From NCBI GenBank assembly GCA_905221105.1, contig CAJNBW010000004.1, positions 87,433 through 151,432 on the forward strand: a stretch of DNA of 64,000 bases. The letters are read 5' to 3'. This DNA comes from a bacterium. Lineage in GTDB: Bacteria; Bacillota; Bacilli; Lactobacillales; Streptococcaceae. Position 1 is the first letter of the stretch. Every line of letters starts with the position of its first letter. Shown here in pieces: positions 1 through 64,000 of this stretch. The position numbers and the translations under genes were made by a program. Under the pieces are notes generated by a model. It saw nothing but the letters and a program-made list of their open reading frames with translations, did not search any database and had not been told where the DNA came from.

Positions 1-723
1 AACTGAAAAAATTTCAAAGTTTACATAACTCATATCGGGAGTATAATTACCGACTTTTAAAGCTTTAAGATAGTTATCAATTACCGGCTGATAATCTTTC
101 ATAGTTCCTTTTATATTTTCATTTATTTGTGTCTCAATAGAACTAATTTTATATTCTGTATCTTTTTTAATAAGTATCCAATTCGTAGTATAAAAAACAA
201 TCTCAGTCTTTTCATCATTCTTTGTTATTTTTTGAATTGATTGAGTTGTGAAGCCAATTTTATCGTTTAAAATTTTATAGTCTTTTGTTTGTTCTTTTTT
301 TGTTTCAATAGACTGAACATTAAATCCACCTACTTCTTGCACTACTTTTTTATACGAATCATTATAATTATTATTATCAAAATATGATGAGAAGACATTA
401 GATTTATTATTAACAGATTCATCTAAACTTTTTAGATATTCAAGTACGAATTTATCGATCTCTTGTTCTTGATTTTTATCCAATGTAGCTATTTGTGAAT
501 ATTTATAAAAATAACTATCTGATTTTGTCCACTTGACATAGGATTGATAAGCAAAAAATGAAACTATAACTGTAGCTAAAACTAAAGTAGCAATAATTAG
601 TCTGATCCACTTCTTTCTTTTTTCCCCTATCTTATTTTCTGATAGAAACTTAGCAAACTCTTCTGGAGTTGGTTTGCGACCATTTTGTTCCTCAAATTGT
701 TTTACCCATTCCTTATTGTCCAT
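1..723 (-). CDS. Single-pass membrane protein of unknown function (partial, C-terminus beyond window)
   Basis: The reading frame is open from an ATG at 723 to the window edge, giving at least 241 residues, with AGGAGG just upstream. The first ~36 residues are charged and cytoplasmic-looking (starts MDNKEWVKQFEEQNGRKP), followed by one hydrophobic helix at about residues 38-60 and then a lysine/asparagine-rich extracellular part. There is no signal peptidase site, lipobox or cell-wall motif in the visible part. The N-in, long C-out topology resembles TcaA-like or other streptococcal envelope proteins, but I recognise no family and assign no function. It is separated from pflA by an AT-rich gap holding only the pflA terminator. 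Confidence 0.75.
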   Translation of the reverse strand, partial: MDNKEWVKQFEEQNGRKPTPEEFAKFLSENKIGEKRKKWIRLIIATLVLATVIVSFFAYQSYVKWTKSDSYFYKYSQIATLDKNQEQEIDKFVLEYLKSLDESVNNKSNVFSSYFDNNNYNDSYKKVVQEVGGFNVQSIETKKEQTKDYKILNDKIGFTTQSIQKITKNDEKTEIVFYTTNWILIKKDTEYKISSIETQINENIKGTMKDYQPVIDNYLKALKVGNYTPDMSYVNFEIFSV

Positions 724-910
724 CTGTCTCCTCCTAATATTAATTAACAATAAAAAACTACGTTTCATATTTAAGTAAACATATGAAACAAATATATTTT
801 AACACATATTTATCCCATTTCAAATACCTCAACTAAACAATTTATCTTATTTTTATTCTTTAAGTTCATAACATACTAAATACAATTCCGCTACTTTTCA
901 CCTCAATTTT

Positions 911-941
911 AAAAGCCCGATGTTCCCATCAGGCTTCTTTT
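911..941 (-). terminator. Rho-independent terminator of pflA
   Basis: Stem 914-922 / 927-935 (AGCCTGATG and CATCGGGCT on the minus strand) with a TTCC-type loop and a T-rich 3' tail, directly after the pflA stop codon. Confidence 0.85.
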
Positions 942-1736
942 TTATCCATGTACACGTTTCATATAGTCTTGATAACTTTCTGTATCCATGAGTTTCTTGG
1001 CATTCTTAACACGGTCTGCTGTTGGTGGTTTGACTCCTTCGAGTGAATATGGAATCCCAAGTTCACGCCACTTGAACTCACCCATGGTGTGATAAGGCAG
1101 AATTTCAAACTTATCAACATTTTTGAGGGTCTTGACGAACTTACCAAGTTCAATCAAGTCATCGTCTCTGTCTGTCAAACCTGGAACTAGCACGTGGCGA
1201 ATCCAGACAGGTTTTCCAATATCTGATAGATACTGGGCACAGGCCAGGATGTTTTTATTGGTTTGGCTAGTGACAATCTTGTGCTGTTCTTCGTTGATTT
1301 CCTTGATATCCAAGAGAACCAAGTCAGTGACTGCCATGAGCTTGTCAAACTTTTCAAGGTAACGTGGTTTATTACGGAATGGAAGGGCACAGGTATCCAA
1401 AGTACAGTGGATTCCTTGTTCTTTAGCCTTGGTGAAGAGGGCAATCAGGAAATCAATCTGCAAGAGAGCTTCTCCTCCACTGACTGTAATCCCACCCTTA
1501 TTCCCCCAGAAACCGCGGTAACGCAAGGCTTCTGTCAAGACATCATCTACCGTCCGTTCACGTGATTTATTGGACTCCATAGCCCAAGTGTCCGGGTTGT
1601 GGCAATACTGGCAACGCATGTGACAGCCCTGCAAAAAGACAATAAAGCGAATCCCAGGCCCATCTACTGACCCAAAGCTTTCTGTCGAATGCACCATTCC
1701 TGTCACTTGTCCATAATCAATTGTTTCTTCAGACAT
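942..1736 (-). CDS. pflA: Pyruvate formate-lyase activating enzyme
   Basis: Radical SAM enzyme that installs the glycyl radical on pyruvate formate-lyase, enabling anaerobic mixed-acid fermentation. 264 residues, the usual length. The CxxxCxxC cluster motif is C38, C42, C45 (GCHMRCQYC), followed by a GGE motif (VSGGEAL) for SAM binding. ATG start preceded by AAGGAAGG. Monocistronic, between a terminator at 911-941 and its own promoter near 1771-1798; a cre-like box at 1751-1764 suggests CcpA control. The pfl structural gene is not in the window. Function follows from the family motif. Confidence 0.95.
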   Translation of the reverse strand: MSEETIDYGQVTGMVHSTESFGSVDGPGIRFIVFLQGCHMRCQYCHNPDTWAMESNKSRERTVDDVLTEALRYRGFWGNKGGITVSGGEALLQIDFLIALFTKAKEQGIHCTLDTCALPFRNKPRYLEKFDKLMAVTDLVLLDIKEINEEQHKIVTSQTNKNILACAQYLSDIGKPVWIRHVLVPGLTDRDDDLIELGKFVKTLKNVDKFEILPYHTMGEFKWRELGIPYSLEGVKPPTADRVKNAKKLMDTESYQDYMKRVHG

Positions 1737-1750
1737 ATCGTTACCTTCCT

Positions 1751-1798
1751 TGAAAACGTTTTATAGTTTTATTATATCACGACTTGAAGGAAAAACAA
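1751..1798 (-). promoter_or_regulatory. pflA promoter with cre-like site
   Basis: Minus strand: -35 TTGTTT (1793-1798), 16-nt spacer, -10 TATAAT (1771-1776). The sequence ATAAAACGTTTTCA (1751-1764) matches 12 of 14 positions of the CcpA cre consensus TGWNANCGNTNWCA and lies just after the expected transcription start, where CcpA would act as a block. Confidence 0.6.
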
Positions 1799-1861
1799 GA
1801 TTTTTGCCTATTTTTTAGAAAGCAATCTGTTTTTCAATTTCATTTTCAATCTATTCTCAGA

Positions 1862-3112
1862 TTATTCTTCAAAATCAAAGCCATACAAGGTTGCAAAATA
1901 GTCCTCAGGGCGCTCTGCACGGCGGATTTGACTCGCTTTACCTTCTTCGGTATAGAGGATTTCCGCAGAACGTAATTTGGCATTATACTGGTAGCCCATC
2001 GAAAAACCGTGGGCACCTGTATCATGAATTACAAGTAAATCACCGATTTCTGTATGAGGCAGTTCACGATTCACTGCAAATTTATCATTGTTTTCGCAGA
2101 GAGAACCGACCACATCTACCACCTCAGCTGGTCCATCTGGGTGGGTCAGATTGGTGATATGGTGGTAGGCTCCGTACATGGCTGGACGCATGAGGTTGAC
2201 TGCTGACGCATCCACACCTAGATAGGTACGGTAAGTTTTTTTCTTATGAGTGACTCTTGTGACGAGAGCACCGTGAGGGGCTAACATGAAACGCCCCAAT
2301 TCGGTGAAAATCTTAACCTGAGCAAGACCTGCTGGTGTAAGGATTTCTTCATACACCTTACGAACTCCCTCACCAATCAAGGCGATATCGTTTGGCTCCT
2401 GTTCAGGACGATAGTTAACACCAATACCACCAGAAAGATTGATAAAGTCTAGCGAAATACCCAACTTTTCCTTTATTTCAACAGCCAATTCAAAGAGCTG
2501 GCGGGCTAACTCTGGATAATAGAGATGGGTCACCGTATTGGATGCTAGGAAGGAGTGAATCCCAAAGGTCTTAGCTCCTTTTTCCTTCAAGATAGCAAAG
2601 GCTTCAAAGAGCTGGTCCTTAGTCATTCCAAACTTGGCTTCTCCAGGATTGTCCATAATGTCTGTTCCCAGTTCAAAAACACCGCCAGGATTGTAACGAC
2701 AAGAGATAATTTCTGGAATGCCTGCTGCACGCTCTAGATGTTCAATATCTTCAAAGGCATCCAAGTTAATGGTTGCACCCAATTCACGCGCATAGGCATA
2801 TTCCTTGTATGGCGTGTTGTTAGAAGAGAACATAATCTCAGAACCCGGAAAGTTCAGTTTATGGCTCATCAAGAGCTCTACATAACTAGAGCAGTCCACA
2901 CCGCAGCCTTCCTCTTGAAGGATTTTCAAGATAGCTGGTGTTGGAGTTGCCTTAACTGCAAAATATTCCTTAAAACCTTTGTTCCAAGAAAAGGCTTGGT
3001 TGACGGCTCTTGCCTTCTCACGAATTCCCTTCTCATCATACAAGTGAAAGGGAGTTGGGAACTCAGCAACAATCGCTTCTAAGTCTTCTCTATTGATAAA
3101 TGGTGTTTTCAT
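1862..3112 (-). CDS. lysA: Diaminopimelate decarboxylase-like PLP enzyme
   Basis: Alanine racemase-fold (group IV) PLP decarboxylase of 416 residues, with the PLP lysine at K54 (YFAVKATP), a glycine-rich PLP phosphate loop (LSGGIG) and a C-terminal CENND that corresponds to the CExxD substrate motif. A C-terminal TGAHGFSMGYQYN stretch resembles LysA. The likely reaction is meso-diaminopimelate to L-lysine, the cross-bridge amino acid of streptococcal peptidoglycan. Carboxynorspermidine decarboxylase is the main alternative in this fold and cannot be fully excluded by eye. ATG at 3112 with AAGGAAG upstream. Follows purR after a terminator, so it is probably its own unit. Confidence 0.8.
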   Translation of the reverse strand: MKTPFINREDLEAIVAEFPTPFHLYDEKGIREKARAVNQAFSWNKGFKEYFAVKATPTPAILKILQEEGCGVDCSSYVELLMSHKLNFPGSEIMFSSNNTPYKEYAYARELGATINLDAFEDIEHLERAAGIPEIISCRYNPGGVFELGTDIMDNPGEAKFGMTKDQLFEAFAILKEKGAKTFGIHSFLASNTVTHLYYPELARQLFELAVEIKEKLGISLDFINLSGGIGVNYRPEQEPNDIALIGEGVRKVYEEILTPAGLAQVKIFTELGRFMLAPHGALVTRVTHKKKTYRTYLGVDASAVNLMRPAMYGAYHHITNLTHPDGPAEVVDVVGSLCENNDKFAVNRELPHTEIGDLLVIHDTGAHGFSMGYQYNAKLRSAEILYTEEGKASQIRRAERPEDYFATLYGFDFEE

Positions 3113-3139
3113 AAGCTTCCTTCTATTCTATTTGCAAAG

Positions 3140-3167
3140 AAAGGCTGGGACAATCGTTCCAACCTTT
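3140..3167 (-). terminator. Terminator after purR
   Basis: Near-perfect 12-bp stem (3140-3151 / 3156-3167) with a four-base loop, followed on the minus strand by a C/T-rich tail. Confidence 0.75.
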
Positions 3168-3178
3168 AGTTCTATCTC

Positions 3179-4006
3179 TTATTTATCTTCGTCAAAGATA
3201 TTGCCAACCTCAACATCGATGGCTTGGTTCTTGACATCAATATTGGTTACCTTCAAGAGTGACTTGTAGTCAAATTGTTTTTCACGCTCTTCTTGGGCAT
3301 TGTCCGCAAAGACTGCGACACCTGCCAATTCTGAATCAAACTCACGCAGGAGGCTGATCATCCCGTTGACCGTTCCGCCACCTTTCAAGAAGTCATCCAC
3401 AATCAAGACACGGCTGCCGGCCTTTAGACTGCGTTTTGAAAGGAACATTTTCTCAATGCGATCACCACTTGAACCTGAAACATAGTTGACGCTGACTGTT
3501 GAACCTTCGGTAATTTTCAAGTCACGGCGCACAATGACAAAGGGAACATTGAGGACATTGGCAACTGCATTTGCAAGTGGCACCCCCTTTGTCGCTACTG
3601 TCATAACCGCATCAATTTTTTGGTCCATAAAGCTCTTGGCAATAATGCGTCCAATATTTTTCAAGATAGCTGGTGTGCTAAGCAAATCTGACAAGTAGAT
3701 ATAGCCACCTGGCAAGATACGGTCACTTTCTGACAACTTGGCACACAAGTCCTCAACCATTTCTTTGGCATCCTGGTTTGAGATTGATGGTGTAAAGATG
3801 ACACCCCCACCAGCCCCAGTTACAGTCTGGATGTGACCGATTTCGATTTCCTCAAATGCGCGTTTGATAATCACGATATCTTCTGAGATGGATGATTTAG
3901 CAGATTCATACTTTTCAGCAAAAGTATTGAGACTAGTTAGTTTATAAGGATTATTAATCAAATAGTTGGAAATGACAACCATCCGATCACTTCTTCTTAA
4001 TTTCAT
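3179..4006 (-). CDS. purR: Purine operon repressor PurR
   Basis: Cytoplasmic regulator of purine synthesis and transport genes that senses PRPP. 275 residues, full length: an N-terminal winged helix (about 1-74) followed by a type I phosphoribosyltransferase-like domain with the PRPP loop at about 200-213 (LIVDDFLKGGGTV). ATG at 4006. The promoter lies about 200 bp upstream, so the mRNA has a long leader that contains a degenerate BOX element. A PurBox-like sequence overlaps the -35 region, fitting autoregulation as known for Bacillus and Lactococcus PurR. A second PurBox-like site in this window precedes the purine permease at 35050-36468. Confidence 0.95.
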   Translation of the reverse strand: MKLRRSDRMVVISNYLINNPYKLTSLNTFAEKYESAKSSISEDIVIIKRAFEEIEIGHIQTVTGAGGGVIFTPSISNQDAKEMVEDLCAKLSESDRILPGGYIYLSDLLSTPAILKNIGRIIAKSFMDQKIDAVMTVATKGVPLANAVANVLNVPFVIVRRDLKITEGSTVSVNYVSGSSGDRIEKMFLSKRSLKAGSRVLIVDDFLKGGGTVNGMISLLREFDSELAGVAVFADNAQEEREKQFDYKSLLKVTNIDVKNQAIDVEVGNIFDEDK

Positions 4007-4029
4007 TTCTATTTCCCATTCTATTTTTC

Positions 4030-4188
4030 TTCAAAAAATCAAAAAGCAAACTAGAAAACTGGTCGCTGGTGATTCAAAACACTGTTTTGAGATTGTCGAT
4101 AGAACTGACAAAGTCTGTAATATACCTACATATATACATACGACAAGGCGATGCTATCCTAGTTTGAAGAGATTTTCGAAGAGTATTA
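4030..4188 (+). repeat. Degenerate BOX element in the purR leader
   Basis: Diverged boxA-like start (TCAAAAAATCAAAAAGCAAA), one boxB-like core (CAAAACACTGTTTTGAG) and a good boxC-like end (AGTTTGAAGAGATTTTCGAA). It lies between the purR -10 and its start codon. Confidence 0.75.
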
Positions 4189-4205
4189 ATTTTTTTCTTT
4201 TACTT

Positions 4206-4236
4206 ATTATACCATATTCACATAAAAAAACGAACA
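4206..4236 (-). promoter_or_regulatory. purR promoter with PurBox-like site
   Basis: -10 TATAAT at 4206-4211. About 18 nt upstream, the -35 region is TTCGTT, which is part of AAAAACGAACATT when read on the plus strand (CGAAC core 4231-4235). This matches the PurBox consensus AWWWCCGAACWWT at 12 of 13 positions. Confidence 0.5.
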
Positions 4237-4257
4237 TTCTTATCCTAAAAAATGCTC
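4224..4257 (-). terminator. Terminator after yhaM
   Basis: Stem GAGCATT/AATGTTC (4251-4257 / 4232-4238, one G:U pair) followed by GTTTTTTT on the minus strand. The descending arm coincides with the PurBox-like site. Confidence 0.55.
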
Positions 4258-4272
4258 ATTTTTCTTAAATTA

Positions 4273-5214
4273 TTAATCTAAATCTGGTTTATAGAAGGAA
4301 CGATTGTCCATAGCGAAGATTTTATTGGTCATCTCTCCCTTATCCACCAAAGCCAGAGCGGTTGACATCATCATCATGCTAGCATCCAGATTATCAATCA
4401 TATGGATAATCTCTGCTTCCATGATGCGTGGACGGACTGGGCTTCCATACTCAAGTAAGCCGTGGTGACTGAGGATGACGTGACGAAGCAGAACGACTTC
4501 TTCCTTGGTGTCATCGATACCGAGCTCCATAACCGTCTTGGTAATTTCACTATCTATCAGAGCGATATGTCCAAGGAGATTCCCTCGCACTGTATACTCA
4601 GTCTGGTCGGGTCCTGTCAACTCGATAACTTTAGCCAAGTCATGTAGCATAATTCCTGCATAGAGCAGGCTCTTATTGAGCTGAGGATAGACCTCGCTAA
4701 TGGCATCTGCCAAACGCACCATGGTCGCCGTATGGTAGGCCAAGCCCGTTTCAAAGGCATGGTGGTTGGTCTTGGCAGCTGGATAAGAATAGAATTCCTT
4801 ATCGTACTTAGTGTAGAGATTTCGGACAATTCGTTGCCAAACAGGATTTTCTATTTTGAAAATCATTTGCGACATGTAGTCACGGATTTCTTTGACATCA
4901 ACTGGCGACTTGACCTTGAAATCAGCTGGATCATTGGGTTCACCGGGTTGAGGCAGGCGGAGAGTAATTTGATTGACCTGTGGAGTGTTGTTATAAACTT
5001 CTCGGCGCCCCTTCATGTGAACAACCTTACCTGCAGTAAAAGCCTCAACGTTATGAGGTTGGGCATCCCAGAGCTTCCCTTCAATCTCGCCACTATCATC
5101 TTGGAAGGTAAAAGCTAGGTAATTTTTCCCAGCTCGTGTCTGTCTCAAATCAGCTGACTTGATTAGGTAAAAACCTTCAAATAGCTCATCTTTTTTCATG
5201 TGACTAATCTTCAT
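4273..5214 (-). CDS. yhaM: 3'-5' exoribonuclease YhaM (cmp-binding-factor 1 family)
   Basis: 313 residues from the ATG at 5214, which has GAGGAA six bases upstream; a longer reading from 5277 would run deep into rmuC and is rejected. An N-terminal OB-fold (about 1-100) is followed by an HD domain containing HH and MLHDLAKV motifs, the expected metal ligands of the HD-type exoribonuclease. Acts on RNA 3' ends in the cytoplasm. The start overlaps the rmuC stop by 11 bp, so the two are translationally linked in a purR-proximal cluster conserved in streptococci. Confidence 0.9.
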   Translation of the reverse strand: MKISHMKKDELFEGFYLIKSADLRQTRAGKNYLAFTFQDDSGEIEGKLWDAQPHNVEAFTAGKVVHMKGRREVYNNTPQVNQITLRLPQPGEPNDPADFKVKSPVDVKEIRDYMSQMIFKIENPVWQRIVRNLYTKYDKEFYSYPAAKTNHHAFETGLAYHTATMVRLADAISEVYPQLNKSLLYAGIMLHDLAKVIELTGPDQTEYTVRGNLLGHIALIDSEITKTVMELGIDDTKEEVVLLRHVILSHHGLLEYGSPVRPRIMEAEIIHMIDNLDASMMMMSTALALVDKGEMTNKIFAMDNRSFYKPDLD

Positions 5215-6460
5215 ATTCTTCCTCATTTTCTTGGAAATGGAGTAAATCAAGCGCAGGCTCACCTTCTGATAACTCAATGTGACGGAGCGTCCGCTCGATA
5301 GCTGTGGTGCGACGGTTTAATAATTCATCAATATTGCCAGAGGCATGTTGGAGATGTTTTTGTGCCTTGACCAGAATGCCACCAAACTTGCCAAACTCCG
5401 TCTTGACACTGGCAAGAGTCTTGCTAATATTGTCGGCACTCTTTTGGATATTGAGAGTCTTGAAGCCAACTGCTAGGGAATTGAGAAGAGCTGACAGGGT
5501 ACTTGGTCCTGCGACAATAATCTGCTCCTCCCGTCTCAAATTATCAAAGAAGACCGGATTGCGGACGATTTCTGAATAGAGACCTTCTGTCGGAACAAAC
5601 AAGACTCCAAAATTGGTCGTCCGAGGCGGCGCTAGATACTTGCTCTTGATATCCTTTGCGAAACGCTTAACGCTTGCTAAAAGCGATTTACGACAGCGTT
5701 CAATCTCGTCCTTGTCACCTGCTTCATAGGCTTCTTCTAAGCGGTAATAATCTGCCAGTGGAAACTTAGAGTCGATTGGCAGGTAGACATATTCCTGGTC
5801 TCCTTGGCCAGGTAACTTGATGGCATACTCCACTCGTTCACTGGAGTTTTCAACTGTTGCATATTCTCGTTCATACTGGGCAGGAGTCATGATGTCTTCG
5901 ATGATTTGCCCCAGTTGCAATTCACCCAGAATTCCTCGCGTCTTGGTTCCAGAGAGAACCTTGTTGAGGGCTCCGACATCGCGGGCAACTGTCTGCATTT
6001 CTCCCAAACCTCGATTGACAGACTCTAATTGTTTAGAAACCGTCTCAAAGGAAGCCTGCAAGCGCGTCTGCAAGGTCTTTTCTAGTTTTTCCTCGACAGT
6101 TTGGCGCATTTGTTCCAAACGTTGCTCGTTTGATTCCTGCAAGGCTTGAAGACGTTGGTCGGTCTTGTCTCTAGTTTGCAAGAGATTATCTGTCATTTCT
6201 TGACGAACCTGAGTCAGACCTTGATGTAATTCTATTCGCACTTCTTGCAAACGGTCGCTGACAGCCACTTCCAAATCTTTTTGATCCAACTGGCTGGCTT
6301 GTCTGGCTTGTTCAAAGCGGTAATCCAACTGGTCTGACAGATGATCTGCCTGATCCTCCAAGCTCTTGCTTAAGTGTTTCTCCTGTTTATCCTGTCTTTG
6401 CCAAATGAGAAAAAGTCCAGCTAGGTTGGCAATTAATAATAGAACAAGTAAACTTTCCAT
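5204..6460 (-). CDS. rmuC: DNA recombination protein RmuC
   Basis: 418 residues from the ATG at 6460, preceded by AGGAGGTAGG. One N-terminal membrane helix (about 2-20, MESLLVLLLIANLAGLFLIW), a long coiled coil (about 25-175, repeated RLQALQES/RLEQMRQ heptads), then the RmuC nuclease-like core including DSKFPL and a SGTKTRGILGE stretch. RmuC proteins are linked to limiting DNA inversion and rearrangement; the precise activity is not visible here. The stop lies inside the start of yhaM, and the gene follows thiamine pyrophosphokinase by one base. Confidence 0.9.
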   Translation of the reverse strand: MESLLVLLLIANLAGLFLIWQRQDKQEKHLSKSLEDQADHLSDQLDYRFEQARQASQLDQKDLEVAVSDRLQEVRIELHQGLTQVRQEMTDNLLQTRDKTDQRLQALQESNEQRLEQMRQTVEEKLEKTLQTRLQASFETVSKQLESVNRGLGEMQTVARDVGALNKVLSGTKTRGILGELQLGQIIEDIMTPAQYEREYATVENSSERVEYAIKLPGQGDQEYVYLPIDSKFPLADYYRLEEAYEAGDKDEIERCRKSLLASVKRFAKDIKSKYLAPPRTTNFGVLFVPTEGLYSEIVRNPVFFDNLRREEQIIVAGPSTLSALLNSLAVGFKTLNIQKSADNISKTLASVKTEFGKFGGILVKAQKHLQHASGNIDELLNRRTTAIERTLRHIELSEGEPALDLLHFQENEEEYED

Positions 6461-6461
6461 C

Positions 6462-7124
6462 CTACCTCCTGTCCTTGCTATGCAGAACGACCACATAGCC
6501 ATCTGGGCAAGTCACCGAAACTTCCCTATCTATATATTCGTTAGAAGCGTAAACTTTCTTAAAGAAAAAATTCTCCTCTGTCAACTCATACTTGGCACCA
6601 AGAATGGTCAACTGGCTATCCCGAACTGGCATAAAGGCTAGGTAGTCATAGTCTGAACGTGGTTCAAGTTGACTGGTCCCTTCTGGACAATAAGTAATCA
6701 AGTTTTGTCCATCCTCAATCTCTATCTGACGCATATAGGGCGCCAATTTAGGATTGCTAGGCAGAAAGACATTGGCCAACATATGGTCAATACGACCACC
6801 CAGAGCACCGAAAATAGTGACCTGAGCTTGAGGGCTTTTTTCAAAAATCGTTAAGAGTGCTAGTTCCAGATCCGTATCATCTTTTTCTGGCTGAGCTTGG
6901 ACAAAGTGCTGGGCATGTTTTTGAATCAACTGACGTTCTTCTACAGTCACAGAATCAAAATCCCCAACTGCAAGAGCAAGAGGAAGTTTTTCCTCTAGTA
7001 CCCAAAGCGAGCCTCGATCCACACCGACAAAGCAATCAAAGTCTGTCCGATAATGACCACGGTCTCCACCAGCAAAAACTGCAACTCTAGTCCAGTTGAT
7101 TTCGGAGAGCTTGCACTCGTTCAT
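6462..7124 (-). CDS. Thiamine pyrophosphokinase
   Basis: Converts thiamine to thiamine diphosphate with ATP. 220 residues from the ATG at 7124, chosen because AGGGAG lies seven bases upstream; upstream ATGs at 7130 and 7145 are possible but lack a better site. Motifs: DRGS (about 36-39) and GDFDS (54-58), then GALGGRIDH, which together mark the family. The start overlaps the 3' end of rpe by 38 bp, indicating coupled translation. Confidence 0.9.
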   Translation of the reverse strand: MNECKLSEINWTRVAVFAGGDRGHYRTDFDCFVGVDRGSLWVLEEKLPLALAVGDFDSVTVEERQLIQKHAQHFVQAQPEKDDTDLELALLTIFEKSPQAQVTIFGALGGRIDHMLANVFLPSNPKLAPYMRQIEIEDGQNLITYCPEGTSQLEPRSDYDYLAFMPVRDSQLTILGAKYELTEENFFFKKVYASNEYIDREVSVTCPDGYVVVLHSKDRR

Positions 7125-7743
7125 TGACATCTCCCTTAAAGACATAGGATCCTGCTACAAAAACTGTTGCGCCAGCTTCTTTAGCCTGAGCAATGGTCTG
7201 ATTATCGATCCCACCATCGACTTCGACTTCAAAGTTCAAGCCTTTTTTCTCACGAAGGGCAACCAACTCACGAACCTTATCCATGGTTTCAGGTAGAAAA
7301 GCTTGCCCACCGAAGCCAGGGTTCACTGTCATGACTAAGACTTGGTCAACTAGGTGAAGCACGTGTTTAATGGCTTCAACAGGCGTACCAGGATTGATAA
7401 CCACAGAAGGTTTGACACCGAACGAACGAATCTTTTGAAGAGCGCCATGGATATGGGGCGTTGCTTCCACATGGATGCTGATGATATCCGCACCTGCACG
7501 CGCAAAGTCTTCTAGATGATGCTCTGGATTCGCCACCATCAAGTGACAGTCAAAGACCATCTTACTATGTGGTCGAAGAGCTTCGACTACACCTGCACCA
7601 AAACTGATTTGTGGTACAAAGTGACCATCCATGATATCGATATGGGCATACTCTGCCCCAGTTGCTTCTAGGCGTTTGATTTCACGTTCAAAGTTGGCAT
7701 AATCTGCTGCCAGAATTGACGGAGCAATCTTGTATTGAGACAT
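7087..7743 (-). CDS. rpe: Ribulose-phosphate 3-epimerase
   Basis: Pentose phosphate enzyme interconverting ribulose-5-P and xylulose-5-P. 218 residues from the ATG at 7743 with AAGGAG eight bases upstream; a longer in-frame reading up to 8157 is an artefact of an open frame opposite rsgA. TIM-barrel metal ligands are visible in HIDIMDGHFVP (H34, D36, H41), with DGGI near the C-terminus as the phosphate loop. Starts 10 bp after the rsgA stop. Confidence 0.95.
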   Translation of the reverse strand: MSQYKIAPSILAADYANFEREIKRLEATGAEYAHIDIMDGHFVPQISFGAGVVEALRPHSKMVFDCHLMVANPEHHLEDFARAGADIISIHVEATPHIHGALQKIRSFGVKPSVVINPGTPVEAIKHVLHLVDQVLVMTVNPGFGGQAFLPETMDKVRELVALREKKGLNFEVEVDGGIDNQTIAQAKEAGATVFVAGSYVFKGDVNERVQALRNQLD

Positions 7744-7753
7744 AGGTTTCTCC

Positions 7754-8632
7754 TTATTTTGGAATTTTTTTGCTGACTTTTTTATAGGTTTCTCTGCGAT
7801 TTTCAATTTCGCTGAGGAATTGCAGGTAGTTGTCAAAACGGAAGGTTGCAATGGTACCCTCTTCAATAGCTGGCTTGACAGCACACGATGGCTCATGAGT
7901 ATGGGTACAGCTACGAAACTTACAATCTCGGCTGACACTAGCAAGCTCTGGAAAGGCCTGATTGAGGGCTTCTGCCGTTGACACTTCATAATCCAGTGAT
8001 GAAAAGCCTGGTGTATCTGCGATTTTACCCCCATTGAGGTTGTAAAAACTAACAGCTCTAGTAGTATGACGGCCACGACCCAGACTGTCTGAGATTTCTC
8101 CTGTTTCAAGATTGAGGTCCGGTGCGATTTTATTGAGAAGGGTTGATTTACCAACACCTGTCTGCCCCATAAAGACCGTCACTTTTCCTGTTAACAAAGG
8201 CAAAAGTTCTTCTTTACTGGTCACAAAGTCATAGCCAATAGCACCATAGGTCTGCTGGTAAAAATCCAGTTCTGACCGATCTTCCAACAAATCCATCTTG
8301 GAAATATAGATGATAGGGTGGATACCCTTGTGCTCCAGAAGAACCAAGAAACGATCCAGCAAGTTGCTGTTGAAGTCCGGTTCCTTGACGGACATGATTA
8401 CCACAGCTTGATCGATATTGACAATAGGCGGACGAACCAAGCCGTTTTTCCGTTCGTGAATTTTGAGGATATAACCTTCTGAATTTTCCTCCGCAGAAAA
8501 GTCTACCCAATCCCCAACGTAAGGGGTATGGCCTTTTTTACGGAAATTCCCACGCGCGCGCGTCTGATAAACCTGACCATCACTCTCCACATAGTAGAAC
8601 CCTGCCAAGGCTTTAATGATTTGTCCCTGCAT
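7754..8632 (-). CDS. rsgA: Ribosome small subunit biogenesis GTPase RsgA
   Basis: Circularly permuted GTPase that checks maturation of the 30S subunit. 292 residues from the ATG at 8632, one base after the rsmA stop. Order: OB-fold (1-65), then NKxD-like SKMD (111-114), P-loop GQTGVGKS (156-163), DTPG (206-209), and a zinc site C237, C242, H244 or H246, C250. This permuted G4-G1-G3 order is diagnostic. It pairs with rsmA, another 30S maturation factor, in the same cluster. Confidence 0.95.
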
Positions 8633-8633
8633 C

Positions 8634-9506
8634 TTAGAGTCCTTGTCCTTTAAGCGCATCAGCTAGGCTGGCAAACTCTGCCAAGCTGAGAGCTTCACCA
8701 CGCACAGATGGAGATAAGCCTGCCTGATCCAATGCCTTGATCAATTTATCCTTGACTTCTTCAGTCTTGCCAAAGTAACCTGTCATATTGTTCCACAAGG
8801 TCTTGCGACGATGGGTGAAACTAGCCTTGGAAACCTTAAAGAAGAAATTCTCATCTTCCACTGCTACGGCTGGCTCTGGACGACGCACCATTTTCAAAAT
8901 GGCTGAGTCCACGTTTGGTGCTGGCACAAAGACCGTACGAGGCACGATAAAGGCAACCTTGGCGGTCATGTAATACTGAACCGCAATCGACAAGCTACCG
9001 TAAGCCTTGGTGTTAGGTTGGGCTGAGATACGATCCGCCACTTCTTTTTGCATCATGACCACAAACTCACTAAAAGGAATGCCACTCTCAATCAAGTGCA
9101 TGAGAATAGGCGTCGTGATGTAATAAGGCAAGTTGGCCACTACCTTGATTGGCAGGTCAGGATTTTTGAAATTCTGGATATGTTTCGCCAAATCAACCTT
9201 GAGAATGTCCTCGTTAACCACTGTCACATTATCAAAATCACGCAGGGTATCAGCTAAGATTGGTACCAAACGGTGGTCGATTTCAAAAGCCATGACTTGA
9301 GCCGCACGCTCAGCCAGAAACTCCGTCAAAGCACCAATACCTGGCCCAATTTCGATAACATTGACCTGGTCATCAATCTCAGCCGTATCCACGATTTTTT
9401 GAAGGATATTGGTATCCGTCAAGAAATTTTGCCCGAAGGACTTTTTAAAGGTAAAACCGTGACGCTCTAGCACTGCCTTGGTCACGCTATAATCTGCAAT
9501 TCTCAT
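8634..9506 (-). CDS. rsmA: 16S rRNA dimethyladenosine transferase RsmA (KsgA)
   Basis: Dimethylates the two adjacent adenines in the 3' terminal hairpin of 16S rRNA; loss gives kasugamycin resistance in characterised species. 290 residues. SAM loop EIGPGIGAL (about 52-60) and the catalytic NLPYYITTP motif (about 125) are intact, as is the N-terminal [11 protein letters not shown] at 9506. Confidence 0.96.
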
Positions 9507-9570
9507 CTATTCTCTTTTCTATTATCTGTTACTACTATTGTAACACATTCCCCTTACATTTGGGGTTTGC

Positions 9571-10137
9571 TTAGCTGTTCTCATAAGATTTCATAGCTTC
9601 TTCCACTTCTGCCAAGGTAACTCCAAACAACTCTAAGCGTTTGAGGAGTTGCTTGCCGTTGGAATAGCCAATACGAAGAGCCTCTCCTAGATATTCTCGT
9701 CGCTTACGGCTATCTGCTCCTGCTAGAAAACCAAGGCAAATCAAGTCGCTACGACTGATGTCAAATTGACTCTCATGTTCAAATTGCTCCGTCACCTGAG
9801 CTAGAGCCGTTTTCAGGTCTTCATAGCTGGCATGCTCAATCCCTAAAGACTGCCCCTTGGTCTTGGACTTAGGAACAGCTTCATCGCGTTTGAGGAAAGC
9901 ATGCTGAACTGTTGGAATGGCCGTCATAATCATGCGCCGAATCCGCTCCCCATTAAAATCTGGGTCTGTAAAGACAATGACTCCATGGCGTTGGTGTAGA
10001 CGCTGAATCCGCTCTATATCCTGGTCATTGATGGCAGAACCTCGAGTCTCATAAGTCTCTACCTCGAAATAACGTTTAAGATTTGCCGTATCATCGCGAC
10101 CTTCGACCACGATAACTTGTGAAATTTTTTCCTTCAT
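9571..10137 (-). CDS. rnmV: Ribonuclease M5 (5S rRNA maturase)
   Basis: Toprim-domain nuclease that trims 5S rRNA precursors. 188 residues. Toprim signature VVEGRDD (10-16) and FTDPDFNGE (about 56-64) provide the Glu and DxD metal ligands. Overlaps the tatD stop by one base, so the two are cotranscribed, the usual arrangement in Firmicutes. Confidence 0.95.
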   Translation of the reverse strand: MKEKISQVIVVEGRDDTANLKRYFEVETYETRGSAINDQDIERIQRLHQRHGVIVFTDPDFNGERIRRMIMTAIPTVQHAFLKRDEAVPKSKTKGQSLGIEHASYEDLKTALAQVTEQFEHESQFDISRSDLICLGFLAGADSRKRREYLGEALRIGYSNGKQLLKRLELFGVTLAEVEEAMKSYENS

Positions 10138-10910
10138 TACTTGCTATCCAATCCAAAAATGCGCTCTGCATTTGCAGTCGTTACCGCCGCTAGCTCTTCT
10201 GTCGTCATGCCACGCAAATCCGCGATAAAATCTACTACATAGCGAGTATAGGCTGTTTTGTTTTCACGACCACGTTTAGGAACAGGAGCCAAGTAGGGAG
10301 CATCCGTCTCCACCAAAATCTTGTCCAAAGGAAGTTCTCTAGCCGCCTCTTGGATATCGGTTACCTTCTTAAAAGTCACCACTCCTGAAAAGGAAATGAT
10401 CATACCAAGTGCGACAAACTTCTCTGCCCATTCAAGAGTTCCTGAGAAAGAATGCATGATGCCACCTCGAGGACCAACTCCCTCACTCTTGATAATCTCA
10501 TAGGTATCTTCCAGCGCATCACGGGTATGGACCACAAAAGGCAAATCCAAGTCCTTAGACAGCTGAATCTGACGGCGAAAAACCTGCTCCTGCACCTCTT
10601 TCGGCGCTGTCATCCAATGGTAGTCCAAACCAATCTCACCCAAGGCAACCACCTTGGAATGCTTGAGCTTATCAAGCAAGTAGGCTTCAATCTCCTCTGT
10701 ATAAGTCCCAGCTTCTGTAGGATGCCAACCAATAGTTGCGTAGAGTTGGTCATACTCATCCACCAACTCCAAAGCACGCTCAATCGTCGGTTTATCAAAA
10801 CCAACAATATTCATCTGTGTCACACCCATCTCAGCAGCCAAGGCAATTTCTTCTGCCTCACGACCTGCAAATTCTTCTACATTCAAATGTGTATGTGTAT
10901 CAAAAATCAT
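10137..10910 (-). CDS. tatD: TatD-family metal-dependent deoxyribonuclease
   Basis: 257 residues, TIM-barrel hydrolase. Metal ligands: HxH at H6/H8 (FDTHTHLN), GEIGLDY in the centre, then HTRD and ETDAPYL near the end. TatD proteins act on DNA ends in repair; the exact substrate here is inferred from the family. A TATAAT at 10938-10943 on the minus strand suggests its own promoter. Confidence 0.93.
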   Translation of the reverse strand: MIFDTHTHLNVEEFAGREAEEIALAAEMGVTQMNIVGFDKPTIERALELVDEYDQLYATIGWHPTEAGTYTEEIEAYLLDKLKHSKVVALGEIGLDYHWMTAPKEVQEQVFRRQIQLSKDLDLPFVVHTRDALEDTYEIIKSEGVGPRGGIMHSFSGTLEWAEKFVALGMIISFSGVVTFKKVTDIQEAARELPLDKILVETDAPYLAPVPKRGRENKTAYTRYVVDFIADLRGMTTEELAAVTTANAERIFGLDSK

Positions 10911-10944
10911 CTCTTCTAACCTCGTTTTCTATCTTCTATTATAC

Positions 10945-10987
10945 CAAAAAAGAGGAGGGGCACCCAATTTTTCGGTTTCCCTCCTCT
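10945..10987 (-). terminator. Terminator between the surface-protein gene and tatD
   Basis: Perfect 9-bp stem AGAGGAGGG/CCCTCCTCT (10951-10959 / 10979-10987) followed by TTTTT on the minus strand. It is about 330 bp downstream of the surface-protein stop, with a BOX element and no convincing gene in between. Confidence 0.8.
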
Positions 10988-11099
10988 CTTCCATAGAGAG
11001 CTATTCTGCTATCTTTTCTGGCTCGATATTGCCCATCTCCTGTCCCGCAAGTTAGAGACGAAAGAGATTGGCTATATTGATAGAATATCCCTATTCATC

Positions 11100-11207
11100 T
11101 AATACTCTTCGAAAATCAAATTCAAACCGTGTCAACGTCACCTTGCCGTACTCAAGTACAGCCTACGGCTAGTTTCCTAGTTTGCTCTTTGATTTTCATT
11201 GAGTATA
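11100..11207 (-). repeat. BOX element lacking boxB (A-C type)
   Basis: 108 bp. The boxC end (AATACTCTTCGAAAATC) is at the left and the boxA end (TTTGATTTTCATTGAGTATA) at the right, with no 45-bp boxB unit between. The rest of the 10911-11321 gap shows no gene I can support. Confidence 0.9.
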
Positions 11208-11321
11208 AAATATGTGATTATCTTGGGTTCTCACTTCTCTCACCCATCACTAGGATTGATGATTTCTCCAAATTCCCCTTATAATCTAACTTTAAGTAGA
11301 GAATATAACTTTCTAGCTGTC

Positions 11322-14300
11322 CTATTCTCTACGTCTAGCCTTTCTTCCTAGCAAAGCAAAACCACTGGTTGCCGCCACTAGACCAAGACTAGCAAGTGCT
11401 GCACTTGATGCTGAACCTGTGTTAGGTAATTGTTTGCCAGCAGGCGACTGGTAGGTAACATCTTGCATTGTTCCTGCAGTTGCTTGCGGTGCACTTGTTG
11501 CCTGAGGCGCAGCAGCATTAGGAGCCACCGGTTTCTTAGGAACTGTAACCATGACAATGGCTTGCACTCCAATCGTTTCTGCTTCCGTCACATCTTCCAC
11601 AGTTTTCGCATTTTCAATCTCTTTGAGAGCTGCTTGTTTTTCTGCTTCCACTCTTGCTAAAAGTTCTGCTTTTTCTTTATCAGAAAGCGGTGCACCATTG
11701 ATTTCATCCTGCTTGTCCTTGGCAGCTTTTTCAATGACATTTTTAGCTGATTCTTTTGCATTTGCTAATTGCTTAGAAGCTTGTGATTGAGCTGGGGTTT
11801 GTGAACCTGTGTGAGCTTGTCCGCCTGCCTGGCTACCACCGCCTGCATTTGCATTAGCATCTGAGCTTCCAGTATTACCTCCGTTATCTCCACCTGGTGT
11901 TGATTCTGGTTTTTGTTCTTGAGTTACAGATTCACCTTTTGCAGATTGTTGAACTGTATCTTTTCCTAGAATTGTCACTACTGAACCATCTGGGAATGTG
12001 ATTGTCGCTGTGCCATCTCCGGCTACATTGATTGTCGCTCCGTCTAATGCTGAACCATTTGCTTGTAAAATAGCAACCTTAACTTTTTCTTTTTCTTCAT
12101 CTGTTAAATGAGTTATATCTTTTACATCTACTCTTTGAGCAGGCGCTTTAACAGTTGATTTTTCAGCAGTTGGTTTAGTGCTATCTTGTGCTTTTGGATC
12201 TTGTGCTACCAATTGATTTCCTGGAATTGTAATAGCTGAACCATCTTTAAAGACGATTGTCGCTGTGCCATCTCCGGCTACTTCTACATTCACATCGCTT
12301 CCGAATCCATTTGCTTCTACTACAGCTTTTTTAACAGCTTCTTTTTCTGCATCTGTTAATCTTGTAGCCTCTACTACTTTTGTAGGGGTAGCTGGGATGA
12401 TTACTTTTGTCTTCTCTGCGATTGTTGGTTGCTCTTGTGTTGAAGTTTCCTCTTTTTGAACTACTAGACTTGTTCCTGGAATTGTATTTACTGAACCGTC
12501 TGAGTATGTCAATGTCGCTGTTCCATCTTTAGATACCTTAACAGCTGTCGCCGCTGGGTTGGCTGCTTGTACTTTAGCTGTTACTGCAGCTTGTTCCTCA
12601 GGTGTTAAGCTATGAGCATTTCCAACTTCTGTAGTTGTTGCTGGCACCACAGCTGGATTTTGCGCAGCTTGTGTTGTAACTTCATTTTCAGTATCTTTGG
12701 CTACTACTAGACTTGTTCCTGGAATTGTGTTTACTGAACCATCTGAGTATGTCAATGTCGCTGTTCCATCTTTAGATACCTTAACATCTGTCGCCGCTGG
12801 ATTTGCTTCTTTAACCTTAGCTGCTACTGTATCTTGCTCCGCCTGTGTCAAGTTGTGAGTATTTTCAACAGGTACAAAGTTGCCTGGAATTTGCGCTGGG
12901 TTCTTCTCTGCATCTGTCTGAACTTCTGGAGTTTCTTGTTTACTTCCTTTTTCAACAAGTTTATCCCCTGTTATTGTATCTACAGATTTATCTGGATAGG
13001 TGATGACTACTGTTCCATCAGGTCTTACTTCTACTGTAGTTCCTGCTGGGAAGTTATTCGCACCTTCAACTGCTTTTTTAACCGCAGCTTGTTCTTCAGG
13101 TGTTAATTTCGTAGTATTTCCTACTTGTGTTTTCCCTGGGATAACTGGCTCGGTTCTAGAAGCAATTGTTCCAGTTTCTTCTTTAGCTGGTGTCACTAAT
13201 TTATCTTTAGAAATAGTATCACTTGAACCGTCTTTGTATGTGATTACCGCTGTTCCATCTGGTTTTACTTCTACTGTTGTTCCATCTGGGAATGTGTTCG
13301 CACCTTCGATGTTTTGACGAACTTGTTCTCTTTCTTCATCTGAAAGTTTTGCTGGATTTTCCACTTCCACTTTGTTTTCAGGAACTTTCGGTTCGAATTT
13401 AGATGCAATAGAGCCCTCTGGTTGAACTTCATTTATCTTATGAATACCAGCTTCTTTCGCCGCATTGATTTCATCTTTAGATTGACCTTTGTTGATGTCT
13501 TCAATCGCTTTATCTTTGGCCTTATTGATTTCTTCGATAGCTTTTTGTTTCGCTTCGTCTGATAAATCTTTATTGTTCTTGATTTCGTCAATGCGTTTTT
13601 GAGCTTCTTCTAGTATCTCAGCTTTTGCTTTCGCTTTTTCTTCATCAAGGTTTGTTACATCTGGTTTCTTAACTTCTGTATCAGCTTTTGGATCATATTT
13701 TTCAATATTTTCTTTTGCTTGATCTGCAATTTGCTTAGCTGTTCCTGCTGATGATGCTTCGTCAATAGCTTTGTTAGCTTCATCTTTAGCTTTATTGATT
13801 GCTTCTTCAGCTTTTTGTTTTTGCTCTTCAGTTAAACCTGTATCCTTCTTGATTTCAGTGATTTTAGCTTTGGCAGCTTCTTCTACTTGTTTTTTAGCAT
13901 CTTCTTTCGCCTTAGCAAGATCGTTATCTTTATCAGCTGTGTCTAAGGAATCAACTACTTCAACCGGTACTTTCACAGTTACTTTGTTACCATCCGCTAG
14001 CGTTACTTCCACTTCTGCTTCTTTAGTTCCTGTTTCATTTGTAGTTGGTTTAGAAATAACTTTCGCTGTTACTCCATCAGCTAGTGCTAATTGTTTTAGG
14101 ATTTCTTCGTCAGTTAAGTCTTTACCTTTTTCTACAGTTACTTTTCCGGATACTAAAGCAGTTTGTAAGTCTAACTCTGGCTTGAAGACATTTGTTGATT
14201 GACCTTTAGCAGTTTGTGGATTATAAACATCTGCGATTGCTTTTTTGCCTTCTTCTGTCGCTTTCGCTATTTCTTCAGATGTTTTCGCATTATTAATCTT

Positions 14301-17300
14301 TTCTTCTGCAGCTTTCTTAACTTCATCTACTTTGGCTTTCAAGTCTTCTTTTTCTTTATCAGTTAGAGTTGTATCTCCTCCGATTTCACCTTTTTCCGTA
14401 TTAGCTGCGTCTGTTAAGTCAGCTTTTGCTTTTTCCTTATCAGTCGCTTTTCTTACAGGTACTTCGATTTCATCTTTTGATCCATCTGGATATGTAACTT
14501 CTACTACAACTACTTTCTTACCTGCATTCGCTCCTGTTCCATCCACGATTGCTCCGTCGTTTTTAACTTGTTTGTCTGTCGGTTGTGGTTGTCCTTCTGG
14601 TACTATTACTGCATCTGTAATTGCTTTTTTATCTGCTTCCGCTACTTTTTTGTCTTTAGATGGGTCTACGCTTACTGGTACTTCTCCTGCTGTAACTGTT
14701 GGAGTTGATTTATCCGCATCTGTTTGGTGCACTTCATCGATTGCTTTCTTACCTGCTTCTGTTGCTTTTGCTACTTCGTCAGTTGTTTGTGCTTTTTCGA
14801 TATTTGCTTCTTGAGCTTTCTTAACTTTATCAACTTCTGCTTTCTTATCTGCTTTTTGTTGATCTGTTAAGTTTTTGTCTGCTTCAATTTCTGCTTTTTC
14901 TTTGTTAGCTGCTTCTGTCAAGTCTGCTTTGGCTTTTTCTTTAGCTTTGTCTAACTCTGTTTGGTGCACTGCATCAATTGCTTTTTTACCGTCTTCTGTT
15001 GCTTTCGCTACTTCTTCTGGTGTTGTCGCTTTATCGATATTTGCTTCTTGTTCTTTCTTAACTTTATCAACTTCTGCTTTCTTATCTGCTTTTTGTTGAT
15101 CTGTTAAGTCTTTATCTGCTTCAATCTCTGCTTTTTCTTTGTTAGCTGCTTCTGTTAAGTCTGCTTTGGCTTTTTCTTTAGCTTTATCTAATGCTTTTTC
15201 TGCTTCAGTTTTCGCTTCTACAGTCTTAGATGCAGGAAGTTCATTTTGTGATTTATCAGAATAAGTTACTGTTACTTTTCCTGTACTGTCTACTGAAATT
15301 TGATCATCAGTTAAGTTTGTGTTTGCTTTCTTAACGGCTGCTTTAACAGCTGCTTTTTCATCTTCTGATAAATTAGACACATCATTAACTTTTACTTTTT
15401 CTGGATCATTTAGTGGAGATTTTGCAGCATCAGTTCCTTCTACTGGAACGTCAACTGTTTTTTCTACACCGTTGCGTGTTACTGTTACTGGTACGACTTT
15501 CTTACCATCTTTTTCAGCAATAGTTCCGTATTTTACTGTATCAGTATCTTTAAGTGCTTCTCCGTTCGCTGTTACTTTTTCTTTTACTTTCGCTTGGTCT
15601 TCTGCTGTTAAGCTTTCTCCTGCTACTGGTACTTTTGAAATTTTAGCTGGTTTTGTTTCATCTTTTACAGCTAATGTTAACTCTTCCGCTTTCTTAGTTA
15701 CTTCTACATTGATTGTTTTTGATACACCATCACGTGTTACTATTACTGGTACAACTTTCTTACCATCTTTTTCTGTAATAGTTCCGTACGTTACTGTATC
15801 AGTAGCTTTAAGTGCTTCTCCGTTTGCTCTTACTTTAGCTTTTACTGCATCTTTATCAGCTTCAGGTAATTCTGCTCCTACTGTAGGTTCTACAGAGATT
15901 TCCGCTGCTTCTGTCACTGCTAAAGTGAAGTCTTCTGCTTTACCTGATAAAGCTAAACGTGCTTGTTGTAATTTATCTAGAGCTTCATCTACTTGTGGTT
16001 GAGTAGCATCTTTCTTAGCATACACTTCTTGAGCTTTTGCTAAAGCATCATCGTAAGCTTTTTTCTTAGCAGCATCTGTCTCTTTAGCATAAGCTGGTGA
16101 TTTTTTAACTGCATCGTCTTTGTTTAAATCAATTTCTGCTTTTAGGGCATCTTTCGATACAGGTACAGCAACATCTTGTCCTGTTAACTCTTTAATTGCT
16201 TTTGCTAGATTATCAATTAAAGTAGCTACTTCTGATGTACCTACAGCGTTTTCTGGTGCAGCTGTATTTTTATCAGCTACTTTTGAAGCTGCGTCTTTTG
16301 CTTTATCAAAAGCAGTTTTCTTATCTTGAGGAACATTAGGATTAGTATATTTATCAGAAGCTTTTACTTTTTCAGCTTCTGCTACTAATTTTTGTAGAGA
16401 ATCCATCTTAGAATCTAATCCTTGAGCAATAGAAACAATATTATCTACTTCACTCTCATCAGATGCATTGTCTACTTTTGCTTTCAATTCATCTTTTTGA
16501 GCTTTATTTAAATGTGGTAACTCTTCAATTGTTTGTTTTGCTTTTCCACGAGTAGCTTGCGCTTTAGCATCATTTAAGATGGTGTCTAATTGATCTTTTG
16601 ATTTAGCTTGATCAATTTGTTTCTTATATTCCTCTTTTTCAGCTTCTGTTAATCCTGGAATTTGATCAATTTTTTCTTTATAAGCTTCTTTTAATTTTTC
16701 AGCTTCTTCTTGAGCTTTTTGAGCTTCATTTTGAGATTTTTGCTTTTCAGCTTCTTCTAAAACTTTCTCTACCTCTGCTACAGTAGTTTTCCCATCAATT
16801 TGTGTTTTGTATTCATCAGCTGTTGGATTTTTTAGAGAATCTTTAATTTGATCAATTTTTTCTTTTGTAGATTTTTTAGCATTTTCTAAGTTTTTAGCAT
16901 CTGCTTGTTGACCAATCTTATCAAGTAATTCTTTTGTATAATCAGCAGCTTGAGTTCCAGTTCCATTACCATTTGCTGGATCTTCAATACCTTGGCTATC
17001 TACTTGTTTTCTTAACGCTTCTTTTTCAGCTTCTGTTAAATACTTAGCTGAATTGATTTTATCTTTTACCTGACGTTTTTTAGCTTCAATCGCTTTTTCA
17101 TTTTCTGAATTTTTAGCAATTGCTGCATTAACAACATTATTTATATCATCTTGAGTTGTTTTTCCAGTTAATTGATTTTTATAGTACTCTTTTTCTTTTG
17201 GTGATAAATACGTTAAATTATCAATAGCTTGTTTACCTTTTTCAATAGCTTCAGCTGCACTGAATACTTTCGTAGGTTTTGCTTTGAATAAATCTGCTTT

Positions 17301-18821
17301 TGGAATAACTGTACCTGTTGGCTGTGAATTTCTAAGTATAGCAAATCCTTGTGTTCTAGGGTCATATTCTAAATTAGTTCCAACAAAATCTTGAGAAGTT
17401 TTTGAAGGATCGCCTACCGCAGTAATAACGTCATCATTATCTTCATTCTTAGTTGTTTTCATTCCATTTACTTGGAAGAATTTTTGTCTTGCACTTTCAA
17501 TATCGCTAGCCGTAATATTATTAATATTATCTACTGCATGTGGATTTTTTAAGTATTTATAATCTCCTACATGAGCTGGAGTTGTTTCAATATTATCGAT
17601 TTGTGGTTTTTCATAAACAAGTGATGTTCCAGGGATAACGTCTTGTGTTCCATCTCCATAAGTGATAGTTGCTGTTCCATCATCTGCAATACTGATACTA
17701 CTGTTTGCAGAAGCAGTACCATCATCCCCTTCTTTAACATTTTCTATAAATTTATTATGTGAATGTTCAGGAATGGCATCACTCGTTGTATCTTGGTTTT
17801 TCTCCCAGATTTTATTCTTTAATTGTGTTTTTTCTTCTGCTGTTAATTTAGCTGTATCTACTACTCCAATACGTTCTGGTAAGACAGGTTCGAACAATTC
17901 TTTATCTTGGTATAACACAGGAATTTCAGTTGTTACTACTTTAAAATGACGTAATTGTTGTAATGCACGTCCTACTTTAACCCCTGCACCAAAATCTAAT
18001 GTTCTTCTACCATTTTTTAGCGTTGGATCCGCTACTTTATATTTGGCAGTAATTGTAACTCTGTCATTTCTTGCTAAATCCCAGTCAGAGTAAATACTCT
18101 TAGTGTTAGTTCGGAAACTCTCGAAGATACCTTGATCTGATGGACTATCAGAAATTTGTGTACCTATTCTGTGACTAAACATTCCTGCCATATCACCTCG
18201 GAATGTTTTTCCTGACTCTTGAGTAGTATCATTATAACGTTCCCATTTTGTATCATCTCCAAGCCCCATTGAATCTACTTGGTCTTTAGTTTGATAACGT
18301 GAACCTACTGAGTTTGTAAAAGAAACCCATGGAGCATCTGCACTCCAGCTTTTCATTACACGGTCAGTCGTACCAGTTTGTAAACGAATTTCTGAAGGCT
18401 CTTGAGCTCCTACTGGTGTTGTAAACCAATAATCCGGACGTGAACCACCATAGTTAGCAACATAATTTGAAGCTCCAAAGCCACCATTATATTTATAGGT
18501 TACTGTTACATAAGGATTTGTCTTGCTGTAACTTGACCAATCAACATCTACTACAATCTCTCTATCAACATTAATACTATCATGTACAGCAATCGCATCT
18601 GCATCATAAGGAGAGTCCCCTCTATTTGCATATAAAGTTACGACACCTTTGTCATTTCTTGTCGTTACCATCGCAGCGTCTGCTGTGTTGATACCACTCA
18701 ACATCGTAAACTGTGCCCCAATCAAACATGACGCTGCTCCAAAGCTAAACTTTCTAATCGAAAATTTTTCCACACGCTGCCACATCTGCTTAGAGCGTTT
18801 CTGAGTTCTCTTGTACTTCAT
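11322..18821 (-). CDS. Giant LPXTG-anchored repeat surface protein with YSIRK-type signal
   Basis: 2,499 residues. A YSIRK-type signal peptide (FSIRKFSFGAASCLIG, about 20-35; cleavage near A50) precedes a unique N-terminal domain (about 51-310) rich in aromatic residues, the likely ligand-binding part. Then come helical GA/DUF1542-like modules (about 520-810), a FIVAR-like segment (about 810-960), two ~90-residue repeats with EKDGKKVVPV (about 960-1135), two 79-residue DUF1542-like repeats (about 1215-1372), more charged helices, and about six ~80-residue modules carrying DGTATLTYSDGS/IPG motifs (about 1800-2290). The C-terminus is a Gly/Ser/Gln linker, a last helical module and LPNTG (2465-2469), hydrophobic helix and RRRE tail. 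Sortase A would attach it to peptidoglycan. Adhesion is inferred from architecture, not shown. Expression is probably variable through the poly-G promoter. Confidence 0.9.
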   Translation of the reverse strand: MKYKRTQKRSKQMWQRVEKFSIRKFSFGAASCLIGAQFTMLSGINTADAAMVTTRNDKGVVTLYANRGDSPYDADAIAVHDSINVDREIVVDVDWSSYSKTNPYVTVTYKYNGGFGASNYVANYGGSRPDYWFTTPVGAQEPSEIRLQTGTTDRVMKSWSADAPWVSFTNSVGSRYQTKDQVDSMGLGDDTKWERYNDTTQESGKTFRGDMAGMFSHRIGTQISDSPSDQGIFESFRTNTKSIYSDWDLARNDRVTITAKYKVADPTLKNGRRTLDFGAGVKVGRALQQLRHFKVVTTEIPVLYQDKELFEPVLPERIGVVDTAKLTAEEKTQLKNKIWEKNQDTTSDAIPEHSHNKFIENVKEGDDGTASANSSISIADDGTATITYGDGTQDVIPGTSLVYEKPQIDNIETTPAHVGDYKYLKNPHAVDNINNITASDIESARQKFFQVNGMKTTKNEDNDDVITAVGDPSKTSQDFVGTNLEYDPRTQGFAILRNSQPTGTVIPKADLFKAKPTKVFSAAEAIEKGKQAIDNLTYLSPKEKEYYKNQLTGKTTQDDINNVVNAAIAKNSENEKAIEAKKRQVKDKINSAKYLTEAEKEALRKQVDSQGIEDPANGNGTGTQAADYTKELLDKIGQQADAKNLENAKKSTKEKIDQIKDSLKNPTADEYKTQIDGKTTVAEVEKVLEEAEKQKSQNEAQKAQEEAEKLKEAYKEKIDQIPGLTEAEKEEYKKQIDQAKSKDQLDTILNDAKAQATRGKAKQTIEELPHLNKAQKDELKAKVDNASDESEVDNIVSIAQGLDSKMDSLQKLVAEAEKVKASDKYTNPNVPQDKKTAFDKAKDAASKVADKNTAAPENAVGTSEVATLIDNLAKAIKELTGQDVAVPVSKDALKAEIDLNKDDAVKKSPAYAKETDAAKKKAYDDALAKAQEVYAKKDATQPQVDEALDKLQQARLALSGKAEDFTLAVTEAAEISVEPTVGAELPEADKDAVKAKVRANGEALKATDTVTYGTITEKDGKKVVPVIVTRDGVSKTINVEVTKKAEELTLAVKDETKPAKISKVPVAGESLTAEDQAKVKEKVTANGEALKDTDTVKYGTIAEKDGKKVVPVTVTRNGVEKTVDVPVEGTDAAKSPLNDPEKVKVNDVSNLSEDEKAAVKAAVKKANTNLTDDQISVDSTGKVTVTYSDKSQNELPASKTVEAKTEAEKALDKAKEKAKADLTEAANKEKAEIEADKDLTDQQKADKKAEVDKVKKEQEANIDKATTPEEVAKATEDGKKAIDAVHQTELDKAKEKAKADLTEAANKEKAEIEADKNLTDQQKADKKAEVDKVKKAQEANIEKAQTTDEVAKATEAGKKAIDEVHQTDADKSTPTVTAGEVPVSVDPSKDKKVAEADKKAITDAVIVPEGQPQPTDKQVKNDGAIVDGTGANAGKKVVVVEVTYPDGSKDEIEVPVRKATDKEKAKADLTDAANTEKGEIGGDTTLTDKEKEDLKAKVDEVKKAAEEKINNAKTSEEIAKATEEGKKAIADVYNPQTAKGQSTNVFKPELDLQTALVSGKVTVEKGKDLTDEEILKQLALADGVTAKVISKPTTNETGTKEAEVEVTLADGNKVTVKVPVEVVDSLDTADKDNDLAKAKEDAKKQVEEAAKAKITEIKKDTGLTEEQKQKAEEAINKAKDEANKAIDEASSAGTAKQIADQAKENIEKYDPKADTEVKKPDVTNLDEEKAKAKAEILEEAQKRIDEIKNNKDLSDEAKQKAIEEINKAKDKAIEDINKGQSKDEINAAKEAGIHKINEVQPEGSIASKFEPKVPENKVEVENPAKLSDEEREQVRQNIEGANTFPDGTTVEVKPDGTAVITYKDGSSDTISKDKLVTPAKEETGTIASRTEPVIPGKTQVGNTTKLTPEEQAAVKKAVEGANNFPAGTTVEVRPDGTVVITYPDKSVDTITGDKLVEKGSKQETPEVQTDAEKNPAQIPGNFVPVENTHNLTQAEQDTVAAKVKEANPAATDVKVSKDGTATLTYSDGSVNTIPGTSLVVAKDTENEVTTQAAQNPAVVPATTTEVGNAHSLTPEEQAAVTAKVQAANPAATAVKVSKDGTATLTYSDGSVNTIPGTSLVVQKEETSTQEQPTIAEKTKVIIPATPTKVVEATRLTDAEKEAVKKAVVEANGFGSDVNVEVAGDGTATIVFKDGSAITIPGNQLVAQDPKAQDSTKPTAEKSTVKAPAQRVDVKDITHLTDEEKEKVKVAILQANGSALDGATINVAGDGTATITFPDGSVVTILGKDTVQQSAKGESVTQEQKPESTPGGDNGGNTGSSDANANAGGGSQAGGQAHTGSQTPAQSQASKQLANAKESAKNVIEKAAKDKQDEINGAPLSDKEKAELLARVEAEKQAALKEIENAKTVEDVTEAETIGVQAIVMVTVPKKPVAPNAAAPQATSAPQATAGTMQDVTYQSPAGKQLPNTGSASSAALASLGLVAATSGFALLGRKARRRE
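12461..12946 (-). repeat. Near-identical 243-bp tandem repeat inside the surface-protein gene
   Basis: The sequence starting CTACTAGACTTGTTCCTGGA at 12461 recurs at 12704, an 81-codon period. The first ~100 bp of the two copies are almost identical at the DNA level, so the copy number could change by recombination without frameshift. Confidence 0.75.
14721..15194 (-). repeat. 237-bp tandem repeat (DUF1542-like modules)
   Basis: TGTTTGGTGCAC begins at 14721 and at 14958, a 79-codon period. The two copies encode nearly the same helical module and differ at a few codons. Confidence 0.8.
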
Positions 18822-18929
18822 TCTTTGATCTCCATTTTTTATTTTTATTTCCTCTTATTCAAAAAATCAATAAACTATAATACTATTTTATTATAATATA
18901 TCCGCTTTAGGTAATAAGAATCTACGTAC

Positions 18930-18962
18930 ATTATAGCATGAAATCCCCCCCCCCCCCGTCCA
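18930..18962 (-). promoter_or_regulatory. Poly-G-spacer promoter of the surface-protein gene (candidate phase-variation switch)
   Basis: On the minus strand, TGGACG (complement of 18957-18962; 4 of 6 matches to TTGACA) precedes a run of 13 G (18945-18957), then ATTTCATGC and TATAAT (18930-18935). The spacer between these hexamers is 21 nt; about nine G would give the optimal 17 nt. The predicted start of transcription is ~100 nt before the ATG at 18821. A second TATAAT-like stretch lies further downstream, so an alternative promoter cannot be excluded. Confidence 0.6.
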
Positions 18963-19152
18963 CTTTTAGCCTAATTTTTACTTTAATTAAAATATATAAA
19001 AATTTAGCCTATTTGCTATTTTTTATTTATAATAAATTATACCGTTTTATGAATTTTAATTGGTTTTTATCTAAGAATATAACATAATCCATTTGAGGTA
19101 TCTCGAACCCTCCCCACCTCCACTTTATTCCGAACAAAACCAGAATCTCTGC

Positions 19153-19181
19153 TTGACGATGTCCCTTCAAAGCAGTATAAT
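19153..19181 (+). promoter_or_regulatory. kimA promoter
   Basis: TTGACG (19153-19158), 17-nt spacer, TATAAT (19176-19181). The leader to the ATG is only about 30 nt, leaving no room for a riboswitch. The remainder of 18963-19152 is AT-rich with no further feature seen. Confidence 0.75.
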
Positions 19182-19216
19182 AGCACTTATTGAAATTTTC
19201 AGAAAAGGGAAATACC

Positions 19217-21061
19217 ATGTTTACAAAATTAAAACAGACCTTTATCGGTCGTCCTCTTAAGTCCTTAACAGAAGGCGAGGGAGGTCTGCTGGGAAAAATG
19301 CAGGCCTTGGCCATGTTGTCAAGCGACGCTCTGTCTTCTATTGCCTATGGACCTGAGCAAGTAGTCCTCGTCTTGGCTAGTCTCTCTCCACTAGCTATAT
19401 GGTGGAGCCTTCCTATCGGCCTTTTTGTCCTCCTGCTCCTAGCCAGTCTGACCGTTTCCTACCGTCAAATCATCCACGCCTATCCTCAAGGAGGAGGGGC
19501 CTATATGGTTACTCGAGAAAATCTATCGCCCGAGCTAGGCTTGATTGCTGGGGGTAGTCTACTGGTTGACTACATGCTGACCGTAGCGGTATCGGTGTCA
19601 TCTGGAGCTGACGCTATCACAGCAGCTCTCCCTGCCCTCCACCCTTACAACCTCCACATCTCCATTTTTCTAGTTTGCTTGCTCATGCTCTTGAACTTAC
19701 GGGGGTTGAAAGAATCTGCCAGTTCACTGATGATTCCTGTCTATCTCTTTATCACCAGTACTGTCTTTCTCTTGCTCTATGGAATCTTTCAACTAATGAC
19801 AGGATCTCTCAGCTATCAGGCGACTTCTCCTATTGGACATGCTGTACCGAGTCTGTCTATCGTTCTCATTCTAAGAGCCTTTACCAGTGGTTCTGCCTCT
19901 CTGACAGGGGTTGAAGCTATTTCAAATGCCGTTCCCTTTTTCAAGGCTCCGAAAGAGAAGAATGCTGCTCAGACCTTGACCATCATGTCACTGATTCTAG
20001 GATTTCTTTTTGCAGGCATTACCTTCCTAAACTACTGGATGGGGATTATGCCTCAACACGGAGAAACCATCCTCTCACAGATGGCTCAAGGCATCCTTGG
20101 CAATTCCTTCTTAGGTCACCTTGGCTATTATATCTTCCAATTCTCCACAGCCTTGATTTTAGCCGTAGCTGCAAACACTGGTTTTTCAGCCTTCCCTATG
20201 CTGGCCTACAATATGGCTAAAAACAAGTACATGCCTCATCTCTTTATGGAAAAAGGAGACCGCCTAGGCTACTCTAATGGAATTTTAACTCTGGCTTTTG
20301 GGGCTATGATTCTTCTTCTCATTTTTAACGGCAATACCGAACGTTTGATTCCCCTTTATACTATCGGGGTCTTCGTTCCCTTCGCCCTATCTCAGACTGG
20401 GATGATTCGTCATTGGAAAAAGGAAAAAGGAGCAAACTTCTTAAAAACTGCTCTTGCTAATATCCTTGGGGCAATCATTTGCTACGCGATTGTGCTAATC
20501 TTGCTCTTCTTCCGTCTCAGTGATATCTGGCCTTTCTTCCCGATCATTCTCGTACTCACCCTACTTTTCTTAGCCATTCACAGTCATTACCAAAAAGTGG
20601 CCCAACAACTGCGACTCTATGAAGGAATCGAAAAACGTACCTACGATGGCAATCTTGTCCTCGTCCTCGTAGGAAATGTTACCAGAGTCAGCGTTGGAGC
20701 AATTAACTACGCCCAAAGTATCGGAGATGAAGTCCTAGCTATGCACATTTCTACTAAGGAAACAGCAGAAAAAGACCAGGAAATTCTCCAAGAATTTGCC
20801 GATTACTTCCCAACCATTACTCTGAAAAACATCAAGACCAGCTATCGCGATATCATCACGCCTACTGTCAAGTATGTCAAACGAATCTCTGAGGAAGCCC
20901 AGAAAAAGAACTATACAGTCACTGTCCTGGTACCCCAGTTTATCCCTAATAAACCTTGGCAAAATATCCTGCACAATCAGATGAGTCTCAAACTCAAATA
21001 CGCCCTTCGTTGGCACCAAGACGTCGTTGTAGCTAGCTACTCTTATCACTTAAAAGAATAA
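19217..21061 (+). CDS. kimA: KimA-type potassium importer (APC superfamily)
   Basis: 614 residues from the ATG at 19217, with AGGGA upstream; an in-frame ATG at 19190 lies too close to the promoter start. About 12 membrane helices in the first ~450 residues, with the KimA/YdaO-like segments MLSSDALSSIAYG, YPQGGGAYMV, GGSLLVDYMLTVAVS and LTGVEAISNAVP, followed by a cytoplasmic C-terminal domain ending VASYSYHLKE. The match to Bacillus KimA, as I recall it, runs the whole length. KimA imports K+ with protons and is inhibited by c-di-AMP in Bacillus; control here is inferred. Generic annotations would call it an amino acid permease. Divergent from the surface-protein gene and followed by a strong terminator. 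Confidence 0.85.
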   Translation: MFTKLKQTFIGRPLKSLTEGEGGLLGKMQALAMLSSDALSSIAYGPEQVVLVLASLSPLAIWWSLPIGLFVLLLLASLTVSYRQIIHAYPQGGGAYMVTRENLSPELGLIAGGSLLVDYMLTVAVSVSSGADAITAALPALHPYNLHISIFLVCLLMLLNLRGLKESASSLMIPVYLFITSTVFLLLYGIFQLMTGSLSYQATSPIGHAVPSLSIVLILRAFTSGSASLTGVEAISNAVPFFKAPKEKNAAQTLTIMSLILGFLFAGITFLNYWMGIMPQHGETILSQMAQGILGNSFLGHLGYYIFQFSTALILAVAANTGFSAFPMLAYNMAKNKYMPHLFMEKGDRLGYSNGILTLAFGAMILLLIFNGNTERLIPLYTIGVFVPFALSQTGMIRHWKKEKGANFLKTALANILGAIICYAIVLILLFFRLSDIWPFFPIILVLTLLFLAIHSHYQKVAQQLRLYEGIEKRTYDGNLVLVLVGNVTRVSVGAINYAQSIGDEVLAMHISTKETAEKDQEILQEFADYFPTITLKNIKTSYRDIITPTVKYVKRISEEAQKKNYTVTVLVPQFIPNKPWQNILHNQMSLKLKYALRWHQDVVVASYSYHLKE

Positions 21062-21064
21062 AGA

Positions 21065-21106
21065 AAAGGCCCTACCAGAAGCAAGAAGCTCTGGTAAGGC
21101 CTTTTT
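21065..21106 (+). terminator. Terminator of kimA
   Basis: Long stem built on AAGGCC...GGCCTT with an inner ACCAGA/TCTGGT helix and a TTTTT tail. Confidence 0.92.
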
Positions 21107-21126
21107 CTGAATCCAGCCACTATGCT

Positions 21127-21369
21127 TATACTCAATGAAAATCAAAGAGCAAACTAGGAAGCTAGCCGCAGGTTGCTCAAAGCACTGCTTTGAGGTTGTA
21201 GATGAAACTGACGAAGCCAGCTCAAAACACTGTTTTGAGGTTGCAGATAGAACTGACGAAGTCAGCTCAAAACACTGTTTTGAGGTTGCAGATAGAACTG
21301 ACGAAGTCAGTAACATATATACGGTAAGGCAACGCTGACGTGGTTTGAAGAGATTTTCGAAGAGTATTA
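21127..21369 (+). repeat. BOX element with three boxB units
   Basis: boxA start TATACTCAATGAAAATCAAA, three 45-bp boxB units (21175-21219, 21220-21264, 21265-21309; the last two nearly identical) and the boxC end AGAGATTTTCGAAGAGTATT. It fills most of the kimA to lipoprotein gap. Confidence 0.95.
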
Positions 21370-21392
21370 ACTGAAAAGCATGACTAGGAATA

Positions 21393-23357
21393 CTATTGAA
21401 TGTGGTTAGCTAAATCTTCCTGAGCTTTTTTATTTGACTCAGCTTTTTCTTTTAGCCACTTTTCATAGAGTTCTTGGTACTGTTTAGCAGTTACTGGCTC
21501 TTTTTGCAATTCAACATATTTATAGTTGTCTGCATTTCCCTTATGACCAACAAATGAGAATGGACCTGTAAACGGTACAGTCTTACGGAAGATTGGGTTA
21601 GCTCCACCACTTTGAACCGGTAGGAACAAGGCGCTATCTGTCAACCAAGCTTGGGCTTCAGCATATTTTTCATAGCGAGCCTGAGTATCAGTGATTTCAG
21701 CGTCGGCCTCATCCAAGAGTTTCTTATAGTCAGAAAGACCAATCTTGTCCTTGACTTCCTTGTCTTTTCCTTCAGACAAGCCCATGTTTTTCAACTGAGA
21801 ACCTGTTTCTGGATCAAGGATGGCTAGGTAAGTCTTAGGATCTGAGTAGTCTCCACCCCATCCTGAGATGTCGATATCATAGTCTTTTTGTTCTGCTGTA
21901 TCTGCAAAGTAGGTTGCCTGGTCTTTTTCATCTGGAGAAAGTTGGATAACGTCGATGACTACATTATCCTTACCAAGGGTTTCTTCTACTGTCTGTTTGA
22001 AAGATCCAGCCTGTTGCACATCTAATTTAGCAGTCTGGTCAACTGGCATATCCAAATGAATTGGGAAGGTTACTCCCTGTGCTTGCAGGCTTTCTTTGGC
22101 CTTCGCAAATTTCTCTTTGGCCTTGTCAGGGTTCAAGAAGGCTTGCTTACCATCGTTTAGGTTGATATTGGCCCAATCTTTACCGTAATTGACAATTTTT
22201 TCATTAACAATATCACCAAAGTTCTTATCACCAACTTGGACAAAGTTACTTGGTGTAACCGTGTTACGCAAGATACGGTCTGCTCCATCTTCACCATTTG
22301 TCTGAGCTGCATAAGCATGACGGTCAAAAGCAAAGTTGATAGCCTGACGGAAATCCTTATTTTGCATAGCTGCGCGTGCATCTGTCTTTTCCTTATCAGA
22401 CTGTTTCATAGTCTGCTTGTAGCTTTGGCGATTGACGTTGAAAAGATAGTAGAAGGTAACTGAGTTTTGTGGTGTATAGGTAATCTTGTCCTCATTTCCC
22501 TTCTTGAGTTCAGCAAAGACTGAACTTGTTGGGAAAATACGGCCGTCTGTATAGTTACCATCCAAGAATCCTCTTGCAATGCTGTCTTGGTCAGAACCAT
22601 CAAAGAATGAGAGTTTCACTTTCTCGATTTTAACATTATCCTTATCCCAGTAATTAGGGTTTTTATCAAATTCAATCAAAGATTTTGAGGTGAAGGACTT
22701 AAACAAGTAAGGACCATTTGACAAGATACTTGATGGTGTCACACTTCCAAAGTCATCTCCCTTAGACTTCAAGAAGGCTTCATTTACAGGACTAAGAATA
22801 CTTGCTGTTGTTTTAGAGTTCCAATAAGTTTCAGGTTGGATGAGGGTGTATTGGAGGGTGTAATCATCCACTGCCTTAACACCGACAGTTCCAAAATCAG
22901 ATGATTTCCCTTCAACATAATCTGCTAGCCCCTTGATAGAGTCTTGCACCAAGTACAAGTTCTCAGCTTTTTTATCAGCCGCATACTTAAGACCAGTCAC
23001 AAAGTCATGAGCCGTTACATCCGCATACTCTTCTCCTTCAGAAGTATACCACTTAGCCCCCTGACGGATTTTATAAGTGTAAGTCAAACCATCTTTTGAT
23101 ACCGTCCATGACTCAGCCATAGAGGGGATGAGATTGCCATACTGGTCATTTTCCAACAAGCCATCAATCAAGTTGGCTGTGATACTAGATGTAGAGTCTC
23201 GAGTAGAGGTAATGTAATCCAAGGTATCTGGGTTATTGACAAAGATATAAGAGTAAGTCTTATCTGCATTACTTGATTGAGATGACCCACACGCTGCTAA
23301 AGCTAGACCTGCTGTCAAAGCCATAGCTCCAAAAAGCATAACTTTTGATTTCTTCAT
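21393..23357 (-). CDS. Oligopeptide-binding lipoprotein, AmiA/AliA/AliB family (orphan)
   Basis: 654 residues, SBP_bac_5 fold. Lipoprotein signal with lipobox LALAAC (C23), so it sits on the outer face of the membrane. The body carries the LENDQYGN, YTYKIRQGAKW and GWGGDYSDP segments and the C-terminal KWLKEKAESNKKAQE tail shared by AmiA, AliA and AliB. It captures oligopeptides for the Ami permease, and in pneumococcus such paralogs also sense peptides. No permease or ATPase gene is adjacent, so it likely borrows AmiCDEF. From memory it is identical to none of the three named pneumococcal paralogs; AliC/AliD-type proteins of S. mitis are alternatives. ATG at 23357. Confidence 0.88.
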   Translation of the reverse strand: MKKSKVMLFGAMALTAGLALAACGSSQSSNADKTYSYIFVNNPDTLDYITSTRDSTSSITANLIDGLLENDQYGNLIPSMAESWTVSKDGLTYTYKIRQGAKWYTSEGEEYADVTAHDFVTGLKYAADKKAENLYLVQDSIKGLADYVEGKSSDFGTVGVKAVDDYTLQYTLIQPETYWNSKTTASILSPVNEAFLKSKGDDFGSVTPSSILSNGPYLFKSFTSKSLIEFDKNPNYWDKDNVKIEKVKLSFFDGSDQDSIARGFLDGNYTDGRIFPTSSVFAELKKGNEDKITYTPQNSVTFYYLFNVNRQSYKQTMKQSDKEKTDARAAMQNKDFRQAINFAFDRHAYAAQTNGEDGADRILRNTVTPSNFVQVGDKNFGDIVNEKIVNYGKDWANINLNDGKQAFLNPDKAKEKFAKAKESLQAQGVTFPIHLDMPVDQTAKLDVQQAGSFKQTVEETLGKDNVVIDVIQLSPDEKDQATYFADTAEQKDYDIDISGWGGDYSDPKTYLAILDPETGSQLKNMGLSEGKDKEVKDKIGLSDYKKLLDEADAEITDTQARYEKYAEAQAWLTDSALFLPVQSGGANPIFRKTVPFTGPFSFVGHKGNADNYKYVELQKEPVTAKQYQELYEKWLKEKAESNKKAQEDLANHIQ

Positions 23358-23444
23358 GATTATTCTCCATTTTTTACAGTATGTGAAATATTATACACCA
23401 TTTGAGCAAAAATATAAAGCCTTTTGAACTTTTTTACAAAAATA

Positions 23445-23476
23445 AAAATCAGTAGACTCGAGTTCCTACTGATTTT
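23445..23476 (-). terminator. Terminator of rpmH
   Basis: Perfect 11-bp stem AAAATCAGTAG/CTACTGATTTT with a 10-base loop, followed by a T-rich tail on the minus strand. Confidence 0.92.
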
Positions 23477-23494
23477 TGATATAGTTCGTTTGGA

Positions 23495-23629
23495 TTATGC
23501 AGCCAAAACTTTGCGTCCTTTACGACGACGAGCTGCCAATACGCGACGACCGTTTTTAGTTGACATACGGTTACGGAATCCGTGTTTGCGCGCACGACGA
23601 AGTTTACTTGGTTGATAAGTACGTTTCAC
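23495..23629 (-). CDS. rpmH: 50S ribosomal protein L34
   Basis: 44 residues starting with GTG at 23629 ([17 protein letters not shown]), with AGGAGG upstream; ends [11 protein letters not shown]. The length and basic composition are exactly those of L34. It was easy to miss because of its size and GTG start. In this location it is separate from the dnaA region, as I recall it being in pneumococcus. Confidence 0.97.
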
Positions 23630-23783
23630 GATGAATACCTCCTCATAGATTTTGTATTCGTTTAGCCGGCTATAAAGTGATCAGTTACTAAACATACTTT
23701 ACTATTCTATCTGATTCTTTCACTTTTGTCAATAGCTCTAGGCAAATGTTTCCTGCTTTTTAGCGCTTTTTCTGATGTAAGCC

Positions 23784-24998
23784 CTATCTACGATACTGTT
23801 TCAAGAAACGAGTCATCTTTTCTTGGATTTGGGCTAGTTCATCAACACGCGGAAGGTAAACGATACGGAAGTGGTCTGGTTCCTGCCAGTTGAACCCGCG
23901 CCCATGAACCAAAAGAACCTTTTCCTGCTTCAAGAAATCAAGGACAAACTGCTCATCATCATCGATACGGTACATAGTGCGGTCGATTTTAGGGAAGATA
24001 TAGAGTCCAGCCTTTGGTTTAACGGCAGACAAACCTGGAATATCTTGAATAGCATTGTAGATGAAATTTCTTTGCTCATAGATTCGTCCACCAGGAAGGA
24101 GCAATTCATCGACTGATTGGTGGCCACCCAAGGAAGTTTGTACGACTTGTTGGGCCAAAACATTGGAACAAAGGCGCATATTGGACAACATATTGAGACC
24201 TTCGATATAGCCTTTGACATGAGTCTTAGGTCCAGACAAGACCATCCAACCTACACGGAAACCAGCGATACGGTGAGATTTTGACAGACCATTCATGCTG
24301 ACACAGAAGACATCTGGTGCCAGGCTCGCCACAGGCGTATGCACATGTCCATCCATGACCATGCGGTCATAGATTTCATCCGCAAAGATGATCAAATCAT
24401 TTTGACGGGCAATCTCAATAATCTCCAACAAGAGTTCCTTAGGATAAAGGGCTCCAGTTGGGTTGTTTGGATTGATAAGGACGATTGCCTTGGTATTGGA
24501 AGTGATTTTTGACTTGATATCGTCAATATCTGGGTACCATTCTGCAGCTTCATCACAGATATAGTGAACGGCATTTCCTCCAGCTAGGCTGACAGCAGCT
24601 GTCCAGAGAGGATAGTCTGGCATAGGCACCAAGACCTCATCACCATTATCCAAAAGCCCCTGCATGGACATGACAATCAGCTCACTGACACCATTTCCAA
24701 GGTAGATATCATCAATATCTACATTTGGGAATTTCTTCAATTGGCAATACTGCATGATGGCCTTACGGGCTGAGAAAATCCCTTTGGAGTCAGAATATCC
24801 TTCACTATCACGCGCATTCATAATCAAGTCATGAATGACCTCGTCTGGCGCTGTAAAGCCAAATTCTGCTGGATTTCCGGTATTTAGACGTAAAATCTTT
24901 TCTCCGTTTGCTCGCATCCGCATGGCTTCTTCCAAAACAGGACCACGGATATCATAAGCAACATGCTCTAACTTACTAGACTTGTTATATTCTTTCAT
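23784..24998 (-). CDS. alaT: Alanine-type aminotransferase (PLP class I)
   Basis: 404 residues, fold-type I aminotransferase. Visible motifs: NPNNPTG substrate loop, ADEIYD, and the PLP lysine in NGLSKSHRIAGFRVGW (about residue 240), then a conserved arginine in FRIVYLP. The most likely reaction is pyruvate/glutamate to alanine/2-oxoglutarate, as in AlaT-like enzymes of Gram-positives. Related aspartate aminotransferases share the fold. Monocistronic. Confidence 0.85.
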   Translation of the reverse strand: MKEYNKSSKLEHVAYDIRGPVLEEAMRMRANGEKILRLNTGNPAEFGFTAPDEVIHDLIMNARDSEGYSDSKGIFSARKAIMQYCQLKKFPNVDIDDIYLGNGVSELIVMSMQGLLDNGDEVLVPMPDYPLWTAAVSLAGGNAVHYICDEAAEWYPDIDDIKSKITSNTKAIVLINPNNPTGALYPKELLLEIIEIARQNDLIIFADEIYDRMVMDGHVHTPVASLAPDVFCVSMNGLSKSHRIAGFRVGWMVLSGPKTHVKGYIEGLNMLSNMRLCSNVLAQQVVQTSLGGHQSVDELLLPGGRIYEQRNFIYNAIQDIPGLSAVKPKAGLYIFPKIDRTMYRIDDDEQFVLDFLKQEKVLLVHGRGFNWQEPDHFRIVYLPRVDELAQIQEKMTRFLKQYRR

Positions 24999-25092
24999 CT
25001 TGTTTCCTCAATTCATCAGGATAGTAACATTATACCACTAGAAAGAGAATGCGACAAGTTTGCTGAAATGTGTTACTAGATTCGGATAGAAG

Positions 25093-25114
25093 AAAAACCT
25101 CGCTAAAAGCGAGG
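25093..25114 (-). terminator. Terminator of the 25155-25454 gene
   Basis: Stem CCTCGCT/AGCGAGG (25098-25104 / 25108-25114) with an AAA loop and TTTTT on the minus strand. Confidence 0.88.
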
Positions 25115-25154
25115 TCAATACAGTGGAGATAGCAGGTATTTTGGCAAAGAAAGA

Positions 25155-25454
25155 TCACATACCAAAAGATAAACCTAGAAAAAGCAAGCCTAAAAAGGAG
25201 TCATAGAGAAGATTGAACATGAGGAAAAGCCCCCATATCATCAAGTAATCCCAGCGACCACTTCTTTTTGCAACTAGGAATAATAGCAGATGGTAGAGTA
25301 GGTGAAAGACTAAAAAGCCAACAAAACCTGGATAGAGAAGTGGAATCAACTTTTCTAATTGCCAGATCATAATCACTTCTACCAAGACAGAGGCTAGGAT
25401 GATTCCATAATAAAGGAAATTTGTTTTTTTTGTTTCTTGAAAAGAGTTTTTCAT
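25155..25454 (-). CDS. Small membrane protein of unknown function
   Basis: 99 residues from the second of two adjacent ATGs (25454), which is better spaced from GGGGAG. Three hydrophobic helices (about 12-32, 38-58, 68-95) joined by short basic loops (AKRSGRWD). No catalytic motif. It has its own terminator. A homologous hypothetical protein occupies the same place in pneumococcus as I recall it. No function is assigned. Confidence 0.75.
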   Translation of the reverse strand: MKNSFQETKKTNFLYYGIILASVLVEVIMIWQLEKLIPLLYPGFVGFLVFHLLYHLLLFLVAKRSGRWDYLMIWGLFLMFNLLYDSFLGLLFLGLSFGM

Positions 25455-25519
25455 CATTCTCCCCCCTTCACTTCTTTCCTGCTATCCTTTCTTTTATTTT
25501 ATCATATATTTATATAGAT

Positions 25520-25533
25520 TTTAAGCGCTAACA
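25520..25533. promoter_or_regulatory. cre-like site between the small membrane protein gene and usp
   Basis: TTTAAGCGCTAACA matches 13 of 14 positions of the cre consensus TGWNANCGNTNWCA. It lies 85 bp before the usp start and 66 bp before the divergent gene, so either could be a CcpA target. Confidence 0.45.
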
Positions 25534-25617
25534 TTCTTTTGAAAAATACTTTTTTTACTTTACTTCTATAGTGAAAAGGTTTACAATTATAGTAAGAAAA
25601 TTTCAGGAGGTTTCATT

Positions 25618-26070
25618 ATGGCACAACGTTACCAAAATATTATGGTCGCAATCGATGGTTCTAAGGAAGCGGACTTGGCTTTTGTCAAGGGAGTTCATTC
25701 TGCCCTACGAAACGACGCTAAACTCACCATCGCTCATGTCATTGACACACGCGCTCTCCAAAGCGTATCCACCTTTGATGCTGAAGTTTACGAAGAACTC
25801 CAAGTCGATGCTGAAAGTCTGATGAAAGAGTACGAAAAACGTGCTAAAGATGCTGGTGTGACAGATGTTCACATCGTTATTGAAATGGGAAATCCAAAGA
25901 CTCTCTTGGCACGTACTATTCCAGATGCTGAGGAAGTGGATCTCATCCTCGTTGGCGCAACTGGGCTCAACGCCTTTGAACGCCTCTTGGTCGGTTCTTC
26001 ATCTGAATACATCCTCCGCCATGCTAAGGTCGATTTGCTGGTTGTGAGAGAACAAGAAAAAACCTTATAA
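25618..26070 (+). CDS. Universal stress protein (UspA family)
   Basis: 150 residues, single Usp domain. The ATP-binding signature G-x2-G-x9-G-S is complete (GATGLNAFERLLVGSS), so it is of the nucleotide-binding subclass. It begins NIMVAIDGSKEADLA. ATG at 25618 with AGGAGG ahead. Cytoplasmic stress protein; the process it serves is not evident from context. A cre-like box upstream may link it to carbon status. Confidence 0.93.
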   Translation: MAQRYQNIMVAIDGSKEADLAFVKGVHSALRNDAKLTIAHVIDTRALQSVSTFDAEVYEELQVDAESLMKEYEKRAKDAGVTDVHIVIEMGNPKTLLARTIPDAEEVDLILVGATGLNAFERLLVGSSSEYILRHAKVDLLVVREQEKTL

Positions 26071-26078
26071 TCACGAAG

Positions 26079-26103
26079 AAAAGGAGCTCAGCGCTCCTTT
26101 TTG
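26079..26103 (+). terminator. Terminator of usp
   Basis: Stem AAGGAGC/GCTCCTT (26081-26087 / 26093-26099) with a T tail. Confidence 0.88.
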
Positions 26104-26113
26104 TTTACTATTT

Positions 26114-26310
26114 ATACTTTTCGAAAATCTCTTCAAACCACGTCAGCGTCACCTTACCGTATATATGTAACTGACTTCGTCAGTTTCATCTGCAACCTCA
26201 AAACAGTGTTTTGAGCTGACTTCGTCAGTTCTATCTACAACCTCAAAGCAGTGCTTTGAGCAGCCTGCGGCTAGTTTCCTAGTTTGCTCTTTGATTTTCA
26301 TTGAGTATTA
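26114..26310 (-). repeat. BOX element with two boxB units, entering the 3' end of a gene
   Basis: boxC end at the left (TCGAAAATCTCTTCAAACCA), two boxB units (CAAAACAGTGTTTTGAG and CAAAGCAGTGCTTTGAG cores) and boxA at the right (TTTGATTTTCATTGAGTATT). The boxA end supplies the last codons and the stop of the neighbouring HAD gene. Confidence 0.93.
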
Positions 26311-27689
26311 TTTCTCTCTTTATGGCGTTCATAAGCCTTGAGCTGGCGCTGCAGTTCCTTTTTAATCGCGGGTTCTGGAGCATATTTTTCTTCCCAATCA
26401 TCTGGTTTTAAAATTTTGTGAGTCACTGGATCAAAATGGGCCTTGCCGTCAGGGAAAATTTTTCCCATATTGGCCTGATGGACAATGTCAAAAATACGTT
26501 CTGGGTCCACCCCCATCAAGACAAAACTACCGTAGGTAAAGTAAAGCGTGTCAATCAAGGCATCCACTTGCCCTACCAAATCTTGCTGGGCAGGTGTCTT
26601 CTTGGCTACCTTATCTGCTGCCTTATCAAGGGCCTGATGAAGTTGCGATAGAGCTTGACCAAAATCCTCTTCCGAGGGACTAGCAGCCCGAACAAACTCC
26701 ACCAATTCTTCTATCTTAAAGCCAGCCCTATGGGTTGCACCTTCTAAATCCCAAGCTCGAGGTTCTTCTTGAGTCCGTTCATCCATCATGTGGTGGAAGG
26801 TCTTGACCTTATTGAAATGATAGTCACGGCTGACAAAGACTTTTTCTGAAGCCAAAACACCAAAATGTTCCAGAGCCTTGTGGATTCCGTCTTGTTGATT
26901 GCTGGTCGTGATATGCTTAGCGACTTCCTTAACACTGCTACTACCATTTCCCATAGCGACCGACATACCGACACCCGCCAGCATTTCCAGGTCGTTATCT
27001 GAGTCACCAAAGGCCATGACTTGATTAAGGTCAAAGCCATATTCTTTCCCGACTCGGCGAATGCCTTCCAATTTAGAATTTCCTTGATTGATGACATCCG
27101 CAGCAAAAGGATTGCTACGTGTCAATTTCAAATCTTGAAAATCTGCTGCCGCCTTCTCAGATTCTTCTGGCGTCATTAGCATCAAAACTTGGTAGATAGG
27201 CTGATTCATCAGATGAAGCAGGTCTTCTTCCTTTTGGGGAACAACCTTGCTGACCATACGATTAAAGGAATGACTTACTGTCCGAGTTAAAACAGAGGGA
27301 ACGAAGCGACTGATTCGTTGGGAAAAAGAACCCAGACCAAAGGACATGATTTTGGAACCCAACATGGCATCCTTGGTCCCTAGGGCAATCTCCTTGCCCT
27401 CTTTTTTAGCATAAGTAATTAGCTGGCGCAAATGTAACTTGGAAATTGGACTCGTGAACAAGACTCTGTCTTTAGTAAAGATATACTGGCCATTGTAGGT
27501 TACCGCAAAGTCCAAATCCAAATCGTCCATCAATTCCTTAACAAAAAAAGGTCCTCGTCCTGTCGCTACGCCAACCAGCACCCCTTGTTCTTTGACGATC
27601 TTAATCGCGTCCTTAGTGGATTTCAAAACACTCTTACGATCGTTGACCAAGGTTCCATCGATATCAAAAAAAACAGCTTTGACTTCCAT
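26298..27689 (-). CDS. Cof-type HAD phosphatase fused to a MazG-like domain
   Basis: 463 residues from the ATG at 27689; a start at 27719 has no better site. Residues 1-~275 form a Cof/type IIB HAD hydrolase: DIDGTLV (nucleophile D9, D11), ATGRGP, and GDSDNDLEM near 245. Residues ~290-463 are helical with EELVEF and, further on, DALIDTLYFTYG, a pattern of acidic residues like the metal site of all-alpha NTP pyrophosphatases (MazG/HisE type). The combination suggests hydrolysis of non-canonical nucleotides followed by dephosphorylation, but that is inference. The final residues NTQ and the TGA come from a BOX repeat, so the native C-terminus may have been replaced. Divergent from asparaginase. 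Confidence 0.8.
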   Translation of the reverse strand: MEVKAVFFDIDGTLVNDRKSVLKSTKDAIKIVKEQGVLVGVATGRGPFFVKELMDDLDLDFAVTYNGQYIFTKDRVLFTSPISKLHLRQLITYAKKEGKEIALGTKDAMLGSKIMSFGLGSFSQRISRFVPSVLTRTVSHSFNRMVSKVVPQKEEDLLHLMNQPIYQVLMLMTPEESEKAAADFQDLKLTRSNPFAADVINQGNSKLEGIRRVGKEYGFDLNQVMAFGDSDNDLEMLAGVGMSVAMGNGSSSVKEVAKHITTSNQQDGIHKALEHFGVLASEKVFVSRDYHFNKVKTFHHMMDERTQEEPRAWDLEGATHRAGFKIEELVEFVRAASPSEEDFGQALSQLHQALDKAADKVAKKTPAQQDLVGQVDALIDTLYFTYGSFVLMGVDPERIFDIVHQANMGKIFPDGKAHFDPVTHKILKPDDWEEKYAPEPAIKKELQRQLKAYERHKERNNTQ

Positions 27690-27754
27690 CCTATCCCAAT
27701 CTCCCCTTTTGTGATACAATGATTATACCATATTTCAGAAAGAGTGAGTAAATC

Positions 27755-28717
27755 ATGCCTAAGAAAATCCTTGTTTTACATACAGGTGGAACTATTTCCA
27801 TGCAGGCCGATGCTTCTGGTGCTGTTGTGACCAGTTCAGATAATCCCATGAACCATGTGTCCAATCCACTCGAAGGAATCCAAGTCCACTCCCTAGACTT
27901 TTTTAACCTGCCAAGCCCCCATATCAAGCCCAAGCATATGCTGGCCCTCTACCAAAAAATCAAAGAGGAAGCAGATAACTACGATGGAGTGGTGATCACA
28001 CACGGGACCGATACTTTAGAGGAAACAGCCTATTTCCTTGATACCATGGAAGTTCCCCATATACCTATCGTTCTAACAGGTGCCATGCGCAGCTCCAATG
28101 AACTCGGCAGTGACGGTGTCTATAATTATCTGAGTGCTCTACGAGTAGCTAGCGACGACAGGGCTGCTGACAAAGGAGTTTTGGTCGTTATGAACGATGA
28201 AATCCACGCTGCCAAGTATGTCACCAAAACACATACGACCAACGTCAGCACCTTCCAGACTCCAACACACGGGCCACTTGGTCTCATCATGAAACACGAA
28301 ATCCTCTACTTCAAAACAGCTGAGCCCCGTGTCCGCTTTGACCTCGATCACATACAAGGATTAGTCCCTATCATCTCTGCTTATGCTGGTATGACAGATG
28401 AGCTGATTGATATGCTGGATTTGGAACAATTGGACGGTTTGATTATCCAAGCCTTCGGAGCTGGTAATATTCCCAAAGAAACGGCTCAAAAATTAGAAAG
28501 CCTTCTGCAAAAAGGAATCCCAGTCGCCCTGGTTTCACGATGCTTTAACGGTATCGCAGAACCTGTTTATGCCTACCAAGGTGGGGGCGTGCAGTTGCAA
28601 AAATCTGGCGTCTTCTTTGTTAAAGAACTCAACGCCCAAAAAGCCCGCTTGAAACTCCTTATCGCCCTCAATGCTGGACTAAAAGGACCGGCTTTGAAAG
28701 ACTATATGGAAGGCTAA
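27755..28717 (+). CDS. ansA: L-asparaginase (type I, cytoplasmic)
   Basis: Hydrolyses asparagine to aspartate and ammonia. 320 residues without a signal peptide, hence cytoplasmic. Both catalytic threonine motifs are present: LHTGGTISM (near 12) and THGTDTLEETAYF (near 88). The AMRSSNELGSDG segment typical of the family follows. ATG at 27755; the divergent promoter region with the HAD gene is only 65 bp. Confidence 0.93.
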   Translation: MPKKILVLHTGGTISMQADASGAVVTSSDNPMNHVSNPLEGIQVHSLDFFNLPSPHIKPKHMLALYQKIKEEADNYDGVVITHGTDTLEETAYFLDTMEVPHIPIVLTGAMRSSNELGSDGVYNYLSALRVASDDRAADKGVLVVMNDEIHAAKYVTKTHTTNVSTFQTPTHGPLGLIMKHEILYFKTAEPRVRFDLDHIQGLVPIISAYAGMTDELIDMLDLEQLDGLIIQAFGAGNIPKETAQKLESLLQKGIPVALVSRCFNGIAEPVYAYQGGGVQLQKSGVFFVKELNAQKARLKLLIALNAGLKGPALKDYMEG

Positions 28718-28734
28718 CTCCTTCTCTAGAAAGC

Positions 28735-28770
28735 AAAATCAGGAAATCTTCACGATTCCCTGATTTTTTC
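28735..28770. terminator. Bidirectional terminator between asparaginase and ccpA
   Basis: AAAATCAGG...CCTGATTTTTT with an inner AAATC/GATTC helix. A-rich on one side and T-rich on the other, so it can serve both convergent genes. Confidence 0.85.
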
Positions 28771-29780
28771 TATTTACGTTTTCGTGTTGAACGACGTTCT
28801 GTCAAACCATGAGGTAAGAGAACTTCGCGTTCTTCCAACTCTTCCTTGTGCATAATCTTCGTCAACATACGCATACTGATGGCACCAAGGTCATAAAGAG
28901 GTTGAGCAATCGTTGTCAAGTTTGGACGGGTAAAGCGTGAGATTTGTGAATCATCACTCGTAATGATTTCAAACTCTTCCGGTACTGACACACCGTGGTC
29001 AGCCAAACCATTCAAGACACCTGCTGCCAATTCATCACCTGTTACAACTGCTGCAGTTGCATTTGATGAAATCAAGCGTTCTGCCAAGGCATAGCCATCT
29101 TCATAAGTGTATTTAGACTCAAATACCAAGCCTTCGCTATAAGAAATCCCTGCTTTTTTCAAGGCTTCCTTGTAGCCAACCAAACGAACCTTACCATTGA
29201 TATCATCCACTAGTGGACCGCTAACAAAAGCAATGCGTTCGTTTTCTTTAGCAAGGTAGGTCACTGCGTCAATCGTAGCTTGTTTGTAGTCAATATTAAC
29301 ACTTGGAAGTTGGTGTTCTACATCTACTGTTCCCGCAAGAACAACTGGTGTTCGAGAACGAGAAAACTCTGAACGAATTTTTTCAGTCAAGTGGTAACCC
29401 ATAAAGATGATACCATCCACTTGCTTAGAAAATAGTGTATTGACAACTGAAACTTCCTTGTCATCATCCTCATCACTATTAGCAAGGACGATATTATACT
29501 TGTACATCTCAGCGATATCATCAATCCCTTTGGCGAGCGTTGAGAAATAACCATTAGTAATATTTGGAATCACAACACCGACAGTGGTTGTCTTTTTACT
29601 TGCAAGACCACGCGCCACGGCATTTGGACGGTAATCCAAACGATCAATTACCTCAAGCACTTTTTTACGAGTATTCTCTTTTACATTCTTATTGCCATTG
29701 ACTACACGGCTAACCGTCGCCATTGAAACTCCTGCTTCACGGGCGACATCATAAATCGTTACTGTATCGTCTGTATTCAT
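28770..29780 (-). CDS. ccpA: Catabolite control protein A
   Basis: LacI/GalR-family master regulator of carbon catabolite repression; binds cre sites with HPr-Ser-P. 336 residues. N-terminal LacI helix-turn-helix (TIYDVAREAGVSMATVSRVV, about 8-27) and hinge helix (RPNAVARGLASK), then the periplasmic-binding-like core. ATG at 29780. A near-consensus cre (29878-29891) about 100 bp upstream suggests autoregulation. Other cre-like sites in this window precede pflA, usp and manLMN. Confidence 0.97.
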   Translation of the reverse strand: MNTDDTVTIYDVAREAGVSMATVSRVVNGNKNVKENTRKKVLEVIDRLDYRPNAVARGLASKKTTTVGVVIPNITNGYFSTLAKGIDDIAEMYKYNIVLANSDEDDDKEVSVVNTLFSKQVDGIIFMGYHLTEKIRSEFSRSRTPVVLAGTVDVEHQLPSVNIDYKQATIDAVTYLAKENERIAFVSGPLVDDINGKVRLVGYKEALKKAGISYSEGLVFESKYTYEDGYALAERLISSNATAAVVTGDELAAGVLNGLADHGVSVPEEFEIITSDDSQISRFTRPNLTTIAQPLYDLGAISMRMLTKIMHKEELEEREVLLPHGLTERRSTRKRK

Positions 29781-29877
29781 TCCATTTCCTTTCTATATCA
29801 TACCTCACGAGACTCTAAAAAGAGACGGTATGAAAATTTCGTTTTCATGTTTCTACTTATTCCATTCTATCACTATT

Positions 29878-29891
29878 TGTAAACACTTTCA
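29878..29891. promoter_or_regulatory. cre site upstream of ccpA
   Basis: TGTAAACACTTTCA matches TGWNANCGNTNWCA except at one central position (A for G). Confidence 0.6.
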
Positions 29892-30014
29892 AGCTTTTTT
29901 TGAAGATTATTTGAAAAAATTTCATAGGAAGCTATGTTTATGAAGAAAAAATCACCTTTTCTTGATTTTTAATCCTATTTGCTGTATGATAAGGGAAAGA
30001 AAGGGGGTAGAAAT

Positions 30015-30332
30015 ATGGCTTTTACCAATACCCACATGCGGTCGGCTAGTTTTGGCATTGTTACTAGCTTGCCTGATGACGTCATTGACTCTTTTTGGTA
30101 TATCATCGACCATTTCTTAAAAAATGTCTTTGAATTGGAAGAAGAACTTGAGTTTCAATTGCTCAATAACCAAGGAAAAATTACCTTCCACTTTTCAAGT
30201 CAACATCTCCCTACAGCCATTGATTTTGACTTTAACCATCCTTTCGACCCTCTTTATCCCCCGAGAGTTCTGGTTTTAGACATAGACGGTAGAGAGACTA
30301 TCCTCCTCCCAGAAGAAAATGACCTATTTTAA
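30015..30332 (+). CDS. DUF960-like protein of unknown function
   Basis: 105 residues from the ATG at 30015, which has AAGGGGGT upstream; an in-frame start at 29979 is less likely. The N-terminus (SFGIVTSLPDDVIDSFWYIIDHFLK) and the acidic, aromatic C-terminal half resemble DUF960 proteins of cocci. No catalytic motif or membrane segment. Convergent with folBK. As I recall, it also sits beside the folate operon in pneumococcus, so it marks the edge of the block discussed as rearranged. Confidence 0.7.
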   Translation: MAFTNTHMRSASFGIVTSLPDDVIDSFWYIIDHFLKNVFELEEELEFQLLNNQGKITFHFSSQHLPTAIDFDFNHPFDPLYPPRVLVLDIDGRETILLPEENDLF

Positions 30333-30375
30333 AAACTCTAGCCTTCAGTTACAAGCGACTGAAAACTAGAGTTTT
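30332..30375. terminator. Bidirectional terminator between the DUF960 gene and folBK
   Basis: 10-bp outer stem AAAACTCTAG/CTAGAGTTTT with an inner TTCAGT/ACTGAA helix; T tail on the plus side and A run on the other. Confidence 0.85.
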
Positions 30376-30376
30376 T

Positions 30377-31189
30377 CTATTTTTTCAAAGCATCATACAA
30401 GTTACGGATAGGTTGCTTTAATGTCGGATGGATAAAATGAGGCGCAATTTCTTGTAGAGACTCAAGAACAAACAGGCGTTCTGCTATATAAGGATGAGGC
30501 AAGATAAGCTCGTCTGTATAAATGACCTGGTCCTCCACAAAGAGTAAGTCCAAATCAATCAACCGAGGTCCCCAATGCACTTCTCTCACCCGTCCCATCT
30601 CTGACTCGATGGCTAACAAGGTTTCTAACAAGACTGGTGCTGGTAGCCAGGTTTCCACCTCGATCACTTGATTGGCAAAACTATCCTGCTCCACTCCACC
30701 CCAAGGCTCCGTCGCTAAGACACTGGACTCTTTGAGAATACGGATGCCACGAGCTCGCAGTTTGTCAATGGCTTGCTCCAAGTTCGCTTGCTTGTCCCCC
30801 ATATTGCTTCCTAGAGCGATAAAGGCCCGTTGCTTGCGACGATGAATGGTCACTGAGCAAGTATCCAACGGCAAATGGACTGGCGCCCAAGGCTTTTTCA
30901 GTTCCAACTCAATCTCTTGGACAAGAGGATAGGCCTCAAAAGTACGTTCTAGCAATTTATAGGCTACCGTTTCAATCAAGTCCTCACTCGTTTCCTGAAA
31001 CCAAGTCGTCCACTGCTGACACAATTCTCCATAATGGACAGAGGACGTTAAATCCAAGTCTGTCGCTGCCTTGGTCATATCATAGGAAAGGATTGCTGAA
31101 ACGACAAACTTTTGCCCCAATTCCTTTTCACTAGGAAAAAGACCATGATAGGCAAAAATTTCCAAATCTTTAATCTGCAGTTGATCCAT
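30377..31189 (-). CDS. sulD: Bifunctional dihydroneopterin aldolase / HPPK (FolB-FolK)
   Basis: 270 residues. Residues 1-~118 are dihydroneopterin aldolase ([22 protein letters not shown]14, E22 region); residues ~122-270 are 6-hydroxymethyl-7,8-dihydropterin pyrophosphokinase ([13 protein letters not shown] and the [11 protein letters not shown] metal loop). It provides two consecutive steps of folate synthesis, making the pterin pyrophosphate used by FolP. Last gene of the folP-folC-folE-folBK set but separated from folE by an intrinsic terminator, so its level may be reduced. The fusion is normal for pneumococcus-type streptococci. Confidence 0.95.
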
Positions 31190-31204
31190 AATGATTCCTT
31201 TCTA

Positions 31205-31229
31205 GAAAAATCCGCTTGAAGCGGATTCT
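31205..31229 (-). terminator. Terminator-like hairpin between folE and folBK
   Basis: 9-bp stem AATCCGCTT/AAGCGGATT with a one-base loop or shorter effective stem, followed by TTTTTC on the minus strand. It sits inside the folate gene cluster. Confidence 0.75.
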
Positions 31230-31231
31230 TT

Positions 31232-31786
31232 TTATAGCCCCATTAAACGATAAGCCTGATCTCGGAGGTCCTTATCTGTTTCAAATAGACCACGAGCTAC
31301 TGTCGTCAAGGTTGCAGTGCCTGGTTTTCTGACACCACGCATGCTCATACACATATGTTCCGCTTCAATGACAACAAAGGCTCCTTTAGCACCCAGATAC
31401 TCCATCAAGGCATCTGCCACTTCGATATTCAAACGTTCTTGAATTTGTGGTTTTTTCGAATAAACTTCAACCGTACGGGCTAGCTTAGACAAACCTGCCA
31501 CACGACCATCTGGAATGTAGGCAATATGTGCTCTCCCATAAAATGGTAGAAAGTGGTGTTCACACATAGTATGGAAAAAGATGTCCTTTTCTACCACCAT
31601 ATTATCATCAATAATCTCAAAGGATTTTGACAAATGTTCCTCCGCTGTTTGACCAAGACCTGAAAAAATCTCTTGGTACATACGAGCCACACGAGCAGGT
31701 GTTTCCTGCAAGCCCTCGCGGTCAGTGTCCTCTCCGACAGCCTCGATAATCATTTTTACAGCTGCTTCAATCTTTTGTGTATCCAT
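31232..31786 (-). CDS. folE: GTP cyclohydrolase I
   Basis: First committed step of folate synthesis: GTP to dihydroneopterin triphosphate. 184 residues. The zinc ligands are visible in CEHHFLPF and in [10 protein letters not shown]. The start (ATG 31786) overlaps folC by 20 bp, implying translational coupling. Confidence 0.97.
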
Positions 31787-33089
31787 TTTCGTTTTTCCTC
31801 TCCATCAGATAGGCTCTCACTTGGCTCAAGAAATACAAGGAACCTGTGACAATCCTAACTGTTTTTTTCTCTTCTTTTTTATCTGTCAATTTCTGCTCTA
31901 GAAAATCCTGCCAACTTTGGAAGCTGAGATTTCTAGACTTAGCTGCCTCTTTCAGCACGCTTTCATCAGTCGCCCGACTATCGTCAAAATGTGTCAGGGT
32001 AAGATCGGTATCTGGCATGGTCCCCAGCAAGTCCAACATATCCTCCAAGGCCTTGGTTTTGATACAAGTAAAGAGGATTTCCTTATGATAATCCGCAAAG
32101 CGTTCTTGCAAGGTTGCTACTAAAGCCTTAATGGCATGAGGATTGTGGGCCCCATCCAAAATCATCAAGGGTTCTCTAGACACAACTTCCAAGCGCCCCG
32201 GCCAACTTGTTTCTTCCAAGGCCTGAGCAAGCAAGTCATTACTTGCTAGTTCTCGACCATCCTCTTGACAAAATGTATCAAGTAAAGCTATAGCCATCCC
32301 AGCATTCTCTATCTGGTGCAAACCAAGTAGGCCAGTCTGGAAGTGACCTTGTCTGAGAGAGCTAGTATAATTAAAGACTTCCCCTGTCACCACACTCTTT
32401 TGATGATCAACCTGATAATCTACCCCGTAGGCAAGTCTCGGCGCATCTTTCCCTTCCGCAATGCGGTCAATCACAGCCAAAGCTTCTGGAAAAATGCGAC
32501 CTGTCACCAAGGGAATACCTTGTTTGATAATACCAGCTTTCTGCTCTGCTATGGCTTCCAAGGTGTCCCCAAGTAGGGCTACATGGTCCAGTCCAATGGT
32601 TGTGATGCCTGTTAAAACCGGCTGGCAAACATTGGTACTATCCAAGAGTCCACCCATGCCCACCTCCATAATGGCCACATCTACTTGCTCTGTGGCAAAG
32701 TAGTCATAGGCCAGAGCTGTGATAATCTCAAACTCGGTTGTGCCCTGTAAATTGGCAGCCGATTCCCCCTCAAGCAAAGTCTGATAGTCTGCCATGAGGG
32801 ATTCTAGCCTCGCTTCTGGGATAGATTCCCCATTGATGCTAATCTGGTCTGTATAATGAATGAGATAGGGCGAGCTGAACACGCCAACTCTCAGCCCTAG
32901 CTTTTCCAGCATATTTTTCAAAAAAGCAATGGTCGAACCCTTGCCATTGGTCCCTCCGATATGGATGACCTTGAGTTTGAGATGGGGATTGCCACGCAAA
33001 GCTAACAGTTCCACCATTCGTTCCAAGCCAAAATGCGGTTGGTCCGTCCGGTAGTTGGCAATCCACTGATTGTTTTCAATTTCTTTCAT
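31767..33089 (-). CDS. folC: Folylpolyglutamate / dihydrofolate synthase
   Basis: Adds glutamate to dihydropteroate and folates with ATP. 440 residues, Mur-ligase fold: P-loop [11 protein letters not shown] (about 43-53), [12 protein letters not shown], and the C-terminal LDGAHNPHA motif. Lies one base after folP and overlaps folE. Confidence 0.95.
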
Positions 33090-33090
33090 C

Positions 33091-34080
<990 letters not shown>

Positions 34081-34237
34081 CTATTTTACCATAAAAAAGA
34101 AAAAGATGGATACGATTGCATTCATCTTTTTCACAGTTGAAGGAGGCAATTTCTCCCTCAAGAAAAATTGCTTCCATTTAGCAGAACCATTTCTCCCATT
34201 TTTAAAATATTGCCCTCAACTTTTAAAGTAGAGAACC

Positions 34238-34945
34238 TTAAATAGGCACACCAAAGCTTCTACTAACAATAATCATAAGTGCAAACAAGCAAAAGACTAC
34301 TCCGTTAACAATCATATGAAGTAAGATAGACATTTCTAAACGTTGGGTTTTATAGACAGTCCACGTTAAAACCGATGACATGCCACCATAGATTAAAAGA
34401 GAAGGCAGATTTGTTGGTAGATGCAGCAAAGCAAATACAATTGCACCTATTATGTATCCCAAATTTTCATTTCCTCTAAAAATCTTTTTAGGAATTATAC
34501 CTCGACATAAAATCTCCTCACAAATAGGAGCTATTAGAACCAGTAAGAAAAAACTGGAAATTAAGGAACTATTCTGGATCAAATCATTAATATTTGATTG
34601 ATTGCTGGTTGTTGTTTCATTCATCAAATGCAGTAAGACCACACCAAGAATATTAAAGGCAAGAATCACTAGATAGCTTAAGGCCAATCTAGCCAAATCC
34701 TTAGCCTTGAAAAACGATAAACCAAAACTAGCCAACTGTGTTTTCCTAGCACCTATTATAAATACAGTTAAAACCACAAGAGATAAGGTCCCTACTAATA
34801 GTCCCGTTTGAAGCAGTGGAAATTTTCTGCTAGTTAGAAAAGTTGCTAGGGCTAAAGGAAACTGAGAAAACAAAAGCCCTACTAGAAAGATTATTAACCA
34901 CTTCCCCCAGTTTAATACTTCACCCCAAATATTCTTTTTTATCAT
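34238..34945 (-). CDS. CPBP-family intramembrane metalloprotease
   Basis: 235 residues from the ATG at 34945 (AGGAG eight bases ahead); a TTG one codon upstream is not needed. About seven membrane helices. The three CPBP motifs are present: CEEILCRG (EExxxR), FALLHLP, and LLHMIVNG (HxxxN). Such proteins process prenylated or bacteriocin-related peptides, and some give self-immunity to bacteriocins; no bacteriocin gene is adjacent, so the substrate is unknown. AT-richer than its neighbours. Confidence 0.85.
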   Translation of the reverse strand: MIKKNIWGEVLNWGKWLIIFLVGLLFSQFPLALATFLTSRKFPLLQTGLLVGTLSLVVLTVFIIGARKTQLASFGLSFFKAKDLARLALSYLVILAFNILGVVLLHLMNETTTSNQSNINDLIQNSSLISSFFLLVLIAPICEEILCRGIIPKKIFRGNENLGYIIGAIVFALLHLPTNLPSLLIYGGMSSVLTWTVYKTQRLEMSILLHMIVNGVVFCLFALMIIVSRSFGVPI

Positions 34946-35012
34946 CAATCATACTCCTACCATTCAATCAAAATCACCTACCTAGTTTGAAGCAATTTTC
35001 AAGTAACTATAA

Positions 35013-35040
35013 TATAAAAAGGGGAGAACCCCTTTTTATA
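35013..35040 (-). terminator. Terminator of the purine permease gene
   Basis: Perfect palindrome TATAAAAAGGGG-AGAA-CCCCTTTTTATA just after the stop codon at 35050. Confidence 0.92.
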
Positions 35041-35049
35041 TTATAGCAT

Positions 35050-36468
35050 TTATAAGGCCATGCTGATGTAGTTAAGGATAAACAAGGCATCCAAAATCCA
35101 AATCATGACATGAACATCTTTAGCTTGACCTTTGACAAGCTTAGTCAAAGTGTAAGTCAAGAAACCAACTGCAATCCCTTGAGTAATAGAGTAGCTGAAT
35201 CCCATAAAGATAGATGTGAAGAAGGCAGGAACCGCTTCAGACATATCATCCCAATGGATATTTTTCAAGCTAGCCAACATCATAATCCCAACGATAATCA
35301 AGATTGGAGCTGTAGCGGCTGTTGGTACGATCGCTAGAAGTGGGCTAAAGAAGCTTGAAATCGCAAAACAGATTGCTACAACCAAGGCTGTCAAACCAGT
35401 ACGTCCACCTGCACCGATACCAGCAGCAGACTCAACATAAGTCGTTACGTTTGAAGTACCTGCGATGGCACCAATTGAAGTACCAATCAAGTCAGAGTAA
35501 AGAGCCTTGTCCAACTTAGCTGATTGATGATTTTCACCATTTGTAGCTACGATACCGACTTTTTCACCTGTACCAATCAAGGTACCAATCGTGTCAAAAA
35601 TATCTGTCAATGAGAAGGCAAGAATGGCCATCAGAGTTTCAGGCAAGCGAGCTGTATCTGAAATCAAAGCTCCCAAACCTTCTGAACCAAGAGCTGCACC
35701 AAAGACTATCTTCAAGTCTTCAAAGGCTGCACCAACATGGTTATTAGCAAAATCGATACTAGACAAATCTACCAAACCAACTGCAATAGCAAGAACAGTT
35801 GTTGTCAAGATAGAGAGGATAATTCCTCCTTTAATCCCTTTAATGACAAAGAAGATCGTAATGGCAAGTCCTGCAAGAGCCACCAAAACAGCTGGATTAT
35901 TAAAGCTGACCAATCCTGGAACTGCTGAAGCATTTGCTGTAATCGCTGCTTGAGCTTTATCAGCCCCTTCTCCTGCAACCGTATAGTTCCCTGGATCAAT
36001 AGAGAATTTCAAAAGTCCAGCATTCTTAATTCCCACGTAGGCAAGAAAGACACCGATACCAGCTGAAATAGCCGAACGAAGGGCATTCGGAATCGATTCA
36101 ATGATCATTTTACGAACATTTGTCAAGGTAATAATCAATGAGATAATTCCACAGATGAAGACCATAGCCAAGGCTTCTTGCCATGAATAACCAAGTCCAA
36201 ATACGACTGTAAAGGTAAAGAAGGCATTGAGTCCCATACCTGGCGCTTGAGCGTATGGCAGGTTAGCATAGAAGGCCATCATCAAGGTACCAGCAACTGC
36301 ACCGATAATCGTTGCAAGGAAGACACCCTGAGCAGGCATTCCTGTTTGCGAAAGAATTTGTGGGTTTACAAAGAGAATATAGCTCATTGCAAAGAAAGTT
36401 GTTAAACCAGCGAGAACCTCTGTACGAACGTCTGTACCGTTCTCTTTTAGTTTAAATAATTTGTCCAT
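35050..36468 (-). CDS. Guanine/hypoxanthine permease (NCS2, AzgA/PbuG type)
   Basis: 472 residues from the ATG at 36468 with AAAAGGAG upstream. About 12-14 membrane helices. The N-terminal NGTDVRTEVLAGLTTFFAMSYILFVNP and the GMGLNAFFT and FDTIGTL motifs are typical of the AzgA subgroup that imports hypoxanthine, guanine and adenine, rather than the xanthine/uracil UraA subgroup. A PurBox-like site lies in its leader, tying it to the PurR encoded at 3179-4006. Confidence 0.9.
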   Translation of the reverse strand: MDKLFKLKENGTDVRTEVLAGLTTFFAMSYILFVNPQILSQTGMPAQGVFLATIIGAVAGTLMMAFYANLPYAQAPGMGLNAFFTFTVVFGLGYSWQEALAMVFICGIISLIITLTNVRKMIIESIPNALRSAISAGIGVFLAYVGIKNAGLLKFSIDPGNYTVAGEGADKAQAAITANASAVPGLVSFNNPAVLVALAGLAITIFFVIKGIKGGIILSILTTTVLAIAVGLVDLSSIDFANNHVGAAFEDLKIVFGAALGSEGLGALISDTARLPETLMAILAFSLTDIFDTIGTLIGTGEKVGIVATNGENHQSAKLDKALYSDLIGTSIGAIAGTSNVTTYVESAAGIGAGGRTGLTALVVAICFAISSFFSPLLAIVPTAATAPILIIVGIMMLASLKNIHWDDMSEAVPAFFTSIFMGFSYSITQGIAVGFLTYTLTKLVKGQAKDVHVMIWILDALFILNYISMAL

Positions 36469-36490
36469 TATCAATCTCCTTTTAATTTTT

Positions 36491-36534
36491 ACGAACAATA
36501 ATAGAATTATATCATTTATCATTCACTTTTTCAA
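36491..36534 (-). promoter_or_regulatory. Purine permease promoter with PurBox-like site
   Basis: Minus strand TTGAAA (36529-36534), 17-nt spacer, TATAAT (36506-36511). Just downstream of the expected start, TTTTACGAACAAT read on the plus strand (CGAAC core 36492-36496) resembles the PurBox AWWWCCGAACWWT. Confidence 0.6.
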
Positions 36535-36657
36535 TATCTTTGTTTGATTTATTTAAGAATTTGATGAAATTTTATTTTTGGTTTCGAATCTGCTTTTCTG
36601 CCTGCTTTCTGTTATAATAGTAGACATCTTATCTGAAAAGACACTAGAAAGGTCCCT

Positions 36658-37470
36658 ATGACGAAAAAAATTATTGCAGTTGACCTGGATGGAACCCTAC
36701 TCAACTCAGACAGTCAAATTTCTGACTTTACCAAAAAAACCATCAAAAAAGTTGTTGAAAAAGGCCATCAGGTTATTATTACGACAGGTCGCCCTTACCG
36801 TATGTCAAAAGATTTTTACCATGAACTAGGCTTAAACACTCCTATGATTAATTTCAATGGCTCCCTTACTCATTTACCAGACCAAGTTTGGGATTTTGAA
36901 AAGTGTTTGACTGTAGACAAAAAATATCTGCTCGATATGGTTCAACGTTCAGAAGATATTCAAGCTGATTTTATTGCTGGAGAATATCGTAAAAAATTCT
37001 ACATTACAAATCCTAATGAAGAAATTGCCAATCCCAAACTATTTGGTGTAGAAGCTTTCCAACCTGAAGATCAATTCCAGCCTGAATTAGTAACCAAGGA
37101 TCCTAACTGTATTCTGTTACAGACCAGAGCTAGTGACAAATATGCTCTGGCAAAAGAAATGAACGCCTTCTACCAACATCAACTGTCTATTAATACTTGG
37201 GGTGGTCCGCTCAATATCCTTGAGTGTACCCCAAAAGGGGTCAACAAGGCCTTTGCTTTGGACTACTTGCTCAAGGTAATGAACCGTGACAAAAAAGATT
37301 TGATTGCTTTTGGTGATGAACACAATGATACCGAAATGCTAGCTTTTGCTGGGAAGGGCTATGCCATGAAAAATGCCAATCCAGAGCTACTCCCTTATGC
37401 GGATGAGCAAATTTCCCTGACCAATGACCAAGACGGGGTTGCCAAAACCCTACAAGACTTATTCTTATAG
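36658..37470 (+). CDS. Cof-type HAD phosphatase
   Basis: 270 residues. Nucleophile motif DLDGTLL (near D9), TTGRPYR, a C2-type cap and the terminal GDEHNDTEM acidic motif, all intact. Members dephosphorylate sugar phosphates, FMN or similar small phosphates; the substrate cannot be read from sequence. Upstream TTATAAT gives a clear -10. Followed by a palindromic terminator. Confidence 0.9.
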   Translation: MTKKIIAVDLDGTLLNSDSQISDFTKKTIKKVVEKGHQVIITTGRPYRMSKDFYHELGLNTPMINFNGSLTHLPDQVWDFEKCLTVDKKYLLDMVQRSEDIQADFIAGEYRKKFYITNPNEEIANPKLFGVEAFQPEDQFQPELVTKDPNCILLQTRASDKYALAKEMNAFYQHQLSINTWGGPLNILECTPKGVNKAFALDYLLKVMNRDKKDLIAFGDEHNDTEMLAFAGKGYAMKNANPELLPYADEQISLTNDQDGVAKTLQDLFL

Positions 37471-37478
37471 TCCATTCT

Positions 37479-37505
37479 GACCAGCTTGCAAGCTGGTCTT
37501 TGTGC
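37479..37505 (+). terminator. Terminator after the Cof gene
   Basis: Perfect 20-bp palindrome GACCAGCTTGCAAGCTGGTC then a T-rich stretch. Confidence 0.85.
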
Positions 37506-37563
37506 TCTTTTCACAGTCTCATCAACCAGTTAATCGATTGTTCTATTTTTCACCTCCAAAACC

Positions 37564-37598
37564 TTGGAAAAGGCTTTCTTTTGTGATATACTTCACAT
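37564..37598 (+). promoter_or_regulatory. adhP promoter with Rex-like operator
   Basis: TTGGAA (37564-37569), 17-nt spacer, TATACT (37587-37592). TTGTGATATACTTCACAT (37581-37598) matches the Rex operator pattern TTGTGA-N6-TCACAA except at its last base and overlaps the -10. The leader to the ATG at 37695 is about 95 nt. Confidence 0.65.
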
Positions 37599-37694
37599 AT
37601 AAATACAAGAGAGCTCGTCACACTCGACTCTGTTGAAACATAATCAATCCAGTCCTGTTGTCCCTGTTCTCGGCCAATATCAAGGAGGATAGCT

Positions 37695-38714
37695 ATGAAA
37701 GCTGTTGTTGTAAATCCAGAAAGCACTGGTGTTGCTGTTGAAGAAAAAGTACTCCGTCCACTTGAAACTGGGGAAGCACTTGTAGAGATTGAATACTGTG
37801 GTGTTTGCCACACTGACCTCCACGTTGCCCATGGTGACTTTGGTCAAGTACCAGGACGTGTCCTAGGACACGAAGGTGTTGGTATCGTTAAGGAAATTGC
37901 TCCAGATGTTAAAAGCCTTAAAGTTGGCGACCGTGTCAGCGTTGCTTGGTTCTTTGAAGGATGTGGTACTTGTGAATACTGTACAACTGGCCGTGAAACT
38001 CTTTGCCGGACAGTAAAAAATGCCGGCTACTCAGTAGACGGAGGTATGGCTGAACAATGTATCGTAACTGCAGACTATGCTGTCAAAGTTCCTGACGGAC
38101 TTGATCCAGCCCAAGCTTCTTCTATTACATGTGCTGGGGTAACAACCTATAAAGCTATTAAAGAAGCCAAAGTTGAACCAGGCCAATGGGTTGTTCTTTA
38201 CGGTGCTGGTGGACTTGGTAACCTAGCTGTTCAATATGCTAAAAAAGTATTCAATGCTCATGTCATCGCAGTTGATATCAACAACGACAAACTTGCCCTT
38301 GCAAAAGAAGTCGGTGCGGATATCGTTATTAACGGTCTCGAAGTCGAGGATCTGCCAGGCCTAATCAAAGAAAATACAAATGGAGGTGCTCACTCAGCTG
38401 TCGTAACTGCTGTATCTAAAGTTGCCTTCAATCAGGCTGTTGACTCCGTTCGTGCTGGTGGTCGCGTCGTCGCTGTCGGTCTTCCTTCTGAAATGATGGA
38501 ACTCAGTATCGTCAAAACCGTTCTAGATGGAATCCAAGTCATCGGTTCTCTTGTTGGAACTCGTAAAGACTTGGAAGAAGCCTTCCAATTCGGTGCAGAA
38601 GGTTTGGTAGTTCCAGTTGTCCAAAAACGTCCAGTCGAAGATGCCGTAGCCATTTTCGACGAAATGGAAAAAGGTCAAATTCAAGGACGTATGGTACTCG
38701 ACTTCACCCACTAA
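37695..38714 (+). CDS. adhP: Zinc-dependent alcohol dehydrogenase
   Basis: Reduces acetaldehyde to ethanol with NADH. 339 residues, MDR family. Catalytic zinc: C38 (CGVCHTD) and H59 (GHE). Structural zinc: the four-cysteine lobe GCGTCEYC...LC. The Rossmann motif [13 protein letters not shown] binds NAD(H). ATG at 37695 with AAGGAGG. Monocistronic. The Rex-like operator over the promoter fits a redox-controlled NADH sink. Confidence 0.95.
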
Positions 38715-38733
38715 TCTAATAGAAACCTATTTT

Positions 38734-38765
38734 AAAAGTTGGAATACGCTTCCAACTTTTTTATA
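38734..38765 (+). terminator. Terminator of adhP
   Basis: 10-bp stem AAAAGTTGGA/TCCAACTTTT with a seven-base loop and T tail. Confidence 0.92.
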
Positions 38766-38860
38766 TTAAATTTTTAAATATGAGTTCAAAAAAACTTTCC
38801 TAAAACTCAATATATCAATATTTTCAGATGTAATCTTTTTAATTATTTTATGATAAATAG

Positions 38861-38889
38861 TTGATTTTTAGATGAAAACGGTTTATACT
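38861..38889 (+). promoter_or_regulatory. manLMN promoter with overlapping cre
   Basis: TTGATT (38861-38866), 17-nt spacer, TATACT (38884-38889). TGAAAACGGTTTAT (38873-38886) matches 12 of 14 cre positions and runs into the -10, so bound CcpA would block RNA polymerase. Confidence 0.65.
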
Positions 38890-38950
38890 TAAAAAGTCTT
38901 AAAGTTTTCTTAAAAGAAAACTGAAACAACAAAAAGGAGGAATGACAATA

Positions 38951-39940
38951 ATGAGTATCGGAATCATTATTGCGAGCCACGGCGAATTTGCTGCGGGTAT
39001 TCATCAGTCAGGATCTATGATCTTTGGTGAACAAGAAAAGGTTCAAGTTGTAACCTTTATGCCAAATGAAGGTCCTGATGATCTATACGCTAAGTTTAAT
39101 AACGCTGTTGCTGCATTTGACGCAGAAGATGAGGTTCTAGTTTTGGCTGACCTTTGGAGTGGATCTCCATTTAACCAAGCTAGTCGCGTGATGGGAGAAA
39201 ATCCTGAGCGTAAGTTTGCCATCATCACAGGTCTTAACTTACCGATGTTAATTCAAGCCTACACAGAGCGCCTGATGGACGCTGCTGCAGGTGTAGAAAA
39301 AGTCGCTGCGAATATCATTAAAGAAGCCAAAGATGGCATCAAGGCTCTTCCAGAAGAGCTAAACCCAGTTGAGGAAGTAGCAAGCGCTGCAGCTGCTCCA
39401 GTTGCCCAAGCTGCTATCCCAGAAGGAACTGTCATCGGAGACGGTAAACTCAAAATCAACCTTGCCCGTCTAGACACTCGTTTACTTCACGGTCAGGTTG
39501 CAACTGCTTGGACTCCAGATTCAAAAGCAGACCGTATCATCGTTGCTTCAGATAATGTAGCTAAAGACGAATTACGTAAAGAATTGATTAAACAAGCAGC
39601 TCCAGGTAAAGTGAAAGCAAACGTTGTTCCTATCCAAAAACTAATCGACGTTGCAAAAGATCCTCGCTTCGGAGGAACACATGCCCTTATCTTGTTTGAA
39701 ACACCTCAAGATGCCCTTCGTGCAATCGAAGGTGGCGTGCCAATCAAAACTCTTAATGTTGGATCAATGGCTCACTCAACTGGTAAAACAATGGTTAACA
39801 ACGTTTTGTCTATGGACAAAGATGACGTTGCTACATTTGAAAAAATGCGTGACCTTGGTGTTGAATTTGACGTACGTAAAGTACCAAACGACACGAAAAA
39901 AGATTTGTTTGACTTGATCAACAAAGCAAACGTGCAATAA
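38951..39940 (+). CDS. manL: Mannose/glucose PTS enzyme IIAB
   Basis: Cytoplasmic phosphotransfer protein of the main glucose/mannose PTS. 329 residues from the second ATG (38951), which is correctly spaced from AAGGAGG; an ATG at 38942 is too close. EIIA domain 1-~135 with H10 (IIASHGEF), an Ala/Pro linker (about 140-160), and EIIB with H180 ([11 protein letters not shown]). First gene of manLMN. Confidence 0.97.
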
Positions 39941-39965
39941 TCGATTTTATGAAAGGATTTTAAAG

Positions 39966-40769
39966 ATGTCTATTATTTCTATGGTTTTAGTAGTCGTTGT
40001 AGCCTTCCTAGCAGGTCTTGAAGGTATCCTCGACCAGTTCCAATTCCATCAACCAATCGTAGCTTGTACCCTTATCGGTCTTGTTACTGGTAACCTTGAA
40101 GCAGGGATTATCCTTGGTGGTTCTCTTCAAATGATCGCCCTTGGTTGGGCTAACATCGGAGCTGCCGTAGCTCCTGACGCTGCTCTTGCTTCTGTTGCTG
40201 CTGCCATTATCATGGTTCTTGGTGGCGACTTTACTAAGACAGGTATCGGTGTTGCCCAAGCGGTTGCTATCCCTCTTGCAGTTGCTGGTCTATTCTTAAC
40301 TATGATTGTCCGTACACTCTCTGTCGGATTGGTTCACACTGCTGATGCTTCTGCTAAAAAAGGTGACTTTAAAGCAGTTGAACGCGCTCACTTTGTCGCA
40401 CTTCTTCTTCAAGGTCTTCGTATTGCAATCCCTGCAGCACTCCTTCTAATGGTACCAACTGAAACCGTACAAAGCATTCTAAATACTATGCCTGATTGGC
40501 TTAAAGATGGTATGGCTATCGGTGGTGGTATGGTCGTTGCCGTTGGTTACGCTATGGTTATCAACATGATGGCAACTCGTGAAGTATGGCCATTCTTCGC
40601 TATCGGTTTCGTGCTTGCTGCCGTGTCAGATATTACTCTAATCGGATTTGGTGCTATCGGTGTTGCTATCGCTCTTATCTACCTTCACCTTTCTAAAACT
40701 GGTGGAAATGGTGGCGGAGGAGCCGCAACTTCTAACGACCCAATCGGCGATATCCTAGAAGACTACTAA
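39966..40769 (+). CDS. manM: Mannose PTS enzyme IIC
   Basis: 267 residues, membrane channel subunit of the mannose-family PTS. Repeated helices with GGSLQMIALGWANIGAAVAPD, a hallmark of EIIC-Man. Starts 25 bp after manL with GAAAGGA. With ManN it forms the translocator, which in related bacteria is also the receptor of class II bacteriocins. Confidence 0.97.
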   Translation: MSIISMVLVVVVAFLAGLEGILDQFQFHQPIVACTLIGLVTGNLEAGIILGGSLQMIALGWANIGAAVAPDAALASVAAAIIMVLGGDFTKTGIGVAQAVAIPLAVAGLFLTMIVRTLSVGLVHTADASAKKGDFKAVERAHFVALLLQGLRIAIPAALLLMVPTETVQSILNTMPDWLKDGMAIGGGMVVAVGYAMVINMMATREVWPFFAIGFVLAAVSDITLIGFGAIGVAIALIYLHLSKTGGNGGGGAATSNDPIGDILEDY

Positions 40770-40792
40770 GATAAGAAAGGACTGAAAACATC

Positions 40793-41704
40793 ATGACTGA
40801 AAAACTTCAATTAACTAAATCAGATCGTAAAAAAGTTTGGTGGCGTTCAACTTTCTTACAAGGTTCTTGGAACTATGAACGTATGCAAAACTTGGGTTGG
40901 GCTTACTCATTAATTCCAGCTCTTAAAAAACTCTACACTAAAAAAGAAGATCAAATCGCTGCTCTTGAACGCCATCTTGAGTTCTTCAACACTCACCCAT
41001 ACGTAGCTGCTCCAATCATGGGGGTTACTCTTGCACTTGAAGAAGAACGTGCTAACGGTGTTGAAATCGACGACGCTGCTATCCAAGGGGTTAAAATCGG
41101 TATGATGGGACCTCTTGCTGGTATCGGTGACCCAGTATTCTGGTTTACAGTACGCCCAATCCTTGGATCACTCGGTGCTTCACTTGCCCTTACTGGTAAT
41201 ATCTTAGGTCCAATCCTCTTCTTCGTTCTTTGGAACTTGATTCGTATGTCATTCTTGTGGTATACACAAGAGATTGGATACAAGGCTGGATCAGAAATCA
41301 CTAAAGATATGTCTGGCGGTATCCTTCAAGACATCACTAAAGGAGCTTCTATCCTTGGTATGTTCATTCTTGCTGTCCTTGTTCAACGTTGGGTAAATAT
41401 TAAATTTGCTTTCGATGTTGCCAAAGTTCAACTAGATGAAAAAGCTTATATCCATTGGGATAAATTACCAGAAGGATCTAAAGGTATCCAAGAAGCATTC
41501 GCACAAGTAGGACAAGGATTGTCTCAAACACCTGAAAAAGTTACTACTTTCCAACAAAACTTGGATATGTTGATTCCTGGACTATCAGGACTACTCCTTA
41601 CTTTCCTTTGCATGTACTTGCTTAAGAAAAAAGTATCTCCAATCACTATTATCCTTGCACTCTTCGCAGTGGGTATTGTGGCACATGTTCTTCACATCAT
41701 GTAA
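40793..41704 (+). CDS. manN: Mannose PTS enzyme IID
   Basis: 303 residues. Amphipathic N-terminal half (TFLQGSWNYERMQNLGWAY) then membrane helices, with GPLAGIGDPVFWFTVRPI typical of EIID-Man. Third gene of the operon, 23 bp after manM with GAAAGGA ahead; followed by a terminator. Confidence 0.97.
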   Translation: MTEKLQLTKSDRKKVWWRSTFLQGSWNYERMQNLGWAYSLIPALKKLYTKKEDQIAALERHLEFFNTHPYVAAPIMGVTLALEEERANGVEIDDAAIQGVKIGMMGPLAGIGDPVFWFTVRPILGSLGASLALTGNILGPILFFVLWNLIRMSFLWYTQEIGYKAGSEITKDMSGGILQDITKGASILGMFILAVLVQRWVNIKFAFDVAKVQLDEKAYIHWDKLPEGSKGIQEAFAQVGQGLSQTPEKVTTFQQNLDMLIPGLSGLLLTFLCMYLLKKKVSPITIILALFAVGIVAHVLHIM

Positions 41705-41715
41705 TCAAACAACTT

Positions 41716-41750
41716 AAAAGGAACCAGGTTCTAAGCCTGATTCCTTTTTT
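41716..41750. terminator. Bidirectional terminator between manN and pepC
   Basis: AAAGGAACCAGG...CCTGATTCCTTT stem with T tail; the two genes converge here. Confidence 0.88.
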
Positions 41751-41758
41751 CTATACTT

Positions 41759-43093
41759 TTATACTGCCAAGGCTCCCATTGGATCCCAAGGTGCAAGTAC
41801 GATTGGTTCTGCTTCATAGGCAGCTTGTTCTTCTGCTGTCAGCAATTCTTTGCGAACAACGATTTGGTAAGTGTATTCGTCCATCCAAGCGTCTGAGGCA
41901 ACAAAGTAACCATCTGTACCGACCTTGTCTCCCCAAGAGTTTTCAACCTTCCACTTGGTTGATTTGCCATTTTCGTCCAAATCAACACCTGTAAAGACCA
42001 TAGCGTGGGTCATCAAGCTTTCGCTGTAGTCCAAACGTCCAGCCTTGTCTTGAGTGAGTTTAATGTCCATGCTTGATTCAAAGTCATAAACATCTGTCGC
42101 AAGGATTCCAGCTTTACGGTTGCTGAGCTGACCGACATCTGAACCAAACCAAACAGTCTCACCTGCTTGCATTTGAGCAATCGCCAATTCTTTCAAGCGC
42201 TCCATCGGTACGTTGATGTAGCGAACTGCACGGCTACCAACCACATTTCCTAACATCTCAACTGTGTAAGATTGGCCGTAAGGCTTGTCAGCAGTTGGGG
42301 CGTTGATAACAGAAACGTAATCTTCTAGAGGAAGATTGACATATTTCTTGTAAAATTCTTGTGGAGTAATGCTCTTTTCGCTTTGGTAGTTGTTATCCTT
42401 ATCACGATAAGCAAAGTCAAATTTACGTGGTGGAAGGCCTAGTGACATAGCAAGGAAATTAAAGATTTCTTGCAAGAGGTCTTCTTTCTTAGCTTGAACA
42501 GTCGCTTGGTCTGCGCCAGAAGCAAGCAAATCACGCAAGATTTGGGCATCTTGACGAAGCAATTTGTTAAGGATTGCATTTAGCTCACGGCTGCTACTAG
42601 ATGAAACGGACTCAGGGTAAACTGACTTAGGCACGACACCGTATTTCTCAAAGAGAGAAACAACCATATCCCATTGACCACCATCTTGTTGTGGTGTTTG
42701 AAGTAGGAATTTAACCTTACGGCTCGTCAAATCTTGGTCTGCAGTCGCAATGACTTGCTCTAAGAACCAGTTGGATTTCTCATACTTGTCCCAGAAAAAG
42801 GTGTGGGCCTGTGACAACTCAAAATTTTCCAATTTATATTGTGAAATGAGTTTGTGGCGGAAGGTGTTGAGGGCCGCAAACATCCAGCAACGACCAGACG
42901 CTTTCTGGTTGGTTACCTTGTCCTTGGTCAAATCCAATGAGAAAACAGGTGTGTTGTCTACATGGCTTTGGCGACGTTCTAGGGCTGCAAAAATTCCATT
43001 ATGGCTAGCAGCATTTTCAATCGCTTGGTATTTTACATTTGCTTCATAGTTGGCAAATAATTTATCAGTAAATGATTCTTGAATCGCGTTCAT
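41759..43093 (-). CDS. pepC: Aminopeptidase C (bleomycin hydrolase family)
   Basis: Cytoplasmic cysteine aminopeptidase (C1B) that finishes degradation of imported peptides. 444 residues. Catalytic C69 (SGRCWMF), His in SLMTHAMVFTGVD and Asn in VENSWGDKVG are all present. ATG at 43093 with GGAGG upstream. Together with pepS and the oligopeptide-binding lipoprotein it reflects a peptide-based nitrogen diet. Confidence 0.97.
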   Translation of the reverse strand: MNAIQESFTDKLFANYEANVKYQAIENAASHNGIFAALERRQSHVDNTPVFSLDLTKDKVTNQKASGRCWMFAALNTFRHKLISQYKLENFELSQAHTFFWDKYEKSNWFLEQVIATADQDLTSRKVKFLLQTPQQDGGQWDMVVSLFEKYGVVPKSVYPESVSSSSSRELNAILNKLLRQDAQILRDLLASGADQATVQAKKEDLLQEIFNFLAMSLGLPPRKFDFAYRDKDNNYQSEKSITPQEFYKKYVNLPLEDYVSVINAPTADKPYGQSYTVEMLGNVVGSRAVRYINVPMERLKELAIAQMQAGETVWFGSDVGQLSNRKAGILATDVYDFESSMDIKLTQDKAGRLDYSESLMTHAMVFTGVDLDENGKSTKWKVENSWGDKVGTDGYFVASDAWMDEYTYQIVVRKELLTAEEQAAYEAEPIVLAPWDPMGALAV

Positions 43094-43158
43094 AGAGTCC
43101 TCCTTTTATTCTACAGTCTATTATAACTCTTTTCACAAAGGAAGCAACTGAAAAACAT

Positions 43159-43188
43159 AAAAGGCAAGGATATTCTTCCTCACCTTTT
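43159..43188 (-). terminator. Terminator of rsuA
   Basis: Stem AAAAGG-CA-AGGA/TCCT-CA-CCTTTT with a six-base loop just after the stop. Confidence 0.75.
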
Positions 43189-43203
43189 CGAATATAAATC
43201 CAA

Positions 43204-43926
43204 TTAAGCAATACTAGCAAGGAGAGCTTCTAGCTCTTCCTTAGTCAAGCGACGCCATTCCCCTCTTTGTAAGTTCTCATCTAAAATCAGAGTTCCCATG
43301 GTCAAACGCTGTAGGTCCACTACTTCCTTGCCACAGTAACCCACCATACGTTTGACCTGGTGGAACTTCCCTTCTGCAATAGTCACACGGATTTGGCTCT
43401 GATTCTTTTCTGTATCTATGGAAACAAGCTCCAGTTTAGCAGGCTGACAGGTAAAGTCTTTGAGAGGAATTCCCTTGGCAAATGTCTCCACATCTTCTTG
43501 AGTCATAATTCCCTTGACTTGTGCCTGATAAGTCTTATCCACATGACGCTTAGGTGAAAGAAGAGCATGAGCTAGTTTGCCGTCATTGGTCAAGAGCAAA
43601 AGACCATGCGTGTCAATATCCAAACGTCCTACTGGGAAAACTTCCTTGGTCCGAGCAATATCATCCAGCAAGTCCAACACGGTTCTGTGCTTGGGATCCT
43701 CAGTCGCTGAAATAACTCCTTGGGGCTTGTTCATCATGTAGTAGACAAACTCCTCGTACTCCATCACTTGACCATCAAAGCGAATCTCATCTCTTTCTTC
43801 ATCAATCTGCAATTTAGCTGATTTTTCTTTTTTACCATTTACCATCACGCGCCCAGCCTTGAGCAAGTTTTTGACCTCAGTCCGACTCCCCACAGCGCAG
43901 GCAACTAAAAATTTATCTAATCTCAT
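43204..43926 (-). CDS. rsuA: 16S rRNA pseudouridine synthase, RsuA family
   Basis: 240 residues. N-terminal S4 RNA-binding domain (MRLDKFLVACAVGSRTEVKNLL) and catalytic GRLDIDTHGLLLLTNDG with the conserved Asp. Length and domain order fit RsuA (U516 of 16S rRNA), though RluB/E/F paralogs share them. ATG at 43926 with a weak ribosome site. Confidence 0.88.
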   Translation of the reverse strand: MRLDKFLVACAVGSRTEVKNLLKAGRVMVNGKKEKSAKLQIDEERDEIRFDGQVMEYEEFVYYMMNKPQGVISATEDPKHRTVLDLLDDIARTKEVFPVGRLDIDTHGLLLLTNDGKLAHALLSPKRHVDKTYQAQVKGIMTQEDVETFAKGIPLKDFTCQPAKLELVSIDTEKNQSQIRVTIAEGKFHQVKRMVGYCGKEVVDLQRLTMGTLILDENLQRGEWRRLTKEELEALLASIA

Positions 43927-43985
43927 AGAACTATTATATCATATCAAAAAGAGGCTGGTACAATGATCAACCTCCTTTTCGTTTC

Positions 43986-44137
43986 ATACTCTTCAAAAAT
44001 CTCTTCAAACCGCGTCAACGTCGCCTTGCCGTAGATATATGTAACTGACTTCGTCAGTCTTATCTACAACCTCAAAGCAGTGCTTTGAGCAACCTGCGGC
44101 TAGTTTTCTAGTTTGCTCTTTGATTTTCATTGAGTAT
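43986..44137 (-). repeat. BOX element with one boxB unit
   Basis: boxC end at the left (ATACTCTTCAAAAATCTCTTC), one boxB core (CAAAGCAGTGCTTTGAG) and boxA at the right (TTTGATTTTCATTGAGTAT). Confidence 0.93.
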
Positions 44138-44150
44138 CAGATTTAAGCAA

Positions 44151-44381
44151 TTAACTTCCTCGTCTCCAGAAAATCGCTAAGACAATCATGGAACCTAGTA
44201 CTGCCGGAATAATGGCAGTTCCTGCTATTATCGGTCCCCAAGTCCCAAAAAGCAAGTGGCCTATAAAAGCACCAATCCAGCCCAGAAACATTTTTCCAAA
44301 ACATCCCATTCGCTCTCCACGATTGGTCAAAGCACCTGCCAAGAGTCCCACTAGGAGACCAACAAACATACTTCCTATCAT
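44151..44381 (-). CDS. GlsB/YeaQ/YmgE-family small membrane protein
   Basis: 76 residues, three glycine-rich hydrophobic helices (MFVGLLVGLLAGALTNRG; GKMFLGWIGAFIGHLLFG; IPAVLGSMIVLAIFW). This is the transglycosylase-associated/GlsB stress-membrane family, whose biochemical role is unclear. ATG at 44381 with AAGGAG ahead, 9 bp after pepS, so probably cotranscribed with it. A longer frame over the same bases (44143-44403) is an artefact. Confidence 0.85.
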   Translation of the reverse strand: MIGSMFVGLLVGLLAGALTNRGERMGCFGKMFLGWIGAFIGHLLFGTWGPIIAGTAIIPAVLGSMIVLAIFWRRGS

Positions 44382-44390
44382 CTTGGCTCC

Positions 44391-45632
44391 TTAATTTGCC
44401 CAATCTCCGTTACGGAAGAGAGGTACACGTGTCCCATCCTCACGGATCCCATCGATATCCATCTTATTAGAACCAATCATAAAGTCCACGTGAACATCTG
44501 AACGGTTAAGTCCCGCAGCTTCAAGTTCTTCTTCGCTCATATCTGCTCCACCAACGACGCTAGTCGCATAGGCTGCACCAATAGCCAAGTGGTTTGATGC
44601 ATTTTCATCGAAAAGGGTGTTGAAGAAGGTAATACCTGACTGAGAAATTGGACTTGGATCTGGTACCAAGGCACATTCACCCAAGGCACGCGCACCAGCA
44701 TTTTCAAATACAAGGTCTTTCATGACCTGATCACCCTTCTCAGCAGTGATGTCAACGATTTGTCCATCCTTAAAGGTTACCTTAATGCCTTCAATGATGT
44801 TTCCATTATAACTAAGCGGTTTTGTAGAAGTGACATAACCATCTGCGCGACGGAAGTCTGGTGCTGTGAAAACTTCCTCTGTCGGCATATTTGGTAAGAA
44901 TCCTTCTCCTTGCGCATTGATAGCACCAGCTGATTCCCAAACGTGGTTCTTAGGCAAGCCAAGTGTCAAATCTGTCCCTGGAGCTGTGTAGTGAAGGGCT
45001 GAAAATTGCTCTTTATTAAGCATATCTGCCTTACTCTTAAGAATTGCAGCGTGTTCTTCCCAGGCCTTAACAGGATCTTCTTCATAGACACGGCAAGTTT
45101 TGAAGATTTGGTCCCAAAGGAGATCGACTGCTTCTTCATCGCTCGTAGCATTTGGAAAGACCTTCTTAGCCCACTCAAGTCCAGCAGCAGCGGCTACAGT
45201 CCAGCTAACCTTATTGGATTGCGTTGCGATACGCATTGGCTTCATAGCAAGTCCCATAGCTTTTGCAGAAGCTGAAAGCTTGTCCGCATCCACTCCGTTC
45301 AAGGCACCTGGATCAGATGAACGGACACCGAGACGGCTAGCCTTGTTCTCCAAGAGATAGTTCATCTCAGCAATCTTGTATTCTGGCACATTGTCCAGAC
45401 GCTCCATCGGCGCGTGGAGGAATTTCTCACGATTAATCACATCATCTGTCCACTGAACAATAACCTCATGTGCACCCAAGGCATAAGCTTCTTTCACGAT
45501 CAAATGCGCCAACTCACGTTGCTCCACATCGATAGAGAGAGCCAAAGTGTGACCAGGTTGCACGTTAATTCCATTCGCAACCAACAATTTCGCATATTTT
45601 TCTAGATTTTCTTTAAAATTTGGTAAAACCAT
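44391..45632 (-). CDS. pepS: Aminopeptidase PepS (M29 family)
   Basis: 413 residues, metallo-aminopeptidase of the thermophilic (M29) family. Conserved metal-region segments include EGFLPNMPTEEVFTAPD, ALGECALVPDPSPIS and the DFMIG near the end. Cytoplasmic; removes N-terminal residues from peptides. ATG at 45632 with AAAAGGAAA upstream inside a short tandem repeat. Confidence 0.92.
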   Translation of the reverse strand: MVLPNFKENLEKYAKLLVANGINVQPGHTLALSIDVEQRELAHLIVKEAYALGAHEVIVQWTDDVINREKFLHAPMERLDNVPEYKIAEMNYLLENKASRLGVRSSDPGALNGVDADKLSASAKAMGLAMKPMRIATQSNKVSWTVAAAAGLEWAKKVFPNATSDEEAVDLLWDQIFKTCRVYEEDPVKAWEEHAAILKSKADMLNKEQFSALHYTAPGTDLTLGLPKNHVWESAGAINAQGEGFLPNMPTEEVFTAPDFRRADGYVTSTKPLSYNGNIIEGIKVTFKDGQIVDITAEKGDQVMKDLVFENAGARALGECALVPDPSPISQSGITFFNTLFDENASNHLAIGAAYATSVVGGADMSEEELEAAGLNRSDVHVDFMIGSNKMDIDGIREDGTRVPLFRNGDWAN

Positions 45633-45640
45633 TTTGTTTT

Positions 45641-45685
45641 TCCTTTTCTATTGTTATTTTTCCTTTTCTATTGTTATTTTTCCTT
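45641..45685 (-). repeat. 20-bp tandem repeat upstream of pepS
   Basis: TCCTTTTCTATTGTTATTTT occurs exactly twice (45641-45660, 45661-45680) with a third partial copy. It carries the pepS ribosome site and the stop codon of the upstream small gene. Confidence 0.9.
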
Positions 45686-45826
45686 CAAAGCAGAAAATAA
45701 TCCTGCTAAAGCAATGGCACCAGACAAGAGCGCTGTCGATAGAATAATTGTTTCATCTGCCAGCTCTAGCTGATAGTCAAAAATCTTTTCAGCAGGTTTA
45801 TCTTCTGCAAAGATTCTAAGTTTCAT
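45674..45826 (-). CDS. Small membrane protein (50 residues)
   Basis: ATG at 45826 with AAGGGGGT upstream; begins MKLRIFAEDKPAEKIFDY and ends FSALKEK. A charged N-terminal half (1-27) is followed by one hydrophobic helix (about 28-46). Its stop lies inside the 20-bp repeat before pepS, so it may be cotranscribed with pepS. No family recognised. The good ribosome site and codon pattern support a real gene. Confidence 0.6.
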   Translation of the reverse strand: MKLRIFAEDKPAEKIFDYQLELADETIILSTALLSGAIALAGLFSALKEK

Positions 45827-45846
45827 GAGAACCCCCTTAAAATTTA

Positions 45847-46125
45847 TTAAAACAAATCACTATGACTGCCTGTCCTTAACAAGTTTAAAATCAATTCTTC
45901 CTTGTCAACTTTATAGACCAGAAGCCAATCCGGCTGGATATGACACTCACGAACTCCTTGAAAATGCTTGGATGCTGTCAGTTGATGATCACGATATCTA
46001 GCAGGAAGTTCTTTTTCTTGAACAAGAAAATTTAAAACTTCTTCTAATAATTCTGCCTTCAAACCACGCTTCATAGCCAACTTAAAATCTTTTTTAAACT
46101 GTTTATGATAACGAATCTTAAGCAC
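45847..46125 (-). CDS. YafQ-family mRNA interferase toxin
   Basis: 92 residues starting with GTG at 46125, with GGAGG six bases ahead; the frame overlaps the antitoxin by 8 bp. RelE fold with YafQ signature residues: RDHQL, the HFQGVRECHIQPDWLLVY core and a C-terminal TGSHSDLF carrying the catalytic His. It would cleave mRNA on translating ribosomes when not bound by the antitoxin. All key residues appear intact, so the toxin is probably functional. Confidence 0.9.
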   Translation of the reverse strand: MLKIRYHKQFKKDFKLAMKRGLKAELLEEVLNFLVQEKELPARYRDHQLTASKHFQGVRECHIQPDWLLVYKVDKEELILNLLRTGSHSDLF

Positions 46126-46381
46126 GCAAATCCTCCATCAAGTCTGAGACTGATTCAAAAGACTGGCTCATATTACGATTTTGATCTAAATCCGTTAATA
46201 CCTCTAGCAATTTCCGATTCTCGTCTAGTCTGACATCGAAAGGTAAACCCTGATATTGAATGGCCTGACGAAGGAAAATATTGATAGCTGTTGTCATATC
46301 CATTCCCAGATTATTAAACACCTGTTGGGCCTGCTCCTTAACCTCACTATCCAAACGGATGCTCATGCTCGTCTTTGACAT
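46118..46381 (-). CDS. DinJ/RelB-family antitoxin
   Basis: 87 residues. N-terminal ribbon-helix-helix (TSMSIRLDSEVKEQAQQVFN) with the DinJ-type LGMDMTTAINIFLRQAI, then an acidic C-terminal tail that wraps the toxin. First gene of the pair; such proteins repress their own operon with the toxin as corepressor. Its promoter is in the short gap after a terminator at 46414-46460. Confidence 0.92.
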   Translation of the reverse strand: MSKTSMSIRLDSEVKEQAQQVFNNLGMDMTTAINIFLRQAIQYQGLPFDVRLDENRKLLEVLTDLDQNRNMSQSFESVSDLMEDLRA

Positions 46382-46413
46382 ACTCTCACCCTCTTTCTAT
46401 TTATTATTTTAAC

Positions 46414-46460
46414 AAAAAAGAAGGCTAATGTAAATCTATTGGATATACATCAGCCTCTTT
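46414..46460 (-). terminator. Terminator after the second DUF262 gene
   Basis: 11-bp stem AGGCTGATGTA/TACATTAGCCT (one G:U) and TTTTTT on the minus strand. Confidence 0.85.
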
Positions 46461-46470
46461 AAATAGATGA

Positions 46471-48398
46471 TTATCGTTGTTCTGATGACTTATTTTCTAT
46501 AAAATGATTTACCCTAGTCAAGATCTCTTTTTCCAGTTCTGTTATTTGTTTCGGACCCCAACCAGAATCTTTTTTAGAAGTTATCTCTGCCATCATCTGT
46601 AATTTTAAACTTTGACGATAAAATATATCTTGCCATTGATTATACTTTGCAATTGGAACTAAATTTCCAAACTTCGAATTCTGACTATCTGTAATGATAC
46701 AAAGATTCCCGAAGGAGTGCAAAAATTTATCATCAATCTTTTCAACTATTTCATCACTATTTGGATGTTGTGGAAACCAGTGCTCTATGGAACGACGATA
46801 TGTAAACTTAAAATCTTCAAATTCAACGTTCGAATACTTTACTTTTAAATCCGAACAATTTTTCCATAAAACATAATCTATAAAATTGAAATCATAAACA
46901 CGAATGGCGCCATATCTTTTGATATTTCCATCCTTGTCAAACAAACTTTCCTCAGCATATCTCACTGCCATTTTCTCAAGAAAATCCTTAAACTGACTAG
47001 CGAATTCTGTTTGATTTAACTCTTCAATATGGTTAAACAAAAATTGCAAGATTCCATATAACCAACGACTATCACGATTAGCAGTAAAGGTCACAGCAAA
47101 CATAGATTGGAGCATTAAAATATCATCATTGAACTTTTCAAAAGAATTTTTATCATAATAATATTGAACAAATAAATCTCCTCCAGTTTTGTTATTATAA
47201 TCATTCCGATAAACTTTCTGCAGAAACCAATCATTTTCTTGTCTTCTATTATTAGTTTCTTGTGACATTCGTACAATCAAATTATCAAATATAAATTTTA
47301 ATTTCAATAAATTCCTAATAAATAATGTAACATCCTCTATACTTGTATTAACATTAGTTATATTTTCAAATGTTTCTAATAATTTCTTGTCATCTAGCTG
47401 TATATCAGAAGGAGGTACATTACCAAATGTTATATAATAAACGAAATATAAAAATGTTTCAAAGTTTATAATCGTTCTGTATTTTTCCACTTCATTCGTA
47501 TCTGATATTACTTTAACTGTTGTAGATTCTTTATTTTCTATACTAGACAATAGAGATTTCTTATTAGTCGACTGAACTTCTATTTGACTTAAGGACTTAT
47601 CAATATTTAAAAGAAAGCTATTCTGATAATTATTTCCTTTAATCCAATTCAAAGGAAATATTTTTTCTCTTTCTGCATCATGATGCTTTTTCTTTGCTTT
47701 TTTTGTAAATGCGTTGATGACCGGCTTATCAAATTCTGCACAGGCATCCCAGATTTTCGCAAATTTTTGTGCCATTTCTTTATCTTCACCAAATTTAGAC
47801 ATCATTTGTGCCTTAAGGATTTCATGAGCTTCTAGTTGTTCGCCTCGAGAGTTGAAACGTTCGAAATAAAGATTCAAATCTAAATCTTCAGGAAGTATAC
47901 TCCGAAAAATGATAACATTCTCAAAAAGATAATCAACGAAAGACTGAGAATCCAATTGGCGTTCTTCTAACACTTTTTTCAATGCGTCTTTAGCATGTCC
48001 ATAGCCTCTGGTCAACTCATTTTCATCGCCCTCTGAAATTTCTTGCTTAGTAAATAATTTTCGAATATTCTCATTTGATTTTTTCCGAGCTGGGAAGGTA
48101 AGATTGACAGCTTTCAATCTATCAAAACCAAACTCATGCTTCAAAGCTAAGGCAATCAAATTAAGGGCTGTTGTTCGTTGTTGCCCATCTATGATTTTGA
48201 AAAGGTCTTTCTCTTTATCAACAACTAATGTTCCAATATAATAATTGTCTCTATTTCTTGAAAAGCATCTGCTACGTCGTTCAATAACTGCTCAATTTCA
48301 TCATAAGTCCAAGCAAAATTTCTCTGATAAAGAGGAATGGCATAGGTATCTTCATTTAACAAACGATTAACTGATAAGCTTATATGTGTTTCTACCAT
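46471..48398 (-). pseudogene. DUF262/DUF1524 protein (GmrSD-like nuclease), broken by a one-base deletion
   Basis: Reading from the ATG at 48398 gives a DUF262 start (SLSVNRLLNEDTYAIPLYQ, then RNFAWTYDE) that runs into a stop after about 55 codons. The downstream frame carries NYYIGTLVV and IDGQQRTTAL, then 560 residues with a C-terminal DUF1524 HNH-type motif (RRSIEHWFPQHPN; HSFGNLCII...N). The frames meet near 48257-48260, where CAAGAAAT would need one extra A. Restored, the protein would be about 642 residues. Intact relatives are NTP-dependent nucleases acting on modified phage DNA. Its start overlaps the upstream DUF262 gene by 7 bp. A distal product from an internal start is possible but would lack the N-terminal motif. 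Confidence 0.8.
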
Positions 48399-49702
48399 TT
48401 ATCTTTTTCCTCTTCTATAATCTTATCCACAGTATAATTTTCAAATAATTCTCTATCTATCTTGACCATGAAATCATTCGGAGTGACAGCATGAGATAAA
48501 AGTTGAAATAGCTTTTGAACCTCTTTTTGTCTAAATCTTCCACCAGCGGCATAGTTCCCAACAGTTGCATCATATATGGCTTTAGACTTAACTCGAGGGT
48601 AGTAAGACCAAATAAACAAGGTTTCTACTATCTCCTTTGATAGCTCCTCTTTTCCAAATCTATCTGCGAAAAGCGAGCAAATATTTAGGAATATATTGTG
48701 TCATTTGAGATAGCGTCCTTTTGAGCTATTGTAAATGTTTAACATACCTTCTAGGTAAGCCAAATTTTGTTCTTCCTTCTCTGACTCATTAAAGAATCCT
48801 AACTTTTTATTTAAAAATTTTTTATGAACTCTAATAGTTTCATGAGCAGATTCAATATACTCAAAAAATTTACTTCCATCAATGATTGGCATAGTAATGG
48901 ACATAGGGAGTTTTTCAATATGACGATACAATTCTAAGTATGGAAAGTTCTGATTCAAATCAACGCCTTTAAAGTCGTCAATAAAATCCTCTGTAAAACG
49001 GAGATAAGATCCATAACGCTTGTTTGTTAATCCTGTTTCTCCTCGCGACCAACGTCTCATACGAAAAAGATGTTTATCAAATAACTCTTTGAGACTTAAC
49101 TCTTTATCCTCTACAAATTGCTCCCACTTTTCAACAATTCTTTCATCTTCGGAATCTTGCTTACGAAGATGATAGGCTTTGAGCAAATCATGAGGTTCTA
49201 GAGATTTTCCACGATTATTCTGAGAATCAAATAACTGAAAAGCTTCTGATAATCGTTCTTGGGGCATAGTAATCACAAAGACAGCACAGTTTTCCAATAA
49301 AAAGTTGCAAATATCTTTTGCCTGATTTTCCCCAACTAATTGAGTCAAATTTTTCCACTCATTATAATTTTCACTCGCATGATAGCAAGATATCTCTCCA
49401 AATTCAGCACTCAACAGTTGACTAGCACCCTTATAATTCTCTAATCTATCTAATAAATGAAGAAACAAAGAAATTGAAATTAGCCGTTGCTGTCCATCAA
49501 CAATATCTTTAAATCCATCATTTTCATGTAAAATAACGGAGCCAATCTGATATTCCTTTTTCCCCATAGCATCTCGTAAATCATAAAAAAGATTACGGAT
49601 ATGTTTTCTGTTCCATTTATAAGGTCTTTGATAAGAAGGAATCCGCAAATCCCCTTCTTTCAATAGTTCTCCAACCTTTTTAGAAGTAAATTGAATACTC
49701 AT
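48392..49702 (-). pseudogene. DUF262 protein (GmrS-like), broken by an in-frame TGA
   Basis: The ATG at 49702 opens a frame with LRIPSYQRPYKWNRKH and IVDGQQRLISISLFLHLL, the DUF262 DGQQR signature. A TGA at 48701-48703 stops it after 333 codons. The same frame then continues with SLFADRFGKEEL, IVETLFIWSYYPRVKS and TPNDF to a TAG at 48392, the C-terminal helical part expected for DUF262 proteins. Without the stop it would be 436 residues. It has no DUF1524 domain and pairs with the following DUF262/DUF1524 gene. Seven bases after the WYL regulator gene. Confidence 0.8.
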
Positions 49703-49709
49703 TTTATCC

Positions 49710-50660
49710 TCATTTATATTTATCTATCATTTCTTGAACTATTCGCTTCATATCCTCTACTAAAATCCGAGGAGACAAAACAGTAACTGCTTCCCCTTGT
49801 CCCAGCAACCAGCGTTTAAGACCCGGTGTAAGCTGACTTTCAAACTGAAAATGAGTCCAATCGCCATTTTTCCCAACTATTTTTGCATTTGGAAATTGAT
49901 CCATCACAATCGTCGGATCATTCAAATACTCGATCTCAATACTGATTTTCTTCCCGATAAAAGCATCCACTCTCTCGTTACGAATGTCGCCATCTCTAAA
50001 TTTATCTCGATAAGGAATAGAGGGTTTCTCTATACCACTAAGAGACCAGGACTGGATACGGTCTACTCTTAAAGTAATATAAGTCTCATACTTCAACTGG
50101 TAAACAACCAGATAGAAATAATGACTATCATAGTAAAGAGAGACTGGTAAAATAGTCTGCCTCTTAGAAGACTCAGAATAAGGTTTTTGATAGACAATAT
50201 CTAGAACCTGTTCATGCAAAATAGCTTCTGATAAATTCCATATTTTCCCTATTCTATTTTGCTGATCCGTTAAAGGAGCATAATTAAGCTTTTCACTACC
50301 AATGATCTGCTCAATTTCTTTCTGGTCATCACGAGGAACTAAAATCAGTAAATTTTTTAGTAAGCTATCAATTTCTGGCCGATTCAGTGCTCGATTTTCC
50401 AATAAAATCTTTGAAATAACGAGTATATCCCTTTTATTAAAAACTGACTTACTTGCTAAACAATACTTATTCGTCTTACGGTTATAAAGCAAATCTCCAC
50501 TATAACTGGTGTTACTAGATAAAATATCACGGAATAGCGAAAAATCTCTCTGTATCGTCTTTTCACTAACCGCAAATTCCTGAGCCAGTTGCTTTTTTCC
50601 TAGTGAAGTACCTAACTGTAAACGTAAAAAAATTGTTAGTAGTCTCTCTTGATCATTCAT
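49710..50660 (-). CDS. WYL-domain transcriptional regulator
   Basis: 316 residues from the ATG at 50660 (AAGGAA upstream); a TTG two codons earlier is unnecessary. N-terminal winged helix (about 1-60: GTSLGKKQLAQEFAVSEKTIQRDF), a central WYL domain (about 125-205: ILPVSLYYDSHYFYLVVY, then TLRVDRI) and a C-terminal WCX-like extension. WYL proteins often repress anti-phage operons and respond to nucleic acid ligands. It is directly upstream of, and probably cotranscribed with, the two DUF262 genes. It appears intact although its likely targets are broken. Confidence 0.88.
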   Translation of the reverse strand: MNDQERLLTIFLRLQLGTSLGKKQLAQEFAVSEKTIQRDFSLFRDILSSNTSYSGDLLYNRKTNKYCLASKSVFNKRDILVISKILLENRALNRPEIDSLLKNLLILVPRDDQKEIEQIIGSEKLNYAPLTDQQNRIGKIWNLSEAILHEQVLDIVYQKPYSESSKRQTILPVSLYYDSHYFYLVVYQLKYETYITLRVDRIQSWSLSGIEKPSIPYRDKFRDGDIRNERVDAFIGKKISIEIEYLNDPTIVMDQFPNAKIVGKNGDWTHFQFESQLTPGLKRWLLGQGEAVTVLSPRILVEDMKRIVQEMIDKYK

Positions 50661-50769
50661 CTGCAATTTCCTTCTACATATTATTCAAACAATATCATTT
50701 CTAGTATATTATTATCACTTCTATAGTCTAACTAGCACTTTATATTCAAAACGATTAAAGTAAAATAAA

Positions 50770-51291
50770 CTAGCCCTTAGGTGATTGCAACTGTACCACT
50801 ATGCCAGATTCGAAGAACTCAACTACGGATTCATCGATATTTTTTAAGTCTTCGGGTAAGCAGTCTGAATATACAATGAAGAGTCTGCCTCTTTTCTTAT
50901 TCTCTTTGAATTGCTGCATCCAGTATTCCTGTACCCTTTGATCAGCCTCTCCCAAAAGTTGAACTCCCTCCAGAAAAATCAAGTCATACTCTGTATGCTC
51001 CATTTGAAGTTTTATCCATTGACTATGTTTAGAAAAAATCAAATTATCTCTCACTCGATAATATCCAAGTGATGCTATTGGAGTAGCAGGTTTTATTTTA
51101 GTTAACGTATAAAACAAATGCCATCTGTCAGTCTCTGAAATACCGCAAATGTAAATACATTGAGAATCTTCTTTTAAGTCTATTTGTGGGAATCCGGTCC
51201 AATCACTCCCATCATCTTTCAAGCTTTTTTCAAAATTGTAAATTTGCTCTTCAATTGACACGTTAGAATTTAAAATTCCTTGATCCACCAT
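50770..51291 (-). CDS. DnaA-like AAA+ remnant protein lacking the P-loop
   Basis: 173 residues. The second half aligns by eye with the DnaA AAA+ core: YDLIFLEGVQLLGEAD matches the DnaA Walker B region (DVLLIDDIQFLAGKE), IVYSDCLPEDLKNIDESVVEFFESG matches sensor 1 and the arginine-finger stretch, and VVQLQSP matches the strand that follows. Where DnaA has the P-loop GGVGLGKTH this protein has GISETDRWH, and the Walker B acids are replaced, so it should not hydrolyse ATP. It ends before the lid and DNA-binding domains. A role as a DnaA/Hda-like binding partner is conjecture. Upstream of the WYL gene, downstream of polC. Confidence 0.6.
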   Translation of the reverse strand: MVDQGILNSNVSIEEQIYNFEKSLKDDGSDWTGFPQIDLKEDSQCIYICGISETDRWHLFYTLTKIKPATPIASLGYYRVRDNLIFSKHSQWIKLQMEHTEYDLIFLEGVQLLGEADQRVQEYWMQQFKENKKRGRLFIVYSDCLPEDLKNIDESVVEFFESGIVVQLQSPKG

Positions 51292-51331
51292 ATTATACTC
51301 TCTTTTCTATTATTTTTAAGAGAATTATAAC

Positions 51332-51361
51332 AAATCAAGTGGACATATTTTGTCCACTTGA
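51332..51361 (-). terminator. Strong inverted repeat after polC
   Basis: 12-bp arms ATCAAGTGGACA/TGTCCACTTGAT with a short AT loop, followed by TTTGTTATAAT on the minus strand. It may end polC transcripts; the TATAAT (51324-51329) next to it could be the -10 of the downstream gene. Confidence 0.7.
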
Positions 51362-51378
51362 TCAAAATAAGCAATTTT

Positions 51379-54300
51379 TTAAAACAACTCATCAAACAAA
51401 CTCAACTGGTTATCCTCTGGCATATTGCCCAGAATCCCCATTTCATCCATCTTTTCAACCAATGTTGATGAGAGTCCACCACGTTTGCGTAGTTCTGTTT
51501 TAGAGAGGAATTCTCCCTCTTCACGCGCTCGCACCAACTGCTTGGCAACGTTCTCACCCAGACCATCCATTGCTACAAATGGCGGGATGAGGGTATCCCC
51601 ATCGATAAGGAACTCTGTCGCCTGACTACGGTAGAGGTCGAGTTTTCCAAACTTGAAACCACGCTCCCACATCTCATTGACAATCTCAAGAGTGGTATAG
51701 AGGTCAATTTCCACATTAGAAGCTTCATTGTTCTTCCGTTTTTCAGCAATTTCTTCCATTCTGCGCTTGATAGCATCCAAGCCCGCACCCATGGTCTTGA
51801 TATCAAAGGCCTTGGCGCGGATTGAGAAGTAAGCACAATAATAATAAATGGGATGATGAACCTTGAAGTAGGCCACACGCAAGGCCATCATAACGTAGGC
51901 TGCCGCATGGGCTTTAGGGAACATATACTTGATTTTCCCACAGGACTCGATATACCACTCTGGCACCTTATTAGCCTTCATGGCTTCGATGTAGCCATTT
52001 CGCTCCTCTTCGGAAATCTTCAGCCACAAACCTTTACGCACCCGTTCCATGATAGTAAAGGCCATCTTAGGCTCGAGCCCAGCATGCATGAGGTAAACCA
52101 TGATATCGTCCCGACAACCAATAACGGTTGATAGGTCCGCAATTCCTTGCTTGATTAAATCCTGGGCATTTCCCAACCAAACGTCAGTACCGTGGGACAA
52201 CCCTGACAACTGCAGCAACTCCGCAAAGGTCGTTGGATGCGTCTCGTCTACCATTCCACGTACGAAGTTGGTTCCAAATTCTGGAATTCCAAGCATACCC
52301 GTCGGCGTTCCGATTTGCTCAGGTGTTACCCCTAACACATCAGTCCCTGAAAAGAGGGCCATCACGCCTTCGTCATCCATAGGGATTTCATTAGGATCAA
52401 TCCCAGACAAGTCCTGCAGTTTCCGAATCATGGTCGGATCATCATGCCCCAGCACATCGAGTTTGAGGACATTCTCATCGATATCGTGGAAGTTAAAGTG
52501 AGTGGTCTGCCATTCAGCCGTCACGTCATCCGCTGGATACTGGACAGGCGTAAAGTCGTAGACATCCATGTAGTTAGGAATAACAACAATTCCCCCCGGG
52601 TGTTGTCCCGTTGTCCGCTTGACACCAGCAGCACCTTGGGCGAGGCGTTCCACCTCTGCATCACGATAGAACTTGCCGTAATCACGCTCGTAGCCCTTTA
52701 CAAATCCATAGGCAGTCTTAGCAGCCACCGTACCAACCGTTCCTGCACGAAAGGCATACTCCTCACCAAAGATATCACGCACATCCAAGTGGGCGCTAGA
52801 CTGGTCTTCTCCCGAGAAGTTCAAGTCAATATCGGGAACCTTGTCCCCATCAAAACCGAGGAAGGTCTCAAACGGAATATCCTGCCCATTTTTACTGAGT
52901 TTGTGACCACAGTTTGGACAATCCTTATTAGGCATATCAAAACCTGAACCGTACGAACCATCTGTGATAAACTCGCTATACTGACACTGTCCACAGACAT
53001 AGTGAGGAGAGAGAGGATTAACCTCCGTAATCCCAATCATAGTCGCAACGAAACTGGAACCGACAGACCCACGAGAACCAACCAAGTAGCCCCGTTCATT
53101 GGAACGTTGCACCAGCATCTGCGATGCCAGATAAATCACGGCAAATCCATTCCCCAGAATAGAAGTCAATTCTTTTTCAATCCGCAAATCAACGATATCT
53201 GGCAACGGATTTCCATAAATCTCAAAAGCTTTCTTATAGGTCAATTCAGCAACCGTTTCTTCAGCCTTATCGATAAATGGCGTGTACAAGTCACCTTTTA
53301 CAACTTCAACAGGTTCAAAGGTCTCTGCCAAGGCATTAGTGTTTTCAATAACCAGTTTACGAGCCAAATCCTCTCCCAAGAAGGCAAATTCATCCAACAT
53401 CTCATTGGTTGTTCTAAAATGAGCTTTTGGGAGAGGAGCTGGTTGGGCATGCTCACCGTGACCAATGGTACGGTTAATCATCGCTCCCTGACCCAAACTA
53501 CGAACAATAATTTCACGATAAATTTCTTCTTCCGGTTCGATATAGTGGACATTTCCCGTAGCCAGAACAGGCTTACCAAGACGGTCTCCAACTTCTATTA
53601 AACTCTTGATAATGGTCTGGAGTTCTTCCATATCCTTGACCTGCTCTTTAGCAACCAAGGGAGCATAGATAGCCGGTGGCATGACCTCGATAAAGTCATA
53701 ATACTTGGCCACCTCAACCGCCGCATCCACACCTTGAGAAACGACTGCATCAAAAACTTCACCTTCTGCACAGGCTGATCCTAAAATCAAGCCCTCTCGA
53801 TGGGCATCTAGAACCGTTCTCGGAATCCGTGGTACCCCTTCAAAATACTTGGTATTAGACAAAGAAACCAGTTTAAAGATATTTTTTAGACCTACCTGAT
53901 TCTTGACATAAATAGTCGCATGCTTGATTCGAGCTTTTTTATAAGAGTCTGGACTAATCAAATCAATGTTGAGTCTAGCTAGATCAGTCACACCATGTTT
54001 TTCTGTCACCTCTTTTATAAAAATGAAAAGTAGACGACCAGTCGCTTCCGCATCGTAGTTGGCCATGTGGTGATGTTCCAAGGCCACACCAAAACGCTTA
54101 GTCAAAGGTCCCAAACCATGACGTTTATACTCAGGATAGAGATTTCTAGCAAACTCCAGCGTATCAATAACTGGTTGGCTAATCCTTGGAAGACCATGAC
54201 GCTCATAATTGGCATTCATAAAGCCAACGTCAAAGGTCGCATTGTGGGCGACTAAGACTGTATCCTTACAAAATTCTTGGAATTCTTGCAAAACTTGTTC

Positions 54301-55770
54301 CAGTGGTTTGGCATTTTTGACATGATCATCTGTAATTCCAGTCAACTCCGTGGTAAAGGCTGACAAGGGATGCCCAGGATTGATAAATTCATCAAATTCA
54401 GCAATGACATTCCCCTTGTACATCTTAGAAGCCGCAACCTGAATCAAATCATTATAGATGGCTGATAGACCCGTCGTTTCCACGTCAAAAACCACATAGG
54501 TAGCTTCTGACAAGTCCATCTCCACTTCGTTATAGACGATAGGGACACGGTCCTCTACAATATTGGCTTCCATTCCATAAATCAGCTTAATTCCCGCTTT
54601 CTTAGCCGCCTTATAGCCGTGTGGGAAGGATTGAACATTCCCGTGGTCCGTGATGGCAACAGCCTTGTGTCCCCACTTAGCAGCTGTCGCAACGATTTCT
54701 TCAACCTCTGGCAGAGCATCCATGGTCGACATGTTAGTATGGGCATGAAACTCAACCCGGCGCTCACCTTCTGGCATCAAATCCTTCCGCTCATAGTGAA
54801 CAACCTCCTGCACATCCTGCACGTTCATTGTCAAATCGCGTGTGAAGTTATTCATCTCCACATTCCCACGCACTCGGAGCCAAGAATTCTTCTTGATGAG
54901 GTCAAATTTCTGAGCCTCTTCCTCATTTTTAACCCACTTTTGCATAGAAAAACTTGAAGTGTAGTCCGTCATTTTAAAGTTGATTAAAACACGACCTGTT
55001 CTGGTCACTTTTTGCTCCACATCAAAAACAACCCCTTCAAAGACCAGACGATTTTCCTCCGTCGTCACTTCGATCATAGGAGTAATCTCCGCCTTATCTA
55101 GCTTTGGCTTAGCCGCAGCCTTTTTGGCCTGAAAATCAAAGGCTGGTTTCTCTTCCGCTGGAGGAGGTGCCATCTGTTCCAGTTGCTCCATAGCACGGAG
55201 CGCTTCCTCATTGGCAGCTTGAACAATCTGCTCATTTTCAGCATGAAAGGCTTCTTCCTGCTCTTGAGTCAGCACATCATTCTTCTCTACTTGACAGTTA
55301 AAAGTAGGAAAACCAAATTTTTCAAGTTGTTTAGCTAAATTAGGAAGATGATTTTTCTTAAAATGTTCCTTATCAATCGCCTCTGAGCCTTCAATAAAGA
55401 GTTGATTGCCCTCAGCACGAACTTGCAAATTCTGATAAAGAGTTTTAAAGCCTTGACTAGCACACGGCCCTTCAGAAAAAGCCTCTCTATAATAGGCTTG
55501 TAAGAGTTGATTTGAAAATTCTTGAGACAGAGCCTTGATTTCAAAAATAGCTTTATTTCCTGTCTTAGAAAATTCCTCACTCAAACTCTTCTTTAATTCT
55601 AAAAAGATTTCAATCGGTAAAATATTAGAAAATACGAAATGAAACTCCCATACCTTACTAATTTTATGAACAACAACTCGCTCAATATCGGCCTGTGATA
55701 AAGCAGGATCCTGTCTCATTTCAGCAGGCATTCCCAGTTGATTCATCAAAATTTCAAAACTATTTGACAT
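51379..55770 (-). CDS. polC: DNA polymerase III alpha subunit, PolC type
   Basis: Replicative polymerase of low-GC Gram-positives, with built-in 3'-5' proofreading. 1,463 residues. Order: N-terminal domain (1-~235), OB-fold, PHP domain ([18 protein letters not shown] near 340) split by a DnaQ-like exonuclease ([11 protein letters not shown] near 430), the zinc finger CGQCQYSEF with CPNC, and the polymerase palm with [10 protein letters not shown]. It ends with a clamp-binding [13 protein letters not shown] at 55770. The gene is intact and single. Confidence 0.98.
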
Positions 55771-55830
55771 TCATTTTCCTCACATTATTCTCCTACTATT
55801 TTACCATATTTAGAGGTATTTTCTAAAGAC

Positions 55831-55858
55831 AAAAGGAAGCCACTAAGTGACTTCCTTC
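55831..55858 (-). terminator. Terminator of fusA
   Basis: 9-bp stem GGAAGTCAC/GTGGCTTCC (one G:U or mismatch) with a TTA loop and TTTT tail on the minus strand. Confidence 0.82.
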
Positions 55859-55873
55859 TAGAGTGAGGACAGA

Positions 55874-57955
55874 TTAGTCTTCACCTTTGTTTTTCTTAAT
55901 GATTTCTTCTTGTACTGACTTAGGTACATCTTCGTAGTGGTCAAATACCATCATGAATGTACCACGTCCTTGAGATGCAGAACGAAGAACTGTTGCGTAA
56001 CCGAACATTTCAGCAAGTGGAACGTAAGCACGAACGATTTGGCTGTTACCGTGTGCTTCCATACCATCTACACGTCCACGACGAGCAGTTACGTGACCCA
56101 TAACATCACCAAGGTTTTCTTCTGGAACAGTGATTGTTACAAGCATCATTGGTTCAAGGATAGCTGGTTGTGCTGATTTAGCAGCTTCTTTAAGAGCAAG
56201 TGAAGCCGCGATCTTGAAGGCAGTTTCAGATGAGTCGACATCGTGGTATGAACCATCGTAAAGCTTAGCTTTAACGTCAACCATTGGGTAACCTGCAAGT
56301 ACACCGTTAGCCATAGATTCTACCAAACCTTTTTCAACCGCTGGGATAAATTCACGAGGAACCACACCACCGACGATTGCGTTTTCGAATTCGAAACCTT
56401 TACCTTCTTCGTTTGGAGTAAATTCAATCCATACATCACCGAATTGACCTTTACCACCCGACTGACGTTTGAAGAATCCACGTGCTTGAGTAGAAGCGCG
56501 GAATGTTTCACGGTAAGATACTTGAGGAGCACCTACGTTTGCTTCAACTTTGAACTCACGACGCATACGGTCAACAAGGACGTCAAGGTGAAGCTCACCC
56601 ATACCTGAGATAACTGTTTCACCAGTTTCAACGTTTGTTTCAACGCGGAATGTTGGATCTTCTTCAGCCAATTTTTGAAGGGCGATACCCATCTTATCTT
56701 GGTCAGCTTTAGATTTTGGCTCAACCATCAATTGGATAACTGGTTCTGGAACGTTGATTGACTCAAGGATGATTTTAGCTTTTTCATCTGTCAATGAGTC
56801 ACCAGTTGTAGTATCTTTCAAACCAACGGCAGCAGCGATATCACCTGAGTAAACAGTGTCGATTTCTTGACGGCTGTTAGCGTGCATTTGAAGGATACGT
56901 CCGATACGCTCACGTTTACCTTTAGAAGTGTTCAATACGTAAGAACCTGATTGAAGAACACCTGAGTAAACACGGAAGAATGTCAAACGACCTACGAATG
57001 GGTCTGTCATGATCTTGAAGGCAAGAGCTGCAAATGGCTCTTCGTCAGATGCTGGACGAGTTTCTTCTTCGTCTGTATCTGGGTTGATACCTTTGATTGC
57101 TGGGATGTCAAGTGGGCTTGGAAGGTAGTCGATAACCGCATCAAGCATCAATTGAACACCTTTGTTCTTGAAGGCAGAACCACACAATACTGGGAAGAAT
57201 TCAACGTTGATAGTCGCTTTACGGATACCAGCTTTCAATTCTTCGTTAGTGATTTCTTCACCTTCGAGGTATTTCATCATCAATTCTTCATCAGTTTCAG
57301 CAACTGCTTCAACCAATTTTTCACGGTATTCTTGAGCTTGGTCAAGGTATTCAGCTGGAATATCTTCTTCAAGGATATCTGTACCAAGGTCGTTAGTATA
57401 GATTTCAGCTTTCATCTTGATCAAGTCGATGATACCACGGAAGTCATCTTCAGAACCGATTGGCAATTGGATTGGGTGTGCATTTGCTTGAAGACGATCG
57501 TGAAGTGTGCTTACAGAGTAAAGGAAGTCAGCACCGATTTTATCCATTTTGTTGGCAAATACGATACGTGGAACTCCGTACTCAGTTGCTTGACGCCAAA
57601 CTGTTTCAGTTTGAGGCTCAACACCTGATTGTGAGTCAAGAACGGTAACCGCACCATCCAATACACGAAGAGAACGTTGTACTTCGATTGTGAAGTCCAC
57701 GTGTCCTGGTGTGTCGATGATATTTACGCGGTGGTTGTTCCATTGAGCTGTTGTCGCAGCAGATGTGATAGTGATACCACGTTCTTGCTCTTGCTCCATC
57801 CAGTCCATTTGTGACGCACCTTCGTGAGTTTCACCGATTTTGTGGATTTTACCAGTGTAGTAAAGAATACGCTCAGTAGTTGTTGTTTTACCAGCATCGA
57901 CGTGAGCCATGATACCGATATTACGAGTTTTTTCAAGTGAAAATTCGCGTGCCAT
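55874..57955 (-). CDS. fusA: Elongation factor G
   Basis: Ribosomal translocase GTPase. 693 residues, five domains. P-loop AHVDAGKT (17-24), [12 protein letters not shown], and the domain [17 protein letters not shown] at 57955 in a typical Gram-positive context. Third gene of the str operon, but an intrinsic terminator-like hairpin and an extended -10 (TGTTATAAT, TATAAT at 57993-57998) precede it, so it may also have its own promoter. Confidence 0.98.
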
Positions 57956-58011
57956 GAGGTTTATTTCTCCTATTTATTTTGATTTCTATTCTATTATAAC
58001 ACGATTTTAAT

Positions 58012-58118
58012 AAAAACGGATAGGCAGGACCTACCCGTTCTCAATGTTTTCATGCTATTGTTGGTTTCAACTTGTAGATTTACAAGTTGAATTGAACTCG
58101 GGCTAAAGTTAATTAGCC
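58012..58118 (-). promoter_or_regulatory. Structured rpsG-fusA spacer: terminator-like hairpin and two more hairpins
   Basis: On the minus strand: GGCTAA/TTAGCC (58101-58118), TTCAACTTGTA/TACAAGTTGAA (58066-58091, perfect 11-bp stem), then ACGGGTAGG/CCTATCCGT with a TTTTT tail (58012-58038). A near-palindrome GTATTCG-T-CGAATAC follows rpsG at 58165-58179. Nothing coding is seen in 57956-58233. Confidence 0.65.
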
Positions 58119-58233
58119 GATTTGAGCCGGAACTGGATGCTGTGTGAAAAAGATAAACTTCCTTGTATTCGTCGAATACTGCGTCAGTTTCCTATTTTCA
58201 CCTTGCATCCTTACCGTTCCTAGCATCATGATT

Positions 58234-58704
58234 TTACCAACGGAAGTGTGCGAATGCACGGTTAGCTTCAGCCATACGGTGAGTGTCTTCACGTTTCTTG
58301 ACTGCTGCACCAGTGTTGTTAGCAGCATCCAAGATTTCTTTTGCAAGACGGTCTTGCATTGTGTGTTCACCACGAAGACGAGCGATTGTTACCAACCAAC
58401 GAAGTCCAAGTGTTGTACGACGTTCTGGACGAACTTCAACTGGAACTTGATAGTTAGAACCACCAACACGACGTGCACGTACTTCAAGTACAGGCATGAT
58501 GTTTTCCATAGCTGTTTCAAATACTTCAAGTGCATCGTTACCAGTAGCTTCTTTGATTTGCTCAAAAGCACCGTAAACGATTGAAGCAGCTGTACCACGT
58601 TTACCGTCAAGCATAACGCGGTTGATAAGACGAGTAACTAGTTGTGAATTGTAAAGCGGATCTGGCAATACGTCACGTTTTGGAGCTCTATTTTTACGAC
58701 TCAT
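58234..58704 (-). CDS. rpsG: 30S ribosomal protein S7
   Basis: 156 residues, the standard length; starts [16 protein letters not shown] and ends RAFAHFRW. Primary 16S rRNA binder nucleating the 30S head. 19 bp after rpsL in the str operon. Confidence 0.99.
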
Positions 58705-58723
58705 TTCTCTTTATCCCCTTTCC

Positions 58724-59137
58724 TTATGCTTTTGGACGTTTAGTACCGTATTTAGAACGGCCTTGTTTACGATCGTTAACACCTGCAGTATCAAGTGCAC
58801 CACGGACGATATGGTAACGTACCCCTGGAAGGTCTTTTACACGTCCACCGCGAAGAAGAACCACGCTGTGCTCTTGCAAGTTGTGTCCGATACCTGGGAT
58901 GTAGGCAGTAACTTCGATAAGGTTGCTCAAACGTACACGAGCGAATTTACGAAGGGCTGAGTTAGGTTTTTTAGGTGTCATTGTTCCAACACGAGTTGCA
59001 ACACCACGTTTTTGTGGTGAAGAAACGTTTGTTTGAACTTTTTTATGACTGTTGTAACCAACGTTCAAAGCTGGTGATTTAGATTTTTCTACTTTTGATT
59101 TACGCGGTTTGCGAACCAATTGGTTAATTGTAGGCAT
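58724..59137 (-). CDS. rpsL: 30S ribosomal protein S12
   Basis: 137 residues; decoding-centre protein. The positions where streptomycin resistance arises are wild type (K56 in TPKKPNS and K101 in GGRVKDLPG). ATG at 59137. First gene of rpsL-rpsG-fusA with a leader of about 130 nt from the promoter at 59274-59303. Confidence 0.99.
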
Positions 59138-59273
59138 CTACATTCTCCTGTGTTTTTTTATTTTTGGTGATGATACACTTGGTGACAGCTATCATCTGTG
59201 TGTACTTTTGCAACATTTGTCAGCACGTCCCTGTACACTCTTGAGAGACCAAAAGTAAAAAGTACCGTCTATT

Positions 59274-59303
59274 ATTGTAACAAATTTTTCCCTTGCTTGT
59301 CAA
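59274..59303 (-). promoter_or_regulatory. Promoter of the rpsL operon
   Basis: Perfect -35 TTGACA (59298-59303), 18-nt spacer, -10 TACAAT (59274-59279). The transcribed leader 59138-59267 contains GATGATA...TATCATC repeats that could fold. Confidence 0.8.
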
Positions 59304-59355
59304 GATATTTTTCTTTTTTATTGTTATTTTTAGCTCGTTTGTATTGCTCCCAAAA

Positions 59356-59383
59356 GAAAGAAAAGGAGGAATCCCACCCTCCT
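59356..59383 (-). terminator. Terminator of the two-component/ABC operon
   Basis: Stem AGGAGG/CCTCCT (59364-59369 / 59378-59383) with an eight-base loop and a TTTTC-rich tail on the minus strand. Confidence 0.75.
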
Positions 59384-59450
59384 AAAGTTAGTATTGTTCC
59401 ATTCAATCCCATCAATTTTAGCACATAATGTTCAGAAAAATATTATATCA

Positions 59451-61148
<1,698 letters not shown>

Positions 61149-61149
<1 letters not shown>

Positions 61150-61886
61150 TAAGCATTCTCCTTATGACCTTGAAGGTAAATGGTCAAACCAAACAAAACT
61201 GCTGAAAAAACAAGTAGATAAACTGTGGCTGATAGATTGATGCTACCCTCGTTTAAGAAGGTCTTGAGCAACTCCATCAACTGATAAGTTGGTAGACACT
61301 TCCCGATTGCTTGCATCCAGTCTGGAAATAAAGAGATGGGCATCCAGAGTCCGCCTAAAACAGCCAAGCCTAGATAGAGAAGATTGCCCACGACAGACAT
61401 AAGCTGACTAGTCGGCAAGAGAGTCAAGGTCAAGCCAAGCGCTACAAAAGCAATACTTCCCGCAATCAGCAAAATCGCAGCTCCGACCCAGCTTCCTAGA
61501 GGCATGTCCACACCTCTGACTAAGTGCCCGACTGAGAATACAACTAGGATTGAAACCAAATAATCAACCATCATACTTGTTATCTTTGATAGATAATATT
61601 CTACCATATTTACAGGGCTATGACGTAATGTTTTCTGCCAGTTGTTGATCTTGTCGGTATGTAAGACAGCTGGGAATGAAAACATGGCTGTCGACATCAT
61701 AGAAAAAGCTGTCATAGAGATGAGGTAATCACGCATAAAATTAGCTGGCCCATCTGGTGTGTCCTGGTACATGCCTGAAAAGAATAAATAGAAGGCCGTC
61801 GGCATCCCTACGGATAATAGATAATAGACTAATTGTCGTTTGGTCAATAGAAATTCTATCTTGTTTAGTGCGATCCATCGTTTCAT
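61149..61886 (-). CDS. ABC-2 type exporter permease
   Basis: 245 residues from the ATG at 61886, which is spaced correctly from AGGGAG; starts further upstream would run into the ATPase gene. Six membrane helices in the ABC-2 pattern (starts MKRWIALNKIEFLLTKRQL). Partner of the ATPase encoded just upstream; the substrate is unknown, possibly a lipid or antimicrobial compound. Confidence 0.88.
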
Positions 61887-61887
61887 C

Positions 61888-62772
61888 TTAGTCATCTCCC
61901 TTTTGTGTTTCTTCAAAGATTGTATCCAGCAAGCTACGATTATTGACTTCAATTTCTTGAATCCTACAGCCTGCCTGAACTAACCGTTCCCAGAAAGCAT
62001 CTGCTTCGCGTGTGACTACTTGCAGGGCATCTTGTTTTTGTGACCAGTTTTCAACCAAGTTAGACTGTTCGACAACTTCCTTGTAAGCCAGAGGTAGGAT
62101 AAAGTGCTTTTCAATCTCCTCACTGCGCATGGCTAGAGGTGTCGTATCTCGAATCAACTCTCCCTTATTTAAGACCAAGATTCGGTCCGCTGTATGCTCT
62201 ACCTCTTCGATATAATGGGAGGAATAGAGAATGGTAACTCCCTGCGCTTTTAACTCCTGAATAATCTCCCAAAAACGTTGACGAGTTGAGGTATCCATGG
62301 CTGAAGTAGGTTCATCTAAAAAGACTAACTTTGGTCGCCCAATTAGAGTTAAGACAAAAGAGAAAAGACGCTTTTGACCGCCTGATAATTTTTCTGCGAA
62401 TTGCTCTTTTTGTTGCTTGTCAAACTGCAATAGCTGATCAATTTCTTGCTCGCTCAAAGGGTTTGGATAAATTCTTTGAAAGAAAGCAATCAACTCTTTA
62501 ACTTTTAATTTCTGTACAATCACATTTTCTTGAGGGAGGTAAGCCCTAGTATAGTCTAACTTAGAACTCGTCACTGGTAAATCTTGAATAAATACTTGAC
62601 CGCTTGTGACCTGTTTATCTCCAAGCAGACAGTCCAAGAGTGTGGTCTTCCCAGCACCATTGGGCCCAATCATGGCAACACATTCACCTTCAGCTACCTC
62701 AAAGGAAATATCCTTCAAAATAGCCTTGCCCTTGATGTTTTTATGTAAGCCTTGTACCTTAATCATGTTCAT
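61888..62772 (-). CDS. ABC exporter ATP-binding protein
   Basis: 294 residues. Walker A GPNGAGKT (36-43), signature LSGGQKRLFSF, Walker B LVFLDEPTSAMD, and a helical C-terminal extension typical of ABC-2 exporter ATPases. ATG at 62772 with AAAGGAG; overlaps the preceding small gene by 14 bp and ends one base before the permease start. Confidence 0.95.
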   Translation of the reverse strand: MNMIKVQGLHKNIKGKAILKDISFEVAEGECVAMIGPNGAGKTTLLDCLLGDKQVTSGQVFIQDLPVTSSKLDYTRAYLPQENVIVQKLKVKELIAFFQRIYPNPLSEQEIDQLLQFDKQQKEQFAEKLSGGQKRLFSFVLTLIGRPKLVFLDEPTSAMDTSTRQRFWEIIQELKAQGVTILYSSHYIEEVEHTADRILVLNKGELIRDTTPLAMRSEEIEKHFILPLAYKEVVEQSNLVENWSQKQDALQVVTREADAFWERLVQAGCRIQEIEVNNRSLLDTIFEETQKGDD

Positions 62773-62953
62773 GATATTCTCCTTTCAGCCACTCCTTTCC
62801 CATAGGGAAAACGACGAAAATCATAAATCCAAACCCCCAAGCACCGCGAATAAATTGGCGAAGTAAGTTTTGGTCAAACCAACCAGTAAACATTTCCACT
62901 AACCATACCAAGAGTGACAGGCCGATAAAGAAATAGATGATTGTTTTTTTCAT
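62759..62953 (-). CDS. Small two-helix membrane protein in the exporter operon
   Basis: 64 residues: helix about 4-24, amphipathic WFDQNLLRQFIRG, helix about 37-52, charged tail ending YHEHD. Overlaps the next small gene by 4 bp (ATGA) and the ATPase gene by 14 bp, so it is clearly part of the operon. No family recognised; it could be an accessory subunit or sensor. Confidence 0.8.
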   Translation of the reverse strand: MKKTIIYFFIGLSLLVWLVEMFTGWFDQNLLRQFIRGAWGFGFMIFVVFPMGKEWLKGEYHEHD

Positions 62954-63141
62954 TTTTCAAACTCCTTTTTCACATCTCTGACCAATTTCAAACCTTCTCT
63001 GATAAGCCAAGACATCATTCCAAAGCCAGCAAAAAGCTCCCAAGGAAAATGGTAGAAACCTTCATCCAACCCTGAAAACATGAGATAGGTCATAACTCCT
63101 GCTGCTACTAAACTCACTGTGACAATCATTTTATTTTTCAT
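62950..63141 (-). CDS. Small two-helix membrane protein, first gene of the exporter/two-component operon
   Basis: 63 residues from the ATG at 63141 (GGAG nine bases ahead). The upstream ATG at 63168 lies on the -10 element TATAAT (63168-63173) and is therefore unlikely. Helices about 4-23 and 32-47, ending in a basic tail KLVRDVKKEFEK. Unknown function; paired with the following 64-residue protein. Confidence 0.78.
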   Translation of the reverse strand: MKNKMIVTVSLVAAGVMTYLMFSGLDEGFYHFPWELFAGFGMMSWLIREGLKLVRDVKKEFEK

Positions 63142-63173
63142 TTCTTCTTTCTCCATTTCATACTTCAATTATA

Positions 63174-63486
63174 GCCTTTTGAAGTTAGCGGAGCTAGATG
63201 CTTCTGTCACTAGGAAATATGACAAATGTCATAAAAAATTCTATTCAAAATAAGCAAGATACACTATACAATAAAACACAAGTAGAAAAATCTAAGGCAG
63301 CCTCCTCAAAAGAAATATCAAACCCAATTCACACTATAATGTAAATTAATACACATTCAAAATCAAAAAAGCAGAAATTTTTATCATACAAACACATATA
63401 TTATAAGTTGAACAAAACTCTTCTATTGCTTTCTTAAAAATTTATAAGTGCTATAAAATCTATTAAATTTCAATGTGTATAATTAA
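63174..63486. other. AT-rich intergenic stretch without recognisable genes
   Basis: No frame with a ribosome site, no RNA gene and no known repeat seen. It separates the exporter operon from an insertion-sequence remnant and may include its eroded flank. Confidence 0.6.
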
Positions 63487-63723
63487 CTACAGTATTATTA
63501 AACAAGGCAGGAAACAAAAAGTATACGCTGATTTTAAAGGAATTTTAGACGATTTTTGAAAGTCATATTTCTTCATTTGACTTCCGCAATCAGGGCAAGA
63601 TGAGGCGTTGTAGTCCAGTCTAGCAATAATTTCCTTGTGTGTATCCATATTGATGATATCTAGAATTTTGATGTTTGAGTCTTTGATATCGAGCAGTTTT
63701 GTGATAAAACGTAATTGTTCCAT
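63487..63723 (-). pseudogene. ISL3-family transposase, N-terminal fragment (IS1167-like)
   Basis: From the ATG at 63723: MEQLRFITKLLDIKDSNIK, then the N-terminal zinc finger part (SCPDCGSQMKKYDFQK). This is the start of ISL3-family transposases such as pneumococcal IS1167. After about 62 residues the similarity breaks (SSKIPLKSAYTF) and a stop follows, so the catalytic domain is absent. The element is a dead relic next to a tRNA gene. Confidence 0.85.
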
Positions 63724-63796
63724 ATGAATCTTTCTAATGAGTTGTTTTCTCACTTTTCATTATAGGTCATATGGGACTTTTTTCTACACAAAAATA

Positions 63797-63833
63797 GGCT
63801 CCATAATATCCCCACTACAAATATTATAGAGCC
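63797..63833 (-). repeat. Imperfect inverted repeat near the IS remnant
   Basis: GGCTCTATAATAT...ATATTATGGAGCC with a 11-base interior. It may be the end region of the ISL3-type element or a hairpin; I cannot tell which. Confidence 0.4.
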
Positions 63834-63865
63834 AAAAAAAGAGAGAAACAAACTGATTCTCTCTT
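63834..63865 (-). terminator. Terminator downstream of tRNA-Pro
   Basis: 8-bp stem AAGAGAGA/TCTCTCTT (63839-63846 / 63858-63865) followed by a run of T on the minus strand. Confidence 0.8.
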
Positions 63866-63924
63866 AATCTATATAATATCTAGTTAAAATAAAAAAAGAT
63901 ACGTTTACATATCTCTGTAATGAA

Positions 63925-63998
63925 TCGGGAAGACAGGATTCGAACCTGCGACACCTTGGTCCCAAACCAAGTACTCTACCAAGCTGAGCTACTTCCCG
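63925..63998 (-). tRNA. tRNA-Pro (anticodon TGG)
   Basis: 74 nt cloverleaf: acceptor CGGGAAG/CTTCCCG with discriminator A, D-arm AGCTCAGCTTGGTAGAG, anticodon stem CTTGG/CCAAG with loop TTTGGGA (anticodon TGG), and T-arm with GGTTCGAATCC. CCA is not encoded. Confidence 0.97.
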
Positions 63999-64000
63999 AG

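Follow-up and report, generated by a model that had tools for sequence, protein, structure and literature searches.

Introduction

In Neisseria, the promoters of porA, fetA and opc contain a homopolymeric tract between the -10 and -35 boxes, which is thought to alter the binding of the sigma factor (PMC2791445). In Streptococcus pyogenes, a poly-T tract at Spy1336/R28-Spy1337 yields little or no transcript with 9T, abundant transcript with 10T and a higher level with 11T, and the authors of that study propose that the binding of the Spy1337 regulator is altered (PMC7098570). Slippage within a reading frame, i.e., a frameshift switch, has been described for the poly-C tract of mga in group A Streptococcus (PMC10330708) and for G tracts of the pili of Bifidobacterium breve; the latter source also mentions in passing that B. 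breve UCC2003 has G tracts in promoter spacers (PMC9187656). Finally, an invertible phase-variable promoter has been proposed for the surface protein SZO08560 of S. zooepidemicus (PMC2654543). What is said here of these papers is drawn from excerpts of their text.

Among the matches listed in the open-licence PMC literature, there was no description of Streptococcus promoters with a poly-G spacer. Simple sequence repeats in S. agalactiae were reportedly treated by Janulczyk and colleagues (J. Bacteriol. 2010). No poly-G spacer promoters are described in excerpts from a review of phase variation (PMC11868660), a study of pneumococcal carriage (PMC7351774) and a survey of homopolymers (PMC2831843).

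The DNA analyzed here, referred to as the window, is a streptococcal stretch of 64 kb, in which a first, sequence-only reading had proposed that a poly-G tract switches the promoter of a giant surface protein. That reading knew of no such switch for a streptococcal LPXTG protein, a claim that has to be narrowed: homopolymer control of a streptococcal surface-anchored protein is already known from R28, although the tract there is of T and the proposed mechanism is regulator binding (PMC7098570, from excerpts).

Results

Promoter anatomy at the G tract

Thirteen consecutive C on the forward strand of the window form a G13 tract on the minus strand, i.e., the coding strand of the downstream gene (Table 1). 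Read on that strand, the order of elements is TGGAC-G13-ATTTCATGCTATAAT, and the spacer from TGGACG to TATAAT measures 21 nt. The coordinates bear out what had been claimed for this promoter, including that nine G would give a spacer of 17 nt. By its sequence, the tract lies between a -35 box, which is weak (4/6), and a -10 box, in the manner of porA, opc and fetA. As the earlier reading had cautioned, the figure of 13 may itself be a consensus produced by the assembly.

Other G/C runs in the window are short: runs of length 4 occur 98 times, of length 5 19 times and of length 6 twice, and apart from the single run of 13 there is none longer than 6 in the 64 kb. Six overlapping G8 matches are found in the window, a number reached by none of 100 dinucleotide shuffles. 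On these run-length counts and shuffles, a chance origin of the tract is rejected.

Two further elements flank the tract. The A/T-rich block on its 5' side is possibly an UP element or a regulator site. The second TATAAT, on its 3' side and not noted in the earlier reading, has no TG extension, and no TTGA occurs between the tract and this box, which is possibly an alternative start independent of the tract.

Table 1. Positions of the features at the poly-G promoter, in window coordinates.
Feature	Position	Strand	Basis or remark
G13 tract of the coding strand, length-variable portion of the spacer	18945..18957	-	sequence; orthologs have 9-11 G
-35-like hexamer TGGACG	18957..18962	-	4/6 to TTGACA; shares the first G of the tract
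Extended -10 TGCTATAAT, with TATAAT at 18935-18930	18930..18938	-	TGnTATAAT kept in 9/9 aligned promoters
A/T-rich conserved block, directly 5' of the -35	18963..19006	-	nearly invariant in 9/9 aligned sequences
Second TATAAT, 3' of the tract	18890..18895	-	invariant in 9/9
Shine-Dalgarno-like GGAG of the adhesin gene	18830..18833	-	invariant in 9/9
Cell-wall adhesin-like protein, 2,499 aa	11322..18821	-	ORF; domain profile matches
Divergent amino-acid permease (AA_permease_2), from ATG	19217..21061	+	Pfam
Permease promoter-like TTGACG-17-TATAAT	19153-19181	+	tract not included; 196 nt away

The adhesin-like protein and its locus

The start codon at 18821, preceded by the GGAG at 18833-18830, opens a frame of 2,499 codons. 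The encoded protein contains a YSIRK signal (PF04650, 34.1 bits, cut-off 20), three GA modules, FIVAR, six DUF1542, Rib and an LPXTG anchor of the form LPNTG (PF00746, 30.4 bits, cut-off 20), as well as eight stretches with atypical Rib (aRib)/MiiA motifs (eight MiiA motifs by NCBIfam); the NCBIfam models TIGR01168 and TIGR01167 also exceed their cut-offs. The earlier description of the downstream gene as that of a 2,499-residue LPXTG surface protein is confirmed by this frame and these profiles. Residues 45-420 gave no sequence match in the PDB, and we use the name adhesin by analogy of domains. The R28-type arrangement, i.e., a poly-T tract with a surface-protein gene on one side and a divergently oriented regulator gene on the other, was not found at the window locus.

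In eight relatives, the gene order is that of a 654-aa extracellular solute-binding protein, whose copy in the window matches Pfam SBP_bac_5, followed by the tract promoter, the adhesin and TatD. The interval between the solute-binding protein and TatD (window 10137-23357; L136-L146) is subject to a swap: the eight relatives have the adhesin without the permease, three other genomes (G001, G100, G101) have no adhesin but the permease in its place, accompanied in G100 by additional genes, and the window locus carries both.

The same relatives have an almost identical promoter and signal peptide and a similar extreme C-terminus (L136-L143), while the adhesin N-termini that follow the signal peptide diverge (L136-L143; window 17500-18690). 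Sequence comparison thus suggests a mosaic exchange of the exposed part of the adhesin, and since the N-termini differ behind a like promoter and signal peptide, exchangeable exposed domains may share one switchable promoter. In one relative (L143, from G140; 3518-12606), the adhesin frame is split into two long frames of 713 and 2,316 aa.

The tract is constant in position and variable in length among relatives

A blastn search with the intergenic stretch against 284 Streptococcus genomes, one per species, matched 106 of them. The match spans the promoter and the adhesin start in eight genomes; in most of the others it covers the start of the permease only. In all eight orthologous promoters the tract is at the identical position, with 11, 9, 10, 10, 10, 10, 9 and 9 G, where homopolymer lengths in draft assemblies can be wrong by one. 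Thus the comparison of run length across strains that the earlier reading had named as a check came out in its favor, with 9-11 G in 8/8 orthologs against 13 in the window.

Counted from TGGACG, the spacer is 17 nt in three orthologs, 18 in four and 19 in one, compared with 21 in the window. These values span the optimal and the suboptimal, an optimum near 17 nt being established knowledge. Both TGGAC and TGnTATAAT are invariant in the nine sequences, i.e., the eight orthologs and the window. One pair, G228 and G229, shows no difference over 90 bases upstream and 200 downstream, and has tracts of 10 and 9 G, respectively. That is, the length varies while the flanks are conserved, as seen between species representatives rather than within one strain.

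When the 5' end of the gene was used as the query, 20 of the 284 genomes matched; these matches include the same eight loci and three more distant ones in two genomes (76-77% identity). Two of these are on separate contigs of G169, both of which stop exactly at the tract, with G10. The third, in G105, has TTGAC followed by an assembly gap, beyond which the sequence is rich in G. A tract or a G run is therefore in place at 11/11 loci with a clearly related gene start (matches of 28-50 nt left out).

A genus-wide set of G-run promoters

The pattern G8+, 5-14 nt, TATAAT was found in 29 of the 284 Streptococcus genomes, with no hit for its reversed control. A pattern with both boxes, namely TTGA, 2-14 nt, G8+, 0-6 nt, TANNAT, was found in 63/284 genomes, compared with 0/284 for its reversed control and 0/284 for its C8+ version (the reversed control of the latter gave 5 hits). 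The window promoter itself falls outside this pattern because exact TTGA and TANNAT are needed and the window has TGGACG. At the level of the order, the pattern matched 17 of the 295 genomes sampled: 10 of 46 from Streptococcus and 7 of 249 from elsewhere. Three hits came from the reversed control, all outside Streptococcus. These counts indicate that the class is concentrated in Streptococcus; the signal outside is weak, and the few other genomes may be chance or isolated cases.

The two-box pattern matched at least 118 distinct places, from which 115 distinct sequences were analyzed: G254:C54 and, because a non-G letter was required before the run, G200 were left out, sites that agreed in both their 35-nt flanks and their tract length were counted once (e.g., two in G002), and one longer site (L135), not among the 118, was added. 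With the best TAnnnT taken as the -10, the spacer is 17-20 nt in 90/115 sites; the other 25 have spacers of 8, 12, 13, 15 (five sites), 16 (seven), 21 (five), 22 (four) and 27 nt. Tracts range from 8 to 18 G, and the boxes are a full TTGACA at 77 sites and TATAAT at 55, with a TG extension at 15.

By similarity of the flanks (46 of 70 positions, a cut at which some clusters may still be kin), the 115 sites form 76 clusters, and the architecture is therefore not a single spreading repeat. Tract length differs in 15 of the 16 clusters that have more than one member. Across the 76 cluster medians, longer tracts go with a shorter non-G part of the spacer (Spearman rho -0.28, p 0.014), and the variance of the total spacer is below that of permuted data (p 0.007). 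Such compensation would be expected if the total spacer were under selection, although the effect is modest, if significant.

The most sites per genome are six (G085, G197), followed by five (G002, G251, G252, G263). Five loci start or end within poly-G at a contig end (L059, L061, L120, L256, L268), and in another an assembly gap falls at the tract (L257). Since draft assemblies can break at such tracts, the counts of these promoters are probably low.

G runs sampled without regard to promoters

Plain G10 runs occur in 94/284 genomes. From these we took a sample of 63 distinct G10+ runs, a part of all such runs, made up of those listed for genomes up to G072 (without G001, and with at most 14 per genome) and the first runs of four later genomes. 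Both boxes are present at 20 of the 63, as opposed to none when the boxes are read backwards and none when the tract is taken as C. Single boxes were counted as follows: the -35 at 22 runs and the -10 at 28, compared with 5 and 0 backwards, and with 1 and 5 for the C tract. Among the 43 runs without both boxes are some that lie in ORFs or at contig ends, as well as those of G067. Every sampled run placed within an ORF of more than 120 aa has its G on the coding strand of that ORF, and the lack of poly-C promoters may in part reflect a strand bias that G runs have in general.

Two other contexts were seen in this sample. Runs of 15 and 20 G (L093, L097) are flanked on either side by a similar TAATTATAGTTACG-like sequence, and the 14 nt before them contain no TTGA; perhaps they belong to a different type of regulated promoter. 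In G016, repeat copies (L071, L104, L106 and, more loosely, L105) have a context like CCTTTTTTTC-Gn-TAAAAATGTGTTTTGAAAA, with no TTGA box, and this repeat is perhaps a dispersed element that carries a G tract.

Genes downstream of the G-run promoters

The ORF downstream looks secreted or anchored at 80 of 110 sites, compared with 9 of 90 baseline ORFs (Fisher 2.8e-20), the baseline being ORFs of at least 150 aa from the window and three loci only, with the window adhesin included. The rule used is crude: a YSIRK or KxYKxGKxW motif or a hydrophobic N-terminus. The 80 comprise 25 YSIRK signals, two signals of the serine-rich-repeat type and 53 hydrophobic N-termini. Five of the 115 sites were omitted, as no ORF of at least 60 aa starts within 350 nt. 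Counted by protein cluster, 42/63 are secreted-like (1.8e-13).

The remaining 30 of the 110 sites precede ORFs that the rule calls not secreted, and these exceptions extend the class beyond surface proteins, although some of them are probably due to a wrong choice of start (e.g., L063, L156). Eight non-secreted proteins were scanned, among which there were one NAD-dependent epimerase, which we take to be galE-like, and one acetyltransferase; the other six, including the family MEQFNQEQLY, gave no Pfam family match. At cytoplasmic-looking targets (L192, L212, L214, L215, L222; L225, L227, L235), which comprise the MEQFNQEQLY family and an NAD-dependent epimerase, tract lengths vary over 8-11. 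It is possible that such targets represent phase-variable metabolic or cell-envelope functions.

Discussion

A probable length-variable promoter spacer

We hold it to be likely, from sequence comparison, that the tract is a length-variable part of the -35/-10 spacer, and that slippage resets the spacer and with it the transcription of the adhesin gene. The comparison supports this reading of the tract as a spacer switch, proposed earlier from the window: spacers in the orthologs center on 17-18 nt, and the class is genus-wide and mostly precedes surface-protein genes. From the architecture, its conservation, the variation in tract length between relatives and the genus-wide set, all of which are observed, we infer three further points: slippage takes place in cells as they grow, the level of transcription follows from the length of the spacer, and G13 corresponds to low expression.

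Slipped-strand replication would gain or lose G, such that the spacer would be 17 nt with G9, 18 with G10, 19 with G11 and 21 with G13. Promoters of the sigma-70 type favor spacers near 17 nt. With a spacer near 17-18 nt, RNA polymerase would read both boxes and the adhesin would be well made; with the 21-nt spacer of the window, contact with the -35 would be poor, and a low level of transcription would be left, driven by the extended -10. Based on the spacer preference and on the homopolymer switches of Neisseria, we would read G9-G10 as high and G13 as low, with G11 intermediate, and a clonal population would contain cells with differing amounts of adhesin. An extended -10 stands in partly for the -35. 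For this reason the effect is likely graded rather than all-or-none, and a long tract may lower the activity of the promoter without shutting it off. Thus, of the on/off switch first proposed, the spacer switch is supported, but the extended -10, which had been missed, makes weakening likelier than silencing.

Alternative explanations

A first alternative is that changes in the tract shift RNA polymerase, in distance or helical phase, relative to a regulator that sits on the A/T-rich block, as has been proposed for the R28 poly-T and for NadR at nadA. We regard this as unlikely. The block is nearly invariant, and altered regulator binding is what the S. pyogenes R28 authors favor (PMC7098570, in excerpt); on the other hand, the 115 sites fall into 76 context clusters, among which no common regulator site is apparent by eye. 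The spacer model and the regulator model are not mutually exclusive at this one promoter.

Alternatively, the tract may vary to no great effect, i.e., it may be hypervariable and nearly neutral, with expression set by the extended -10 TGCTATAAT, by the upstream A/T-rich element or by the second TATAAT. Conservation of the extended -10 and of the second TATAAT in 9/9 sequences would fit this explanation, as would a -35 of only 4/6. Yet TGGAC is equally invariant in 9/9, and a tract or G run is found at 8/8 close and 3/3 distant loci. Moreover, in the genus-wide class a TG extension is much rarer than a full TTGACA (15 and 77 of 115 sites), so that the same arrangement is found at promoters expected to depend on the -35. 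We thus consider a neutral tract quite improbable.

Least probable are the two explanations that remain. It is very doubtful that the tract acts through DNA or RNA structure (G-quadruplex, A-form DNA) or on the divergent permease: G13 could in principle form such structures and the permease is divergent, but a structural effect does not predict the preference for 17-20 nt spacers, and an effect on the permease is unlikely, given that it has its own TTGACG-17-TATAAT and that eight tract-bearing relatives have no permease there. A sequencing or assembly artefact, from poly-G of two-color chemistry or assembly slippage, is rejected as scarcely credible for the window tract, since the window and eight other assemblies, including the single-contig G140, concur on its position and on flanks with both boxes conserved, and since the reversed and poly-C patterns have 0/284 matches, even if such artefacts probably exist among the genomes, as indicated by G067, which has 65 G10 matches with one G18 run in a large-subunit rRNA gene (L092).

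Implications

Judging from the sequences, random slippage is probably a means by which these streptococci switch or adjust their surface coats. We further think it likely that Streptococcus has a repertoire of poly-G spacer switches that evolved many times, in front of genes for sortase-anchored, secreted and some cytoplasmic proteins. This would amount to a phasome of contingency loci like that of Neisseria, overlooked partly because draft assemblies sometimes break at the tracts, in which independent slippage would give many coat combinations per clone. If true, the proteins with which streptococci of the mouth and nasopharynx contact the tissue and antibodies of the host would vary stochastically, and the expression, adhesion and antigenicity of a laboratory stock could reflect its current tract length. 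Because the device is readable from sequence alone, the phase state of published genomes would then be predictable and testable; tract counts in reads would yield expression predictions from existing collections.

Comparison with known systems

For SZO08560, as for the window locus, the promoter of a streptococcal surface protein has been proposed to be phase-variable, but in SZO08560 the change is an inversion between inverted repeats and not slippage of a repeat (PMC2654543). With mga and the B. breve pili the window locus would share slipped-strand mispairing at a C or G tract and a connection to Gram-positive surface structures (PMC10330708, PMC9187656); in those two systems the tracts are within reading frames, whereas that of the window is in a promoter spacer. 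R28 is alike in that a homopolymer lies upstream of a streptococcal surface-anchored protein, and differs in that its tract is of T rather than G and its divergent gene encodes the regulator Spy1337 rather than a permease (PMC7098570). These likenesses and differences, as well as those that follow, are given as far as the excerpts of the cited papers extend. As in porA, opc and fetA of Neisseria meningitidis, an unstable homopolymer would occupy the promoter spacer of a surface protein (PMC2791445). Unlike in Neisseria, the host is Gram-positive, the protein is anchored by an LPXTG motif, the window promoter has an extended -10, and the genus-wide set consists of G on the coding strand only (63/284 genomes, compared with 0/284 for C).
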